From assembly GCA_020186115.1 (NCBI GenBank), contig WSYJ01000013.1, positions 372,001 to 436,000 of the forward strand: a stretch of DNA of 64,000 nucleotides. The letters run 5' to 3'. Source of the DNA: Histomonas meleagridis. Its lineage: Eukaryota > Parabasalia > Tritrichomonadida > Dientamoebidae. Positions 1-64,000 of the stretch are shown here, piece after piece (positions within the stretch are counted from its first letter, which is position 1; every line of letters begins with the position of its first letter). A program made the position numbers and the translations under genes. Below the pieces are notes generated by a model, which was not told the DNA's origin, ran no database searches, and worked only from the letters and a program-made list of their open reading frames with translations.

Positions 1-1163
1 ATGCATTTCAAGGAAAGCTTACAATTCTTTGAATCTTCTTTAAGTTCATCCAGTTGATAATTTTCATTTGGTTTATCTGCTTTCAATTTGTCAACATCAT
101 CTCTAAGAGATTTGAAATCGTCCTTTAATGAATTAAATTCGTCTTCAATATCATTCTTTCCTTCTTTGTCGTCACTTAATTCAATATTTCGTTCTTGAAC
201 AATTGGTTCTTCAACTTCATTCGGGAGTTGTGCACATTTGAGTTTCTTCAACTCATATTTGATGCACTTAAGTGATTTGGTGTATTTGTTGAATTGTTCA
301 CTGATTTCTTTGTCTTTTTCGCCCTTTGAATTTTTAACTGAATCTAACTCTTCTTTAATAGAATCAATGTTCTCTTTGATGTCTTCGTTTATTTGATTGG
401 ATTCTTTGTCTTTGAGCATCTTCTTCATTTCATACTTCAAGCAACGAACTTCACGCTCAACATTACTAAATTTGGAAAACTTTTCTTTGAGGTCATTCGA
501 TACATTTGCTACATCATTGATTTTGTCTTTAAGTTCGTTAAGTTCATCATTTTGTTTTTCAGAAAGATCAACAGAACGTTCTTTAACATCTGGAACCTCT
601 TCCTTTAATTTTTCAAAATCATCTTTCATGGCCTTTAATTTCTCAATTTCATCTTTGATTCCGTCCATATCAGCTTCTAACTTCTTAATCTTTTCATCGT
701 CCTTTTCTTTGGTTTCTTCAATGTTTTGAGTGATCTGCTTAAGGGTTTCATTCTTGCTTTGGTTTATTTGAATTAAGGTTTGCTCACTCATTTCAGAAAT
801 TTTCAATTCAAGAATTTGGATTTTCTTTTTGATTTCTTCAACCTCAATGTTCACCTCAATTTTCTCATCTTTGGAATCACCGGATCCACCTTCAAGTTTC
901 TCAATTCGGTCAGTATGATCTTGAATTTGGTCAAAAATATCGCTAAGTTGATCATCGATTTGCTTTTGTACGATTTTCTTAAGATTCTTGTTGCTACCTT
1001 CGATGATTTCTTTCATCTTGTTGATTTCATTTTTGACATTATGATTGAGGTCAGTAAATTTTTTATCAATCTCAGTTAGTCCACTTTGGCACTGCTCAAC
1101 CCGAAATTGGAGTGTGTTTATCTGGCCCTGATCTTTGAGATTATCAATCTCTCCTTCAGTCAT
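1..1163 (-). CDS. Coiled-coil protein, 3' end cut by window edge
   Basis: Reading the minus strand from an ATG at 1161-1163 gives an uninterrupted frame of about 387 codons running off the left edge, so the C-terminus is missing. The protein is made almost entirely of charged helical sequence (many Lys, Glu, Asp, Ile and Leu, very few Pro or Gly), starting MTEGEIDNLKDQ. It has the hydrophobic spacing of a long coiled coil, with one short Gly/Ser break (LEGGSGDSKDE) near residue 95. Two segments resemble each other (REVRCLKYEMKKM and KSLKCIKYELKKL), which suggests an internal repeat. There are no membrane segments or catalytic motifs, so a structural or cytoskeletal role is only an inference. 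An AACGATAA box lies about 55 nt upstream of the ATG. Confidence 0.8.
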   Translation of the reverse strand, partial: MTEGEIDNLKDQGQINTLQFRVEQCQSGLTEIDKKFTDLNHNVKNEINKMKEIIEGSNKNLKKIVQKQIDDQLSDIFDQIQDHTDRIEKLEGGSGDSKDEKIEVNIEVEEIKKKIQILELKISEMSEQTLIQINQSKNETLKQITQNIEETKEKDDEKIKKLEADMDGIKDEIEKLKAMKDDFEKLKEEVPDVKERSVDLSEKQNDELNELKDKINDVANVSNDLKEKFSKFSNVEREVRCLKYEMKKMLKDKESNQINEDIKENIDSIKEELDSVKNSKGEKDKEISEQFNKYTKSLKCIKYELKKLKCAQLPNEVEEPIVQERNIELSDDKEGKNDIEDEFNSLKDDFKSLRDDVDKLKADKPNENYQLDELKEDSKNCKLSLKC

Positions 1164-2087
1164 TAAATTTGTCAAATAACTCCCCCAAAAATTATTGAAA
1201 CAATTGTATCGGCTGCATTATCGTTGCTTTTTGTTAAGTTTATTAATTCAAATATTGAAAAAGCAGTGGTTAATTGTGATGTGACCTCAAAAAAATAAGT
1301 GGATTCGCGATCAGAAAATTGAAATGGCCCTAATTTCAATATATTTTTGGTCGGTGTACAGGATTACAAAAAGAAATTTTACCACAATTCGATTATTTAA
1401 CCGTAAACAGTTTGGGGTATCCCACGTTCAAATGAATATCGGTCTTTTTCTTCTAGCAAAAATATTTTTATCAACAAACTCAAAGACTAATATTTACACG
1501 TAACAAAGTCAATTCTCATGTATAAGTTTATACACTTTCTCTCTCTACAATAAATCAATTGATTATCAAACCTTTATCTTCAGTTAATGCACTCACAAAA
1601 ATTGAAATTGTTTTATAGTCAAATTCTATGTAAGAAATACTATCAACCAAATAACAAAATGAATTTTGTAATTTCTTACAATGATTGCTTTTTTGTGAAT
1701 ATTTCATTAAAAAAAATTATCTAAAAATGTTATAACTTAAATGTATAACATCTCGCGCTTATTCTTTATATTTTTAATTCATTTTTTTCCTTTCATATTT
1801 TAATCATTACACAAAATCTTATTTTATTTATATAAAATATGTGGATTATATTTTTTTAATGTCAGTGTCAATAAAATTCAAGGTATCAGTCTTTATTTTA
1901 CGATATTAAAACATCACTAAATTTACACTTTTTTAGATATTGTAAATGTTTAGCAGTGTAATTAACAATTAGAAACAGTGCTTAATGAGAACTTTTGGTC
2001 AGATTTTCCTCTGGTTCTATTGTTTGGTCAAATGTTCAAATGCGAATTTTTTTGAATAATTTACATTTAAACAAAAATTTTGCTGTG
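1164..2087. other. Intergenic, AT-rich
   Basis: This is the divergent spacer between the coiled-coil gene and the kinase relic. I see no coding segment or RNA gene. The part next to the left gene holds a Myb-site-like box at 1218-1225. The rest is low-complexity A/T sequence. Confidence 0.6.
1218..1225 (-). promoter_or_regulatory. Myb-site-like promoter box AACGATAA
   Basis: On the minus strand this reads AACGATAA, about 55 nt upstream of the coiled-coil gene's ATG. It matches the AACGNT core of the Myb recognition elements described in Trichomonas promoters. Similar boxes recur upstream of about ten genes in this window. Confidence 0.4.
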
Positions 2088-3106
2088 ATGGATGAAGAAG
2101 GTGGAATTTCCCCTACCACAACTTCAAGGTATACAATTATTACCGAGGTTGGGCGTGGGGGTTACGGAAATGTTTTTAAAGTCTTATATAATCACACTGG
2201 TGAAATTGTTGCATTAAAAAAAGTTAATACATTTGCATTGCACAATGGTCTCCCTCAATCATTCTACAGAGAAATGAAATGTCTCAAAGAAATGAACAAT
2301 GAAAATATAATTAAACTCAAAGGAATTGAACATAATAGAAATGAACAATGCTTATATTTGGTCTTAGATTACTGTGAATATGACTTAGCAGGATTGATAC
2401 GTATTAATTCACTGTCTTTCGAACATAAGAGAGAATTCATAAAAGAATTACTTAAGTAATTACTTAATGCAGTATATTCAATGCATCAAAAAGGTTATAT
2501 TCATCGCGATATCATATCATAAAACTTGGTTATCCTGAATTAGCTCGAAAATTATACCAACAAAATAGACCTTTAACACATAAAGTCGTAACTCCTTCAT
2601 ACAGAGCACCAGAACCTATTCTTGGAGATCCACATTATGATCAAGCAGTTGATGTATGGAGCCTTTTTTGTGTTATATATGAAATAATAACAGGAAAAGT
2701 TCTCAATAAACCCTCTACATCAAGCGATATATTACGGCTTGACTCTATATTTAGAATTTGCGGTTCTCCAAATGAAGATAATTGGCCAAGTTTTCAGCAA
2801 TTACCAAAAGCTCAATATGCTTCGATGACATCTCTTTATGACTCCAAAATTGAAGAGGTTCTACAAAATACTCTCTCATATGAATTTATGGAAATTAAAG
2901 ATTTGATCAAATCAATGCTTCAATTAGATCCAAAGAATCGAATTTCCTTAGAGACAGCACTGTCAAACCCGTTCTTATATGAATCATTTGAATTACCAAA
3001 GTTATCAATTCCTGAATTCCATGTAATGGATGTTATTTATGAACCATTAAACATAATTAAGGTGTCTGGTCCTGTAACCAGACCAAAAAGAATTGTTCCT
3101 CCATAA
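2088..3106 (+). pseudogene. Decayed CDK-like serine/threonine kinase
   Basis: The first half (ATG at 2088) has a good kinase N-lobe: glycine loop GRGGYGNVFKV, VALKK lysine, a PITALRE-like segment (NGLPQSFYRE) and the C-helix region. The frame then meets TAA at 2457-2459 inside a 12-bp perfect palindrome, TTACTTAAGTAA. After it the kinase sequence resumes in the same frame (LLNAVYSMHQKGYIHRD). Right after HRD-I the catalytic loop (KPxN) is missing and the frame changes near 2510-2518. The next segment reads IKLGYPELAR where a kinase has (I)KLxDFGLAR, so the DFG motif is also lost. From there an open frame continues through RAPEPIL and DVWSL to a normal C-lobe ending at 3106. Losing HRD-KPxN and DFG together with two frame disruptions cannot be fixed by one base, so this is a real pseudogene of a CDK9/CDK12-like kinase, not a sequencing slip. 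Confidence 0.85.
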
Positions 3107-3239
3107 CTTTTGCATAAGGAATTTGACTTCGTGTCTTTTTCCAGATGTTTTCTTAGATATAACAATTCAAAATCAACTTCGTGTTGATATTATTGCGTCA
3201 TTTTTTCTGTTAATATACTTTTAATGACTTAACTTAACT

Positions 3240-3258
3240 CAATGACTTCGAGTCATTG
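3240..3258. repeat. Short perfect hairpin
   Basis: CAATGACT-TCG-AGTCATTG is a perfect 8-bp stem with a 3-nt loop, about 130 bp after the kinase relic. Its function is unknown. Confidence 0.5.
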
Positions 3259-3366
3259 TGTTTAACCTTTACTCTTTTTAACTCTTCGTGCGTATACTCT
3301 ATTTTTTAATGTTTGTGCTAATTAATAAACTCTTTTTTTAGAAACAATTTATTTTTTTAATTTATA

Positions 3367-3470
3367 CATCAAACTTTGATGCTGTTTCAATTTTTCACTA
3401 TTGAATTTGATCGTCAGCGCATCAAAGTTTACAAAATTCGATTTTAGATTTTGAACATCAAAGTTTGATG
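3367..3470. repeat. Cluster of CATCAAAGTTTGATG inverted repeats
   Basis: CATCAAACTTTGATG lies at 3367-3381 and its reverse complement CATCAAAGTTTGATG at 3456-3470. An 11-nt part copy is at 3420-3430. Each 15-mer is itself nearly palindromic (arms CATCAAA/TTTGATG). The cluster ends 14 bp before the ATG of the next gene, so it could be a regulatory site. Confidence 0.55.
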
Positions 3471-3484
3471 TTGTAATTAGAAAA

Positions 3485-3877
3485 ATGAATTTTTTCCAGT
3501 TTGCGCAGACCTCAAAGGATAATGTGAAACTGACGCCAAACATTGTTCAACCTACAAAGATTGCTAATGATATGTTTAGTATGATGAATGAAAAAAGTCA
3601 GCAATCACAAGAAAGAGGGATAAGTTTTGTTGAATTCCCTAAAAGTAATGTTAATATTTCTTATTCAAGTGGTGGAACTGTAAGTTCACTTCCAATGGAA
3701 GAAATAAATTCAGAAAATGCATTCGAAATGGTTAAAAAACTGGAAAATGAATATTTGGATTTCTCCCAATGGATGCATCAGCAAGAAGTTTACCTTCTGC
3801 AGTTCAAGGACATGATAGAAAAATCTACGAAAGAAGTACAGGAACTAATGAATGAAATGCAATCAATATCAAAATAA
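3485..3877 (+). CDS. Small hypothetical protein with C-terminal coiled coil
   Basis: This 130-residue frame starts at ATG 3485. The first 70 residues are polar and probably disordered. Residues 75-130 (from NAFEMVKKLENEY onward) have the hydrophobic spacing of a helix or coiled coil. It has no signal peptide, membrane segment or motif that I recognise. The layout, a flexible part followed by a coiled coil, is loosely like nuclear pore or adaptor subunits, but that is only a resemblance. The gene is convergent with the Rab gene downstream. Confidence 0.6.
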   Translation: MNFFQFAQTSKDNVKLTPNIVQPTKIANDMFSMMNEKSQQSQERGISFVEFPKSNVNISYSSGGTVSSLPMEEINSENAFEMVKKLENEYLDFSQWMHQQEVYLLQFKDMIEKSTKEVQELMNEMQSISK

Positions 3878-4733
3878 ATAAAAATTTCTGATTTTTATGT
3901 TAATCCTTAAGAAGTTCTTTAATAAAAAAAAACATAAAATTATTATCAGTTCTCATTTGTATAGAGATGAAAGATATTAACATATGAATAAATGATATTT
4001 ACTTTAAGCAAAAATTGCTTTAGCCTTCGTAATATGAAAGATATTTTGCACACTTAATTTATTGTTGAACTCTGAACTGATATAATAAGGTACTGTTTTA
4101 ATGCGTTCATGAAATTGTAAATAAATATAAAAACATTGAACTTTGTTTCTTAATGAAGGTGATTTTAAACTGTTTTCGCATTCATTATAACTTAAAAGCT
4201 ATTAGAATTTAGATAGACTCTTATTGAAACTAAATTGACTTTGAATAATATCATACAAATTATTCACCAATGTAGTTTATAAAATTAAAGGCTCTTAAAA
4301 AGATTTTGTTGTGAGTTTATTTCAATAGAAATTTTGATACCATGAATATAATACGAATAAAAAGAACAAAAATATGAAAGTAAAATTTTTATTATTAATA
4401 GATATTATGCAAAAAATAGATTTATTGTGTATGTAAAAAAAGAAAATTTAACATTTTTTATTAAATTATTGATCGATTAAGATAAAACATTAATAGTAAT
4501 TATTTTAATAACATACCATTACATTTTTAAAAAGCTATTCGAAACTTTAAATTAGAATAACTTTTTTTCAGCTTGTAATACATTATACATATATATGTCT
4601 ATCAAAGCAATAATTCCATTTACATTTTATTTACACATTTAAATTAATTTATATGTTTAGAGAAGAGATTATTCATCAAAAATAAACACCATATTTTACA
4701 CATTGACAGTTTATTGTTGTATGTGCACTCACA
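3878..4733. other. Intergenic, AT-rich 3' spacer
   Basis: This is the convergent spacer between the small hypothetical gene and the Rab gene. It is low-complexity A/T sequence and I see no gene or RNA in it. Confidence 0.6.
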
Positions 4734-5327
4734 TCAACAGTTGCAGCCTTTATCTTGGTTGTTATTTTCAATTTCGACGCTTGTTGGTATTTGTTTTCCA
4801 CATATTTTATGAGCACATTTTCCAGCTGCGAGGAACAATTCCTTTACACCATTTCCTGTAGAAGCTGATGTCACATAAAATCCTTCGGCTTTATATTTTT
4901 TTATATATGCCTTTGAATCAGCACATATTTTAGAAACTTGTTCAGTTGTTAATGTATCTTCTTTTGTTAAGACAATGAAAATCAAACATTCAGGTACCTG
5001 TGATAAAACACGGTTTACCCATATTGAAATATTTTCTGCGTTAAGGTTTTCTTCATCAAAACAAACAAATGCAATATCTGAATCTCTATAAAACATTCCA
5101 ACAACTGATTGGTACTTTTCTTGTCCTGCTGTATCCCAAATGTGTAAAGTAACATTACAATCTTCGGAAATTTCGATAGTAGTTTCACAAAAAGCAGGTG
5201 CAACTGTAGTTTGTGTATTCTTTTCGTAAGGCTGTTCGAAAAATGTATTGATCAACGTCGTTTTTCCGACGCCTGATGGTCCCACCAATATAATTTTAAT
5301 TGGCCTTAATCCCTCAGTTTCGGTCAT
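4734..5327 (-). CDS. Rab-family small GTPase (divergent)
   Basis: A membrane-traffic GTPase of 197 residues. I place the start at the ATG at 5325-5327 (MTETEGLRP); the frame is open 29 codons further up, but those residues are not like a Rab N-terminus. Visible motifs are the P-loop GPSGVGKTT (about residues 16-24), WDTAGQEKY (switch II) and the prenylation end CNC. Two guanine-contact motifs differ from the consensus: LTKED replaces NKxD, and SAS replaces SAK. The switch I effector region is also unusual (QTTVAPAF). It is therefore a trichomonad-type divergent Rab whose organelle cannot be assigned from sequence. It lies 160 bp from the UGGT-like gene on the same strand. Confidence 0.85.
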   Translation of the reverse strand: MTETEGLRPIKIILVGPSGVGKTTLINTFFEQPYEKNTQTTVAPAFCETTIEISEDCNVTLHIWDTAGQEKYQSVVGMFYRDSDIAFVCFDEENLNAENISIWVNRVLSQVPECLIFIVLTKEDTLTTEQVSKICADSKAYIKKYKAEGFYVTSASTGNGVKELFLAAGKCAHKICGKQIPTSVEIENNNQDKGCNC

Positions 5328-5485
5328 TTTTACGCGAGTAACTTTTTGAATTAATTCTGTCACAATGGCCAAAAGTGCCTTTTGTATTATGTAAAGTTCA
5401 GAAAAGATGAACACAGTTTATTTTACTCAAAAATGTTTTCAAACTTTTTTTTAGTGAAATCACAGAACCAAAGAAATATATATTT

Positions 5486-8400
5486 TTATAATTCTTGATA
5501 AGCATCTTGTAATATTTGATAATATTCTCTTCCCAAATATTTAAAAGAATCAGCTTCACACATCATTAAAGCTAAAGCCTTTTGTACATTTCTTTGATCA
5601 TTATGCATCGAACAAAATGCTGTTGTCTCAGGCAACGTCATTATTTGTAACTTCATTTGAAGTATATTAAACAATTCGTCGTCGATAGATATCAAAGCTT
5701 GTAAATTCCTTATATATTTCTCATATAAATCTCTATATAAATCACCGCCACCAACTTCTCTCCATTTAAATAGACTTATCCAAAATATTGCAGTCGAATG
5801 ATAAGGTCGTTTAAATCTTCTTTCGACAAATATTTGGTTATTCCAATAAAGGTTTCTTGCTCGTGATGAAGATATCATTGGTGCAGCAACACAACAATCT
5901 TCAAGATCAAGTTTGGTAAATACTGATACGTTTCCTCTGAATATAGTTCCTTGATCAGCAAACATTACATGATCAATATCAGATGGAAATAGCAAGTCAA
6001 TGACACCGAATTTTGAAGCTTTGTAATAAAACAATACGTCATGAGGACGTGTCATGTATCGTGGCCATATCATTGGTAAGTTAATTGTTTCGATGTTTGG
6101 TGGGTTACCTTTTCTAAATGATCCGAACATCCAAAATCGTACTTCTTGTGTCGTATTATGGATAAGTGTATATAACATCATACGCGTTTGATTTTCATAT
6201 GGTGGACCTGAAGCAAATGAAAATATATTAAACTTGTTATCAGTCTTAAATTTGATTTCTTCATAACTTGGTGTTACAAAGCGTGTTTTAGCAACTAAAA
6301 AATCATTACTAAATTCTTTCTCAATTAATCCTCTGGTCGCATATTTACCTATTGGTAATACTGGTACAAAAAGTCCATTCTTAATAGGACTACGTCGATC
6401 CCAACCAATTTGTACTATTTTCGATCCATATGAAAATAGATATGTAGCAATACCAGTGATAATTACTTCATTTTCATTATGGAAATATGCCCAATTTGAT
6501 GGGAAGTTAACATTTGCTGTACTTAGTTCATATTTCGATGAAAAGATAATTCCATCTGTAAATGTTACAGGGATATAACATTGTTGTAAATGTGGATAAT
6601 TTTGGATTTGAAATGGGAACTTAGAAATTACTGGTAAGAATTTAACATTCGCAATATTATTATCAATAAGTTGCATCATCATTTCTACAGTGGATTGAAA
6701 TCCATTCGAAAATGGACTCATAACTATAGCCCATTCAAGTGGCGATTGTTTTTCAACATTAATAATTAATGGCGTATTTACATCTGGTGGTCCAGAACGT
6801 GTAATTCCATTTAATGCTTGTGTAGAACGCCACATAAGAACATAAAATAATTGTTGAATTGTTAACTTAGGTACGTTTTCTCTAAACCCAAGCATGACAT
6901 AATATAATGCATAACTTAATTCTGATGAATCTAATGGATGATCAAATACTAATGGACCTACAATAGTTTTACCATAACGTATTAGTTTTATGTTTTGTGA
7001 ATTAATTTTCCTTACTTCAAAATGTGATGAACTTAAATAAGATTCAGGTGGCTCAGAATCAACATAAAAAACAGGAATTCGATTTTCAGCTTTATCATCT
7101 GATATAAAAACAGGTTTTTCTTTTAACATTGAATTAATATAATCTAAAATTTGTTGTATTGGAATTCCATCAAGTGAAATCATATTATGGAAATCAATTT
7201 GAAGTGGCGAATTAATTGTCTCTAATGGAATACCATTATCATGTAAGAATTCTTCAATGTTTGTTTCATTATTAATCATTGCATCTTTAGCATAATCTTG
7301 CATACGTTTTGCATGTTCAAGTATTGCTGTTTCAAGTTCTACAAAAATTGGATTTTCGCGTATAACTTGACCATTTATTATGACAGTGGTCTTTTTAATT
7401 TCATATTTGTTTATAAATTCTTCACATTTCTGTATTAATTCATGTGCATTACTTAAGTTCATTAATGAGTTAAGATTCTTCCATTTAATTTCAGGATTCG
7501 TTTTAGAATATGCAGATTCGAATTTTTGTGATAAAATTCCTTTCATCAAAAATTCACATGCTGTACGTGGACCAAGTGTTAATAGTGTGTTATAATATGC
7601 ATACATTATATTCTTTTCTGTTGAGTTATTTAAATCTCCAATAAGAAATACTTCAAATCCAAATGGATTCTCGAATTTAGAATATTCAAGCATTTTATCA
7701 ATTATTGGTACTGTCTCATGTGAATCTAATGTAAGGAATACTTGGATACGAAGTAATGTTTGCGCATGACGTAGAAAATCTATTGGATTTATCGCGTTAA
7801 GATTATAAACATTTCCCCATCGAATACGGATATTAAATAAATCATGATATTCTAAGATACGAGTTGTGATATCGGGAATAAGCGGAATGAATTCATATAC
7901 TTTTCGATATGGTTTGGAATATTGTATCTGTGAATATGTTTTGAAATCATAATCAAGACTTCGAAGAATTTGGATGGATTGCATTTCATCAATTAATGTG
8001 TCTAAGATTTCTTGCTCATTATTACCGACAGAACGTCCATTGATTATGGAGAGTTGTGGAAGTTGTTCAAAATCATTTTTATCATATTCAGCTCGAACTT
8101 CAGGATTAACAAATGATCGTGAAACAGTAGGAAAATGAATTCCTGGACTATGTATGATTTCACGAGCTTTTCTAATACGATCACTTTGGTCAGAAAATGA
8201 AAACATTTCGGAAACAAATTTATATTGAAAATCATTTGAATCAAAATTGTTGATTGGTTGATCGAGATTGGCTGACCAGCCACGGATAATGGGTCTAGAA
8301 TCAGGAATTGGATTAAGAATGGCTGCCTTCGGATGGAAATATCGAAAAGAAAGTGAAAGCTTAAGAAGTCCAAGCATATAATGTGGAACAACATCACGAA

Positions 8401-8605
8401 GTGCATCTGTAATGGTGAGAATGTTTGTTTCTTCGAGATTGGCAAGAGTTTGTTGAACAGTAGGAATGGCTTCTGGCATAAGATGTTCAAAAAATAGGAT
8501 AGTTTCATCATAAGGTGATGAATCACTCCAATTACCTAGAGCAACCATTGTCCTTTCAGGATCTTCTGTAGAGAAGGCAAAGGTGAAAATAGTAATAAAC
8601 AACAT
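5486..8605 (-). CDS. UGGT-like ER glycoprotein folding sensor, GT24-like domain with altered DxD
   Basis: This 1039-residue protein starts with a hydrophobic signal peptide (MLFITIFTFAF). It continues with the UGGT N-terminal pattern (VALGNWSDSS.., thioredoxin-like sensor region) and ends in a GT24-like domain from about residue 790. UGGT re-glucosylates misfolded N-glycoproteins in the ER, using UDP-glucose and a metal bound by a DAD motif. Here the matching stretch reads FADQGTIFRG, so DAD has become DQG (residues 884-886). Flanking landmarks remain: IFSFASG, the VDLLFP-like stretch, LPETTAFCSMHND. The protein is also much shorter than typical UGGTs (about 1500 residues). The C-terminus YQEL is similar to the xxEL retrieval ends seen on ER UGGTs. 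I infer an ER protein that may sense unfolded clients but may no longer transfer glucose. Its promoter shares a 20-nt motif with beta-amylase. Confidence 0.75.
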   Translation of the reverse strand: MLFITIFTFAFSTEDPERTMVALGNWSDSSPYDETILFFEHLMPEAIPTVQQTLANLEETNILTITDALRDVVPHYMLGLLKLSLSFRYFHPKAAILNPIPDSRPIIRGWSANLDQPINNFDSNDFQYKFVSEMFSFSDQSDRIRKAREIIHSPGIHFPTVSRSFVNPEVRAEYDKNDFEQLPQLSIINGRSVGNNEQEILDTLIDEMQSIQILRSLDYDFKTYSQIQYSKPYRKVYEFIPLIPDITTRILEYHDLFNIRIRWGNVYNLNAINPIDFLRHAQTLLRIQVFLTLDSHETVPIIDKMLEYSKFENPFGFEVFLIGDLNNSTEKNIMYAYYNTLLTLGPRTACEFLMKGILSQKFESAYSKTNPEIKWKNLNSLMNLSNAHELIQKCEEFINKYEIKKTTVIINGQVIRENPIFVELETAILEHAKRMQDYAKDAMINNETNIEEFLHDNGIPLETINSPLQIDFHNMISLDGIPIQQILDYINSMLKEKPVFISDDKAENRIPVFYVDSEPPESYLSSSHFEVRKINSQNIKLIRYGKTIVGPLVFDHPLDSSELSYALYYVMLGFRENVPKLTIQQLFYVLMWRSTQALNGITRSGPPDVNTPLIINVEKQSPLEWAIVMSPFSNGFQSTVEMMMQLIDNNIANVKFLPVISKFPFQIQNYPHLQQCYIPVTFTDGIIFSSKYELSTANVNFPSNWAYFHNENEVIITGIATYLFSYGSKIVQIGWDRRSPIKNGLFVPVLPIGKYATRGLIEKEFSNDFLVAKTRFVTPSYEEIKFKTDNKFNIFSFASGPPYENQTRMMLYTLIHNTTQEVRFWMFGSFRKGNPPNIETINLPMIWPRYMTRPHDVLFYYKASKFGVIDLLFPSDIDHVMFADQGTIFRGNVSVFTKLDLEDCCVAAPMISSSRARNLYWNNQIFVERRFKRPYHSTAIFWISLFKWREVGGGDLYRDLYEKYIRNLQALISIDDELFNILQMKLQIMTLPETTAFCSMHNDQRNVQKALALMMCEADSFKYLGREYYQILQDAYQEL

Positions 8606-8617
8606 TCCTCCCTATTT

Positions 8618-8646
8618 GATGCCACTTTTATGTAATAGACGGTTAT
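8618..8646 (-). promoter_or_regulatory. UGGT promoter motif shared with beta-amylase
   Basis: On the + strand this region reads TTGATGCCACTTTTATGTAA followed by ACGGTTAT. The first 20 nt match 19 of 20 with the beta-amylase promoter near 54857-54876 (TTGATTCCACTTTTATGTAA). It lies within 45 nt of the UGGT start codon. Confidence 0.5.
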
Positions 8647-9041
8647 AAAAGAAAATTCTTATGTCCTCAAAATAAAAGGTGTTTCGTGAAAATAAAAACA
8701 CCAAACGTAGTGTAACGTTTTTTATTGTTGAAAAATATACAATTTATATATTTAAAAAAAAAAAGATTTTATCAAATGCTTGAATTTACCATGAAATTAC
8801 TTCAGTTTTCATAATCCTTGTTAAATCTGGATCCATATGGATCCAATATTCATTATCTCTCAAACATTTGTTTGTTGTGGAAGATAATCAAAAATAAAAT
8901 GTAAGATTAATTTTATTTTTCTTTCCTTTTAGTGAAAAGATTTCCTGTTTGCTAAGCTAATGTTAATCAATTCTTCCATGAATACATTGAAGATTCATTT
9001 TTGGACCCCCCTATTTCTTACGTTAGTTATGAACATCTAAA

Positions 9042-9049
9042 AACGTTAT
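9042..9049 (+). promoter_or_regulatory. Myb-site-like box AACGTTAT
   Basis: AACGTTAT sits immediately upstream of the ATG at 9051. Confidence 0.35.
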
Positions 9050-9050
9050 T

Positions 9051-9992
9051 ATGGAAACTGGAGATTCATATGAAACATCATATGATGATTTAAGTTCCAC
9101 AATTGAAGAACCACCGTTTCTATATCAAAATGCAAGTGAAAATAAAATGTCTGTTAGTTCTCTCCAAGATGTAAGTAATTATATCACAATTTTAAATAAT
9201 CAAAACGACAAAAATTTAACTCTACACAAATTCAAGAAAGCTGAAGAAGAGCAAGCTCAAATAGATTTTTTTTCAAGAAATGCTAAAAGAACATTATATA
9301 ATCAGAAATGTCAAACTGCTATTTCAACATTAAAAAACAAGTTATCTGAGACCCAAATTTACACCAAAGAACTTAATGAAGAAGCCAATGACCGACTCCA
9401 ACAATTTGACAGAAATGCACAAGAACGTTTTGATTTTATGAAATTGCGTCATCGCAAAGAACTTGAAAAACTTGACAAAGAGAAGCCAATAGAAACTCCA
9501 CCTAAGTTTCGCAGACGATCACCACGTTTACTAGAACAATATCGTCAAGAAAGGAATCTCATTTACCAAAGAAGATTTGATGAAGCAAAAGCATTATCAA
9601 AAATATGTGAAAAATCTGAAAAACTAGAGCAAGAAGAAGCTTATAATCAAGCTCTTCGGCATTGGGAAATTGTTCGTGCACAGGTTCTTCGAAAGCATAA
9701 AATAGCTGAAGAAAATATGCTTCAATGGATAAATACACGGCGAAAAGAAATTGAAAAAGATTATGAAAATCAAATTAATGCAGTTCGTCGTCGTGAAGTA
9801 AATATTAGTTCAGAAATCGGATCTAAAAGAAAAAAAATGAAAAACACAGCTCAACATGCGATTTTAAGAGATCTCCTTTTCGATAATACAAATTCAAGGC
9901 GTTCAACAATACGTATGGATCCACAATCTGAGATTGACAAAGCATATGAAAAAATGCCTCAGAAATCAAGAGAAATACATCTTAAAATGTAA
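9051..9992 (+). CDS. Hypothetical coiled-coil protein
   Basis: The product has 313 residues and starts at the ATG right after an AACGTTAT box. The first 60 residues are acidic and Ser/Thr-rich. From about residue 65 to 270 the protein is highly charged helix with many Arg, Lys, Glu and Gln and the spacing of a coiled coil. A Pro-containing basic break (KPIETPPKFRRRSPRL) lies near residues 143-162. The C-terminus is basic and has a short SRRSTIRM segment that could be phosphorylated. There is no signal peptide, membrane segment or enzyme motif. I do not recognise the family; a cytoskeletal role is a guess from composition alone. Confidence 0.75.
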   Translation: METGDSYETSYDDLSSTIEEPPFLYQNASENKMSVSSLQDVSNYITILNNQNDKNLTLHKFKKAEEEQAQIDFFSRNAKRTLYNQKCQTAISTLKNKLSETQIYTKELNEEANDRLQQFDRNAQERFDFMKLRHRKELEKLDKEKPIETPPKFRRRSPRLLEQYRQERNLIYQRRFDEAKALSKICEKSEKLEQEEAYNQALRHWEIVRAQVLRKHKIAEENMLQWINTRRKEIEKDYENQINAVRRREVNISSEIGSKRKKMKNTAQHAILRDLLFDNTNSRRSTIRMDPQSEIDKAYEKMPQKSREIHLKM

Positions 9993-10630
9993 TTTGTTTA
10001 TAAAATGTTATTAAAATTAATTTTTTTGTTTTTATCGAGATTGAGTTTCGAATCATTTAAGGTGAGGTAAGTTTCAAGCTTTCCTCGATTTATGTTATAT
10101 ATATTAGATACTTTTAGTAAAACTTTTTCATGTAAGGTATTCATAATAAATTTCACTCTATTTCGTATTATTTTTTTTTATCTTTTTATAGTACTTCTTT
10201 AGAATTTTTATGTTAATTGAGTTATACACAATTTTTATCCTATTATACAAAATATTTTGAAAATATTTTCTAGTACCCTTATCGAATATATCAGATTTAT
10301 CTATTCCTGTTATTTTAGTTTTGCACATTTCTCATAAATGTTCCCTTAAATCTTTCTTGTTGCTTAACTCAGATCAATATCTTTATTATGGGGGTCGATC
10401 CAAGGAAGATGAGAAATTCTAATCGATGATTGTATATTTCCTGACTTATAATTTTTTTTCATATTTTCCTCTTATATCTATTAGAGGCAACTTTTTCCAT
10501 TTGTGGCACTTCGATACCAAAAGTTTTTAGAAACCTTAATATGTTTTACAACCAAATTATGTTCCCTTGTTCGAAATATTTAAAACGCTTCCACATTCCT
10601 TTCGTTCATTAAATATAAAAGAAAAAAATC

Positions 10631-10850
10631 ATGACTAAGAATATAAAAAAGGAATTTAAAACTTATAATGTTAAAAGAAATACAACTCCTAAAAAGTTTA
10701 TTGACGTAAATCAAGAAAGACTTACGAATCGATTGATTCCAATTGTGAAAAAACAAATCAACCTGATGGACAATTATTTACAGAATATTTTGCAGACAAG
10801 AATAAAGTTAGTTTCTCTGGTATAGCGGATTTAAATGTTGCGTTTAGGAG
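10631..10850 (+). pseudogene. Possible decayed gene fragment
   Basis: An ATG at 10631 opens a short Lys/Asn-rich frame (MTKNIKKEFKTYNVKRN..). Starting near 10765 another frame reads DGQLFTEYFADKNKVSFSG followed by IADLNVAFRRYL and a stop at about 10858. The second piece looks more like folded protein than the first, and joining them needs a frameshift. I do not recognise a family. It could be a chance open frame. Confidence 0.25.
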
Positions 10851-11687
10851 ATATTTATCTTAGGAATTTATATGTAAATGAACTATTATAGATAAGATGA
10901 GAAGAAGCAAAATAATAACAGCTAGGTTAAATTCCGAACATTTTAAATCAATTAGATCAAGCACCTTGTATGCCATTTCATCCATTATCACAATGATAAA
11001 CTCTTGGAATATTACACAATGTGTAACAAGATATTCCAAATTTGTCATTATCAAAAGATTCAAAAAAGTCTAAAAAGAACAAAAAAAGGCATAATAAAAA
11101 TAATGAAAATACCAAAAAATGTACAAAATAACAAATATCAAAATGACATTAAACATAATGCCAAATCTTTCGAACTTAAAATTTTAAAACATAGGGTTTT
11201 GGTAACTTACAGACACTAAGATACAAGGTTTTAATTTCATAAAATACATATGTCCTATAATCAAAATTAAAAAAAACATACTGAGGAAACCAATTTCCAC
11301 AAATTTTTTGATTTTAGTTATGCATTATAATTTTTTGTAATTTGTTCAATTAGATTTATTATATCTTTTGAATGAGTCCAACCCAATGGAAAATGGCAAA
11401 TTTTAAACTCTGAAAAAACAATTTTTAAAAGCTTTACATAATTTTGATTCAATTTCAATTCACATTTGATGTCAACAAAATTTTGTTGAAAAAACGCAGA
11501 AAATATGAATTTTTCAATCATAATAGATGTGCATATAGAGGCTCATTAAAAGCGATAACACACATAGTATTTTAAGGATAAAATATTTATTTCCAATAAT
11601 AAAAATGTATCGATTTTGGGAGCTTTTTTTTATTTGACTTCTTTTGATTGTTTAATTGCTCAAAAAGTGAAATTTGTTTTTGAAAAA

Positions 11688-11695
11688 TAACCGTT
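11688..11695 (+). promoter_or_regulatory. Myb-site-like box TAACCGTT
   Basis: This is the reverse complement of AACGGTTA, 36 nt before the ATG of the giant NT-C2 gene. Confidence 0.35.
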
Positions 11696-11731
11696 TAACA
11701 CGGATCCTAAACACCCCGACCAGAAGAAAAA

Positions 11732-14700
11732 ATGTGGGGAAAATGGCGAAAATTAAATTCTATTTTATGCTTTACTATCAAAAAAATCGAGACACAAAGA
11801 TCGTATGATGGTCAATTTTATGTTGAATGGACTCGTGGATCATCATCTGGAAAAACGGATACATTTCCACTTGATGAAAATAACCAAATATTATTTAATT
11901 CAAACTTCGAAACAAAATGTACAATTTTTCAATCTAGAGCAGATGGTTCATTTCGCCCCAAAAAAGTTAAATTGATTTGTTTTCGTAAAACAAAAAAGGC
12001 AAGCAAAATCTTCGGCAGCTTATCTATTGATGTTTCCAAAGCATTCAGCACGTTAGAAGTTATTAACGAAAGTTCTGAAATGGAAACCGCACATTCCCAC
12101 GCCCCTGTTTTATTTGTATCATACAGAGTTATCCCCAAAGGATCCGAAGAATTCCTTAATGTTGATACAAATGATGTTTCTTTTATCGGTGATGTTGAGA
12201 ACAAAAGAGTAAGTCTTGATCAATGGGATGTCACAGAAATGACATCTGAAAGTTCATTCTCAATTCCTATTGAAACACAATCAAAGCATAACAAAAGAAG
12301 AAAACACCATAGCAAACAAAATGCAGATGAAGTAAGTGTTGATGGATCTTCACAAAGTAAAAAGAGAAAACATAAAAAACATACCGAAGAACAACAAGAT
12401 GATGAATTAAGTACTACATCAGCTGATGTTGAGAAAAAGAAAAAACATCGGAAGAAAAAAGCTAAAGAACCTTCAAACAATGAAGAAGTTGAACAAAGTA
12501 AATTGGTTGAAGAACCAAATAATAAATCATATTCTAAAGACGAAAATGAAACAATGAGTGAAAATGCATCAACTAGAAGTAAAAAGAAAATCAAGAAAAA
12601 GAGAATTAAGAATAAAAAATCAGAAAAAATTGATAATGAAATTGATATTCTTGGGGATGATTTGGCAAGCAATTATTCAGTTGATAATAAAAGCACAAAG
12701 AGAAAAAGAAAGGGAAAAAAGGAAAGAAAGAATAAAAGCGAAAATAAATCTGATGAAGAAAAAACAGAGAAAAATATGGAAGCAGAAGAAACTCTTGAAA
12801 GAAATATCGAAATTTCAGAATCTGATAACAAAGAATCAAGTAATAATAACGAAGCGATAAATAAAGAGGAATCTGAAAAGGAATCAAAATCTGAAAAGGA
12901 ATCAGACAAAGAATCCGAAAAGGAATCAGAAAAGTCAGAACCAGAAAAGTCAGAATCAGAAAAGGAATCAGATAAAGAATCAGAAAAGGAATCAGATAAA
13001 GAATCAGAAAATGAATCAGATAAAGAATCAGAAAATGAATCAGATAAAGAATCTGAAAAGGAATTAGATAAAGAATCCGAAAAGGAATCAGAAAAGTCAG
13101 AACCAGAAAACTCAGAATCAGAAAAGGAATCAGATAAAGAATCAGAAAAGGAATCAGATAAAGAATCAGAAAATGAATCAGATAAAGAAGCAGAAAATGA
13201 ATCAGATAAAGAATCTGAAAAGGAATTAGATAAAGAATCAGAAAAGGAATTAGATAAAGAATCAGAAAAGGAATCAGATAAAGAATCCGAAAAGGAATCA
13301 GATAAAGAATCCGAAAAGGAATCAGAAAAGTCAGAATCAGAAAAGGAATCAGATAAAGAATCAGAAAATGAATCAGATAAAGAATCAGAAAAGGAATCAG
13401 ATAAAGAATCAGAAAATGAATCAGAAAAGGAATCAGATAAAGAATCTGAAAAGGAATCAGACAAAGAATCAGAAAAGGAATCAGAAAAATCAGAATCAAG
13501 TAAAGAGTCAGAAGAAAAATCTGAATCAGAAAGGGAAAGTGAAGAAGAAGCAGAATATAGAGAAAGAACAATTGAACTTGAAGATTCTGACAATGAAGCA
13601 AACTCAAAATATATATCAGAAAGCGAAAGTTTGAAGAAAGAAGAAGAAGAACGATTAAGGAAAGAAGAAGAAGAACGATTAAGGAAAGAAGAAGCAGAAA
13701 GACTACGAAAGGAAGAAGAAGAAAAACTTCATAAAGAAGAGGAAAAACGATTAAGGAAGGAAGAAGAGGAAAGGCTTCGGATCGAAGAGGAAGAAAAACT
13801 TCGTAAGGAAGAAGAACAACAACTTAGGAGAGAAGAAGGGCAAAAATTGATTCTAGAAGAAGAAGAAAGATTACGAAGAGAAGAAGAAAGACTTCGATTC
13901 GAAAGTGAAAAGATTCTTCTTAAAGAATCTGAAGACAAACAAATCAAAGAAGAGGAAGAACGGTTAAGAAAAGAAGAGGGAGAAAGGCTTCTTAAAGAAA
14001 ACAATGAAAAACTTCAAAGAGAAGCTGAGGAAAAAATCATGAAAGAGGAAGAAGAAAAAACAAGAAAAGAATATATAGAAAAGATAAAACAACAACAAGA
14101 AGAAATGTTAAGAAAAGAAGAAGCTGAAAGACTGAAAAGAGAAGAAGCGGACACTCATCAAAGTGATGAAAACTCATTAAGAAAAGAAGAAGATGAAATA
14201 TTTATCAGAGAGAAAGAAGAACTTACTAGAAAAGAAGATGAAGAAAAAAGAAAGAGAGAAGAGGAAGAGAATCTCAGAAGAGAAGAAGAAAAAGGATTGA
14301 GGATAGAAGAAAGAGAAATACAACTTAAAGAAGTCGAAGAAGTATTAAGAAAGGAAGAAGAAGAGCGAAGCAAAAGAGAAAATGAGGAAATACATAAAAT
14401 AGAAGATGAAGAAAGAAATTATAAAAACAAAGAAGAACTGTTAAGAAAAGAAAAACTAGAAGAAGTATTAAGAAAAGATGAAGAAGAACGAAAGAGAAGA
14501 GAAGATGAAGAATTACTTAAATTAAAAGAAGAAGAAAAAACTCATAAAGATGAAGAAGAACAATCGAGAAAAGAAAATTTGGAAGGAATATTAAGGAAAG
14601 AAGAAGAAGAGCGAAAGAGAAGAGAAAACGAAGTCATAAATGAAATCAAAGAGAAAGAAGAAATTCGTAGAGGTGAAGAAGAAAAGCAACTTAAAGAAGA

Positions 14701-17700
14701 AGAGGAACGGTTGAAGAAGGAAGAAGAAGAGCGAAATAGAAGAGAAGACGAAGAATTACTTAAAACACGAGAAGAAGAAAGAATTCACAAGGAAGAAGAA
14801 GAACAATCAAGAAAAGATAATTTGGAAGAAATATTGACAAAAGAAGAAGAAGAACGAAAGAGAAGAGAAAGTGAAGCAATGACTGAAATAGAAAAAGATG
14901 AGAGAACTCATAGAGATGAAGAAGATAAATTGAGAAAAGAAAATATGAAAGAAATATTAAGGAAAGAAGAAGAAGAAAGAAACAGAAGAGAAAATGATGC
15001 AATAACTGAAATAGAAAAGGATGAGATGACTCGCAAAGATGAAGAAGATAAATTAAGAAAGGAAAATATGGAAGAAATATTAAGGAAAGAAGAAGAAGAA
15101 AGAAATAAAAGAGAAAGTGAAGCAATGACTGAAATAGAAAAAGATGAGACGACTCGCAAAGATGAAAAGGATAAATTGAGAAAAGAAAATTTAGAAGAAA
15201 TATTAAGGAAAGAAGAAGAAGAAAGAAACAAACGAGAAAATGAAGCAATGCATGAAATTCATAAGGATGAGAGAACTCATAGAGATGAAGAAGAAAAGTC
15301 GAGAAAAGATAATCTGGAAAAAATATTGAGAAAAGAAGAAGAAGAAAGAAATAGAAGAGAAAGTGATGTAATAACTGAAATAGAAAAAGATGAAATGGCT
15401 CGCAAAGATGAAGAAGATAAATTGAGAAAAGATAATTTGGAAGAAATATTAAGGAAAGAAGAAGAAGAAAGAAATAGAAGAGAAAATGACGAAACGACTA
15501 AAATGGAAGAAGATGAAAGAACTCGTAAAGATGAAGATGATAAATTACGAAAGGAAAGATTTGAAGAAATATTAAAGAAAGAAGAGGAAGAAAGAAATAG
15601 AAAAGAGAATGAGGAAACTATTAAAGCAATAGAAGAAGAAATGCTTCGACAAGCAGAAGAAGAAAGATTAAGAAAGGAACAAACTGAAGAAATATTAAGA
15701 AAAGAAGAAGAAGGAAGACTACAAAAAGAGGAAGAAGAAAGAAATAGTGGTGAAGTTCAACAATTACAAAGTAGAGGTATTGGAGAAATAAGTAGTGAAG
15801 ATGATGAGAGAATAAGGTTTGAAAATGATGAAAAACTTCGAGTTGAAGAGGAAGAAAAATTAAGAAAAGAAGAAGAAGAAAGAATGAGAAAAGAAGACGA
15901 AAAACTTCGAATAGAATTTGAAGATAATATTAAAAGAGAAGAAGAAGAGCGAATTAAGAAAGAGGAAAATGAAGAGAAATATAGGAGAGATGAGGAAGAG
16001 AAATTAAGAGAAGAGAAAGAAGAAAATGAAAGAATTAAAATAGAGGAAGAAGAAAGACACAGAAAAGAAAAAGAAGAACAAATAATGAATGAAGAAAATG
16101 AAAGATTTAAGAATGACACTGATGAAAGACTTAGAATTGCAGAGGAAGAAAGAGTAAAGAAAGATGAAGAAGAAAGATTAAAGATAGAAGAAAACGAGAG
16201 ACTTCGAAGAGAAGAAGAAGAAAGAATAAGAATAGAACAGGAAGAAAACATCATTAAAGAGAAAGAAGAAAAACATCTTAGAGAAGAAGAGGAAAATCTA
16301 CTTAAAGAAGAGGAAGAACGATTAAAGAGAGAAAAGGAAGAAGTAAGTAAAATAGAAGAAGAAAGAATAAGAAACGAAGAAGAAAAGTTGAAAGAAGAAG
16401 AAGATAAAATAAGAAAAGAAGAGGAAGAAAGGTTAAAGAAAGATGAAGAAGAAAGGTCAAAGATAGAAGAAGAGGTAATATTAAATAGAAAAGATGAAGA
16501 TGAAAAAATTCGAAATGAAGAAGAAGAAAAGTTAAGAAGAGAAGAAGACGAAAGATTAAGAAATGTTGAAGAAAATATTAGAAAGGAAGAAGATCAATTA
16601 AGAATTGCTGAAGAAGAAAAACATCGAAAAGAAGAAGATGAAATACTTCTTAAGGAAGAAAAAGAAAGATCAAAGAAAGAAGAAGAGGAACAATTAAAGA
16701 GAGAAGAGGAAGAAAGATTGAAGAAAGAAAAAGATGAACAAATATGGAATGAAGAATTCGAAAGGAGGCTTAAAGATGAAGAAGAAATACTTCAAAATGA
16801 AGAAAAGGAAAGATTACAAAGAGAAGAAAATGAGCAATTCAAGAAAGAGGATGAAGATAAATATGATAAAGAAGAACAAGAAATGATAATTAGAGAAAAA
16901 GATGTGCTATTAAAGATAGAAGAGAATGAATTATTAAGAAGAGAGGAAGAAGAAAAACTAAGGAAAGAAGAAGATGAAAAACTTCAAAAACAAGAATTAG
17001 AAGTGATTCTTAAGAAAGAAGAAGAAAGACTAATTAAAGAAGAAGAAGAAAGAGCAAAGAGAGAACAAGAAATCGTTAGAAAAGAAGAAGAGGAAATATT
17101 GAATTCAGAAGGAGAAAGACTAAAGAAAGATAATGAAGAGAAATTAAAGATAGAGGAAGAAGAAAGAAAACGAAGAGAAGAAGAGGGAAATATACATCAT
17201 AAGGAAGAAGAAGAGAATCGGCTAAAGAAAGAAGATGAAGAAAGATTTAGGATATTCGAAGAAGAAACACATAACTGGGAAGAAAACGATAGATCAAGAA
17301 GAGAAAGCGAAGAAATACTAAGAAAAGATGAAGAAGAAAGAAAACAAAAGGATGAAGAAGAAAGGTTGCAAAGAGAAGAGAAAGAAAGAATTATGAAAGA
17401 TGAAGAGAAAGAGAAATTAAACAGAGAAGAAGATGAAAAGAAATTAAGAATAGAAATAGAAGATATTAATAATAATAAAGAGGAAGAAAGATTGAAGAAG
17501 GAAGAAGAAGAGAGAATTAGAAATGAAGAGAAAGAAGAAAAACTTCGAAAAGAACAAGAGGAAGGATATGTTCAAGAAAGGGAAGTGATTTTAGGAAAAG
17601 AAGAAGAAAAAGAGAATTTAAGAATAGAAGAAGAAATGCGTAACAAAGAAGAAGCAGAAAGAACGAGAAGAGAAGAAGAGGAAAGTATAAAGAAAGATGA

Positions 17701-20700
17701 AGAAGAAAAGATAAGAAAGGAAGAAGAAGAGAAGCATATACAAGAAGAAAAAGAAAGACTTCAAAAGGAAGAGGAAGAAAGATCGAGAAGAGTAGAAGAA
17801 GAGTTAGAACGAGAAAAAGAAAAAGAAAAACTTCAAAAGGAAGAGGAAGAAAAATTAAGAAAAGAAGAAGAGGAAGGTTTGAGAAAAGAACATGAAGAAA
17901 GATTAAGAGAAGAAGATGAAAGATTAAGAAAGGAAGTAGCCGAAATATTGGAAAGAGAAGAGGAAAAGAGAAAACATAAAGAAGAGGAAGAACGCTTCAG
18001 GAAAGAAGAAGAGGAAAGATTACAAAAGGAAGAGGAAGAGAGAATCCTTAAAGCGGAAGAGGAAAGATTACAAAAGGAGGAAGAAGAACGCTTACGTAAG
18101 GAAGAAGAAGAAAGAATACGAAAGGAAGAAGAAGAAAGATTACAAAAGGAAGAAGAAGAAAGATTACAAAAGGAAGAAGAAGAGAGGCTTAGAAAGGAGG
18201 AAGAAGAACGCTTACGTAAGGAAGAAGAAGAAAGATTGCAAAAGGAAGAGGAGGAAAGACAGAGAAAAGAAGAAGAGGAAAGATTACGTAAGGAAGAAGA
18301 GGAGAAGCATATGCAAGAAGAAAAAGAAAAACTTCAAAAAGAAGAAGAGGAAAAACTTCGAAAAGCAGAAGAAGAGAGATTACACAAGGAGGAAGAGGAA
18401 CGATTACGAAAAGAAGAAGCTGAAAGATTCAGGAAAGAAGAAGAAGAAAAATTGCACAAAGAGGAAGAGGAAAGGCTTCGTAAAGAAGAAGAAGAGAGAT
18501 TGAAATTAGAAGAAGAAGAACGAACAAGAAAAGATAAAGAAGAAAGATTACGACAAGAAGAAGAAAGATTGAAATTAGAGGAAGAAGACAGAATGAGAAG
18601 AGAAAAGGAAGAAAAACTCAGAAGTGAAGAAGATGAAAAGCATCTTCAGGAAGAAGAAGAAAGAATACAAAAGAACATTGAAGAAATTCATCATAAAGAA
18701 GAACAGGAAATGTTAAGAAGAGAAGAAGAAGATAAAGCAAAGAGGGAAGAAGATGAAAGACTAAGACAAGAAGATTTAAAGCGATTACAATTTGAAGAAG
18801 AAGAAAGACACCAAAGAGAACAACTGGAACTCATAAAGAAAGAAGATGAAGAAAGATTAAAGAGAGATGAAGAAGAAATGAATAAAATAGAAGCGGAAGA
18901 AAAACTCCAAAGAGAAGAAGATGGAGTAAAGAAAGAAAAAGAAGAAACTCTAAAGAGAAGTGAAGCAGAAAGAATAAGAACAGAAAATGATGAAAGAAAT
19001 CGACACGAAGAAGATGAAAAACTTCGTATAGAAGATAATGAAAGATTAATAAGAAAAGAAGAAGAAAGAATGAAACAGGAAGAAGATGAGAGAATAAGAT
19101 TAGAGGAAAATGAAAGAATGAGAAGAGAAGAAGATGAACTATTAAAGAAAGAAGAGGAAGAAAGATCAAGGAGAGAAGAAGCTGAAAGAATGAAACAAGA
19201 AGAAAACGACAGACTAAGATTCGAAGATGAAGAAAGAATGAGAAGAGAAACTGAAATTGAAAATCTAAGAAAAGAAGAAGAAGATAAATTGATGAAAGAT
19301 GAAGCTGAAATAAAGATCAGAGAAATAGAAGAAACACTTAGCACAGAAGATAAAGAAAGAACACGACGAGAACAAGAAGATGAAAGATTAAGAGAAGAAT
19401 CTGATAAATCAAAGAAAGATGAATCAGAAATAAGAATCAGAGAAGTTGAAGAAACACTTCAAGCAGAAGATAATGAAAGAATGAGGAGAGAACAGGAAGA
19501 TGAAAGAATGAGAATAGAAGAAGAAGATAAATTAATGAAGGATGTGTCTGAAAGAAAGAACAAAGAAATCGAAGAAAGACTTAAATTAGAGGAGGAAGAA
19601 AGAATGAAGAGAGAACAAGAAGATGAAAGATTAAGTGCAGAAGCTGATAAATTAATGAAAGATGAATTAGAAATAAAGATCAGAGAAATAGAAGAAACAC
19701 TTCAAGCAGAAGATAACGAAAGAATACGAAGAGAACAGGAAGATGAAAGAATGAGAATAGAAGAAGAAGAGAAATTCAATAGCGATAAATCTGAAAGAAA
19801 GAACAAAGAAATAGAAGAAATGCTTATAGTAGAAGATAATGAAAGAATGAGAAGAGAACAAGAAAATGAAAAATTAAGGACCGCGGAAGAAGACAAATTA
19901 ATGAAGGATGTGTCTGAAAGAAAGAACAAAGAAATAGAAGAAATGCTTATAACAGAAGATAACGAAAGAATGAAGAGAGAACAAGAAGATGAAAGATTAA
20001 GAGAAGAAGAAGACAAATCAAAGAAAGATGAATCTGAAATAAGGATAAAAGAAGTCGAAGAGGTACTTCAAACTGAAGATAGCGAAAGAAACAGCAGAGA
20101 AAAAGAAGATGAAAGAATGAGAATAGAAGAAGAAGAGAAATTCAATAGCGATGAAGCTGAAAGAAAGAGCAAAGAAATAGAAGAAATGCTTATAACATTT
20201 TATAATGAAAGAATGAGAAGAGAACAAGAAGAAATTTCAGGAGAAGTTGACAAAATAAGAATCGAACAAGAAGAAAGATTACAAAGAGAGATGGATGAAC
20301 AAATAAGAAGCGAAGAAGAAGAAAGAACAAGAAGGGAGAAAGAATATCTCCAAAGTGAAGAAAAGAGAATAATAAGCGAACAAGAGAAATTAAGACAAGA
20401 TAAAGAAGAACAATTCAGAAAAGATAAGGAAGAACAATTACAAAAGGAAGAAGAAAAACTTAGAACAGAGGAAGTGAAAGAAGAAAAAGAAGAAGACCTT
20501 GTAAATAGAGATGCAGAAATAATTATTAAAGAATTAGATGAGAAACTCCATGAAGAAGAACGAATTCTAAAGGAAGAAGAAGAGAAATTATTAATTGCAG
20601 ATAATGAAAGACTAGGAAAAGAAGAAGGAATTGGAACAGAAGAAATGAAATTAGGAAAAGAAGATGAAATTAGAGGTAATGAAGCAGAAATAATTCTCAA

Positions 20701-23700
20701 AGAATTAGAACAAAAACTCCAAAATGAAGAAGAAAGAATTCAAAAAGAAGAAGAGAAGTTTATTAAGGAAGATAAAGATGAAAATGAAGAAGAAAAACTT
20801 AGCGTTGAAATGAAATTAGGAAAAGAAGCAGAACTAAGAATGAGAGAAGCCGAAATAATTCTCACAGATTTGGAGCAAAAACTACATGAAGAAGAAAGAA
20901 TTCTCAAAGAAGAAGAAGAGAAATTACTTATCGAAGATGATGGAAGAGAAAGAATTAAAGAAATTCTTAGGAAAGAGAATTTAGCACAAGGAGAAGAATC
21001 TGAAAAAGAAGATGAAGGAACAATGAAACTCACAAAAGAAGAGATGATCAAACAATTAGAGGAAGAGAAATTGAAGTATGAAAATGACGAAAGAAATAGA
21101 AGAGAAGAAGAAGAGAAAATGAGAATTGAAGAAGAAGAAAGAAGTCGAAAAGAAAATGAAGAGAAAATTATAATTGAGGAAGAAGAGCGACTTAGGAAAG
21201 AAGAGGAAGAAAGAATAAGAAGAGAAGACGAAATATTAAAACTTGAAGAAGAAAAGAGATTAAGAAGTGAAGATGATGAAGAATTAACTTCAAGAGATAT
21301 CGAATTATTAGGAAGTGAAGAAGAAAAAGAGAAACAACAATTAAAGAACGAATCAGAAGATAAATTAATAAATGAAGAGAAACAGAAATTAAGGAGAGAA
21401 AGCAAAGAGAAATTAAGAATGAAAGAAGATGAAAAATTAAGATCACAAAAGGATGAAAAACTCAGGCAAGAAGAGGAAGACAAAATCAAAAATGAAGAAG
21501 AAGAAAAATCACACGAAAGAAATATTGAAATACATGAAAAAGAAAAAGAAGAAAAATTGAAACTTGAAAATGATGAGAAATTTAAACGAGAAGAAGAAGA
21601 AAAACTTAGAATAGAAGAAGAAGAAAAAATAAGAAACGAAAATTATGAAAACATAATTCGTGAAGTTGAAGAAAAATTAAGAAATAAAGAAGAAGAAATG
21701 AAATTAAGAGAAGAAGAAGAGATATCAAAACTTAACGAAAAAGAAGAAATATTTAGAAGAGAGGAAGAAAAACAAAGAATAGAAGCAGAAGAAAATCTAA
21801 TAATAGAAAAGGAAGCAAGGCTTAGAAAAGATGAAGAAGAAAAACTAAGAATTGAAGAAGATGAAAGAATTATAAGAGAAAGCGAAGAGAGAATGAAAGT
21901 TGAAGAAGAAGATAGAAGAAGAATGGAAGAAGAAGAAAATCTTCGAAGAGAAGAAGAAGAGAAACATAGAAAAGAAGAAAATGTGCAAATAAGAATAGAA
22001 CAAGAGAAATTAGCAATGGAAGAAGAAATTGCAAGAATAGAAGAATACATACACAAAATTGAAGAAGATGAAAAACTTCAAAGCATAGAGGATGAGAAGA
22101 CAAGAAAAGAAGAAGAAGAGAAGTCAATTCAAGATATAGAAAATAGGATAAGAACTATGTTAGATGATAGATTAAGAGAACAAGAGGAACAAAGACATCA
22201 TATGGAAGAAGAAGAAAGAATACAAAAAGAAGAAGAAAGTATTAGAATCGAAGGAAATGAGAAATTAAGATTAGAAGAAGAAATGAAATCAAGAAGTGAT
22301 GAATGTGAAAGACTTCTTAATGAAGCAGAAGAAAGAATTAGAAAAGAAAAGGATGAAGAAATGTTGCATAAGGAAGAAGATGAAAGACTAAGAATAGATA
22401 AAGAAATGGCTGAAAAGGAAGAAGAAAGAATTCGTAAGGAAGAAGAAGATAGATTAAGAAGAGAAGAACAGAATAAATTAAGAACAGAAGAAGAGGAAAG
22501 AATTCGTACAGAGGAAGAAAGAATTTTATGCGAAGAAGAAGTTTCAAGAAGAGAAAAACTTGAAATGCAAAATATAGAGGAAGAGAGAGTACGTAAAGAA
22601 GAAGAAGGCATAAGAATAGAAGAGGATGAAAGAATCAAAAGAGAAGAAAAACTTAAACAAGAGGAGGAAAGGCTACACAAGGAAGAAGAAGGTATGCTCA
22701 AGAAGCAAGAAGAAGAAAGACTTAGAAAGGAAGAAGAGGAAAGATTACGTAAAGAAGAAGAAGAAAGACTTCGAAAGGAAGAAGAGGAAAGATTACGTAA
22801 AGAAGAGGAAGAAAGACTTCGAAAGGAAGAAGAGGAAAGAATTAGAAAGGAAGAAGAAGAAAGATTACGTAAAGAAGAAGAGGAAGAAAAACTTAGAAAG
22901 GAAGAAGAAGAAAGATTACGTAAAGAAGAGGAAGAAAGAATTAGAAAGGAAGAAGAGGAAAGAATTAGAAAGGAAGAAGAGGAAAGAATTAGAAAGGAAG
23001 AAGAGGAAAGAATTAGAAAGGAAGAAGAGGAAAGAATTAGAAAGGAAGAAGAGGAAAGAATTAGAAAGGAAGAAGAGGAAAGAATTAGAAAGGAAGAAGA
23101 GGAAAGAATTAGAAAGGAAGAAGAGGAAAGAATTAGAAAGGAAGAAGAAGAAAGAATTAGAAAGGAAGAGGAAGAAAAACTTAGAAAGAAAGAGGAAGAA
23201 AAGAAACAAAAAGAAGAAAAATTACGTAAAGAAGAAGAGAAACTTCATAAAGAAAAAGATAAAACAAGTAAAGAAGCCAAGATCGTTTCCAAATCCGTCG
23301 AACTCTCAGATTATGATTCATATTATAGTGATGAAGACACATCAAGCGGTGATTATACTAATGACTATTCATCAAGTGACGAAAGTTCAACTGAAGAAGA
23401 AGCCATTGTTCCATTTACTTTCAAGACACCTGGCGACTACATCAAAATATCACTTTCCAATGTTTACACCCGTGATAGCTCCATTGCCTTCTATGATTCC
23501 AATAACAAATTTGCATTTCCGCCATCCATATTCCCTATATTCTCATCACTTATTGAATCCCAAATCTTTAATCCCAACAAAGTTGGTGATGAAGACTTTA
23601 CACCTCTTTGTTCATTATTTGGAACGCTTTATGCCTTAAATAACTTTAGTGATAGCAAAAAAGTTGAAACGCATTTCATCACAACACTTCTTCTTATTTT

Positions 23701-24430
23701 ACTTGTTCAAAATCGAACAGATTTCCCATCAAATCGCAAATCCATTTTCATTCGTTCAATAATCCCAACATTTAGTTCATATCAACGTAAAATATATTCG
23801 TCATTATTGACACGTTCAGACATATTAACAAATCGTTTTGCAACAGCGAAATTTGATTTTGATGATTTATATGCGGATTACATCGATTTCCTTTCGAACG
23901 TACGACAAATATTCCGTTTCACGAATGATATTAATTTATATCTTTTTGATCAATTCGTTAAAGATTTCGATATGAGAATTGCTAATAAAATACTTGCAAA
24001 TCAAACAAGATTTGCTTTTTCAAATGCTATGGTTTGGAATACATTGATTACTGCTGTCGAATCAGATGCAAATGTTTCATTCCCAGTTTCAAGACAAGTT
24101 GTGTCGATATTTTTACTCGCGCCAAATATATGTAAGGATCCCGATATGATTGACGATATTGCACCAGATTTACCTCCTGATGTTGTCGCGTTAATGCTAC
24201 TTGCTTATGACGTAAAGGATACTGTTCTCGGAGTTGATATAAACCCAATGGATTTCTTAATGAAGAAGAAAGTGGAGAAAATTTTGGACGTCGCAAATTT
24301 GCCACCGAAAGACGTAGGACCTGTACAAGGAATTGATGACGTGGTGTTAAATAGATGGTGTATTAGGAATAAGAATAATAAGATATTCGCAAAATTCCCA
24401 TACATGGTAAAATATGTTAGAGATAAATAA
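11732..24430 (+). CDS. Giant NT-C2 protein with 3,200-residue E/K/R helical array
   Basis: A single uninterrupted frame of 4232 codons. Residues 1-140 look like an NT-C2 (EEIG1/EHBP1-type) membrane-binding domain: [14 protein letters not shown], then a strand pattern ending [11 protein letters not shown]. Residues 170-330 are Lys-rich and polar. Residues 370-620 are tandem KESDKESE octads. Residues 633-3846 are almost only Glu, Arg, Lys and Leu/Ile in EEERLRKE octads. That pattern is typical of stable single alpha-helices or very long coiled coils (trichohyalin-like). An acidic Ser/Asp linker (about 3852-3890) leads to a 340-residue helical C-terminal domain that resembles the DIL-like domain found with NT-C2 in some eukaryotes (weaker call). 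By family, NT-C2 proteins link membranes to actin or organelles. At 0.15 nm per residue, 3,200 helical residues could span several hundred nm, so I infer a giant tether or cytoskeletal rod. The many antisense open frames inside it are composition shadows. Confidence 0.9.
12880..13500 (+). repeat. 24-bp coding minisatellite (KESDKESE)
   Basis: A 24-nt unit similar to AAAGAATCAGAAAAGGAATC recurs through this stretch with small changes and encodes Lys-Glu-Ser-Asp/Glu octads. Higher-order copies are visible: the block around a [13 protein letters not shown] junction occurs twice, near 12940 and 13100. That is a sign of unequal exchange. Confidence 0.8.
22700..23190 (+). repeat. 24-bp coding minisatellite (ERIRKEEE), near-perfect
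   Basis: The unit AGAATTAGAAAGGAAGAAGA(GGAA) repeats about ten times almost unchanged between roughly 22940 and 23160, flanked by slightly diverged copies. The high identity means this block expanded recently, unlike the older diverged array before it. It encodes the ERIRKEEE octad. Confidence 0.85.
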
Positions 24431-24639
24431 TAATAAAATCGGATATATAACTATTAAAATAATGTTTAATTATTATTTTTATTTTTAATGAATTTATCTT
24501 AAATGTAAAATTTTACAGTTTTTCGAAATTACATTGTTCCCTAAATAAATAAAATAATTTATCTATTCTTGAATGCAATTTTTGACATTATTTAAACATT
24601 ATCCATAATATGAAACTTGGAATTTTTAATAATTCAGAA

Positions 24640-24711
24640 GCGTTGCTAGTGTAGTGGTTATCATGCTAGCCTTCCAAGCTTGTGATCCGGGTTCGATTCC
24701 CGGGCAACGCA
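24640..24711 (+). tRNA. tRNA-Gly (anticodon UCC)
   Basis: The acceptor stem GCGTTGC pairs with GCAACGC, followed by discriminator A. The T arm is CCGGG-TTCGATT-CCCGG, and the D arm holds TAGTGGTTA. The anticodon loop CTTCCAA gives UCC (glycine). The anticodon stem has one U-U mismatch. A T6 run directly after the gene is a pol III terminator. Confidence 0.95.
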
Positions 24712-24844
24712 TTTTTTGTTTTTTAAAATATTTGGCTCTTTTTTTTTAATTAAAATATCTGCTAGAATTAAAAATATCATGTTTACGATAACATCACTTA
24801 ATATATACTGATACTTATAATGAAATTTAATATAATTTTATTGA

Positions 24845-25204
24845 AATTTAAATAGATTCGAAATCCAATATAATACTTGGCTTGAACCTGTCTTAAACCA
24901 AAAACATACTGTTGCTTTGACGAACTTTCTGAAAATTTCTAAAACAAAGGGACAAAAAGGTTTTCTTGTTCTTCAATATTTTTCCAGTTACTACTATATG
25001 AAACCTTTATTTGTTTTCGTTTTGGAAAAAACCGACAAAATTGAATTTATCGGTAATTTAAAAACTCAAAAATACAATTAAATAAAACTCAAAATAAATT
25101 TGATGGTAGATTTATTGTTTCCTTATGGAGCATTTGACCAAATTTTAGCCTTTGCTCATATGCTTAAAAAACTTACTTCTGCACTAAAGTTAAATCAGTT
25201 TTAA
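24845..25204 (+). pseudogene. Relic open frame of unknown protein
   Basis: One frame stays open for 78 codons, meets TAA at 25079-25081 and then continues open for 40 more codons to 25204. The translation is protein-like, for example WLEPVLNQKHTVALTNFLK and later MVDLLFPYGAFDQILAF. No ATG begins the first part. I do not recognise the family. It may be a decayed gene or an unusually protein-like chance frame. Confidence 0.3.
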
Positions 25205-25253
25205 TCCATATAAAAAAACATAAGAAATCAAATATAATAAAGCAATTTGATGT

Positions 25254-26471
25254 TTAGTGACTACGAGCAGCATGAACAGCCTTTTCACCTGCTTCTGTAA
25301 GGTTGCTAGCGGGAATGATTGGGAGGCCTGATTCCTTAAGTAATTTCTTACCAAGTTCAACATTTGTACCTTCGAGTCTAACGACGAGTGGGATCTTAAG
25401 TCCGACCTTCTTTACAGCTGCGATGACACCCTTAGCGATCATATCGCACTTAACAATACCACCGAAAATGTTAACAAGAATTGCCTTAACCTTTGGATTT
25501 GAACTGATGATAAGGAAACCTTCAGTGACGGCCTTCTCAGAAGCAGCACCACCAAGGTCGAGGAAGTTGGCTGGATCACCGCCGGATAATTTGATGACAT
25601 CCATTGTAGCCATAGCGAGACCAGCGCCATTAACAAGACATGCGATATCACCATCAAGTTGGACATAGTTGAGGCCATACTTTTCGGCACGAAGTTCCAT
25701 TGGGTTGACTTGTTTGAGATCGCGATAGCTGAAGATTTGTTTCTGACGATAGTGTGCGGCATCATCGAAGTTGAATTTGGAATCGACTGTAATGATACGG
25801 CCGTCAACTGTTTCGGCAAGTGGGTTAACTTCGACTTGTGTAGCATCTGAACCAACAAATAATTTCCAAAGTTTTTGCATTTCTTGAACACCACTTTCGA
25901 AAGCAGCACCTTGGAGACCGAGCTTCTTAGCAAGGCGCTTGGCGACGTCTTCTGTGATACCATCAACACCATCAAGAACTTCCTTGAAGATTGCATCTGG
26001 TTGGTTCTTAGCAACTTCTTCAATTTCAACACCACCTTGTGTGGAGGCGATGACAACTGGTGCTTGAGAAGCACGGTCAAGGAGAATTGCGAAGTATAAT
26101 TCACGCTTGATTTCAACTGGGTCAGAAAGCATAACACACTTGCAGAGAGCGCCTTCTTTTGTTGTTTGCTTTGTGCGAAGATGTCTGCCGATCATTTTAG
26201 CGGCAACTTGTTTGGCCTCTTCGGCGGATTTAACGAAATGAACACCTGACTTGAAACCATCTTCAACCCATGTGCCTTTGCCACGGCCACCAGCATAAAC
26301 TTGAGCCTTGACAACAACAGCTGGAAGACCAATCTTCTTGAAGGCTTCTGCGGCTTCATCTGGTGTGAAAGCAACTTGGTTGATACCGGCTGAAACGTTG
26401 AACTTGGCGCAGATTTCCTTGGATTGGTATTCGAGGATGTTGAACTTGCGAGAGAAGCTTGTTGAAAGCAT
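25254..26471 (-). CDS. Succinyl-CoA synthetase beta subunit, hydrogenosomal
   Basis: A 405-residue ATP-grasp enzyme that, with the alpha subunit, makes ATP (or GTP) from succinyl-CoA. In hydrogenosomes this is the substrate-level phosphorylation step. The first residues MLSTSFSRKF form a short Ser/Arg-rich presequence typical of trichomonad hydrogenosomal enzymes. The mature part starts NILEYQSKEI, as expected for this family. Other landmarks are the AGGRGKG ATP-binding loop, EVNPLAET (metal-binding Glu/Asn), NIFGGIVKCD (CoA/phosphate side) and RLEGTNVELG. Length is normal. TCACTTTT directly before the ATG resembles the trichomonad initiator (TCA+1YTW). Codons are GC-richer than in the neighbours, which suits a highly expressed gene. 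Confidence 0.97.
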   Translation of the reverse strand: MLSTSFSRKFNILEYQSKEICAKFNVSAGINQVAFTPDEAAEAFKKIGLPAVVVKAQVYAGGRGKGTWVEDGFKSGVHFVKSAEEAKQVAAKMIGRHLRTKQTTKEGALCKCVMLSDPVEIKRELYFAILLDRASQAPVVIASTQGGVEIEEVAKNQPDAIFKEVLDGVDGITEDVAKRLAKKLGLQGAAFESGVQEMQKLWKLFVGSDATQVEVNPLAETVDGRIITVDSKFNFDDAAHYRQKQIFSYRDLKQVNPMELRAEKYGLNYVQLDGDIACLVNGAGLAMATMDVIKLSGGDPANFLDLGGAASEKAVTEGFLIISSNPKVKAILVNIFGGIVKCDMIAKGVIAAVKKVGLKIPLVVRLEGTNVELGKKLLKESGLPIIPASNLTEAGEKAVHAARSH

Positions 26472-26988
26472 CTAAAAGTGAAGTGGTCGATCCTTCTCAA
26501 ATTTATCTCTCAATTTTTGAACGCTTTCCTCGATTTTGAGAGAGATCGACTAATCATAAAAGTGGCAAAGCTGGGTAGCAATCATTGTTGCATCTTTATT
26601 CTCTAAATCTTTATAGATCTTAAATTTTCCATCTAAGCTAAATAGACTTTAACCTTTGTGTGGCATTTTAAATTTGTTATTTAGAAATTTTTATTTTAGT
26701 AATTAAATAGCTTTTTTATAAAAAAAACATATAAGAAACTTAAAGATGAACACGTTCATAGACATGTATGGAACATCCTTAAAACAAAAATCATAAAATC
26801 TTTTAAATTTTATTAATAAAAGCAAAAAATACCTAATTTTTTTTTGATTATAATCATTCGAAAAGAACATCTGAAGCTAAAGTGTTAATCAGTGTAATGA
26901 AAGCAAAGGCAGGAAATGTTATTTTAAACTTTGTAATTTGGCGGTACTTGACCAATGGATTCAAACAGACCTTTTCAAACTCAGCTTA
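26472..26988. other. Divergent intergenic region
   Basis: This region separates SCS-beta (minus) from the hypothetical gene at 26989 (plus). It contains an initiator-like TCACTTTT at the SCS-beta start, AACGCTTTCC near 26520, and CATAAAAGTGGCA at 26555-26567, which is the core shared with the UGGT and beta-amylase promoters. No gene is seen. Confidence 0.5.
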
Positions 26989-29619
26989 ATGAACAAAATC
27001 ATCAGTGTGCATGGCCAAAATGAAATTTTTTCAATATTAACAAAAAGCAACGAAACAATTTTAGACCTTAAAACAAAGATATACACAGAAAATAAAAATT
27101 ATTCTATTTCAAATCAAATTATATCTATTGATGGAAAGCCTTGTAATGACGATGCACTGATTAAAGACTACATTGGTAGTGATTCCAAACACTTTGAACT
27201 TTCATTAAGTAATACCAAATCAAGTTCAAAGATCACAATTAATGTCAAATTTCCCACAAGAAAATCACCAGTTAAAATTGAAATTGATAAAAAATCCAAG
27301 GCCAGAGATGTTATTAAGAAATATCTACATCAGTTTGAAAAGGTTCCAATAGATCAATGCGAAGTTGCTAGCACATTTTTATATATTAAGCTAAATGCAA
27401 AACTAGACGATGACGCTGAGTTTGTTGACATCCCCAATGAAGCTAATCTTCAAATTGAGTTCAAATATACATCATTAAAAATTGCGGATTTTCTTGAACA
27501 AATCAAACCACTTTTATCAGAATTAATTGAACGTGTTTCAGTACCTCGTCCACGTCCAAATGTTTCACAAGACGATAACATTATATCAGCAGATAATGTT
27601 TTTACGTCTACTTTCACAAAATGGAACAAGAGCATTAAATCAGTTGTTCAACAGAGTGGTACACTTTGTGGAGTTGTTGAAGAGCTAAATTTATTCTGGG
27701 TTGGAAATTCCTTACATATTTTCTTCATTGATATTTCTAATAATAGCTTTGTTTCTTGTTCTATTCCATCTCTTCCCATAACAGTATTCTATGCTACCAA
27801 AGACAACTTTCCATTTATTTTTGTTACTCATCAACGTCACATCACAATTTTTTCAATACGAAACAATTCGATCAAAGATTGTCAAAAGTGCACGTTACCT
27901 ATTTCAACTGTAATTACATATGGAATTAATGATTTTATTGGTACTTTAAATGGGCAAATATTTAAATATGAAGTTGGATATGAAAGTTTTAATGTTATTC
28001 CTTCCGAATCACCACAACGGCCTGCACCTGTACAAAAAATTGTTCGTGATGGAAATAAACTTTATTCGTTACTTATTGACAAACAAAAGCAATCTAATAA
28101 TTCATATATTGATGCATATGAATATCAAAACAATGAGAAAATACAATTCATTGATAGTTTCACACTTACAAATATCATTGATATTATAGCATATTCAGGA
28201 AATATACTTGCGATACGTAATAATGGAATGATTTATGTTCTTTCTATTATACCAAAGGGCAAATATGTATATGGATCTAATATATCAATAGTTACAGATG
28301 AATCTAATTGGGTTAATTCTAATTTAATTAATTCTAATTCGGAAATATTAAATCTAAAGAGATCTTTGAAGACAATAGTTTCGATAAAAGATTCTAAAAA
28401 GACGCTAAAACTTGAACGTGGTATATGTTTAGTTGCATCGAGTGATATGCAACCAAATGAAATATTTGATCCGACCACATTAATATCAAATAAATTTTTT
28501 GATATTAATATTAAACCTACAGAGCAAAGTTTCTTTAGTAAGTTAACTGGATTTTTAAGACAACAAGAACAAATTTTAAATGTAAATAGCAATGAAAACG
28601 ATTTATTTAAAGGAAAACAAATTTATGTTATTAATGATAAAACAGAAGTACCCGAAAACGGTGTTTTAATATGTTTTGGTTATTTCCCATATTATAATGA
28701 ACCTGGAAAAGATACAATTGAGAAGAAATTTGGATATAAATGTATGCAACAATGTTGTTTTTGTCCAACAGGTATACTTTCATATATAACTAATAATCAT
28801 TTACTTCTATCTATATCAGGTTACACACCTAAAACATGTATATTACCACTTTCGGGCACATTTAAATCATTTTTAATCTCAAATTCACAAACAAAACTTC
28901 CATCGTTATATGTATTTACTACAAAAGGTTATCTTAAACTTGACGAAAAGCCATTTTTGTTTAAGCCAAATGAAATCATTCCTAGTAATAGTTACATATT
29001 AAAGAAGAATAATAACGAAACATATTCATATGATCCAAGTTTTATGTATAATATTTATAAGCTTTCTATAACATTATTACCAATATGGAAATATTATTTA
29101 GTTCAACAAAATCATCAAATGTCATTAACTATTTCTGATTTGATACAACATTTACAAGGTTTGAGCTTCTTGCCTTTGTTGCCTATAATATGGAACTTGA
29201 AAATCCTTAATAGTGCAATTCAAAGCCGAAGAAAAGCTTCAGTCGGTAAACAAATTGAAGCTGAATTCGAAAGTATGTTTGAAAATAAAACAGTTTCAGA
29301 TTTGTTCATGGAGGACTCCCAAAGTTACCAAAACTTAATTACAAAGTTAATAACAGACGCAGATTCAACAAGTTTAAGAACTACTTGGAAAATTCAAGGA
29401 AGAACTTCAATGGGTCAAAATAGATCAAATAAAAATAAATCATTGGTATCAACATTCAAAAGAGGAAATTCAATGTTCATGCAATCATCCTCAAATTATA
29501 AAAAGGAAGAAAAAGAGTTCGCTTTCATTGAGTGGAGTAAAGATACGGTGTTTAATATGGGTAATGTGCCACAGATTATTACAAAAATTCAGAGTTTCGA
29601 TGAAATCTTAGATGAATAA
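26989..29619 (+). CDS. Hypothetical protein with ubiquitin-like folds and beta-rich (propeller-like) body
   Basis: The frame is open from 26938, but those first codons have no ATG, so I take the first ATG at 26989, giving 876 residues. Residues 1-65 have a ubiquitin-like pattern (TILDLKTKIYTE .. NQIISIDGKPCND). Residues 75-165 may be a second such fold. Residues 205-450 are beta-rich repeats with a propeller-like rhythm. A Cys-rich patch (KCMQQCCFCPTG) lies near residue 598. The C-terminus is polar, with a basic Ser-rich segment (about 800-855). There is no signal peptide or membrane segment. The family is not recognised; a ubiquitin-fold scaffold is only inferred. Confidence 0.75.
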   Translation: MNKIISVHGQNEIFSILTKSNETILDLKTKIYTENKNYSISNQIISIDGKPCNDDALIKDYIGSDSKHFELSLSNTKSSSKITINVKFPTRKSPVKIEIDKKSKARDVIKKYLHQFEKVPIDQCEVASTFLYIKLNAKLDDDAEFVDIPNEANLQIEFKYTSLKIADFLEQIKPLLSELIERVSVPRPRPNVSQDDNIISADNVFTSTFTKWNKSIKSVVQQSGTLCGVVEELNLFWVGNSLHIFFIDISNNSFVSCSIPSLPITVFYATKDNFPFIFVTHQRHITIFSIRNNSIKDCQKCTLPISTVITYGINDFIGTLNGQIFKYEVGYESFNVIPSESPQRPAPVQKIVRDGNKLYSLLIDKQKQSNNSYIDAYEYQNNEKIQFIDSFTLTNIIDIIAYSGNILAIRNNGMIYVLSIIPKGKYVYGSNISIVTDESNWVNSNLINSNSEILNLKRSLKTIVSIKDSKKTLKLERGICLVASSDMQPNEIFDPTTLISNKFFDINIKPTEQSFFSKLTGFLRQQEQILNVNSNENDLFKGKQIYVINDKTEVPENGVLICFGYFPYYNEPGKDTIEKKFGYKCMQQCCFCPTGILSYITNNHLLLSISGYTPKTCILPLSGTFKSFLISNSQTKLPSLYVFTTKGYLKLDEKPFLFKPNEIIPSNSYILKKNNNETYSYDPSFMYNIYKLSITLLPIWKYYLVQQNHQMSLTISDLIQHLQGLSFLPLLPIIWNLKILNSAIQSRRKASVGKQIEAEFESMFENKTVSDLFMEDSQSYQNLITKLITDADSTSLRTTWKIQGRTSMGQNRSNKNKSLVSTFKRGNSMFMQSSSNYKKEEKEFAFIEWSKDTVFNMGNVPQIITKIQSFDEILDE

Positions 29620-30564
29620 AAAAATAATTATATATAAATGAAAAATTAATTCTGATTTAAATTTTTTAAATGTTTAAAATATGTAACAACATCAAGTTTA
29701 AATAAGCCTTATGAAAATAAAAAAAAAAATATAGGGGGTGCAAAAAGTCCTTACATCCTCTTGATCAAGAAAAATAAATAATATATAAATAAAAACTATA
29801 AAGAATGAACTCGATGAGCGTTTTATTATTTTTTGGAATTTTTTTTCACTTGTTGAAATATAAGTGATATTGAATTTTTTCTCCCCACTCAAAATCGTCA
29901 TTTTTTTGATTTTCAAATGAATGAAAGAGTTGGAACTCAAAAATGTCATCAAATATAATTTTCTATAAAGAATATGGAAGCAATGAATATCTCTTTTATC
30001 TAAGTGAAATGATAATACAAAAAAAAATTGTTAGAAGAGGTGTTAAAATTTTCTTTGAACGTCATTAATCATTTTTGATGGAGCAACTTTAACTCAATTG
30101 CTCTGCTTGTCAAGAATAAGATCGAACAAACGCACAGCTTAAATAAATCCCTCACCAATTTATTTTTTATTTCTTATTTTCTTCATTATTAAAAAAAGAA
30201 ACAGAAGATAATTGACTGTTTAAAAATATTTTATAAATTGGGTTTACTACCTAACAATTTTGATTATGAGTGATGATTTTAAAATATGTTGAAAATAAAC
30301 TAGTAACTGATGCTTAAAATAATATTCGCTGAGACACAATAATTTCCTTGATTTTGTACCAAAAAATGAATATAAAATACAATAATTTTGTTATTAAATA
30401 ATTTTAAAATGTCAAAATGCTAAATTATCAAAAGTGTTGAGGCATTGTGAAATCATGTGTTAAAAATGGAATTTGGTAAGATGAAAGGTATTTTTTAATT
30501 TTAATTTTTAATTTCCATTAGTTGCTCAAAAAATTGACATGCCCTGTGAATTTTAGTTGGTTTT
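29620..30564. other. Intergenic, AT-rich
   Basis: No supported gene. A minus-strand open stretch at 29698-29952 is Lys/Ser/Phe-rich low-complexity sequence and I do not call it. Confidence 0.55.
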
Positions 30565-32244
30565 ATGGAAGAAAACAGTAAAAATAAAAGGAAGGTAAGA
30601 AGGATAAATCTAAATGATTGGGGAAAATTCAACCCATCTATGGGGCCACAACAAACAAATGGCCAAAATAGATTTTCACAAACTATTCAAAATTCAAAAA
30701 ATTTGTCAGCCAACAGAGGATTTAATCCACGTGATGATAAGCGCGACAATGAAGGAAATATTCCATACAATAATGGTGGAAAAAATTCTCCATCTGGAAA
30801 TAGATTCAATGATGATAGATATGATGATACAAGGCCTCCCCCTTTTGATAACAGGAAGCCATATGATGACAACGATAGATATGGCGACAGACGGCCGCCT
30901 CTTTATGATGACAGAAAGCCATATAGCGATGATAGATATGATGACAGAAGGAGACCTTATGACAATGATGATAGATATGATGATGGAAGGAGACCTTATG
31001 ACAATGATGACAGAAGATCACCCCCTTTTGATGATAGAAAACCATATAATAATGATAGATACGATGACAGAAGATCGCCACCTTATGACGACAGAAGGCC
31101 ACATGACGATGATAGATATGATGATCAAAGGCCACCGCCATACGATGATAGATTTGATGACCGAAAACCATATGATGACAATGATAGATTTGATGACAGA
31201 AGATCTCCTCCTTATGATGACAGAAGATCGCCACCTAACGATGACCGAAGGCCATATGACGATGATAGATATGACGACAGAAGGCCACCGCCATACGATG
31301 ACAGATTTGATGATCGAAAACCATATGATGACGATGATAGATTTGACGACAGAAGATCTCCTCCTCGTGACGGCAGAAGTTCGCCGCCATACGATGATAG
31401 AAGGAAACCATATAACGATGACAATGACAGATATGATGATAGAAGGTCACCGCCTTATGATAAAGACAGGAATTCTCCATACGATGATGGAAAGCCACCC
31501 TATGATGACAGCAGAAGTCCGTTTAACGATAGACCCGTGAGCGATGGAAACAGAACCCCCCCAAGTGGTTGGGGCACTCCGAATGAAGGGCACACCCCAA
31601 ACAAAGACGCAAAGAGCCCACATGATTCTCGGGAGTCTCCGCGGGATGCGCGCAGCCCTCCAGCCAACGGTGGTGATAGTTCAGCTAGTAATAGTTTCAT
31701 TATCCCATCTATGCCAATTGAAATTGAACCAGAAAAACCACGAATTCAACCACAGTCAACCAGGAAACCTCATAGGGTTCAGCCAGTAAGGGCAAATTCC
31801 AAAATTCAGGAGGTCATGCTTCGAAGTAGTATATTCAAACCTAATGCTCCAATGAAGCCCGATCCATTAGCCAAAGAAGAATTTGCTCAAGAAGCCATAC
31901 AATTTCTACAGAGATATATCAATGTTGAAAAAGGAGTTGTATTGCTACCAGATGAGATGCCAGAAATTCCAGATACAGTATCACCAGAAATGCTTCATGC
32001 ACTTGAGGTGGCTGGCTTGACGAGTATATTCCTGAAGAAAGGATTCGAAAAAAACAGCGAACCTTTTATTGACGAAATATATTCTTATGCAGTTACTGAA
32101 ATGGGCGGCCTCGAGCCATTCACAGACTTTATACAGAACAGCACTGAATATTTATCAGAATTACCGAACTTGGACTTTGGAAATGATCCTCCAGATGAAA
32201 ATGAACTTATGGAGAATTTGAAGCTGAAATATTTTGGAGGATAA
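30565..32244 (+). CDS. Asp/Arg/Pro/Tyr-repeat protein with conserved-looking C-terminal domain
   Basis: This 559-residue protein begins at ATG 30565 with a basic, polar N-terminus (NKRKVRRINLNDWGKF). Residues 75-320 are imperfect tandem repeats of the type DDRYDDRRPPPY, alternating Asp and Arg with Tyr and Pro. Residues 320-375 are Pro/Ser-rich. From about residue 410 to the end the composition becomes normal, with a helical domain (EEFAQEAIQFLQRYINVEKG .. EMLHALEVAGL) and an acidic end. RGG/DDR-like repeats with aromatic residues often drive phase separation or RNA binding, so an RNA-related role is possible but not shown. A second long frame at 30614-31540 is a shadow of the repeats. Confidence 0.8.
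   Translation: MEENSKNKRKVRRINLNDWGKFNPSMGPQQTNGQNRFSQTIQNSKNLSANRGFNPRDDKRDNEGNIPYNNGGKNSPSGNRFNDDRYDDTRPPPFDNRKPYDDNDRYGDRRPPLYDDRKPYSDDRYDDRRRPYDNDDRYDDGRRPYDNDDRRSPPFDDRKPYNNDRYDDRRSPPYDDRRPHDDDRYDDQRPPPYDDRFDDRKPYDDNDRFDDRRSPPYDDRRSPPNDDRRPYDDDRYDDRRPPPYDDRFDDRKPYDDDDRFDDRRSPPRDGRSSPPYDDRRKPYNDDNDRYDDRRSPPYDKDRNSPYDDGKPPYDDSRSPFNDRPVSDGNRTPPSGWGTPNEGHTPNKDAKSPHDSRESPRDARSPPANGGDSSASNSFIIPSMPIEIEPEKPRIQPQSTRKPHRVQPVRANSKIQEVMLRSSIFKPNAPMKPDPLAKEEFAQEAIQFLQRYINVEKGVVLLPDEMPEIPDTVSPEMLHALEVAGLTSIFLKKGFEKNSEPFIDEIYSYAVTEMGGLEPFTDFIQNSTEYLSELPNLDFGNDPPDENELMENLKLKYFGG
30800..31520 (+). repeat. Coding tandem repeat (DDRYDDRRPPPY-type)
   Basis: Imperfect repeats of about 33-60 bp built on GATGATAGATATGATGACAG encode the Asp/Arg/Tyr/Pro array. 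Higher-order duplication is visible: the stretch near 31080-31210 is echoed near 31245-31350. Confidence 0.75.
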
Positions 32245-33160
32245 ATCAAAAAAATTATAGAAAAATATAATAATTATTAGTAAATTTTATTGGTTGAGCA
32301 TAATATAATTTTATTATTGTAAAAACGTTTCAATAATTCACTTTATATTATTCTATACTACGAATGTTTTTATTCACTGTTAAACATAAGTAGAGATGTA
32401 TTAGAATTTGCATCAATTTAAATTTATTATATCATTATTTTGTGTATTTTAAAGATCCATTTGAAAATGACCCACAAAATGAATCTGAGTTTATTTTTTA
32501 ACATTACCGCTGTATTTAGAAGTAAAAAATAAATGTATTGTTAAATAATATACATTAAATTTAAATTAATGATCCTTTTGTAATGAGTATTAGCTTAGCA
32601 TAGCAATAAATCCAAAATTTATATTTCAATGTGAATTGCTTTTAAAATTTAACAATAAAAAATGTCAAATATGAAATGAATCTTCATTCGAAGGGAGTAA
32701 ATTTCCTTTAATAAAATATTCAATACTTGAATTAATCAAGGAGAACTAAATCTAAACTTTCTCAATTATCAAATATCACAAAAATCACATTGCAAAAACT
32801 ATGTTGTAAACATTGTTTCATCTTTCAATAAAAACTTTTCTACAAAAAACATTCCTAAAACCTGAAATAATAATAATACCAATTCTTGTACACAAGAATA
32901 GGCCCATACGAAATTTCATCATAGCAATATATATACAAATTAACTTTATGTCATAATTGGTGTCTCTTTAATATTTTCAAATCTGATTTACCCAAATCGT
33001 TTACAATAGATTTCTTTATAACATAAAATCTGATGATATTTATTTTTTTATTTATTTTTTTTTTCATTATTTAAGTTGCGTTCATTGATAATAACCTATC
33101 AAACCCGCCGAAGTAATTAATTTTTTTCCAATTATATTATTTTGCAGCAGTTTATCATTG
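32245..33160. other. Convergent intergenic region, AT-rich
   Basis: It lies between the repeat protein and the DYRK kinase 3' end. I see no gene, RNA or clear repeat. Confidence 0.55.
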
Positions 33161-34535
33161 TCATCTAAATTTAATTTTCATGAATGGATGTTTTAACGCG
33201 CCTTCTGCCGAAATTCTTTTTTGCGGTTCGATTACCAACATTTTTTTCAACAGATCCAAAAATATTTTTCTGTTTTCTATTTCGTTATCTTTTTCTTCGT
33301 CAGGTTCATAACTCATAATTATGTCTTCCAATTTTTGGTGCACGAAATAAGGCTGAAAAGAAGAAATAAAATCTTCGTCGTTTTCTTCACATAATTGTTG
33401 TGGACTTTTTAAAGTTCCATCGGGCATAAAAAGTTGCAAGTTTCTTGGCGATGCCGTCGCCATTTGTGGAGGAAATTCTCCAATTGTTTGTACAATTAGG
33501 TACGCAAGATGTAGCTCGCTTTGAGCTGGCAATAATGGTAACCCTAACATTAACTCGGCTGCAAGACAGCCAATAGACCATATATCAACTTTACTATCAT
33601 ATGGTAGTCGCAAAAGTACTTCGGGGGCCCGGTAAAATCGGGATTGTACATATTGAATTTCAAGACTATCTCCGACAAATAAACAACTCCCAAAATCAAT
33701 AAGCTTAAAACTTTCAGTGGACTTGGGATATGTTTGGAGAACATTCTCGGGCTTGACATCCAGATGCATTAGATTATAGGTGGAAAGTGTATATAAGACT
33801 GGTAGTATAGAATTGAGTACTGATTGTACATACTTCAATGGAAGGCCTTTGTACTTGTGTTCCGCGATTTCATCAAGAATAGATGGACCTAATAAATCTA
33901 TTATGATGCAAAAATGATTACAATATACAAAGCCTGATTCAATAACAGAGATCTTAGATAGATCTTTGGCATTAAAATATGTTTTTAGCTGTGTGTTAGA
34001 AGTTCATATGTTGCTTTGAGATAATCGTTTAAATATTATCTCAAAGTAATGAAACATACCCATAACAAAGCTTGCATTTCGTATTGAAATTGGCAATGCG
34101 CCTCGGGTGTTGACTTTGAAATTTTAATGGCAAACTGCCGATCGGTGGGTTCTCCAGCATAACATTGAACACATCTGTAAACTTGACCAAATTGCCCAGC
34201 ACCTAGCCATTTTTGAATTTCAAAGATGTTCCCTTTTGAATCGTCAATTCGTTGATTCTCAAAAAGAATCAAATCCCCGTTAATATTATCCATCCCATTA
34301 TTTCCATATGGCTCAGATGGTTTAATGAGTGCTTCTGGAAGGGATGAATTTATGACCTGTTTTGTTCGAGGATGAATTGGGAGATTGCGTGGATCCGACT
34401 TTTTCACGGACTCTGTTTGGCTTGAATAGTTTTTTGAATTCTGGGAAACGATCCTTTTCCTGTTGTTTTAAAAACCGGCTTTTCTGTCAAACGTTCAAAA
34501 TTCAGGTTCCAACGATTAAAATGCTTTGAAATCAT
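33161..34535 (-). CDS. DYRK/YAK1-family kinase, one intron, 5' frameshift
   Basis: A dual-specificity-type kinase built from three pieces. The start is ATG 34533-34535 (MISKHFNRWNLNFERL). That frame ends at TGA 34404-34406, while the kinase frame, which has no ATG of its own, already overlaps it. One missing base, probably in the T6 run at 34430-34435, would join them. The kinase part shows glycine loop LGAGQFGQVYRCV and FAIKI lysine. A 71-bp intron (33989-34059) follows LLW. Exon 2 continues in frame with HLDVKPENVL (the catalytic Asp is kept, but the HRD Arg is Leu), LIDFGSCLF and the family's activation loop YVQSRFYRAPEVLL, where the first Tyr and the Y.Q.R.YR pattern mark DYRK/YAK1. The C-lobe ends MKIKFR. 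By family it controls growth or stress signalling. Confidence 0.88.
33989..34059 (-). other. Spliceosomal intron (71 bp)
   Basis: On the minus strand the intron begins GTATGTTTCATT and ends TTCTAACACACAG. GTATGT is the trichomonad 5' splice site, and CTAACACACAG is the joined branch point and 3' splice site. Removing it links TTA TGG to CTA AAA ACA with the kinase frame preserved and the stop inside the intron gone. An inverted motif inside it (ATTATCTCAAAG.. with CTTTGAGATAAT) could form a hairpin bringing the ends together. Confidence 0.95.
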
Positions 34536-34614
34536 TTTGTTATTCAATTTTTAAATCGATAAATAGTCGGTTGCGCAACCCAAAAACAATCCAATTCTAG
34601 CTGAAAAAGTGGGA
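34536..34614. promoter_or_regulatory. Compact bidirectional promoter
   Basis: Only 79 bp separate the divergent ATGs of the DYRK kinase and the CaaX protein, so both promoters must fit here. The palindromic GGTTGCGCAACC at 34569-34580 is the most notable element. Confidence 0.5.
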
Positions 34615-34935
34615 ATGTCTGATGGTGCTGAAATATTGGATTTGAGAAATGATCCAATAGATTATGAAGAAAGTGAGACATCTTCAAACGAAAGCAATAC
34701 TAATGCACCAACTAAAAGCAGTCCTCAATCTTCACAGATTCAGAAAAAATCACAATCTGGAAATTCTGAAAATATTAATTCAGATGAAAATAACATTCCA
34801 AGCGATGACACACAACCTACATTTGTTCCAATTGTTTCTGGACAAACATCTTTACCAGAAAATGATAAAGAGATCATTACTGAAAATAACAATCCAACAC
34901 TAATAAAAAAGAGCTCTTGCTGTACACTACTATAA
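34615..34935 (+). CDS. Small acidic protein with C-terminal CaaX box
   Basis: 106 residues from the first ATG at 34615 (MSDGAEILDLRND). Nearly the whole protein is Ser, Asn, Gln, Glu and Pro and is probably disordered. The last residues KKSSCCTLL end in a CaaX box (CTLL). The final Leu predicts geranylgeranylation, the preceding Cys could be palmitoylated and two Lys add membrane affinity. The tail resembles that of Rho/Ras proteins, but there is no GTPase domain. I infer a membrane-anchored disordered protein. It is divergent from the DYRK kinase and may be co-expressed. Confidence 0.7.
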   Translation: MSDGAEILDLRNDPIDYEESETSSNESNTNAPTKSSPQSSQIQKKSQSGNSENINSDENNIPSDDTQPTFVPIVSGQTSLPENDKEIITENNNPTLIKKSSCCTLL

Positions 34936-35600
34936 AGCGTGTATAAGCCAATTTTAAAAGACTCATTAATGATATAATTATATGTTCAATTGAAATTTTT
35001 GATATTGTCTTCTTCTATTATAAGTACAAAATAGATGGCACTTAAAAACAATTTCCTTTTTGTTCGAATTTATAAATTTAATTCTTTTTCAATAAAATGA
35101 TAACTATTCAAAGAATTTGCATACGGTTTTTTAAAAGCATTTGATATGATAGTTACAAGCATATAAATTTTAATCCATAACAATAAATAATATGAAATTT
35201 TGATCATTATAATAATTTTGATTTTTTATAATTATTATAATAAATTGTAATATTTTTATCGAAAGGGGCAATAGCTCACCGGTAGAGCATAGGATTGCAG
35301 ATCCTCTGGTAGTCGGTTCGATTCCGGCTTGCCCCTCTTTTTTTCAATTTTTTTGATTTTAAAAATGATGAAACTGAATTCAGTGGATATCTTGCTTAAA
35401 ACCTGGGATATCTAGCTTCGGTAAACCATAACAAGTTTAATGGATTTTTCCCCATAATTTGAAGAGAATCAGACAAAATTTTTTCGAGAGTTTTATAACC
35501 GAAAATTGATGAAAAAATTTTTAGCAACTATCAAAAACACAAAATTTAGGATGGCGCAACACGTTTAAAATTATTTTGTGAACTTAATTGGCCGAATTTC
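34936..35600. other. Intergenic with tRNA-Cys
   Basis: AT-rich spacer that holds the tRNA-Cys gene at 35265-35336 and the RNase H2B upstream region. Nothing else is recognised. Confidence 0.6.
35265..35336 (+). tRNA. tRNA-Cys (anticodon GCA)
   Basis: Acceptor GGGGCAA pairs with TTGCCCC, with discriminator U as usual for tRNA-Cys. D arm AGCTC-ACCGGTA-GAGC, anticodon arm AGGAT-TTGCAGA-type loop with GCA, T arm GTCGG-TTCGATT-CCGGC. A CTTTTTTT run follows as terminator. Confidence 0.95.
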
Positions 35601-36410
35601 ATGAAGAAAAAAGTTGCTTTAATACCTTTTAATTTTCCTGAAAAATCAGAAATAATATTTTTGCCACACCCAAGAACCCAAAAGAAATCTCCATTTGTGA
35701 TACAAAATACACAAATATTCGAAATTCTTGAAATCTCTAATTTATCTTCATTTTTCATAGGTGATGAAATTATTTCAGATGGAAATGCCCTCTTGGCCGC
35801 TAGGATTCATCCTCTGTTTTTGGTTCTTCCATTAATGCATAATAGAGGGGCAAAAGAAACGTATCCTCTTAAAGAATATTTTATTGACACTCCATATGAA
35901 AAAATACAGGACCTTTTTTTCCCTTATATTCAGCTTGTGTGTTCAGAAGTTTGTTATGGGGAAATAACAGTTTGGTTTTATGATGAGGAAAAAACAATGA
36001 ATTGGTTATACTCTAGATGTACTAAGCTTTTACCTTTTCTTCGTAACAGTACTCCGCAAGAAGACAATATTCTTATTGAACATGCATGGGATATCCTTCG
36101 ACATTATTTAACATCATCTCTTGCGCAAAAATTAAAAGATTTTCTCATGACCAAAATCATGGGTTCATTTGCCATTTCGCGTTTTAATTCAGTTTTTAGT
36201 CAAAGCAAAGCAACAGAATCCATTGACAACATTTTTAAGCCACAGAAACACAGTCCTCAAAAGAGCGCAAGCATCAAAACAACAAAGAGCGACAAAAAGA
36301 AAACTGTTACCAAAACCAAAACGAACAAAAAACCAAAAGCAAAGAAAAAGAGCGAAAATCAATCAACCAAAAGTTCATTGGACATTTTTGTTGTTCGTGA
36401 AAAGCGCTAA
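35601..36410 (+). CDS. Ribonuclease H2 subunit B
   Basis: This 269-residue protein is the structural subunit of RNase H2, which removes ribonucleotides from DNA. The N-terminal third is the beta-barrel part. The family's most typical stretch is present: ISDGNALLAARIHPLFLVLPLM, close to the 'xATPVDPLFLLLPLL' of other subunit B proteins. The middle is helical (ILIEHAWDILRHYLTSSLAQ). The C-terminal 60 residues are very basic (KKKTVTKTKTNKKPKAKKK) and probably carry the nuclear signal. ESIDNIF near residue 212 resembles the PCNA-binding motif found in human RNASEH2B. The 3' end of this gene lies in an inverted repeat, and a copy of its last third or less is found at 40379-40483. Confidence 0.8.
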   Translation: MKKKVALIPFNFPEKSEIIFLPHPRTQKKSPFVIQNTQIFEILEISNLSSFFIGDEIISDGNALLAARIHPLFLVLPLMHNRGAKETYPLKEYFIDTPYEKIQDLFFPYIQLVCSEVCYGEITVWFYDEEKTMNWLYSRCTKLLPFLRNSTPQEDNILIEHAWDILRHYLTSSLAQKLKDFLMTKIMGSFAISRFNSVFSQSKATESIDNIFKPQKHSPQKSASIKTTKSDKKKTVTKTKTNKKPKAKKKSENQSTKSSLDIFVVREKR

Positions 36411-37545
36411 AAAAAATTTTAATTTTGTTAATAAATAAATAAATAAATAAATATTAAAAAGAAATTATGTTTTTGTTTTATTTAGCTAAAGTTCATTATT
36501 AGTATCAAGTTTAGCACGTTTAATCCATTTAGCACTTCCATCAAAAACGCGATCCATAGTACTTAATAAATCTTCTGCTTTTTCGATATGAACGAATGCA
36601 TCTTTGCGTGGATGATAAATCCAAATTCCTCCTTCTTCCATAAATTTAAATGGAAGGTTTTGTGTACCTGCAAATAATAATAATTTACGTCGTCCTTTTT
36701 CTTTTAATAATGTAGATGCACCACTTGGGACTTGACTTGAAACTGATAATAAACACATTTGTTTACCTCCAACACAATAATCTATAAATTGATCTGGAAG
36801 TAAAATTTCATTTTCATCTGTCATATCAATAGGTTCGCGAAATCGTTTCTCAAAGAATCGTTCAATACCTTCACATAATGATTTAAATCGAATTGGTCCA
36901 TTATAAACTTCACGATGTGTACCATTAAAGAAAACAACACTTGGAATTTGTGTAACTTTAAATGATGAAAATAAACTTTCATTACGACAAATTCCAATAC
37001 GAACTGGTTTCTTATAAAAATATGTCGAAATTCCACTCCATAATGGTCGTTTCTTGGTCTTGTTAGTAAAGTAAATAGCACTGGGTTGTGAAACAAAACT
37101 ATCAACCCATGATGACGTAACATTCTCTGAAAGATCTGGAACATACTTAATGCTATTTTTTAACTAAATATGATACTTTAAATGGTCCTGTATATGGAAT
37201 GTTTTTGTCTTCATAATAAATCCTAAATGATGGGAAATTACGAAGTTCGTACATTTCAACTGGTTTAGGTGCACGGCGAATATTAAGAACCCCAAATTTA
37301 ACCATACCTTCTGTATGTTCTGATGCATTCTTAAAACGATTCATCATTAAAACTGTTTCGTTATCATCATCTGTCATAAACATTACAAACCATACTTCAT
37401 TAGGTTTATGTTTAAGAACTTCAGCTTCAAATGTTTTATCAGTAAGCATAACGACTTTACTTTCAGAAGCATTGAGAAATGCAGTGAGAGCAAAGAAAAA
37501 AAGCATACTTTAAAATGGCTGGATGGTTGCTATCGGCTTTTTCCA
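36305..37545. repeat. Inverted repeat 1, left arm
   Basis: This 1.24-kb arm is repeated in inverted orientation at 39242-40483. It covers the 3' end of RNase H2B, the convergent spacer, the whole PDI-like gene and about 40 bp upstream of its ATG. The inner boundary is sharp (TGGAAAAAGCC), with unrelated sequence beyond it in each copy. Confidence 0.95.
36486..37506 (-). CDS. PDI-like ER protein without CxxC (copy A)
   Basis: Starts at ATG 37504-37506 with signal peptide MLFFFALTAFLNA. The T6 run at 37156-37161 (A6 in the coding sense) shifts the frame after about 115 codons; the other copy has five at this place and stays open, so the true gene is probably intact at about 340 residues. It contains a thioredoxin-like fold (VWFVMFMTDDDNETV, VKFGVLNIRR, LRNFPSFRIYYEDK) and a second one (KVTQIPSVVFFNGTHREVYNGP). 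Where PDI enzymes have CxxC this protein has no cysteine pair (TDDDNE). The tail NNEL is similar to ER retrieval signals. I infer a non-catalytic PDI-family chaperone in the ER. Confidence 0.75.
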
Positions 37546-39241
37546 AATAATTACACAAAATAAAAATGAAATAATTTTTTTTTATTTGACTTCATTCATA
37601 AAAATGATTTAAATGCCTTAAAGCTTGTTTGAATATTTTTTTCTTTAGTGAATTAAAGATATGGTATTAATTTAATAAGAAAATTTTTTTTTACCACGAA
37701 TCATCATAATTTATCTACTCATCAGAGAGGATGACTTATTGATCACGATTTCTGAGTAAAATGCATATATTTTTTTTGGACCAAAAGCAAAATGTAATAA
37801 AAATATAAATGCCAGGTCTGTCAAGACATTCACTAGTTTATTTTTGAAATAAAAAAATTTGCCTGGTATTACGTTTTAAAAAATGCACAAATCTAAAAGT
37901 CTTTTTCAAGATTAAAAAATACCTAATATCCCAAAAAATTTGAAAAGAATTCTTTTTTTTTTCATAATGGTAAAGATTTATAAAGAAAAAAAAAGATCAT
38001 TCAACTCTTATAAACTATAGTTGTTCGAACAACTAAATAAATAATAAATAATTATAATTATTTTTTCCCATTTGATTATCGGATAACATCAATAATTATT
38101 TTATTCAAATGATATTTTTTATAATCATTTGCTTCATATAAAACTTTTTATTATATAAGTTGTGATATTGTTAATTAACGTTAATTAAATAACATTAAAA
38201 CACATGAGAAATTTAAATCTGTATTTAAAAAATAGAAATCATTATTTCGTTAAATAATAAAATGAGATTGATTTATTGAATTTTTCATTTCTTTTATGAA
38301 GTCATTTCGATTAATTTCATCGAAATTATTTTTATTTTTTTTTTAATTTGTTATTTAAATATTTATAATAAATTTTTGAAAATGTTTTTTCAAAATTTTC
38401 AAATTCATTTTTCATTTAATTATATTATTATAAACCCTCAAAACCTAATATGCATATTATGTTTCGTCGTATCTTATTAAATGTAATTGGACCCCGATAA
38501 TCAAAACGACAAAACCACCAATTAATTCTGAAAAACATTTTTTCTCTTTAATTTGAAATAAATTTTTTGATTTGATTCCTTTTGATAATATAACTCTAAT
38601 AAATAAGAAACTTTATTAACATTTTCATCCGTTTTATTTTATTTTTTTTTAATTGCAACTAAAAGTTATGAATTATTCATGGATATGTTGATTTTTATCT
38701 GTTAATGAATAAGCTGCTTCACATTGTCCATCTTTAAATAAATTTATTAATATTTCTTGATTTGTAATTAGTGTTTGTTTTATATTTTCGATATTTCTAA
38801 GTCATATGTGAAAAATTAACAGCACGAAATATTTTCCGATTTAGAAATGAGATTGATATTAAATGTCAATAATGTCTGAATGAACCTTAAAAATTTTTTT
38901 TAATTACACTTAAATATAAAAAACTATTTCTACGCAAATAAAGGAATATAATTTTTAATTTTTTCCAAATTTATAGCAAAATTTCATACAAAAGGCTTTG
39001 ATTTATTATGACTACAATTAAAAATTGAAACGTATTTAGAAAGGATTTTAAGATTTCTTCAGAGACACATTAAATATAGGTGATTAAATTTATATCAACG
39101 AAAACAAAATTCTGTTAGTTTTATTTATCCAAAAAAATGTAAGTTTTAATAAATAATGAGCTCACAATTTAAAAATTTTGTTTTTTTGTGAGTCTTGTCA
39201 TTATGGACTTTTTTGAATGTCCTCCCAATTTGTCAAAATAA
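37546..39241. other. Spacer of inverted repeat 1, AT-rich with a coding relic
   Basis: 1.7 kb between the two arms. It is very AT-rich with many T and A runs and no intact gene. The minus-strand stretch 38673-38799 looks like a piece of a protein (next entry). No self-complementarity is visible in the centre, so the two arms are separated by truly different sequence. Confidence 0.5.
38673..38799 (-). pseudogene. C-terminal fragment of an unknown protein
   Basis: Reading the minus strand, about 42 codons are open up to a TAA at 38673-38675. They include NQEILINLFKDGQCEAAYSL and end NQHIHE. A stop codon lies just before and no ATG is present. The composition is that of a folded protein and unlike the surrounding A/T-rich DNA. 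I take it as the remains of a gene or an unrecognised exon. The family is unknown. Confidence 0.3.
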
Positions 39242-40483
39242 TGGAAAAAGCCGATAGCAACCATCCAGCCATTTTAAAGTATGCTTTTTTTCTTTGCTCT
39301 CACTGCATTTCTCAATGCTTCTGAAAGTAAAGTCGTTATGCTTACTGATAAAACATTTGAAGCTGAAGTTCTTAAACATAAACCTAATGAAGTATGGTTT
39401 GTAATGTTTATGACAGATGATGATAACGAAACAGTTTTTAATGATGAATCGTTTTAAGAATGCATCAGAACATACAGAAGGTATGGTTAAATTTGGGGTT
39501 CTTAATATTCGCCGTGCACCTAAACCAGTTGAAATGTACGAACTTCGTAATTTCCCATCATTTAGGATTTATTATGAAGACAAAAACATTCCATATACAG
39601 GACCATTTAAAGTATCATATTTAGTTAAAAATAGCATTAAGTATGTTCCAGATCTTTCAGAGAATGTTACGTCATCATGGGTTGATAGTTTTGTTTCACA
39701 ACCCAGTGCTATTTACTTTACTAACAAGACCAAGAAACGACCATTATGGAGTGGAATTTCGACATATTTTTATAAGAAACCAGTTCGTATTGGAATTTGT
39801 CGTAATGAAAGTTTATTTTCATCATTTAAAGTTACACAAATTCCAAGTGTTGTTTTCTTTAATGGTACACATCGTGAAGTTTATAATGGACCAATTCGAT
39901 TTAAATCATTATGTGAAGGTATTGAACGATTCTTTGAGAAACGATTTCGCGAACCTATTGATATGACAGATGAAAATGAAATTTTACTTCCAGATCAATT
40001 TATAGATTATTGTGTTGGAGGTAAACAAATGTGTTTATTATCAGTTTCAAGTCAAGTCCCAAGTGGTGCATCTACAAAAAAAAAAAAAAAAGGACGACGT
40101 AAATTATTATTATTTGCAGGTACACAAAACCTTCCATTTAAATTTATGGAAGAAGGAGGAATTTGGATTTATCATCCACGCAAAGATGCATTCGTTCATA
40201 TCGAAAAAAGCAGAAGATTTATTAAGTACTATGGATCGCGTTTTTGATGGAAGTGCTAAATGGATTAAACGTGCTAAACTTGATACTAATAATGAACTTT
40301 AGCTAAATAAAACAAAAACATAATTTCTTTTTAATATTTATTTATTTATTTATTTATTAACAAAATTAAAATTTTTTTTAGCGCTTTTCACGAACAACAA
40401 AAATGTCCAATGAACTTTTGGTTGATTGATTTTCGCTCTTTTTCTTTGCTTTTGGTTTTTTGTTCGCTTTGGATTTGGTAACA
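39242..40483. repeat. Inverted repeat 1, right arm
   Basis: Inverted copy of 36305-37545. Differences seen are mostly one-base changes in homopolymers, plus one 16-bp A-run at 40075-40090 replacing mixed sequence (TTATTAAAAGAAAAA). Identity fades only in the last 15-20 bp, where base substitutions appear. Confidence 0.95.
39281..40302 (+). pseudogene. PDI-like ER protein without CxxC (copy B, frameshifted)
   Basis: Second copy of the PDI-like gene, starting ATG 39281 with the same signal peptide. It is open where copy A is broken, but has its own breaks: an extra T at 39435-39439, an extra A at 40204-40209, and the A-run at 40075-40090 that turns the TLLKEKG region into poly-Lys. The longest open part is 39417-40247. 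The pattern of one-base homopolymer changes suggests consensus errors, so this may be an intact second gene. I label it pseudogene because as given it cannot make the full protein. Confidence 0.7.
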
Positions 40484-40500
40484 ATGAAAATGTCCAATGA
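40379..40500 (-). pseudogene. 3' tail of RNase H2B in the repeat arm
   Basis: The minus strand repeats the last 30 or so codons of RNase H2B (..KPKAKKKSENQSTKSSLDIF) and its stop. Upstream of about 40483 the similarity ends. The 14-mer AAAATGTCCAATGA occurs both in the tail (about 40401) and just outside the arm (about 40487-40500), so the breakpoint carries a microhomology. Confidence 0.8.
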
Positions 40501-40582
40501 ATAAAAAAACAGATTTAATATATGGAAAGAATTTATTGATAAGTTATAGGTGAACATAACTTTATATACAAAATTGTACTAT

Positions 40583-41044
40583 TTATTTCCATGAGTCTAA
40601 AACTAATGGTTCGATTTGGATGTCTTGAAGTTCATAATGAAGTGAAATTTTTCTTGCTACAAAATACGAAATAAGAAATGATAAAATAAATATAACCCAC
40701 CACAAAAGAGTTGAAGGGAATCCATATTGAACCCATGAAATTAATAAATAAAAGAGATATGTTGTACTGATGAAATCAAGAGCTCTCCGATGTCTTCCTT
40801 CAATCCAAGAAAACACACATGCACATATAAGACCACTGAAAAGTTCTCCTAAAATTGATACTTCAAAATGTTTGTGAAATGAGAAATTTCTGTAATCGAA
40901 CATCTGACTCGACGAAAATTTCAATCCAAGAATGCCATCAATTATTAATGCATATACAAAAAATCCTAAGTAAAACGCTAATTGAACTGCTAAAATATGC
41001 AGGCATATAGTTAATGCACTAAATTTCTTTTGGGGGCGAAACAT
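40583..41044 (-). CDS. SYS1: SYS1 homologue, Golgi membrane protein
   Basis: 153 residues with four membrane segments. In yeast and animals SYS1 sits in the Golgi and recruits the Arf-like GTPase ARL3/ARFRP1, and through it GRIP golgins. The match runs over the whole length: YALIIDGILGLKFSSSQMFDY near the N-terminus, then RRALDFISTTYLFYLLISW and FPSTLLWWVIF, which follow the family's CLDFT..HFFHLL..W and FPSALTWW. The C-terminal helix and short polar tail (ARKISLHYELQDIQI) also fit. Length is typical. AACGTTAA lies about 50 nt before the ATG. It fits with the other endomembrane genes nearby. Confidence 0.85.
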   Translation of the reverse strand: MFRPQKKFSALTICLHILAVQLAFYLGFFVYALIIDGILGLKFSSSQMFDYRNFSFHKHFEVSILGELFSGLICACVFSWIEGRHRRALDFISTTYLFYLLISWVQYGFPSTLLWWVIFILSFLISYFVARKISLHYELQDIQIEPLVLDSWK

Positions 41045-41094
41045 AAATTTTAATCAAAAACATAAACTTCAGAAAAAGTTTTTTAAACAATGCG

Positions 41095-41102
41095 AACGTT
41101 AA
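41095..41102 (-). promoter_or_regulatory. Myb-site-like box AACGTTAA
   Basis: AACGTTAA (written on the + strand) 51 nt upstream of the SYS1 ATG. Confidence 0.35.
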
Positions 41103-41357
41103 TGCCTGACCATTTGACCAATTCTGCAAGTTTCTTTGATTAATTCTTCAATTTATATAAAAATTTGCGATTTATAATACATAATAAAACTATATATTTA
41201 ACTTGTTCAAAAAAAATAAGATTTAAATTTCCTGAATGAAATTTTGATTATGAGAGATAAATTAAATTATCAATATTTTAGAACAAACTTTGGCTGTGTT
41301 GAGTAATGGTAATGCTTTGGATGAAAACAAGATGACAATTTAAAAGAGGCTTCCACC

Positions 41358-41387
41358 ATGGTAGAGAACGTTTATTTATATGTCTAA
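41358..41387 (+). other. Possible upstream ORF of nine codons
   Basis: ATG GTA GAG AAC ... GTC TAA begins 22 nt before the main ATG at 41380 and ends just past it, in another frame. Its ATG has the context CCACCATGG. If transcription starts upstream of 41358, it would compete with the main start. If the leader is as short as in most trichomonad mRNAs, it is not transcribed. Confidence 0.3.
41367..41374 (+). promoter_or_regulatory. Myb-site-like box AACGTTTA
   Basis: AACGTTTA directly upstream of the ATG at 41380, inside the possible upstream ORF. It favours a short leader. Confidence 0.35.
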
Positions 41388-43110
41388 AGCAATTTCAGGT
41401 CTCCATGAAGTAGAAGGACCTAATCTTATTGAAGAACGACATAAGAGACTTGAAGATTGCCACTCTGGTCTTGGTCCAGATGATTTAGTTTGTATTGACA
41501 AAATTCAAACTTCGTTATTTCATCATTCTAATGAACCAATAACATTTTTTCATTCACTTGGTGGTTTGCCCCTTGATTCTCAAGCTCCATTTTCAGCATA
41601 TTTTTATAGTTTACTTAGTCGTCAAGAATCATCAAACTGGTTTCCAGGATCTTCAACTTATAAAATCACCAAGGGACACCTTTACACATGGGATTCATTT
41701 TCACTCAAAGAAGCAATTATTACTGTAGGCATTTCAGGCGGTTGTTTATATTTCCAAAAATCGTTAAAAGATGAGTCAACTCTTGAAAACATAACCGAGT
41801 CCGACTGGAAACAAATTTTTCTCTCTTCCAAGCTCCGATATTATCGAGCAGGTCAACCTCTTTTATATGGGCTTTTATCCACCAATTATATTGACACGCC
41901 ATTTTATAATGTTTGGGACACATTAAGATTTACTACAGCTGAAATCGAGTACTGTATTCATAATCATCTTAATACTGATGATTTCCAACTATCTTTATCA
42001 TTTGCGTTACTAATTAACACTGACGCAAATTACATTTTACAAATATTAGACAAATACGATTCAAAATTATCAAAAATTCTTCTTTTTATACTTCGTAACA
42101 TATCTTTAAAGTCCAATTTAGCGAAAAGTCTTATTCCTATTATAGACAAACATATAAAATTATATCCGGATGATTTAGAAGTCATTTGTTTATATTCGAT
42201 AATTTTGATTAATTTAAATGATCAAAATAAATGTAATAAATTGTTTCCATTAATAATGAATTCAATTTGGTCATCACCACTTCCATCATTAGTATGTTCA
42301 ATATATTGTTTTGCTATTGATAATTACTATGATTGTATATCATTTTTAAATCTTTCATGTTTACTTACAAATTCATCGAAAATATATAAAGAAATTGATT
42401 CAAATTATCAAAGCACAATTCCTAATAATACACTTCCAAAAGGTCTTTCACAATATGAACAAAGTCTTATTATAAAACCTTTAACATCTATTTATTCATA
42501 TTACATTAAATTTTTATTTGACATAATTAATAAAATCGGAGACATTAAATTTATTACGATTACAAAACCTTTTATAGAGAAAAAAAGAATTAAAATGAAA
42601 AATATTAACTATGAACAATTAAAAAGCAAATACTTTTTCGAGCCAAATGATGATAACTCTAAGAAATTTGTTGATTTATATGATCCTGGAATAGAAACAA
42701 TTTGTTGTTTCCCAAACGAATTAAAAAGTCTTCCGATTTCAGACGAATTTTCTCAACTAATTGACGTGACAAAAGAATATTACGAAGAAAATAAATTAAT
42801 TATGGAAAATAATAATAATTTGGCTCAAAATTTAATAACTGAAATATTAATAAAGGCATTGAAATGTGAAAATAAAGAATTAATTAAAATTCTTCTCGAA
42901 AGAATTAAAAACGAAAATGAAACTTCTGCTTTAAACAAATTGTTGTTACTGAAAGCCTGCGCTCAAAATCTGATCAATGATATCGATGCGATTTTACAGA
43001 TAAAAGTAAATAGTATTACGGAAGAAGAAAAAAATGCACTTGGATTCATGGAAATGTTTGCAATCGGAATAAGAAACCTTGAAAATTGTGAAATTAATGA
43101 AGTGAAATGA
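41380..43110 (+). CDS. ChAP/exomer-like cargo adaptor (helical repeat protein)
   Basis: 576 residues, no signal peptide or membrane segment. The N-terminal 190 residues follow the order of landmarks in yeast Chs5-Arf1-binding proteins (Chs6/Bud7): LGPDDLV, a G..L...AP..F stretch, W(D)SFSLKEAI, then ITESDWKQIFLSSKLRYYRAG and YIDTPFYNVWDTLRF, which parallels yeast '..TEKMWEETFASSVIRA..' and '..ECPFYVGKDTI'. The remainder is a helical (TPR-like) solenoid, as in ChAPs. In yeast ChAPs load membrane cargo at the trans-Golgi with Chs5 and Arf1. The assignment comes from pattern comparison by eye and is moderate. SYS1, another Arf-linked Golgi gene, is the divergent neighbour. Confidence 0.5.
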   Translation: MSKAISGLHEVEGPNLIEERHKRLEDCHSGLGPDDLVCIDKIQTSLFHHSNEPITFFHSLGGLPLDSQAPFSAYFYSLLSRQESSNWFPGSSTYKITKGHLYTWDSFSLKEAIITVGISGGCLYFQKSLKDESTLENITESDWKQIFLSSKLRYYRAGQPLLYGLLSTNYIDTPFYNVWDTLRFTTAEIEYCIHNHLNTDDFQLSLSFALLINTDANYILQILDKYDSKLSKILLFILRNISLKSNLAKSLIPIIDKHIKLYPDDLEVICLYSIILINLNDQNKCNKLFPLIMNSIWSSPLPSLVCSIYCFAIDNYYDCISFLNLSCLLTNSSKIYKEIDSNYQSTIPNNTLPKGLSQYEQSLIIKPLTSIYSYYIKFLFDIINKIGDIKFITITKPFIEKKRIKMKNINYEQLKSKYFFEPNDDNSKKFVDLYDPGIETICCFPNELKSLPISDEFSQLIDVTKEYYEENKLIMENNNNLAQNLITEILIKALKCENKELIKILLERIKNENETSALNKLLLLKACAQNLINDIDAILQIKVNSITEEEKNALGFMEMFAIGIRNLENCEINEVK

Positions 43111-43554
43111 TTGACGATAGAAAATTAAAAACAAACCGATCAACAGTTCTGAAAAAGAGGGGGATGTCGTTAATTGAAGGGGATGTACTGAAGAATATTT
43201 ATAGCATCACTTGTATAAATGTGAACTACAAATGTTACCATCAAAAACTTATTATTTTATAATAAATTATATATTAATGTTAATTTGTAATTTTTATTTT
43301 TATGTTAAATACTATGAAACTGCATTCGGACATATTTAAAATTGTTTACCATGGAGTGCATCTTTAAACAAAGAATTTTTTTTTGATATTTTTATTTTCA
43401 TTACGAAATCACCATTAATTAATATTAATTAATATTAATATTAATGGCATTTTTTAATTTTTTACAATAGATTAGGTAGCTTGGAGACTTTGATGAGAGT
43501 TACTTCAAACATATTTTGGGGTGCCCTGAATTTGATTCTTTTTTTTGATGGTTG
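43111..43554. other. Intergenic with AT palindromes
   Basis: No gene. At about 43414-43445 the sequence ATTAATTAATATTAATTAATATTAATATTAAT forms nested TTAATTAA/ATTAAT palindromes. Confidence 0.5.
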
Positions 43555-46194
43555 ATGGAAGTAAGCAGAGTAACATTTGATCTGGCTAATCCTGATGTAC
43601 CACAGAAGCAAGAAAAGGAAGGCGAAGGGATGAGTCATTATGATCCACTTTCTGAATTCAATATACTTACCTTTATTTCATGGAATGATGAAACATTAAA
43701 ACAATTATCAAAAGAGTGGGACATTCGAGGAGAAAGAGGTCTCAATCTTGCTGAATTTGTTCATGTAATGCTCAAGTTTTTTCCAGAGCCAGAGTCCCAT
43801 TCCACAAGCCAAAAGCGAATTTGGGTACAAAAACTCGTTAATTTTTTCAGGCAAATTGATTACAACCGCTCAAATTCAATACAATGGCAAAATTTTCTAT
43901 CGTTTATCACTTCATGTTGTGTATTTGATCGCGAAAAAACTCGAGTTGACACAGTAGTCAAATATCATTATGAGAAAGAGATCATATGTCCATCTGGTGA
44001 TTTTGGTGTCATCAAATTTCTTTATGATTCTATGAATGATCATGTCATTGGTTTCACATTCAATGGATTTATTCTTGTTTTTTCACCAACGTCCCTATCT
44101 TTAATCCGTAAGATTAAACTTGAAGGGAAACCAGTGAATGCCATCTTCGATGGATGTATAATTCCAGAGCGTAGTTTGATGGCCATAGTTTATCCGACAG
44201 GAATTGAAGTCCTTAACTTAACGCAAAGTTATTCTCTTGCGCAAGACATTCCTACGCCCGAATCCACACATTTTTGTATTGAGTATGATCCGAATACGCA
44301 TACGATTTTTACTGGTAATGAAAATGGCAAACTTCATTGTTGGGTTGCTGAGAATTGGGGCGAAAAGCCATCGCGAATGAATTGGCATTGTATTTCATCA
44401 ATTAAAATTCCGAATGAATCATCACTAACATGTATCGCACTTATCCCGAACTCATCAAGCTTTGCGACTGGTGATGAATCAGGAGCACTCAACATATGGG
44501 ATAGAAAGAAGCTTCGTTTAATACATCATGTACAAGCACATCAAGCGCCGATACACACAATTTCTTATTCGGAACCGTTACACGCGTTGGTAACGGCCGC
44601 CCACGAAACGACCGTTAAAGCATGGAACCCGTTTATTCCATCTGTGGTGTCGACAATTAATTGTCCAACAGGTGTAGTCTCGGCTATGACTTGTATCCCA
44701 CATACTTCACATCTAATAATTGCTGATAGAAAAGGTAACGTTCATATAATCAACTCAAGAATGATGACAATTGTCCAATCATTTTCGATTTCTCCTTATG
44801 GTGGTTTCGTAAGCAAAGTAAACCTGACGGAGACAACACAAAAGATGTTAAATAGGTCATTGCAAATTACTGGCGCATCACCAATCGCTGCAATTTCACA
44901 TTGTGGTCAACATAAGAGGTTCGTAATTGGTGGAAGAATGATACAGTTTTATGAGTATGATGAAAATATTAAGCCAACGGAAAGTGATCGAATTCCAATA
45001 AGATATGCATTAGTGAATACCCTATTTCATATGATAACAACTTGTAGTGGACAAAACATTCAACAATGGGATTTGTCGACAGGAGAAATGAGAAGTGTCT
45101 TTAGATCAATAGCTCCATCAATGATAACAGCATTATCTTTAGATGATACACAAACACTTCTTTTTGTTGGGTGTCATGGTGGTGAGCTATTATGTGTACA
45201 TTTCCTAACAGGAAAAGTTGTTTGTTTTATTGGAAAGCATACATCTGACATAACCGCCGTATCGTACATACCAAAACTACAAACGGTCATAACCGCCGGA
45301 TGGGGTGGTACAATAACGTTATGGAATAATGAAACAAATGGAAGAAAAGCAAACTTAGTTACAGAGAACAAAGATGATTTATTATGTATGGCTGTGAACC
45401 AAGAGCACTTAATAATAGCTGTAGGAACAGGAAAAGGAGAAATAACATTATGGAATTTATCAAAATTAAAAAGTGTTGGAGTGCTAAAACCACAAAAGGT
45501 TGAAGCGGAAATTTTGGCCCTTGAATTTGTTGATGATTCATCATTATTATGTTCAACTGATTCATTTGGATGTATAACATTCTGGAATGTAATTACAGAA
45601 GAACCACACGCAGTGACGCAGCTGCCGAATTTCTACATTGGAACAACAACATCAAATATTTTGGGATTAGCATTCTACGAAAAATATTTGGTTACTGCTG
45701 ACAACAATGGGGAGCTGAGGTTGTGGGATGTGCAACATGTTATTAGTCAGTTCCCTGATAAAAAGAAGGCCGAAACGCAAATCAATTCAACCGAATATCA
45801 AGCGTTAATCAACCAAAGAGGAAACAAAGTAATGACTTCAACAGAGGAAGCAAAGGAAGTGCTGTCAAATGTTAATGAATTGCCGATTGGGTCTTTCCAG
45901 TTGATACTGAAGTGGAAAGCACATCTTGCGGCGGTTACGTCGGTTTCCATATTCAAAGCTAACGGTCAACCTATCGTTTTGACGTCTTCAGAAGATTGCT
46001 GTGTTTCGATATGGGAGATGAAAACAGGAAAATGTTTAGGGTTCTTGCAATCTAATCCTTCTTTTGGACTTTCTGAAAGAAGGTGGGCACTCAAGTATGA
46101 TAAAGGAAAAGAATCTCTTCTATCAATAACGGAAATTGATACAATTATTCATGAAGCAGATTCTGTCAAAACACCGCCAATTTCGCCACGGTGA
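43555..46194 (+). CDS. EF-hand/WD40 protein, WDR49/WDR64-like
   Basis: 879 residues from the first ATG at 43555. Residues 40-125 look like a degenerate EF-hand pair (RGLNLAEFVHVMLKFF .. QIDYNRSNSIQWQNFLSF), followed by two or so WD40 propellers: FATGDESGALNIWDRKK, VTAAHETTVKAWNPF, TAGWGGTITLWNN, VTADNNGELRLWDVQ, LTSSEDCCVSIWEMKTGKCLG. This order (EF-hand region, then about 12 WD repeats) matches the WDR49/WDR64 family, found mainly in ciliated organisms and linked to cilia or sperm. A flagellar role would suit a trichomonad but is inferred. The C-terminal tail is polar. Confidence 0.8.
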   Translation: MEVSRVTFDLANPDVPQKQEKEGEGMSHYDPLSEFNILTFISWNDETLKQLSKEWDIRGERGLNLAEFVHVMLKFFPEPESHSTSQKRIWVQKLVNFFRQIDYNRSNSIQWQNFLSFITSCCVFDREKTRVDTVVKYHYEKEIICPSGDFGVIKFLYDSMNDHVIGFTFNGFILVFSPTSLSLIRKIKLEGKPVNAIFDGCIIPERSLMAIVYPTGIEVLNLTQSYSLAQDIPTPESTHFCIEYDPNTHTIFTGNENGKLHCWVAENWGEKPSRMNWHCISSIKIPNESSLTCIALIPNSSSFATGDESGALNIWDRKKLRLIHHVQAHQAPIHTISYSEPLHALVTAAHETTVKAWNPFIPSVVSTINCPTGVVSAMTCIPHTSHLIIADRKGNVHIINSRMMTIVQSFSISPYGGFVSKVNLTETTQKMLNRSLQITGASPIAAISHCGQHKRFVIGGRMIQFYEYDENIKPTESDRIPIRYALVNTLFHMITTCSGQNIQQWDLSTGEMRSVFRSIAPSMITALSLDDTQTLLFVGCHGGELLCVHFLTGKVVCFIGKHTSDITAVSYIPKLQTVITAGWGGTITLWNNETNGRKANLVTENKDDLLCMAVNQEHLIIAVGTGKGEITLWNLSKLKSVGVLKPQKVEAEILALEFVDDSSLLCSTDSFGCITFWNVITEEPHAVTQLPNFYIGTTTSNILGLAFYEKYLVTADNNGELRLWDVQHVISQFPDKKKAETQINSTEYQALINQRGNKVMTSTEEAKEVLSNVNELPIGSFQLILKWKAHLAAVTSVSIFKANGQPIVLTSSEDCCVSIWEMKTGKCLGFLQSNPSFGLSERRWALKYDKGKESLLSITEIDTIIHEADSVKTPPISPR

Positions 46195-46707
46195 ATATTT
46201 AACTGTTAAATGTTAATATATTTGTTTTTATTTATTATTTAAAATGAAAACTTTTTTGTTAAACAAAACTATATCTCCAAGACTACCTATGAGTGGAGTA
46301 TTAATGTTTATTCTCTTGAATAATTGTTAGTTTTTAATTGAAATCAAATTTCCAGAGAGAGCAAATGTAAAGTCTTACTGCATCAGCTTGTAGAAAATGC
46401 ATAAGAAATCATATGTATGTAGATTAAAATAAAAATAATAATGTTAAAAACTTAATTTGCTTTTGTTTTCACAGGATTTGAGGTGCCAGATTTTTATCGG
46501 CGACAATTCAGAAGTTTACTAGCAAATTATTTTCCCTTTCAAACAGAAATAAATCTTCACAAAAAGGTTCGTTATAAATTTACGACTGGAGTTCTCAATT
46601 TTCTGGTCACCCAAGCCGTGATAAAGATGTTTTTATTGTGTGCATCATAAACATACACTAATGGCTAAGCGGCAATAAACAGCGGTGATGAAAAAGATAT
46701 AACCGAC
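46195..46707. other. Intergenic region
   Basis: No gene. CGGCAATAAACAGCG at 46670-46684 has a 14/15 match upstream of the reticulon-like gene (60573-60587). The stretch 46480-46640 is less AT-rich than typical spacers here but shows no RNA I can name. Confidence 0.45.
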
Positions 46708-49700
46708 ATGTTTCGAAACATCTCTGATCTTTTGATTTTGAGCAAAATTGAAACTTGTTCAGAAACGGTTTTTTGAACCTGAGAGCCAAAGATAAATTTT
46801 TGAATGGTGCGATAAGCCCATCACACAAAACAAATTTGAGCAGTATTCATAGTAGCAAAGGAAAAAATATCACAATAGTGGACTCAAAGTTCTCAGATCT
46901 CACATTTAGTCAGCAATATAATCCTATAATTGGGAAATTACCTGGGAAAGATAAGTATATGATTTATAGTAATGCTAGCTCACATATCGAAAATTTTATT
47001 TTTGACTTCGTTACTGATAATGCGTTAATTCAATATGAGCCATTTTACATTTTTATTATTCCTACAATTATGATGCTAATATTTATTTTAACATGCTTCT
47101 ATTATATTTTCCCGAATAACTCAGTCATTGAATTATTTTTTAGCTGCATATATTATAGTTGCTTTAATTCAGGCTTTCGAAATATCTTATACATAAGTCC
47201 ACCATTTTATATTATTTTGCTTATTTTTTTTCTATGTTTAATTATGTATATCACATTTTATCTTCATAGAAAGAAATCATTTGCTATTGGTCATCTAAAA
47301 TCGTTTGCTAATTTTTTTACATCCTCGTTATCCATATATTTATTATTATTAGTTATTACGAATCTTTTTTCATGTATTTGTTCTTTAGTACACACAGCTG
47401 AATTAAAGTTTATAGTCATTCCAATAATTTCAATTTTCACATTACCCATTTTATTTTCATGCGCTTACATAGGCGTTGTCAAATGTGGCATTTACAATAC
47501 GCCATATTCCACTCGTAGTCCATATTTATTAGTTAATTGGCTTGGGCATCTTATTCTTAGCATATTTTTATCAATTTTATCACGTTTTTTTACTGAAAAA
47601 GTTAATTTTATGTTATCATTAATACGAATTTTTTCTGCAGGCAAAATGTTTTATTTAACATTTTTCAAGACATATCATTTTTCATATTATATGCAAATTT
47701 TTTCATTAGTTTTATCTGAATTTTTATTTATATTTTCTATTGGCGGTGAGTTTATAATCATTTTTCCAGATTCGAAGCGTCCTATTGAATATTCATTTAT
47801 CGGAATTTTATGTTTATTTTTAGTTATTACAATTACATTATTTTATTTACGCAAGAAGAAATATGAAAAACTTGGAATGAACTTTGAAATTGACGATTTA
47901 AAGAATATGACCAAATCAGACATAACATTTTTATTATTATATAATGATCCATTATTATCCGAAAACATTTCTAATTATGATGTAATATCAACTATAATCA
48001 AAAATAATACAGATGATATCGAAATATGTATTTTTGCATTACGTTATTTAGAACAAGGCACATATGATTTCCAAGGCTTTTATGAGATTGGCGAAAGTTT
48101 ATTAAAGATACATAACTTAAACTTATTTAATAAGTTATTACTTGCATCGTTAATTGAAAAAGTAAAAGAAACTAATGATAACATTGAAGATAAAACTACT
48201 TTAAAACAAAAACAATTAGATATATTATTACAAAAATGTTATAATTCACAATATGAATTTTGGAAATCGATTTTATTATCATCATCAGATAAAGTATTAT
48301 ATTATTCAAAGAAAATCGAAAAGAATTCATTAAATTTAGAGAAATATTTTAAGTCACATGAAATTAATGAATTTTCGGAAGATAATTTTGCATTAAAATA
48401 CATTGAGTTCATTAAAAACATTACTGTTGACTTAACCAAATTACAAATTAAATCTGATACAAAAATTAATAATAATAATGATAATGAAAATGAAAATGAA
48501 ACAAATAATGAAATGAAATTAATACAACCGAAATTATCAAATATAAACAAACAACAATATGAATTATGTGAATCAATTAATCAATCATTTTCAAAACAAC
48601 GAAAATTATTTTTAATATTTTTATATGTTGTAGAAATGGTTGCATTATTATTTGCCGTTGCAATGATTGGATTATTATTACTTTTTTGTGTCAAAAGTTC
48701 TATTGAAGGAAGTATTATTCGACCATATTTAACATATTCACAACCTATATATCAATCAACTTATGAAATTGTTTATATATTATTATATTATCAATATGAT
48801 ATTACTTTAAATACATCAATGCCCGAAATTGCAAATGTTATAAATCAATGTAATCGAATTATTAATACTGAAATTCCAAATATTTTAGTGAAATATAATT
48901 TATTTAATCAAACATTAATTGATAATTATTATAATTTCTTATTAGAAACTATTAATTTATTAATATCAAATAAAGAAATTAATTTTAGAATGGTCGAACA
49001 ATATAGTTTAAATGTTTTAAATAATTATATTAACTCAACAAATTATTTAAATCAAAGATTAGATAACTTAGTTGAAACTAATAATAATGTTTATGAATGT
49101 CAATTTATATTATTCGGTTGTGTTTATGCATTTTTATTAGTTGCTGTTATAATTCTTTTTGTAACTTTAAAGAATAAATTAAAACGAATTTCATATTTAC
49201 CATTTAAAATACCTAAAAAATCTGTGGCTAAACTTGTAAGTCGTTATTCCAAATTTTCGAATAAATTATTTCATCCACCGAAATATTTATTTATACCACA
49301 ACATATAGCTATATCATCAACAGTATTTTTCATTTATTTTATTAGTTTTATATTCCAATTAGCTATGATAATGTTATTTAAAGTTGTGTTTACTGAAAAT
49401 ATTAATACTATTAAAGAAACTTTAAATTTGAATTTAGCTTTAGCAACAATACAAAATTCATATTATCCAATTGTATCTAATAGTAATAGTGCGAACTTTT
49501 CTGACATTTCAAATAATTCTTTATGTATAATGCATTCAATATATAATTTGTTGAATCAATTCGAACCTTTTTCAACATCGTTCTCATTTGAAGTGGAATG
49601 TAATGAAATGAATTCACTTATTAATGCTAATACAATACCAATTAGAGACTTAAGCTTAAGTAAGTATAGAGATGATTTGTCATCATTGTTCTTCTTTCAA

Positions 49701-50963
49701 CTTCATAACTTAGCATTTATATTTACGCAAATATTAAATCCTGGCGAGTTTCATTATAATTTTGTAGGTCAATCAACTTTCATACCTTATAACTTTAGCG
49801 TCGATTTCATTAATAATATTAAAGAAATATTCGAAAATGAAGCTTGTCAATCAATGTTTTTTTTTAATTTTTTGATTTTCATTTATTTGGTGTTCCAAAT
49901 TATTTATTTCATATCAAACGTTTATACTTATAAATCTGGAATTAAATTCGTCGAAGTATTTATAAGAATTTGCACATTTTTGCCTGATGAATCGCCATTT
50001 TATGAATCTTTTTATCAGTTTTATAACAAAGACGATAAAGGAATAAACTTTTTAAGTGACGATTTGATCGAAGGGGTGCCCTACGGTATAATTTTCACTC
50101 ATAAAAACGGTTTCATCAAATTTATGAATAATTTCGCGGTTGATGCAACTCAAATTTCTGATTATACAAAATTGACCGTTAGTCAGTTGCCAAGAGAAAC
50201 CGTTACGGCCGATGGCAAAACGCACTTTTTGAAATATGTTCCTGTTGGTGTTGATAGTAGTGCTAAAGATGAATATGGTTCAAAAATTAAATTATATGGA
50301 AAATGTACACTGATTTATGATATAACAGAATTGACAGATTTGAAATTAAATGTACAAAAATTAGAAGCAGAAGTTGATAATTTAGAGAAATTAATTCTAC
50401 TTCCTTCATGGTATGATGACATGCAAAACCAAGAGAAGATGTTGTTGATTAGTAATTTCATTGTTATTGATATTATTATTAGACCGGGATTATCTCTTGA
50501 CAAATTCGAAGAGATTATAGACGAAATAAGTTCCACATCAGAGTCATATACAACATTAATGTACAAGAAATTACAGAGGTTTAGTTTCTTTTTATTATTT
50601 AATACTTATTCAAGTGAAACTAATAGACAATACATAAAAGATGCGCTCTCTTTAGGTGCCCATTTGATGAGTATTTACTCTGATGAGTTTAAGATGTCGA
50701 TTTTGAACGGATCGAGATGCTTATTTGAAATTAACCAAACAGATCATGAATATGTGTCTTTGTATTCCGATACTTTTATGGTGTCAAGTACTATTTTGAA
50801 AGAAGCTGATTTTGGAGAAGTTATTGTTGATATGACAATCATGAAATCATTGATGAATATTCAATATAAAATAGAAAGGTTTGGACAATATAACACTTTG
50901 AATGGGAAAATTGATTTCTGTATTATAAAAATACCAGATATGCAGCGAGAAATAGAAATCTAA
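46708..50963 (+). CDS. Polytopic receptor-like protein with PAS-like and degenerate cyclase-like domains
   Basis: The large frame is open from 46755 but has no ATG for 68 codons. An ATG at 46708 (MFRNISDLLILSK) enters it if the T6 run at 46769-46774 is really T7, so I start there; about 1417 residues. Features: 8-10 membrane segments in the first third, a cytosolic helical stretch, then two membrane segments (about 640-670, 790-815) and more around 870 and 1060 bounding an outer region rich in Asn-X-Ser/Thr. Next come a PAS-like domain (LIEGVPYGIIFTHKNGFIKFMNN), a linker helix and a class III cyclase-like tail (YSDTFMVSSTILKEADFGEVIV parallels 'WGDTVNLASR..GKI.V'). The layout fits the trichomonad transmembrane cyclases, but the second metal Asp region reads KLQRFSFFLLFN, so catalysis is doubtful. 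Confidence 0.65.
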
Positions 50964-51043
50964 TTATTGTTAACGGATTAATATGAAATTTGTGAATAAA
51001 TATTTATGTCATTAATATTTGAAAAAGAAATTTTGTGTCCAAA

Positions 51044-51592
51044 ATGTTTTGTGTTCTTTTTACGAATGTTTTCTCTGCAAATTGTTCAAATTTTTGGCCA
51101 TCGCATTATGAATGTCAAATAGACGAATGTAAATTAGAACGTACTGTTAAAGTTAATTGTACATTAAATTCAGAAATTTCTTGCGAAGGAAATCGATATA
51201 AAATTGAAAAAATTCCATGTATATATTGCTGGCAATTACAAAAAGAGAAGTTAAAATGTTATTTTACAAATGGTAAATGTAAATCAAGTTCAAGACCTCA
51301 AAAAACAGTTTGTGAAGTTTTACCATCAGTGGAATGTTTAGGACCACGTAAATTTGAAATGCTTCAATATTGTCAAGAAGTACGTTCATACTCATTTTAT
51401 ACGACATTTGCATTATCTGTATTTTTCGGAGGATTTGGCGCAGATTTATTTTATCTAGGATATATCCCACAAGGGTTTGTTAAACTTTTCACATTTGGTG
51501 GTCTTGGCATTTGGTCAATATATGATTTGGTATGTCTAACTTGCGGATGTTTGGTTCCTCACGACGGCTCAATCTTTAATGAATTTTTATAA
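51044..51592 (+). CDS. TM2-domain protein (TM2D family)
   Basis: 182 residues from ATG 51044, with signal peptide MFCVLFTNVFS. The lumenal or outer part has about 14 cysteines with N-glycosylation sites (ANCSNF, VNCTLN). It is followed by the TM2 domain: one membrane segment (SFYTTFALSVFFGGFGADLF), the turn YLGYIPQGFVKL, and a second one (FTFGGLGIWSIYDLVCLTCG), then the family end LVPHDGS. Animal TM2D1-3 proteins have the same order (signal, Cys-rich part, TM2) and act in Notch signalling and phagocytosis. The role in a protist is unknown. The order and the GxD-FYLGY / G-G-GIW..D motifs make the family call firm. Confidence 0.85.
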   Translation: MFCVLFTNVFSANCSNFWPSHYECQIDECKLERTVKVNCTLNSEISCEGNRYKIEKIPCIYCWQLQKEKLKCYFTNGKCKSSSRPQKTVCEVLPSVECLGPRKFEMLQYCQEVRSYSFYTTFALSVFFGGFGADLFYLGYIPQGFVKLFTFGGLGIWSIYDLVCLTCGCLVPHDGSIFNEFL

Positions 51593-52138
51593 TTTTAAAA
51601 TTTAATGTTTTTAGTAAATTATATATAGCTAAAGTATTTTTTTAATTTTAAGTATTTTCACACCAAATCAACAATATAAACAAATGATTTCTATATCCCT
51701 CTTCAACTTCTAATACCAGTTCAACACATGTATAATAAAATTTATTCGCCTTGTTGGATGATTGAGTGATTCTAAATTCCAGACAAGAAAACAAGAAATT
51801 TCAAGTATCCTATATAAAACAAACAAATCTGATCTTCTTTTCTTAAATTTAAATTTACTTCAATATATGAATGATATTTTCATATTCGTTACAAAAATTT
51901 AATAATTTTCAATATTCTATTTTCTATATATTTATTTTATTCCCAATCAACAATAACCAAGTGAATATAAATTCCAGACTGGTTTAAGTAAACAAGAATT
52001 TTCAAGTATTCTATATAAAACAAACAAATCTGATCTTCTTTTCTTAAATTTAAATTTACTTCAATATATGAATGATATTTTCATATTAGTTAAAAAAAAT
52101 TTATTAATTTTCAATATTCTATTTTCTATATATTTATT
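51593..52138. other. Intergenic with tandem duplication of the OSGEP 3' region
   Basis: See the repeat entry 51774-52159. No other gene is seen between the TM2 gene and OSGEP. Confidence 0.6.
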
Positions 52139-52159
52139 TTATTCCCAATCAACAATAAC
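51774..52159. repeat. Direct repeat, two units of about 190 bp
   Basis: 51774-51957 and 51969-52159 share the same sequence from AAATTCCAGA to CAATCAACAATAAC with few differences (period about 195 bp). The second unit includes the last codons and stop of OSGEP. The first therefore carries a dead copy of that end (minus strand GTTATTGTTGATTGGGAATA). Confidence 0.9.
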
Positions 52160-53126
52160 TTGATCTGTTCGATATCGTTGTGAAATTATCGCCTTTTCAA
52201 TAGGAATACTCCTGTGTTCAATAAGAGACCCTGCATATGCAATCATAGCTCCATTGTCAATGCAATATCGATCATCCATAGCGCAGACTGTCGCTCCTCG
52301 CATACGCGCCATATCTCCGACCATTTCTTGCAAGCGCCGATTACATCCAACGCCTCCAACAATTAATACTTCGTTACTTTCACAGTGCGCAAGTGCTCGT
52401 TCAGTGATTTCTGTAAGCATAGAAAAGACTGTCTCTTGGACGGAGAAGCTGAGGGTCTTCAACGCTGTATTCACTTTGACTAATAAGTTCTTCAACTTTC
52501 GTTAAGATACCTGAAAACGAAACATCCATACCTTTGACTACATATGGAAGCGCAATATATTTCTTACCTTGGCGTGCTGATAGTTCAACATTGAGACCTG
52601 GCGCTGGATCATTCGAAATTCCAACTAAACGAGCATAACGATCAATACAATTCCCTGCTGCAATGTCAAGTGTTTCGCCAAAAATATTATAACGATCTCC
52701 ACTACGCGCAATAACTTGTGTATTACCTCCTGATACATATAATACAACTGGATGTCGTGAGCCTGTAACTACTCGACCCATTTCAATATGTGCTACACAA
52801 TGATTAACTGGAATAAGAGGAATATCCCATAATTGTGATAATGTACGCCCAAGAAGAGCACAAACTTCTAAAGGTGAACCCATCCCTGGTCCCATCGTAT
52901 AACAAATAGCTTTAATATCTCGTGGTGTAATACCTGAAACTTTAAATGCTTCTAATACTAATGGAATTGCATTCGAACGATGATGGTCTGCTGTTTCTGA
53001 TGGTCGAAAACCTTCTCCAAGTGGCGCACAAAATGTTTTACGAACATTAGCTAATATCGTCCCATCTTTTTGAACAATTCCAATCCCAATTTTATTTGCA
53101 CTGCTTTCAAGTCCAAGAAAATACAT
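52139..53126 (-). CDS. OSGEP: tRNA N6-adenosine threonylcarbamoyltransferase OSGEP/Kae1 (copy A)
   Basis: About 328 residues; starts ATG 53124-53126 ([14 protein letters not shown]). This is the catalytic subunit of the KEOPS complex, which puts the threonylcarbamoyl group on A37 of ANN-reading tRNAs. Motifs: HCVAHIEMG (metal His pair), [53 protein letters not shown] (metal Asp). The frame slips in a GGG at 52453-52455 (copy B has two bases there and stays open), which splits the gene into 52401.. and ..52495. I consider this a consensus error. The promoter holds a 17-nt motif shared with beta-amylase. No mitochondrial-type extension is present, so this is the cytosolic form. Confidence 0.9.
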
Positions 53127-53443
53127 TTTTTTAAAAAAAACTGTCGTCACTTTTTATGCATATGTCATGTCACATGTCATATCAAAAAAACAAAAGAATC
53201 GAAATTGTTTAAAATTCTTTATATATTTATTTATTACAGAATATTTTTCATATTGTGAACTCTTTTGGTGTTGTACATATTTTGAGGGGATTTATGGGAT
53301 CAAATTTATAAATAAATATGAATTTGGTTACTGAATGATGAAATCATTAATGTATCATAACACATTTGATAGAACATTGTACATAATTAAATTATATATA
53401 TTAAACTTCATATTGAAAACAATTTAGATAAATATATTTTTAT
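53127..53443. other. Spacer between OSGEP start and beta-amylase stop
   Basis: It contains the OSGEP promoter with the shared element at 53148-53178. The rest is the AT-rich 3' region of beta-amylase with no gene. Confidence 0.6.
53148..53178 (-). promoter_or_regulatory. OSGEP promoter element shared with beta-amylase
   Basis: The minus strand reads GACATGTGACATGACAT followed by ATGCATAAAAAGTG. Beta-amylase has the identical 17-mer followed by TTACATAAAAGTG. Both lie within about 180 nt of the start codon. CATGTGACATG is itself nearly palindromic. Confidence 0.6.
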
Positions 53444-54716
53444 TTATGCATTGTTCATTGCATTAACGAAATTCTTGAAATCGTTAAAGTTATTGTTCAT
53501 CAAAGTATCACAAAGCCTCAGATAAGTGAAGGTTGATAATCCTTGATAAACCCATGACTTGATTTGATTATAAGCAGTCCAATCATATCTTTCAAGTGCG
53601 TTTTCACCTTCAAATTTAAGGCCTGCATTCTTCGTATCTCTTAAGATTTGAGAAACGAGTGCTGGTGGATTACTTCCTGCACTATAATCTTCACCTGTCA
53701 TTTCGAGACATGTGAAACATACTTCAATATTATATTGTTTGAACATATTAATGATTGTTTGATAACCATCATAATCCCAAATATTATAATAACCAGCTGT
53801 AAGTTCTGCACAATGACATGCTGTAGTATATTGCCAATGAATACCAGATATCTTACAAGAAAGACGAAGTGAATTACCAAATATTTCTCGTGCATCCTTT
53901 AAAACATTTGCACCATGTTCAATAAGAAGATTAGCATACCATTTGTTAAAGAATTTCCCATATTCAGTGTTCCAACCATTCCCCCAATATGATGAACCTC
54001 CTGGACGAACATTATAATCACCTGTATCTGTTGGTGGTGAATCCCATTCTGGATGACCTGCAGATGATGCTGCTTCTTTGAATTTATTCTTCATCATTGG
54101 ATCATAACATTGATATGAACCACATCCTGAATATGACCATTTATCAAGTTGATATGAAGGATAACGAAGCTCTCCACATGGTCCTGCACCAACTTCAATT
54201 TCAATGATCGTTCCATCATTAATTAAATCATTAAATTGATCTCGAAAAGCTGTCATAAAATCATGATACATTTGAAGTGGTGTACGACCATTGATCGTAA
54301 CATCATCATAAGCAAAAGAAATATATTCAGAATCAGTCTTACCAAGAACATCAATGAAATATGGTTGAACAGAACCTTGGAAAACAAAATCTGGGATAGG
54401 AATATTACATGAATCACCAACATTACCACCACAACGATGGAATGACATAACAGGAATGATTTTTAAGTCCTTTGTTCTTAAGCATATTAAAGACTGTCCT
54501 ATAACCTGTAAATTTGTAATTTTTTTGTGTTTGTTCACAAAGACCCCACCAAACATCAATCATAATACCTTTAACTCCTGCACCTTGAAGTTGTCCAAAC
54601 CAATATTCGTATTTCCCTGAATCAAGAAGGTTTTGATTTGAATCAAACATTACAAGTGGTGCCATGACAAAAACATCACATCCAGATAATGCACTGCCGA
54701 ATAATAATGCGAACAT
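53444..54716 (-). CDS. Beta-amylase, GH14, secreted (copy A)
   Basis: 423 residues; starts ATG 54714-54716 with a signal-peptide-like MFALLFGSALSGC. Beta-amylase cuts maltose from non-reducing ends of starch and glycogen. The two catalytic glutamates sit in GAGPCGELRYPSYQ and GENALERYD, the same contexts as Glu186 and Glu380 of soybean enzyme. Other GH14 landmarks: VMAPLVMFD, GIMIDVWWGL, VMSFHRCGGNVGD, CLEMTGED. The frame slips in T5 at 54460-54464 (A5 in the coding sense; copy B has four and stays open), splitting the gene near residue 85. I read this as a consensus error. Secreted GH14 enzymes are known in trichomonads, where they digest host glycogen. It is divergent from eL33. Confidence 0.92.
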
Positions 54717-54856
54717 ATTTGAGAATGAGATGAAAAATGTTTTTTACCTCCAACTGCCAAATTCAATGTTCAGCAGGTACATTTTCTATGCTAATTGAAA
54801 TTTTAACAAGGAAATTTCGGTTTTCGGTAACAACCCAACTTTTGAACAAAATAATT

Positions 54857-54946
54857 TTGATTCCACTTTTATGTAAATGTCATGTCACATGTCGAAATAC
54901 TTATGGAGAACGTTTTGTCGGTTTTTTGTGGCCATTCTGAACACAA
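54857..54946. promoter_or_regulatory. Bidirectional promoter of beta-amylase and eL33
   Basis: Only 230 bp separate the divergent ATGs. It holds TTGATTCCACTTTTATGTAA (shared with UGGT), then ATGTCATGTCACATGTC (shared with OSGEP), then AACGTTTT at 54909-54916. The inverted-repeat boundary falls at 54918, so copy B of beta-amylase keeps the elements but not eL33. Confidence 0.6.
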
Positions 54947-55279
54947 ATGTCAGCCCCAGAACCAAAACTTTGGGTTAGTGCAGTATTCACTTCATTCCGT
55001 CGTAGCAAGCGCCAAATTAATCCAAACCAAGCTCTCCTTCAGATTAGCGGTGTTAATTCAAAAGAAGAAGCAAAATTCTATGTCGGAAAAAAGGTTGCAT
55101 CATATGTAAAGGCTAAAGTTGGCAAAGATGGTAAAAAGATTGAAGCTCACATTAACTGGGGTGTTATTACAAAGGAACATGGAAACAGCGGTATTGTCCG
55201 TGCGAAGTTTGATCGTAACCTCCCACCAATTATGCTTGGCAAGAAGGTCCGCGTTATGCTCTATCCTAGCACTATCTAA
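54947..55279 (+). CDS. RPL35A: 60S ribosomal protein eL33 (L35Ae)
   Basis: 110 residues, full length for the family; start ATG 54947 (MSAPEPKLWVSAVFTSFRRSKR). Conserved segments: FYVGKKVASYVKAK, INWGVITKEHGNSGIVRAKF, and the C-terminal LPPIMLGKKVRVMLYPSTI (eukaryotes usually 'PA.A.G..VRVMLYPS.I'). It binds 25-28S rRNA near the E site. It has a strong coding bias compared with the neighbouring genes, as expected for a ribosomal protein. Single copy in this window, just outside inverted repeat 2. Confidence 0.97.
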   Translation: MSAPEPKLWVSAVFTSFRRSKRQINPNQALLQISGVNSKEEAKFYVGKKVASYVKAKVGKDGKKIEAHINWGVITKEHGNSGIVRAKFDRNLPPIMLGKKVRVMLYPSTI

Positions 55280-55397
55280 ACACCGAACATAAAACAAATT
55301 ATGATATTTTCAAAATTTATTTCCATTTTTTTTCTTGCTACTACATCGCACGAGCTTTAGTATAATTTTTGATTAAGTTTAAATATGATTTATTAAA

Positions 55398-56570
55398 TTA
55401 ATTTGGAGATATTCCGAACTGAAACTTGGCAAATTTAAGGTCATCAGAAATATGAAGTGGGATTTGGCCATTAATCTCTACATTAAATCCGGCTTGCTGG
55501 AACTCAATTCCAGCGCCTGCAGATACCAACGATGAAAAATGGGGTGCCCCATCGAGGAAGTTATTTGATTTCAAATTCATTCCAAGCGCTCCGTTCAAGA
55601 AGAAGTGTGCATTAACTTGATACTGAGGGAAAAGAAGACTTAAGAACTCAAGGGTACATGAAACATATGAATCATTTCCACTTGGGAAACCAACAATGCT
55701 TTGACATAATTGTTGATCTTCAACTCCACGAGCATAAGGAACACTACCAATTCTAAATTTCTCCGCAGATGGAACTGCTTTAGGAGATAAAATAATACCA
55801 GATGATAGAAAAATACCAAATCCATATGGAAATTTGATGTTAATAGATTCCTGCGTTTTGAAATAAGGTACGAATTTACGGTCATATACAAATGAACCGG
55901 CTTCGAATTTTAATCCATTTGATGGGATTATTGGGAATTCTGTTTTAAATGCAATTTTTCCATAAGGTGACGGATCCATTCTAAAGGCTATTGGAGCTTT
56001 AGGAGATACATCTTCATATGTTAATGAACATTCAAGTGAAATTATTTGATTGCTAAGTTTTGGTCTGTAAATTGAAGAAATTGAGGCAACATGAATAGGG
56101 AAATTTTTGATACTTTCTTTTTGATATTTAGCTTCAAAAGAGTATTTTGGAATAGGGTTCATATTTGTGTTGAAGTCTGCGTTTTTGATAAAAGGTTGAT
56201 CATAAAGAAAAGTGAAAATTGGGAATCCTTTGTAATTGGATTCAAACTTAAACTGGAAAGATTCATTCTTCTTGAAGTAATTACTGTAACCAGTGCTAAC
56301 ATGAGCAGATGTTGTGCTTTTTCCAATGCCACCTCCAACTGTTGTAGACATTAAACCGATTCTTGGAACAACTACAATTCCATTTCCGCCGAAAACTCTT
56401 TTTTTGATTTCAACAGATTTTACAGATGGAATTGAAAGTATCTTAGATTTTAAAGATTCAAGTTGAGCAATTTTTTCCTCTTTTGAGATCTTGAGAGAGT
56501 CAATTCTTTTAACTTCTGCATTGATAGCTTTTGTATCGAACCAACTTGGCGCCTTAACTCTCGAAAACAT
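55398..56570 (-). CDS. Sam50/Omp85-family outer membrane barrel protein
   Basis: 390 residues. Sam50 inserts beta-barrel proteins into the outer membrane of mitochondria and, in trichomonads, of hydrogenosomes. Residues 1-75 are a short mixed alpha/beta part (SIPSVKSVEIKKRVFGGNG), possibly a reduced POTRA domain. From residue 95 the alternating pattern of a barrel appears (SFQFKFESNYKGFPIFTFLY, YSFEAKYQKES..). Near the end SSLVSAGAGIEFQQAGFNVEI and the terminal beta-signal KFAKFQFGISPN match the Sam50 end (GxGI...G...E......GD...FQFG). Somewhat shorter than yeast Sam50. No N-terminal presequence, as usual. Divergent from the bromodomain-like gene with 81 bp between ATGs. Confidence 0.75.
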   Translation of the reverse strand: MFSRVKAPSWFDTKAINAEVKRIDSLKISKEEKIAQLESLKSKILSIPSVKSVEIKKRVFGGNGIVVVPRIGLMSTTVGGGIGKSTTSAHVSTGYSNYFKKNESFQFKFESNYKGFPIFTFLYDQPFIKNADFNTNMNPIPKYSFEAKYQKESIKNFPIHVASISSIYRPKLSNQIISLECSLTYEDVSPKAPIAFRMDPSPYGKIAFKTEFPIIPSNGLKFEAGSFVYDRKFVPYFKTQESINIKFPYGFGIFLSSGIILSPKAVPSAEKFRIGSVPYARGVEDQQLCQSIVGFPSGNDSYVSCTLEFLSLLFPQYQVNAHFFLNGALGMNLKSNNFLDGAPHFSSLVSAGAGIEFQQAGFNVEINGQIPLHISDDLKFAKFQFGISPN

Positions 56571-56602
56571 TTAATTAAGTTGAAGTGACCAAATAACAAG
56601 AG

Positions 56603-56610
56603 AACGTTAA
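56603..56610 (+). promoter_or_regulatory. Myb-site-like box AACGTTAA
   Basis: It lies in the 81-bp divergent promoter of the Sam50-like and bromodomain-like genes. Confidence 0.35.
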
Positions 56611-56651
56611 ACGCGAGGGCACCCCTCCATGAAACTTAACGTCCTCCCAAG

Positions 56652-57320
56652 ATGGAAGCTGATGTTTTAGATCAACTTGTTTTAATTATGGATAAATTAA
56701 TGCTTCATCCAATTACTAATAGCAAAGTATCTTGTTCCTCAAGTTCTGTTAATGAAGTACAACCAATTCATTATTATCTTGATAAAGTCAAATTACGATT
56801 AAAGGCCGACAAATATTCATCTATACAAGAATGGGAAAGAGACGTCATGTCAACATTTGATCCTCCAGATAACCATCAATTTTCAAAAATTATTTCTGAT
56901 GAATGTAAAAGATTATTCAAAAAAGAAAAACAAATGATTTCTTGCAAACACAATATTAAAGAATGGTGTTCCAACCTTTGCAAGTTAAGGAACAAAGAAC
57001 TATCATTATTGACTTCAGCACCAAAAGTTATTCAAGACATTTCACATACGATTCCTTCATATAGAAAAATGGTTCCAGTCAAAGAAGTAAATGAAAAAGA
57101 TCTAAGTAATTTTATGAAAGCTGCAGAACTTATTAAATCTGAAGAAGATCAAAATGAATTGTTAAATTTAATATCTGATCTTCAACCAGAGCTTTCGCCT
57201 GAAGCAGGTCAAACAAATGTTTGGATTGATGTTACAAAGCTTTCTGTTTCAACCTTTAATACACTTGTAGAACATGTGAAGGATATTCTCAGGAAGCAAG
57301 GAACAGTGTATCCTGAATAG
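56652..57320 (+). CDS. Divergent bromodomain/NET-like protein
   Basis: 222 residues, ATG 56652. Residues 8-95 follow a bromodomain: LVLIMDKLMLHP, then LDKVKLRLKADKYSSIQEWERDVMSTF, which matches the family's '(M)DL.TI..KL....Y.S..EFE.DV.L.F'. The ZA loop is short and the acetyl-lysine Asn region (YN) is not clear. Residues 165-218 resemble a NET (extra-terminal) domain: QNELLNLISDLQPE, then VWIDVTKLSVSTFNTLVEHV (BET proteins: '[20 protein letters not shown]'). Bromodomain plus NET is the BET layout, so a chromatin reader is inferred, with uncertain acetyl-lysine binding. Confidence 0.55.
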   Translation: MEADVLDQLVLIMDKLMLHPITNSKVSCSSSSVNEVQPIHYYLDKVKLRLKADKYSSIQEWERDVMSTFDPPDNHQFSKIISDECKRLFKKEKQMISCKHNIKEWCSNLCKLRNKELSLLTSAPKVIQDISHTIPSYRKMVPVKEVNEKDLSNFMKAAELIKSEEDQNELLNLISDLQPELSPEAGQTNVWIDVTKLSVSTFNTLVEHVKDILRKQGTVYPE

Positions 57321-57647
57321 CACTCACACATATTTATGTTATAAATAATTGTTAAACAAGAACTGTTTTTATTCATTTTTAATTTACAATTTTTAAAATA
57401 GTAATTCTTAATAAAAATTGTCATAACTGTTAACTTACAGAAATCAGATTTAATCAATTCACAAATGAAGTAAACAAACATTACTAAAAAAAAAAAATAC
57501 AAAATGTAATCACAATGAAAATGCGAACATTGTTTTTACTGTCAGTTCACTCGACTATTTGGGTTGGCGGTTGTCAAATGACAATTAACGGTCTCTATAA
57601 TAACTGTATTCTTTGGTTTGAACAATTAAAAACGGTTATATTCATTC
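57321..57647. other. Intergenic region
   Basis: AT-rich first half; the second half holds the PDI-like promoter with TTAACGGTC and AACGGTTA at 57631-57638. No gene. Confidence 0.5.
57631..57638 (+). promoter_or_regulatory. Myb-site-like box AACGGTTA
   Basis: AACGGTTA ends 9 nt before the ATG, with TTCATTC (initiator-like) between. Confidence 0.4.
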
Positions 57648-59039
57648 ATGTTGTCTCTCTTCCTCATTTTCTACAGGATTAAAGGCCCTGTTGGTGAAAG
57701 TGCCAACATCCCCACCTACTATGGCGAGCTCCTAAACGAAACAATCCGTACATCACCACGAACCGTTGTTATCTTCGCCAATCCAAATGTTCGCATTGAC
57801 TTTGCCGACTATGGAATCAAGCTCTACAAAGACAAGATCACATTCATCCGTGCGCCTGACTCTGAGGGCGAACCATATGGATGTGGCAAACCTCCATGCA
57901 TTATTCCATTCGAAAAAGGCAGGCAAATTGTCGATTTAGGCAGCGCACCCATTTCTGCAGCATCCTTCACCATATGGCTTCGTTTTGTTCTTACATCAGG
58001 CCGCGTTGAAGTTACATCACATGAACATCTTCGTATCTTATTCGAAGGCCATGAACCAATTCTCATTGGCGTTGACACTTCTTCACGTCCACGTAGCATT
58101 CCTGATGATGTTCCCCTCTATTTCGTATCATCAGAATTATTGGCCCAATTTAACGTCTCCGCTAAGAAGGGAGTGTACATATATCGTCCAGCAGACCGCG
58201 AACTTCTTCCATTCAAAGGAGCAGTCGAAAAACTTCTCGATACGCCAATCGTTGAAGAGACCCAAATCAATACATCACTTACCGAATACATCAGTGGCTT
58301 TGTAATCGATCCAAATGACGAAGAATCATCACATACCGAACTTAACCTCCTTAAAGAACTCGCACCAAAGTTTGCCGGCAAATCTCAATTTACAATTCTT
58401 CATAGCGAAGAATCAGAAAAACTTCTCAAGGACGCAGAAATCGATGGCTTACCTAAGCCATACTTCTTTACATTTGTTTCTAATGACATTTCTGGAGGCC
58501 GATGGGTTATCAAAGATAAGAAACTTATTCATAGCTTATCATATTTGGAGACATTACTCAATGGAATCATTAATGGAACTGAAGAATTCACATTCATAAG
58601 TGAAGAGCCACCCACTGATAATGACGTATTGGTTAAGAAGGCTGTTGGTAACACACTCGAATCAGTTGTCATGCAAGAAAACAAGGACGTTGTTGTCATG
58701 TTTGTTGCTTCAACTGATAGTAACTCAATGCAAAGCCTCCCAGTGTTGACTGTAATCGCAAATCTTTTGAAGGATTCAGATGTTGAATTCTATATGATCG
58801 ATTGCGCATTAAATGATTTACCAGAATTCGTTCCTTCCTTGGAACAATACCCTGAAATCATTATGTTCCCAATGGGTAAAAAGGATAAACCTGTAAAGCA
58901 TCAGGGATTTAGAGCTTTCGAAACTGTTTTGGAATTTATCCAGAAAAACGCTAAGACAAACGTGAAAGTACCAGAATATGATATCGAAGAAATTGGTAAG
59001 CAAATTCAAAACTATGTCAACCAAATGAGAGATGAATAA
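57648..59039 (+). CDS. PDI-like protein without CxxC, ER type
   Basis: 463 residues; ATG 57648. The N-terminus [13 protein letters not shown] is a probable signal peptide. The protein has the size and strand/helix rhythm of a multi-thioredoxin PDI. The last domain reads [29 protein letters not shown], where active PDIs have 'V.FYAPWCGHCK.L.P....A..', so both active cysteines are gone (STDSNS). The cis-Pro side is kept ([15 protein letters not shown] for 'V..YPTL..F..G'). The C-terminus NQMRDE is no KDEL signal. I infer a non-oxidoreductase PDI-family chaperone. It is not a copy of the gene at 36486. Codon use is strongly biased, suggesting high expression. Confidence 0.75.
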
Positions 59040-59149
59040 AAGTGATCTAACACAGGTGAAATTTGATGTTTAAAATCTTTATTACGATCGCAATTGAAAA
59101 AAATATAAACCATACAAAACGAACGTTGTTTCACGTAACATGTCCGGTT

Positions 59150-59207
59150 GAAGCCACTCGCGAAACATATTCTGCTTTGGAGTGTTGTGTTTGCTTCCCG
59201 TGGCTTC
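59150..59207. ncRNA. Candidate structured RNA element (weak)
   Basis: GAAGCCAC at 59150-59157 pairs perfectly with GTGGCTTC at 59200-59207 around 42 nt of G/C-richer sequence in an otherwise AT-rich spacer. It lies between convergent genes. I cannot match it to a known RNA family. It could equally be the 3' UTR of either gene. Confidence 0.2.
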
Positions 59208-59250
59208 TCCTTCTGTTAAAAAAGAGACCGCTTAAGTTGGAGCAAATTAT

Positions 59251-59350
59251 CTAATATATCACTGTATATTAGAAGTTTGGTTTTATATATGTCTAAATAT
59301 TGGCTCTTTAGGTTTAGAATTATAGTTAAGTATAATTCAAACTAAAGAGC
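59251..59350. repeat. Two tandem hairpins between convergent genes
   Basis: CTAATATA/TATATTAG (59251-59272) is an 8-bp stem. GCTCTTTAG at 59303 pairs with CTAAAGAGC at 59342-59350 and the pairing continues inward (GTTTAGAATTATA with TATAATTCAAAC, one bulge), giving a stem of about 20 bp in 48 nt. Possible roles are 3'-end signal or a MITE-like remnant. Confidence 0.6.
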
Positions 59351-59395
59351 AAAATGTGTCCATTCATATTTTGATAAGATTATTATAGTATTGGG

Positions 59396-59980
59396 TTATT
59401 TGCAACACGTTTTCTTCTCTTGATTTATGTTGATGTCAAGAGATTCGGATTTTTTGGCTATCGCAATCTCATTTGACAAATCATTTGCAATTGACTGAAA
59501 CAATGCTAAAACTGATGTGTGGTCTTTTGCAGAAGTTGCAAAGAATGGGCAGCCGCGATCTTCGCAAAATGTTTTGGCATTTTCGATCAAAGGTGAATTT
59601 TGATCAAGATCAATTTTGTTAGCTACAACATATTTTTTGGATGTTTGGCCGCACTTTAATTCCAGCATTTCAAACCACATTGGCAAATTCTCAAAACTCT
59701 CTGGCATATCAATAGAAAAAACAAATATGGAAGCTGCGCAATCGCGTGAATACATTGGAATTATTGAACGATAACGTTCTTGACCGGCAGTGTCCCATAT
59801 ATGTAAAACAAAAGAGCCATTACTGGTTACAAAAGTATGAGAAATATATGAAGTACCAATAGTTGGTTCATTCAACTCTTTGAATTGTTTCTTATAGAGC
59901 TGGTAAACAATGCTACTTTTACCAACTGATGAGTCACCAAGAAGAATGACTTTAGATGAAGTATCTGATTGGGTGCTCAT
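59396..59980 (-). CDS. Rab-family small GTPase
   Basis: 194 residues from ATG 59978-59980 (MSTQSDTSSKVILLG); the frame is open further up, but family alignment starts here. Motifs: GDSSVGKSS (P-loop), TIGTSYISHTF (switch I, Thr kept), WDTAGQERYRS (switch II), NKIDL and TSAKD (guanine contacts), and C-terminal TCCK with the double cysteine for geranylgeranylation. All GTPase residues are present. The switch I/II context is somewhat Rab5-like, but I do not assign a subclass. AACGGTTA lies 10 nt upstream of the ATG. Confidence 0.93.
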   Translation of the reverse strand: MSTQSDTSSKVILLGDSSVGKSSIVYQLYKKQFKELNEPTIGTSYISHTFVTSNGSFVLHIWDTAGQERYRSIIPMYSRDCAASIFVFSIDMPESFENLPMWFEMLELKCGQTSKKYVVANKIDLDQNSPLIENAKTFCEDRGCPFFATSAKDHTSVLALFQSIANDLSNEIAIAKKSESLDININQEKKTCCK

Positions 59981-59989
59981 TGGGATAAT

Positions 59990-59997
59990 TAACCGTT
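59990..59997 (-). promoter_or_regulatory. Myb-site-like box AACGGTTA
   Basis: On the minus strand AACGGTTA, just upstream of the Rab ATG. Confidence 0.4.
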
Positions 59998-60055
59998 TTT
60001 GAACAAAACATAAACCATTCAAAATTTTTGAATTTGAATGTAAATAAAATGTCAT

Positions 60056-60710
60056 TTTTCAGCCCAACGCAAAAACTGCTAAATAAAATTCAATTTTCCA
60101 AACGTTTAATCTCGATTTGTAGCCAAGAAGAAAGCTATTCTTTCATTAGCTTCAAACAAGGATTAAGTTGAAAATTTTCGTCTATCAAAAGAAAAATTTT
60201 TATATTACTTGGGTATTACTTAATGAAATTTCATTAGAAAAGACTAAGAAGCGCCTCTTTTTTTATAAGGCATGTCTTTGCCAAGATGTTGTGCTACTAA
60301 ATGATTTCTTCAGTAAGAAACAAAAATTTGAAGAAATTTAATTCTGCTCTCAAATGATTGCTATTCAAAATCTTAGTACCGGTGTTCACGTATTTGTGCT
60401 TTTTTTAAGCTGTAAACAAAGAATAAGATTTTTATCGATATTGAAAATAACAAAGTTCGTTGATATAAAATTAATGTTATATTGCAATACTGTTATGTAT
60501 GTAAAGCATATTCAGACTCCAGGATTCATTATGAAATGAGATTTCATGCGAGGATATGGTTGTTTTTTTGAACGGCAATAAACAACGCAGAAACCACACA
60601 ATTGAAAAAGTCCTTTGAAAAAGTATTCAGAAAAGTTTTTGCCAGTTTCAATTAATTGTACACAAAATGTGGAGAACGTTTATCTAAACTGTCAGCTGTC
60701 AAATATCAAA
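60056..60710. other. Divergent intergenic region
   Basis: No gene; short open stretches here lack family features. It holds CGGCAATAAACAACG at 60573-60587 and AACGTTTA at 60675-60682, upstream of the reticulon-like gene. Confidence 0.5.
60675..60682 (+). promoter_or_regulatory. Myb-site-like box AACGTTTA
   Basis: 29 nt before the ATG at 60711. The 10-nt context GAGAACGTTT also occurs upstream of eL33 and the ChAP-like gene. Confidence 0.4.
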
Positions 60711-61370
60711 ATGGGAAAAGGCAAGAAAAAAGATCAAGCAAATACAAAAGATATCAAAAATGAAGAAAAGGAAAGATTTCAAGCAGATGATGTTAAAAAA
60801 GTACTTGAACCATATACTTCAATTTATGAAAACTTCCAAGGAATGATTTTCTGGAGAAGACCAATTCCTATGGTTATTCTCCTATTTATTGTTGAGTTTA
60901 TATTCCTTTTTGTTGAGAAAGGAGAGGTTGGATTTATTCCTGTTTTAACAGTAATTATTACATTTAGATATCTTATTCCATTAATATACAAAAAATTCGG
61001 TGACAAAATATCAGAAAAGTTATTCCCTCCTATAAGTAAGGGATCAGAAGATGAACCTAATCGTATTTATCCTTTAGAGCCATTCTGTCAAATAGTAGCA
61101 AGTCTTGGTTCTTCACTATATTCTTTCTTCAATAAGTTTTTATATGAACAAAATATCCAAGGACTTTTGGTATCAACTGCAATTTTCCTTTTCTTGATGA
61201 TCTTCTTTTGGCTCTTTGGAACAACCAACATCATTTTCATAATTGTGCACTTGCTTATACTAGGACCAGGAATTATTTTCCATCCAAAGCTTTATCCATA
61301 TACACATGAATTCCTTGAAAAAATAAACAAGTTCGTTTGTGGTAAACGAAAACATCCAAAAACTGAGTAA
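60711..61370 (+). CDS. Reticulon/ARL6IP1-like ER membrane protein
   Basis: 219 residues from the first in-frame ATG at 60711 (MGKGKKKDQANTKD); the frame is open 32 codons further up without ATG. A basic, polar N-terminus is followed by a hydrophobic hairpin (PMVILLFIVEFIFLFV .. FIPVLTVIITFRYLIPLIY), a polar loop, and a second long hairpin (LVSTAIFLFLMIFFWLF .. NIIFIIVHLLILGPGIIFHP). The C-terminus is short and basic (CGKRKHPKTE). Two hairpins with WRRP before the first are typical of ARL6IP1/reticulon-type proteins that curve ER tubules. The call rests on this layout, not on a sequence signature. No signal peptide. Confidence 0.55.
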   Translation: MGKGKKKDQANTKDIKNEEKERFQADDVKKVLEPYTSIYENFQGMIFWRRPIPMVILLFIVEFIFLFVEKGEVGFIPVLTVIITFRYLIPLIYKKFGDKISEKLFPPISKGSEDEPNRIYPLEPFCQIVASLGSSLYSFFNKFLYEQNIQGLLVSTAIFLFLMIFFWLFGTTNIIFIIVHLLILGPGIIFHPKLYPYTHEFLEKINKFVCGKRKHPKTE

Positions 61371-61663
61371 AACCATTTTAAATTTTATTCATTTTTCCCT
61401 AAGTTTAACATTTTAAAATTTCAGCTACTTAGACGCTTATTTTTGAACAAATGTATTTTGAACAAAACGTTCTCCATAAGTATTTCGACATGTGACATGA
61501 CATTTACATAAAAGTGGAATCAAAATTATTTTGTTCAAAAGTTGGGGTGTTACCGAAAACCGAAATTTCCTTGTTAAAATTTCAATTAGCATAGAAAATG
61601 TACCTGCTGAACATTGAATTTGGCAGTTGGAGGTAAAAAACATTTTTCATCTCATTCTCAAAT
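61371..61663. other. Spacer with right-arm boundary of inverted repeat 2
   Basis: The unique sequence ends near 61461; from 61462 the sequence is the inverted copy of the beta-amylase promoter with its shared elements (GACATGTGACATGACAT near 61489-61505). Confidence 0.7.
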
Positions 61664-62937
61664 ATGTTCGCATTATTATTCGGCAGTGCATTATCTGGAT
61701 GTGATGTTTTTGTCATGGCACCACTTGTAATGTTTGATTCAAATCAAAACCTTCTTGATTCAGGGAAATACGAATATTGGTTTGGACAACTTCAAGGTGC
61801 AGGAGTTAAAGGTATTATGATTGATGTTTGGTGGGGTCTTTGTGAACAAACACAAAAAAATTACAAATTTACAGGTTATAGGACAGTCTTTAATATGCTT
61901 AAGAACAAAGGACTTAAAATCATTCCTGTTATGTCATTCCATCGTTGTGGTGGTAATGTTGGTGATTCATGTAATATTCCTATCCCAGATTTTGTTTTCC
62001 AAGGTTCTGTTCAACCATATTTCATTGATGTTCTTGGTAAGACTGATTCTGAATATATTTCTTTTGCTTATGATGATGTTACGATCAATGGTCGTACACC
62101 ACTTCAAATGTATCATGATTTTATGACAGCTTTTCGAGATCAATTTAATGATTTAATTAATGATGGAACGATCATTGAAATTGAAGTTGGTGCAGGACCA
62201 TGTGGAGAGCTTCGTTATCCTTCATATCAACTTGATAAATGGTCATATTCAGGATGTGGTTCATATCAATGTTATGATCCAATGATGAAGAATAAATTCA
62301 AAGAAGCAGCATCATCTGCAGGTCATCCAGAATGGGATTCACCACCAACAGATACAGGTGATTATAATGTTCGTCCAGGAGGTTCATCATATTGGGGGGA
62401 ATGGTTGGAACACTGAATATGGGAAATTCTTTAACAAATGGTATGCTAATCTTCTTATTGAACATGGTGCAAATGTTTTAAAGGATGCACGAGAAATATT
62501 TGGTAATTCACTTCGTCTTTCTTGTAAGATATCTGGTATTCATTGGCAATATACTACAGCATGTCATTGTGCAGAACTTACAGCTGGTTATTATAATATT
62601 TGGGATTATGATGGTTATCAAACAATCATTAATATGTTCAAACAATATAATATTGAAGTATGTTTCACATGTCTCGAAATGACAGGTGAAGATTATAGTG
62701 CAGGAAGTAATCCACCAGCACTCGTTTCTCAAATCTTAAGAGATACGAAGAATGCAGGCCTTAAATTTGAAGGTGAAAAACGCACTTGAAAGATATGATT
62801 GGACTGCTTATAATCAAATCAAGTCATGGGTTTATCAAGGATTATCAACCTTCACTTATCTGAGGCTTTGTGATACTTTGATGAACAATAACTTTAACGA
62901 TTTCAAGAATTTCGTTAATGCAATGAACAATGCATAA
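61664..62937 (+). pseudogene. Beta-amylase copy B, two frameshifts
   Basis: Same protein as copy A with both catalytic Glu regions present. Open at the place where copy A is broken (AAAA at 61915-61918), but with its own slips: G6 at 62394-62399 (copy A has five) and A5 at 62776-62780 (copy A has four). The pieces are 61664-62416, 62358-62789 and 62752-62937. These are homopolymer changes only, so a real functional second gene is likely. Labelled pseudogene because the sequence as given is broken. Confidence 0.75.
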
Positions 62938-63230
62938 ATAAAAATATATTTATCTAAATTGTTTTCAATATGAAGTTTAATATATATAATTTAATTATGT
63001 ACAATGTTCTATCAAATGTGTTATGATACATTAATGATTTCATCATTCAGTAACCAAATTCATATTTATTATAAATTTGATCCCATAAATCCCCTCAAAA
63101 TATGTACAACACCAAAAGAGTTCACAATATGAAAAAATATTCTGTAATAAATAAATATATAAAGAATTTTAAACAATTTCGATTCTTTTGTTTTTTTGAT
63201 ATGACATGTGACATGACATATGCATAAAAA
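62938..63230. other. Spacer between beta-amylase B and OSGEP B
   Basis: Inverted copy of 53127-53443, with the shared GACATGTGACATGACAT element near 63201-63217. Confidence 0.6.
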
Positions 63231-63255
63231 GTGACGACAGTTTTTTTTTTTTTTT

Positions 63256-64000
63256 TGTATTTTCTTGGACTTGAAAGCAGTGCAAATAAAATTGGGATTG
63301 GAATTGTTCAAAAAGATGGGACGATATTAGCTAATGTTCGTAAAACATTTTGTGCGCCACTTGGAGAAGGTTTTCGACCATCAGAAACAGCAGACCATCA
63401 TCGTTCGAATGCAATTCCATTAGTATTAGAAGCATTTAAAGTTTCAGGTATTACACCACGAGATATTAAAGCTATTTGTTATACGATGGGACCAGGGATG
63501 GGTTCACCTTTAGAAGTTTGTGCTCTTCTTGGGCGTACATTATCACAATTATGGGATATTCCTCTTATTCCAGTTAATCATTGTGTAGCACATATTGAAA
63601 TGGGTCGAGTAGTTACAGGCTCACGACATCCAGTTGTATTATATGTATCAGGAGGTAATACACAAGTTATTGCGCGTAGTGGAGATCGTTATAATATTTT
63701 TTGGCGAAACACTTGACATTGCAGCAGGGAATTGTATTGATCGTTATGCTCGTTTAGTTGGAATTTCGAATGATCCAGCGCCAGGTCTCAATGTTGAACT
63801 ATCAGCACGCCAAGGTAAGAAATATATTGCGCTTCCATATGTAGTCAAAGGTATGGATGTTTCGTTTTCAGGTATCTTAACGAAAGTTGAAGAACTTATT
63901 AGTCAAAGTGAATACAGCGTTGAAGACCTCAGCTTCTCCGTCCAAGAGACAGTCTTTTCTATGCTTACAGAAATCACTGAACGAGCACTTGCGCACTGTG
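63256..64000 (+). pseudogene. OSGEP/Kae1 copy B, start lost, one frameshift, cut by window edge
   Basis: Same protein as copy A from [13 protein letters not shown] on. The T8-A7-TG stretch holding the ATG in copy A is here an unbroken run of T (63240-63256), so no start codon remains. TTTTTT in the ATATTTTTTGGCG context (about 63697-63702; five T in copy A) shifts the frame before GETLDIAAG. It is open (GACCTCAGC) where copy A has its extra base. The end lies beyond 64000. Probably also affected by consensus errors. Confidence 0.75.

Follow-up and report, generated by a model that had tools for sequence, protein, structure and literature searches.

One frame joins a head, a spacer, a rod and a tail

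We asked whether a very long and largely repetitive reading frame of Histomonas meleagridis encodes a single protein, and what a protein built in this way might do. The frame lies in a stretch of 64,000 nucleotides, hereafter the window, and runs intact from ATG to TAA at 11732-24430 on the forward strand, as a first-pass annotation had read it (4,232 residues). The same annotation had placed two folded ends in one gene, and this was borne out: the closest paralogue, L009, carries both ends in a single ORF of 1,075 aa, and both are present in 16 ORFs of the genome. The architecture, with head, spacer, rod and tail in one protein, is well supported (Table 1).

Two other readings of the locus were rejected. 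That two adjacent genes had been run together does not agree with the same head-tail order in 16 ORFs. Removal of the array by an intron was rejected because the Trichomonas-type 3' intron motif is absent within the gene when up to two mismatches are allowed; elsewhere in the window there were 4 matches, against 3.0 expected. A genome study reported introns in only 5.2-5.7% of H. meleagridis genes (PMC8529796).

Table 1. Features of the reading frame, with positions in the window. pS and pN, synonymous and amino-acid differences per site.
Feature	Position	Strand	Evidence
Whole coding frame, 4,232 codons + TAA	11732..24430	+	ORF translation; 0 rod stops vs 125-206 expected
NT-C2 head, residues 1-175 (Pfam match 4-138)	11732..12256	+	64.2 bits; predicted C2 fold
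S/E/K/D-rich spacer, residues 176-640, with repeats of a 12-letter protein motif at 391-585	12257..13651	+	Composition; tandem repeats
E/K/R rod, residues 641-3800 (like sequence on to about 3830)	13652..23131	+	Composition, stops, charge pairs, period
Array with 41-codon period, residues 869-1330	14336..15721	+	TRF period 123; lag 41: pS 0.45, pN 0.20
Octad stretch, residues 2061-2260	17912..18511	+	Lag 8: pS 0.96, pN 0.19
Second 41-codon array, residues 2461-2834, with indels	19112..20233	+	TRF periods 123, 243, 366
Cleanest octad array, residues 3654-3822	22691..23197	+	Lag 8: pS 0.52, pN 0.07
Rod end and acidic Ser/Tyr hinge, residues 3801-3893	23132..23410	+	Translation; pLDDT ~34-36 (tail-model residues 1-30)
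Tail with myosin V/XI globular-tail-like fold (predicted), residues 3894-4232	23411..24427	+	Predicted structure, Foldseek, relatives' DIL matches

The head is an NT-C2 domain

The NT-C2 head of the first-pass annotation was upheld both by the Pfam profile, which matched residues 4-138 far above its cut-off (64.2 versus 25.2 bits), and by the predicted fold. The AlphaFold2 model of the head is a C2-type beta-sandwich with a mean pLDDT of only 65.4 and a pTM of 0.62, and its best Foldseek match is the C2 domain of CEP120 (E 1.3e-6). A basic stretch can be read in the translation near residues 75-92. The head had also been called membrane-binding; the NT-C2 assignment stands, and binding to membranes may be expected by likeness to the NT-C2 domain of EHBP1. 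For EHBP-1, basic patches of this domain are reported to bind PI(4,5)P2-rich endosomes (PMC4894640), and for EHBP1 binding to PI(3)P, PI(5)P and phosphatidylserine is described (PMC7442826).

EHBP1/EHBP-1, composed of NT-C2, CH and bMERB, resembles the window protein in having a phosphoinositide-binding NT-C2 head and, as these reports describe it, a Rab-binding region at the other end (PMC4894640, PMC7442826). It differs in that the tail here is myosin-V-like, the rod is vastly longer, and CH and bMERB gave no Pfam match outside the rod (residues 1-636 and 3757-4232) or in the whole L009 protein. A second likeness is with RPG (Rhizobium-directed polar growth), in which an NT-C2 head is followed by a disordered Ser-rich region and a long helical C-terminal part; however, that helical part is a predicted coiled coil and no globular tail is described for it (PMC9991063).

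A tail with a predicted myosin V/XI-like fold, in a lineage reported to lack myosins

The helical C-terminal domain proposed earlier was confirmed by structure prediction, and it could now be given a fold that the first-pass annotation had missed: in its model, the tail resembles the globular (cargo-binding) tail of myosin V/XI. The likeness lies in the overall predicted fold, with a best Foldseek E of only 2.9e-3, a TM of about 0.4, a VIA rmsd of 5.5-9.6 A and a sequence identity to the myosin V/XI globular tail of about 10%. The Pfam DIL profile had no match in the window protein's own tail, where the best match was HEAT_ULK4 (19 bits, below the cut-off). It matched 8 of 16 relatives at E<=0.1 and exceeded its cut-off at two places in the genome. 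Outside Canoe, the DIL domain is reported only in the myosin V family, whose tail docks several adaptors (PMC11006394), and the titles of Foldseek-matched entries include solved structures of Rab11 bound to the myosin V tail.

The predicted fold is shared with myosin V/XI, but here it comes without the motor head, and IQ motifs were not seen. No Pfam motor domain was matched in residues 1-636, in residues 3757-4232 or in the whole L009 protein. The search of the genome for myosin heads also returned 0 matches, but the control genomes gave no signal either, so that this blank alone is no proof; kinesin, searched by the same method as a check, gave 13 matches. Published work describes metamonads as having lost their myosins (PMC3942036, PMC6881465). 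If this holds together with the predicted fold, the cargo grip of myosin V would still be in use in a myosin-less lineage, free of a motor; it would be present at 17 places of a single genome and in most of them be linked to a head of the membrane type.

The rod has a period of eight and favours a single alpha-helix

The first-pass annotation described a rod of ~3,200 residues made of EEERLRKE octads. Its length (~3,160-3,190 residues) and its E/K/R composition were largely as described, and it lacks proline, but strict octads make up just 29% of the residues. Within residues 641-3800 (3,160 residues) we counted 1,157 E, 450 R and 413 K, together 64%, in addition to 248 L, 194 I, 29 G and 0 P, and the proline-free run extends from residue 459 to 3893 (3,435 residues). 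The strict octad (E/D)3-(K/R/Q)-x-x-(K/R)-(E/D) occurs at 116 sites of the rod, where 50 shuffles gave 7 on average, and EEERLRKE itself is present in 17 exact copies; a good deal of the remaining sequence is degenerate or has a period of ~41 residues. On the head side, residues ~176-640 form the separate spacer and not E/K/R rod. In spacer residues 180-640 the helix-pair score, a charge-pair measure of our own that takes an EEEEKKK repeat as its scale and is distinct from the published program, is near zero (0.10), and no window reaches 0.25.

We then asked whether the rod is better described as a single alpha-helix or as a heptad coiled coil. The power of the hydrophobic periodicity was 21.1 at 8.0 residues compared to 2.2 at 7 and 0.6 at 3.5, so the period of eight claimed earlier was clearly recovered. 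Opposite charges at i,i+4 were about twice as frequent as in shuffles (671 and 670 versus 354 and 355), and like charges were depleted (113 versus 772). Because of the period of eight and this i,i+4 pairing, a single alpha-helix is favoured over a heptad coiled coil. The helix-pair score averaged 0.38 in the rod, 0.19 in the shuffled rod and 0.50 in the Myo10 helix; 80% of the 28-residue windows scored at least 0.25, and the weak 20% cluster near residues 1313-1347, 2793-3093 and 3406-3506. By a strict composition criterion, the E/K/R sequence runs unbroken for at most 592 residues in the window protein, compared to 851 in L022, 556 in L021 and 469 in L009. The single helix of the first-pass annotation is consequently kept in kind but not in continuity: judged from the sequence, the rod is probably a long spacer, single-alpha-helix-like over most of its length but interrupted by hinges or weaker segments, and not one perfect helix of 3,160 residues.

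It is unlikely, in our estimate, that the rod instead dimerises as a coiled coil and so makes a tether of the golgin or EEA1 kind. E/K/R repeats of this sort are frequently predicted as coiled coils, and stretches such as 2793-3093 are more hydrophobic and score poorly as single helix. Golgins and EEA1 also have a very long rod, in their case a heptad coiled coil, with a membrane at one end and a trafficking factor at the other, but the period of 7 on which their rods are built is missing here, as the power at 7 and 3.5 shows. In addition, the hydrophobic fraction at a/d in the best register is no higher in the rod (0.35) than in its shuffled version (0.36), and only 4% of the windows reach 0.6.

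The single-helix reading places the rod beside the ER/K domains, such as that of Myo10, with which it shares richness in E, K and R, opposite charges at i,i+4 and no heptad seam. It differs from them in its thousands of residues, its hinges and its repeated octads. According to a survey of 24 eukaryotic datasets, E4[K/R]4 octads are extremely rare among natural single helices and do not occur there in repeats (PMC5812594); Trichomonas is not mentioned in its text. EEERLRKE is close to this pattern, with one basic residue replaced by leucine. If our reading is right, the gene contains a natural E/K/R octad rod of thousands of residues. The first-pass annotation counted the rod among the longest of its kind; the literature search returned no length record against which to rank it.

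Clean octad parts of the rod are constrained at the protein level

In the frame of the rod 0 stop codons were found, compared to 125 expected from the composition at each codon position; 200 Markov simulations gave 206 on average and never fewer than 176. Each of the two remaining forward frames has 3,159 codons, of which 251 are stops in one and 336 in the other. When codons were compared at a lag of 8 in residues 3654-3822, synonymous differences per site reached 0.52 and amino-acid differences 0.07 (ratio 0.09), and in the two shifted frames, for which stop codons were dropped, the ratio was reversed (1.38 and 2.95). We read this as selection on the encoded residues of the clean octad parts, whose synonymous positions have meanwhile become scrambled. 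Over the whole rod the same comparison was less clear (pS 0.60, pN 0.39), and the second 41-codon array was no better than the shifted frames (pS 0.42, pN 0.37, ratio 0.82); these lag comparisons were made without alignment of indels. Selection is not clear in the spacer repeats either (pS 0.29, pN 0.25, ratio 0.83). Among other rods, the contrast is strong in L021 (pS 0.71, pN 0.06) and L022 (pS 0.69, pN 0.18) and less clear in L009 (pS 0.76, pN 0.32).

A non-coding simple repeat was rejected by the stop counts, by the synonymous and amino-acid differences and by the charge-pair score. The absence of stops and prolines and the strong constraint on residues in the clean octads indicate that the rod cannot decay freely in sequence. 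Such constraint bears on the sequence of the rod, not on its length.

Like heads and tails are joined by linkers of very different lengths

The H. meleagridis assembly searched (43,276,120 bases in 121 contigs) contained 21 matches to NT-C2 and 17 to the tail of the window protein, and both were present in 16 ORFs, as judged by place and frame length. Five NT-C2 matches lack the tail (C76, one; C55, two; C120, two) and were not counted as members of the family. Conversely, L026 (1,747 aa) has the tail without an NT-C2 match and begins with Lys/Asn-rich repeats; it was omitted from alignment A3 and from the head tree and kept in the tail tree. P0002 (H. meleagridis GPJ56_002122, 921 aa) starts at residue 30 of the 950-aa ORF in L023.

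The window gene is the longest of the 16 ORFs with NT-C2 and globular tail in H. meleagridis. Its protein forms a starred clade with L009 whether tails or heads are used for the tree, and the two are 71% identical over 177 residues of the head and 63% over 338 residues of the tail. Since pS lies far above pN at both ends (0.68 and 0.17 in the head, 0.70 and 0.24 in the tail), the pair does not consist of a gene and a decaying copy. The linker of L009 has 563 residues, about one seventh of that in the window gene. Among 19 head-and-tail proteins (the 16 ORFs of the genome together with P0003, P0005 and P0123), the linkers range about 90-fold, from 42 to 3,718 residues, with borders that are approximate. 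P0003 and P0005 contain E/K/R stretches of 145 and 164 residues; therefore, the plan is wider than the Histomonas genome. Extreme linker length was seen in this genome only.

When residues 3860-4232 were compared to database proteins of 2,328-7,406 aa (2,050 candidates), none matched at E<=0.001, the protein itself included, so that the search came upon no full-length model of it. An alignment of eight paralogues found P0122 and P0123 among 7,996 candidates scored. The search with the L009 protein gave 334 matches, P0002, P0003 and P0005 among them; of the 120 listed, many others have Pfam domains of unrelated kinds and probably match through low-complexity charged sequence, and none of those 120 carries the DIL accession. 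The literature search found nothing that joins NT-C2 with trichomonas or with the DIL domain. Zhang and Aravind are said to have classified NT-C2 in 2010 (Gene 469:18) and may already list DIL fusions, so a fusion of this kind may have been noted earlier. Each part is known already; the combination, its scale and its setting are unusual.

A candidate motor-less tether

Finally, we asked what such a protein could do. We give roughly even credence to a motor-less tether that would be anchored in a membrane by its head and grip an adaptor or a Rab on an organelle or vesicle by its tail, with a rod that was lengthened by duplication and then kept. The tethering, the binding to membrane and cargo and the single-helix state in the cell are what we infer. 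The NT-C2 head would dock on an anionic or phosphoinositide-rich membrane, as EHBP1 does, the rod with its hinges would hold the two ends apart, and the tail-like domain may grip its adaptor or Rab in the manner of myosin V. In-frame duplication of octads and of units of ~41 residues would have lengthened the rod, and purifying selection would afterwards have held the encoded residues. An alpha-helix rises 0.15 nm per residue, so a fully straight rod would span 3,160 x 0.15 nm = 474 nm (~0.47 micrometres), and less if bent. The first-pass annotation left the far end as an organelle or the cytoskeleton; because the tail resembles the adaptor- and Rab-binding tail of myosin V/XI, an organelle or vesicle is favoured and the cytoskeleton disfavoured.

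The cytoskeletal alternative would take the protein as a cortical scaffold, the rod binding microtubules or packing into the fibres of the parabasalid cytoskeleton. Large fibrous structures are indeed typical of parabasalids, and the single helix of INCENP is reported to bind microtubules (PMC4571873). However, the rod has a net charge of -442 over 3,160 residues, which is unfavourable toward the acidic surface of microtubules, and the tail is like a cargo-binding domain; we regard a scaffold as very improbable. A different objection concerns only the length of the rod. If any E/K/R linker served, slippage could have lengthened this copy neutrally, with no gain in reach. As the linker of the sister gene is about one seventh as long, this is a serious rival, and the spread of linkers among the 19 proteins and the tandem arrays with their several periods speak for it as well. 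The missing stops and prolines and the strong residue constraint in the clean octads argue against it, although they concern the sequence and not the length. On balance, we find neutral inflation rather doubtful.

A bolder version of the motor-less tether would hold that a myosin-less eukaryote kept the myosin V tail and multiplied it in NT-C2-anchored tethers with graded octad spacers, and that the half-micrometre length was itself selected; this we would call improbable. The paralogues, in which similar heads and tails are joined by linkers of 42-3,718 residues, form a natural series in which to ask whether the length of a spacer sets the distance between membrane and organelle.

Long and tail-bearing relatives of the giant gene

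Two other long family members, L021 and L022, both carry near-perfect octad arrays, with the hydrophobic autocorrelation at lag 8 reaching 0.92 in the L021 rod, and they were placed together in a clade separate from the window gene. The NT-C2 profile search of the genome gave no match in the L026 ORF, but this ORF carries the same tail as the window gene. Upstream of its tail lie Lys/Asn/Glu-rich repeats in which prolines are numerous. NT-C2 without this tail was found at five places in the genome, on contigs C55 (two), C120 (two) and C76 (one). The two matches on C55 are ∼13 kb apart and have a near-identical sequence stretch in common.

We compared two deposited H. meleagridis gene models with our ORFs. 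P0002 (GPJ56_002122) covers 921 of the 950 aa of the L023 ORF and P0122 covers 552 of the 616 aa of the L004 ORF; both models start at an internal Met, so that the NT-C2 head is partly cut off. The ORF of L009, the closest paralogue, was absent from the matches listed (120 of 334) when L009 itself was used in the protein search.

Other ORFs in the window

The succinyl-CoA synthetase beta type ORF adjoins the giant gene and is convergent with it. The ORF with the Omp85 match is a possible candidate for an outer-membrane assembly protein, the assignment to the hydrogenosome being our inference. The glucosyltransferase-24 ORF resembles UGGT, the sensor of glycoprotein folding. In the plus-strand glycosyl hydrolase ORF, the family 14 profile is covered only over its first half (1–195 of 402).

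Positions of the ORFs and loci discussed
Feature	Location	Strand	Details
Glucosyltransferase-24 ORF	window 5486–8605	−	1,039 aa; domain at C-terminal end
Succinyl-CoA synthetase beta type ORF	window 25254–26471	−	ATP-grasp and CoA-ligase domain matches
Glycosyl hydrolase family 14 (beta-amylase type) ORF	window 53444–54559	−	profile match
Weak Omp85 match	window 55398–56570	−	390-aa ORF; 21.5 bits, below cut-off 24
Second glycosyl hydrolase family 14 (beta-amylase type) ORF	window 61664–62416	+	profile match
L026	G000:C1:446300–453000, ORF 234–5474	−	1,747 aa; window gene's tail present
L021	G000:C71		long family member, 2,634 aa
L022	G000:C1		long family member, 1,431 aa
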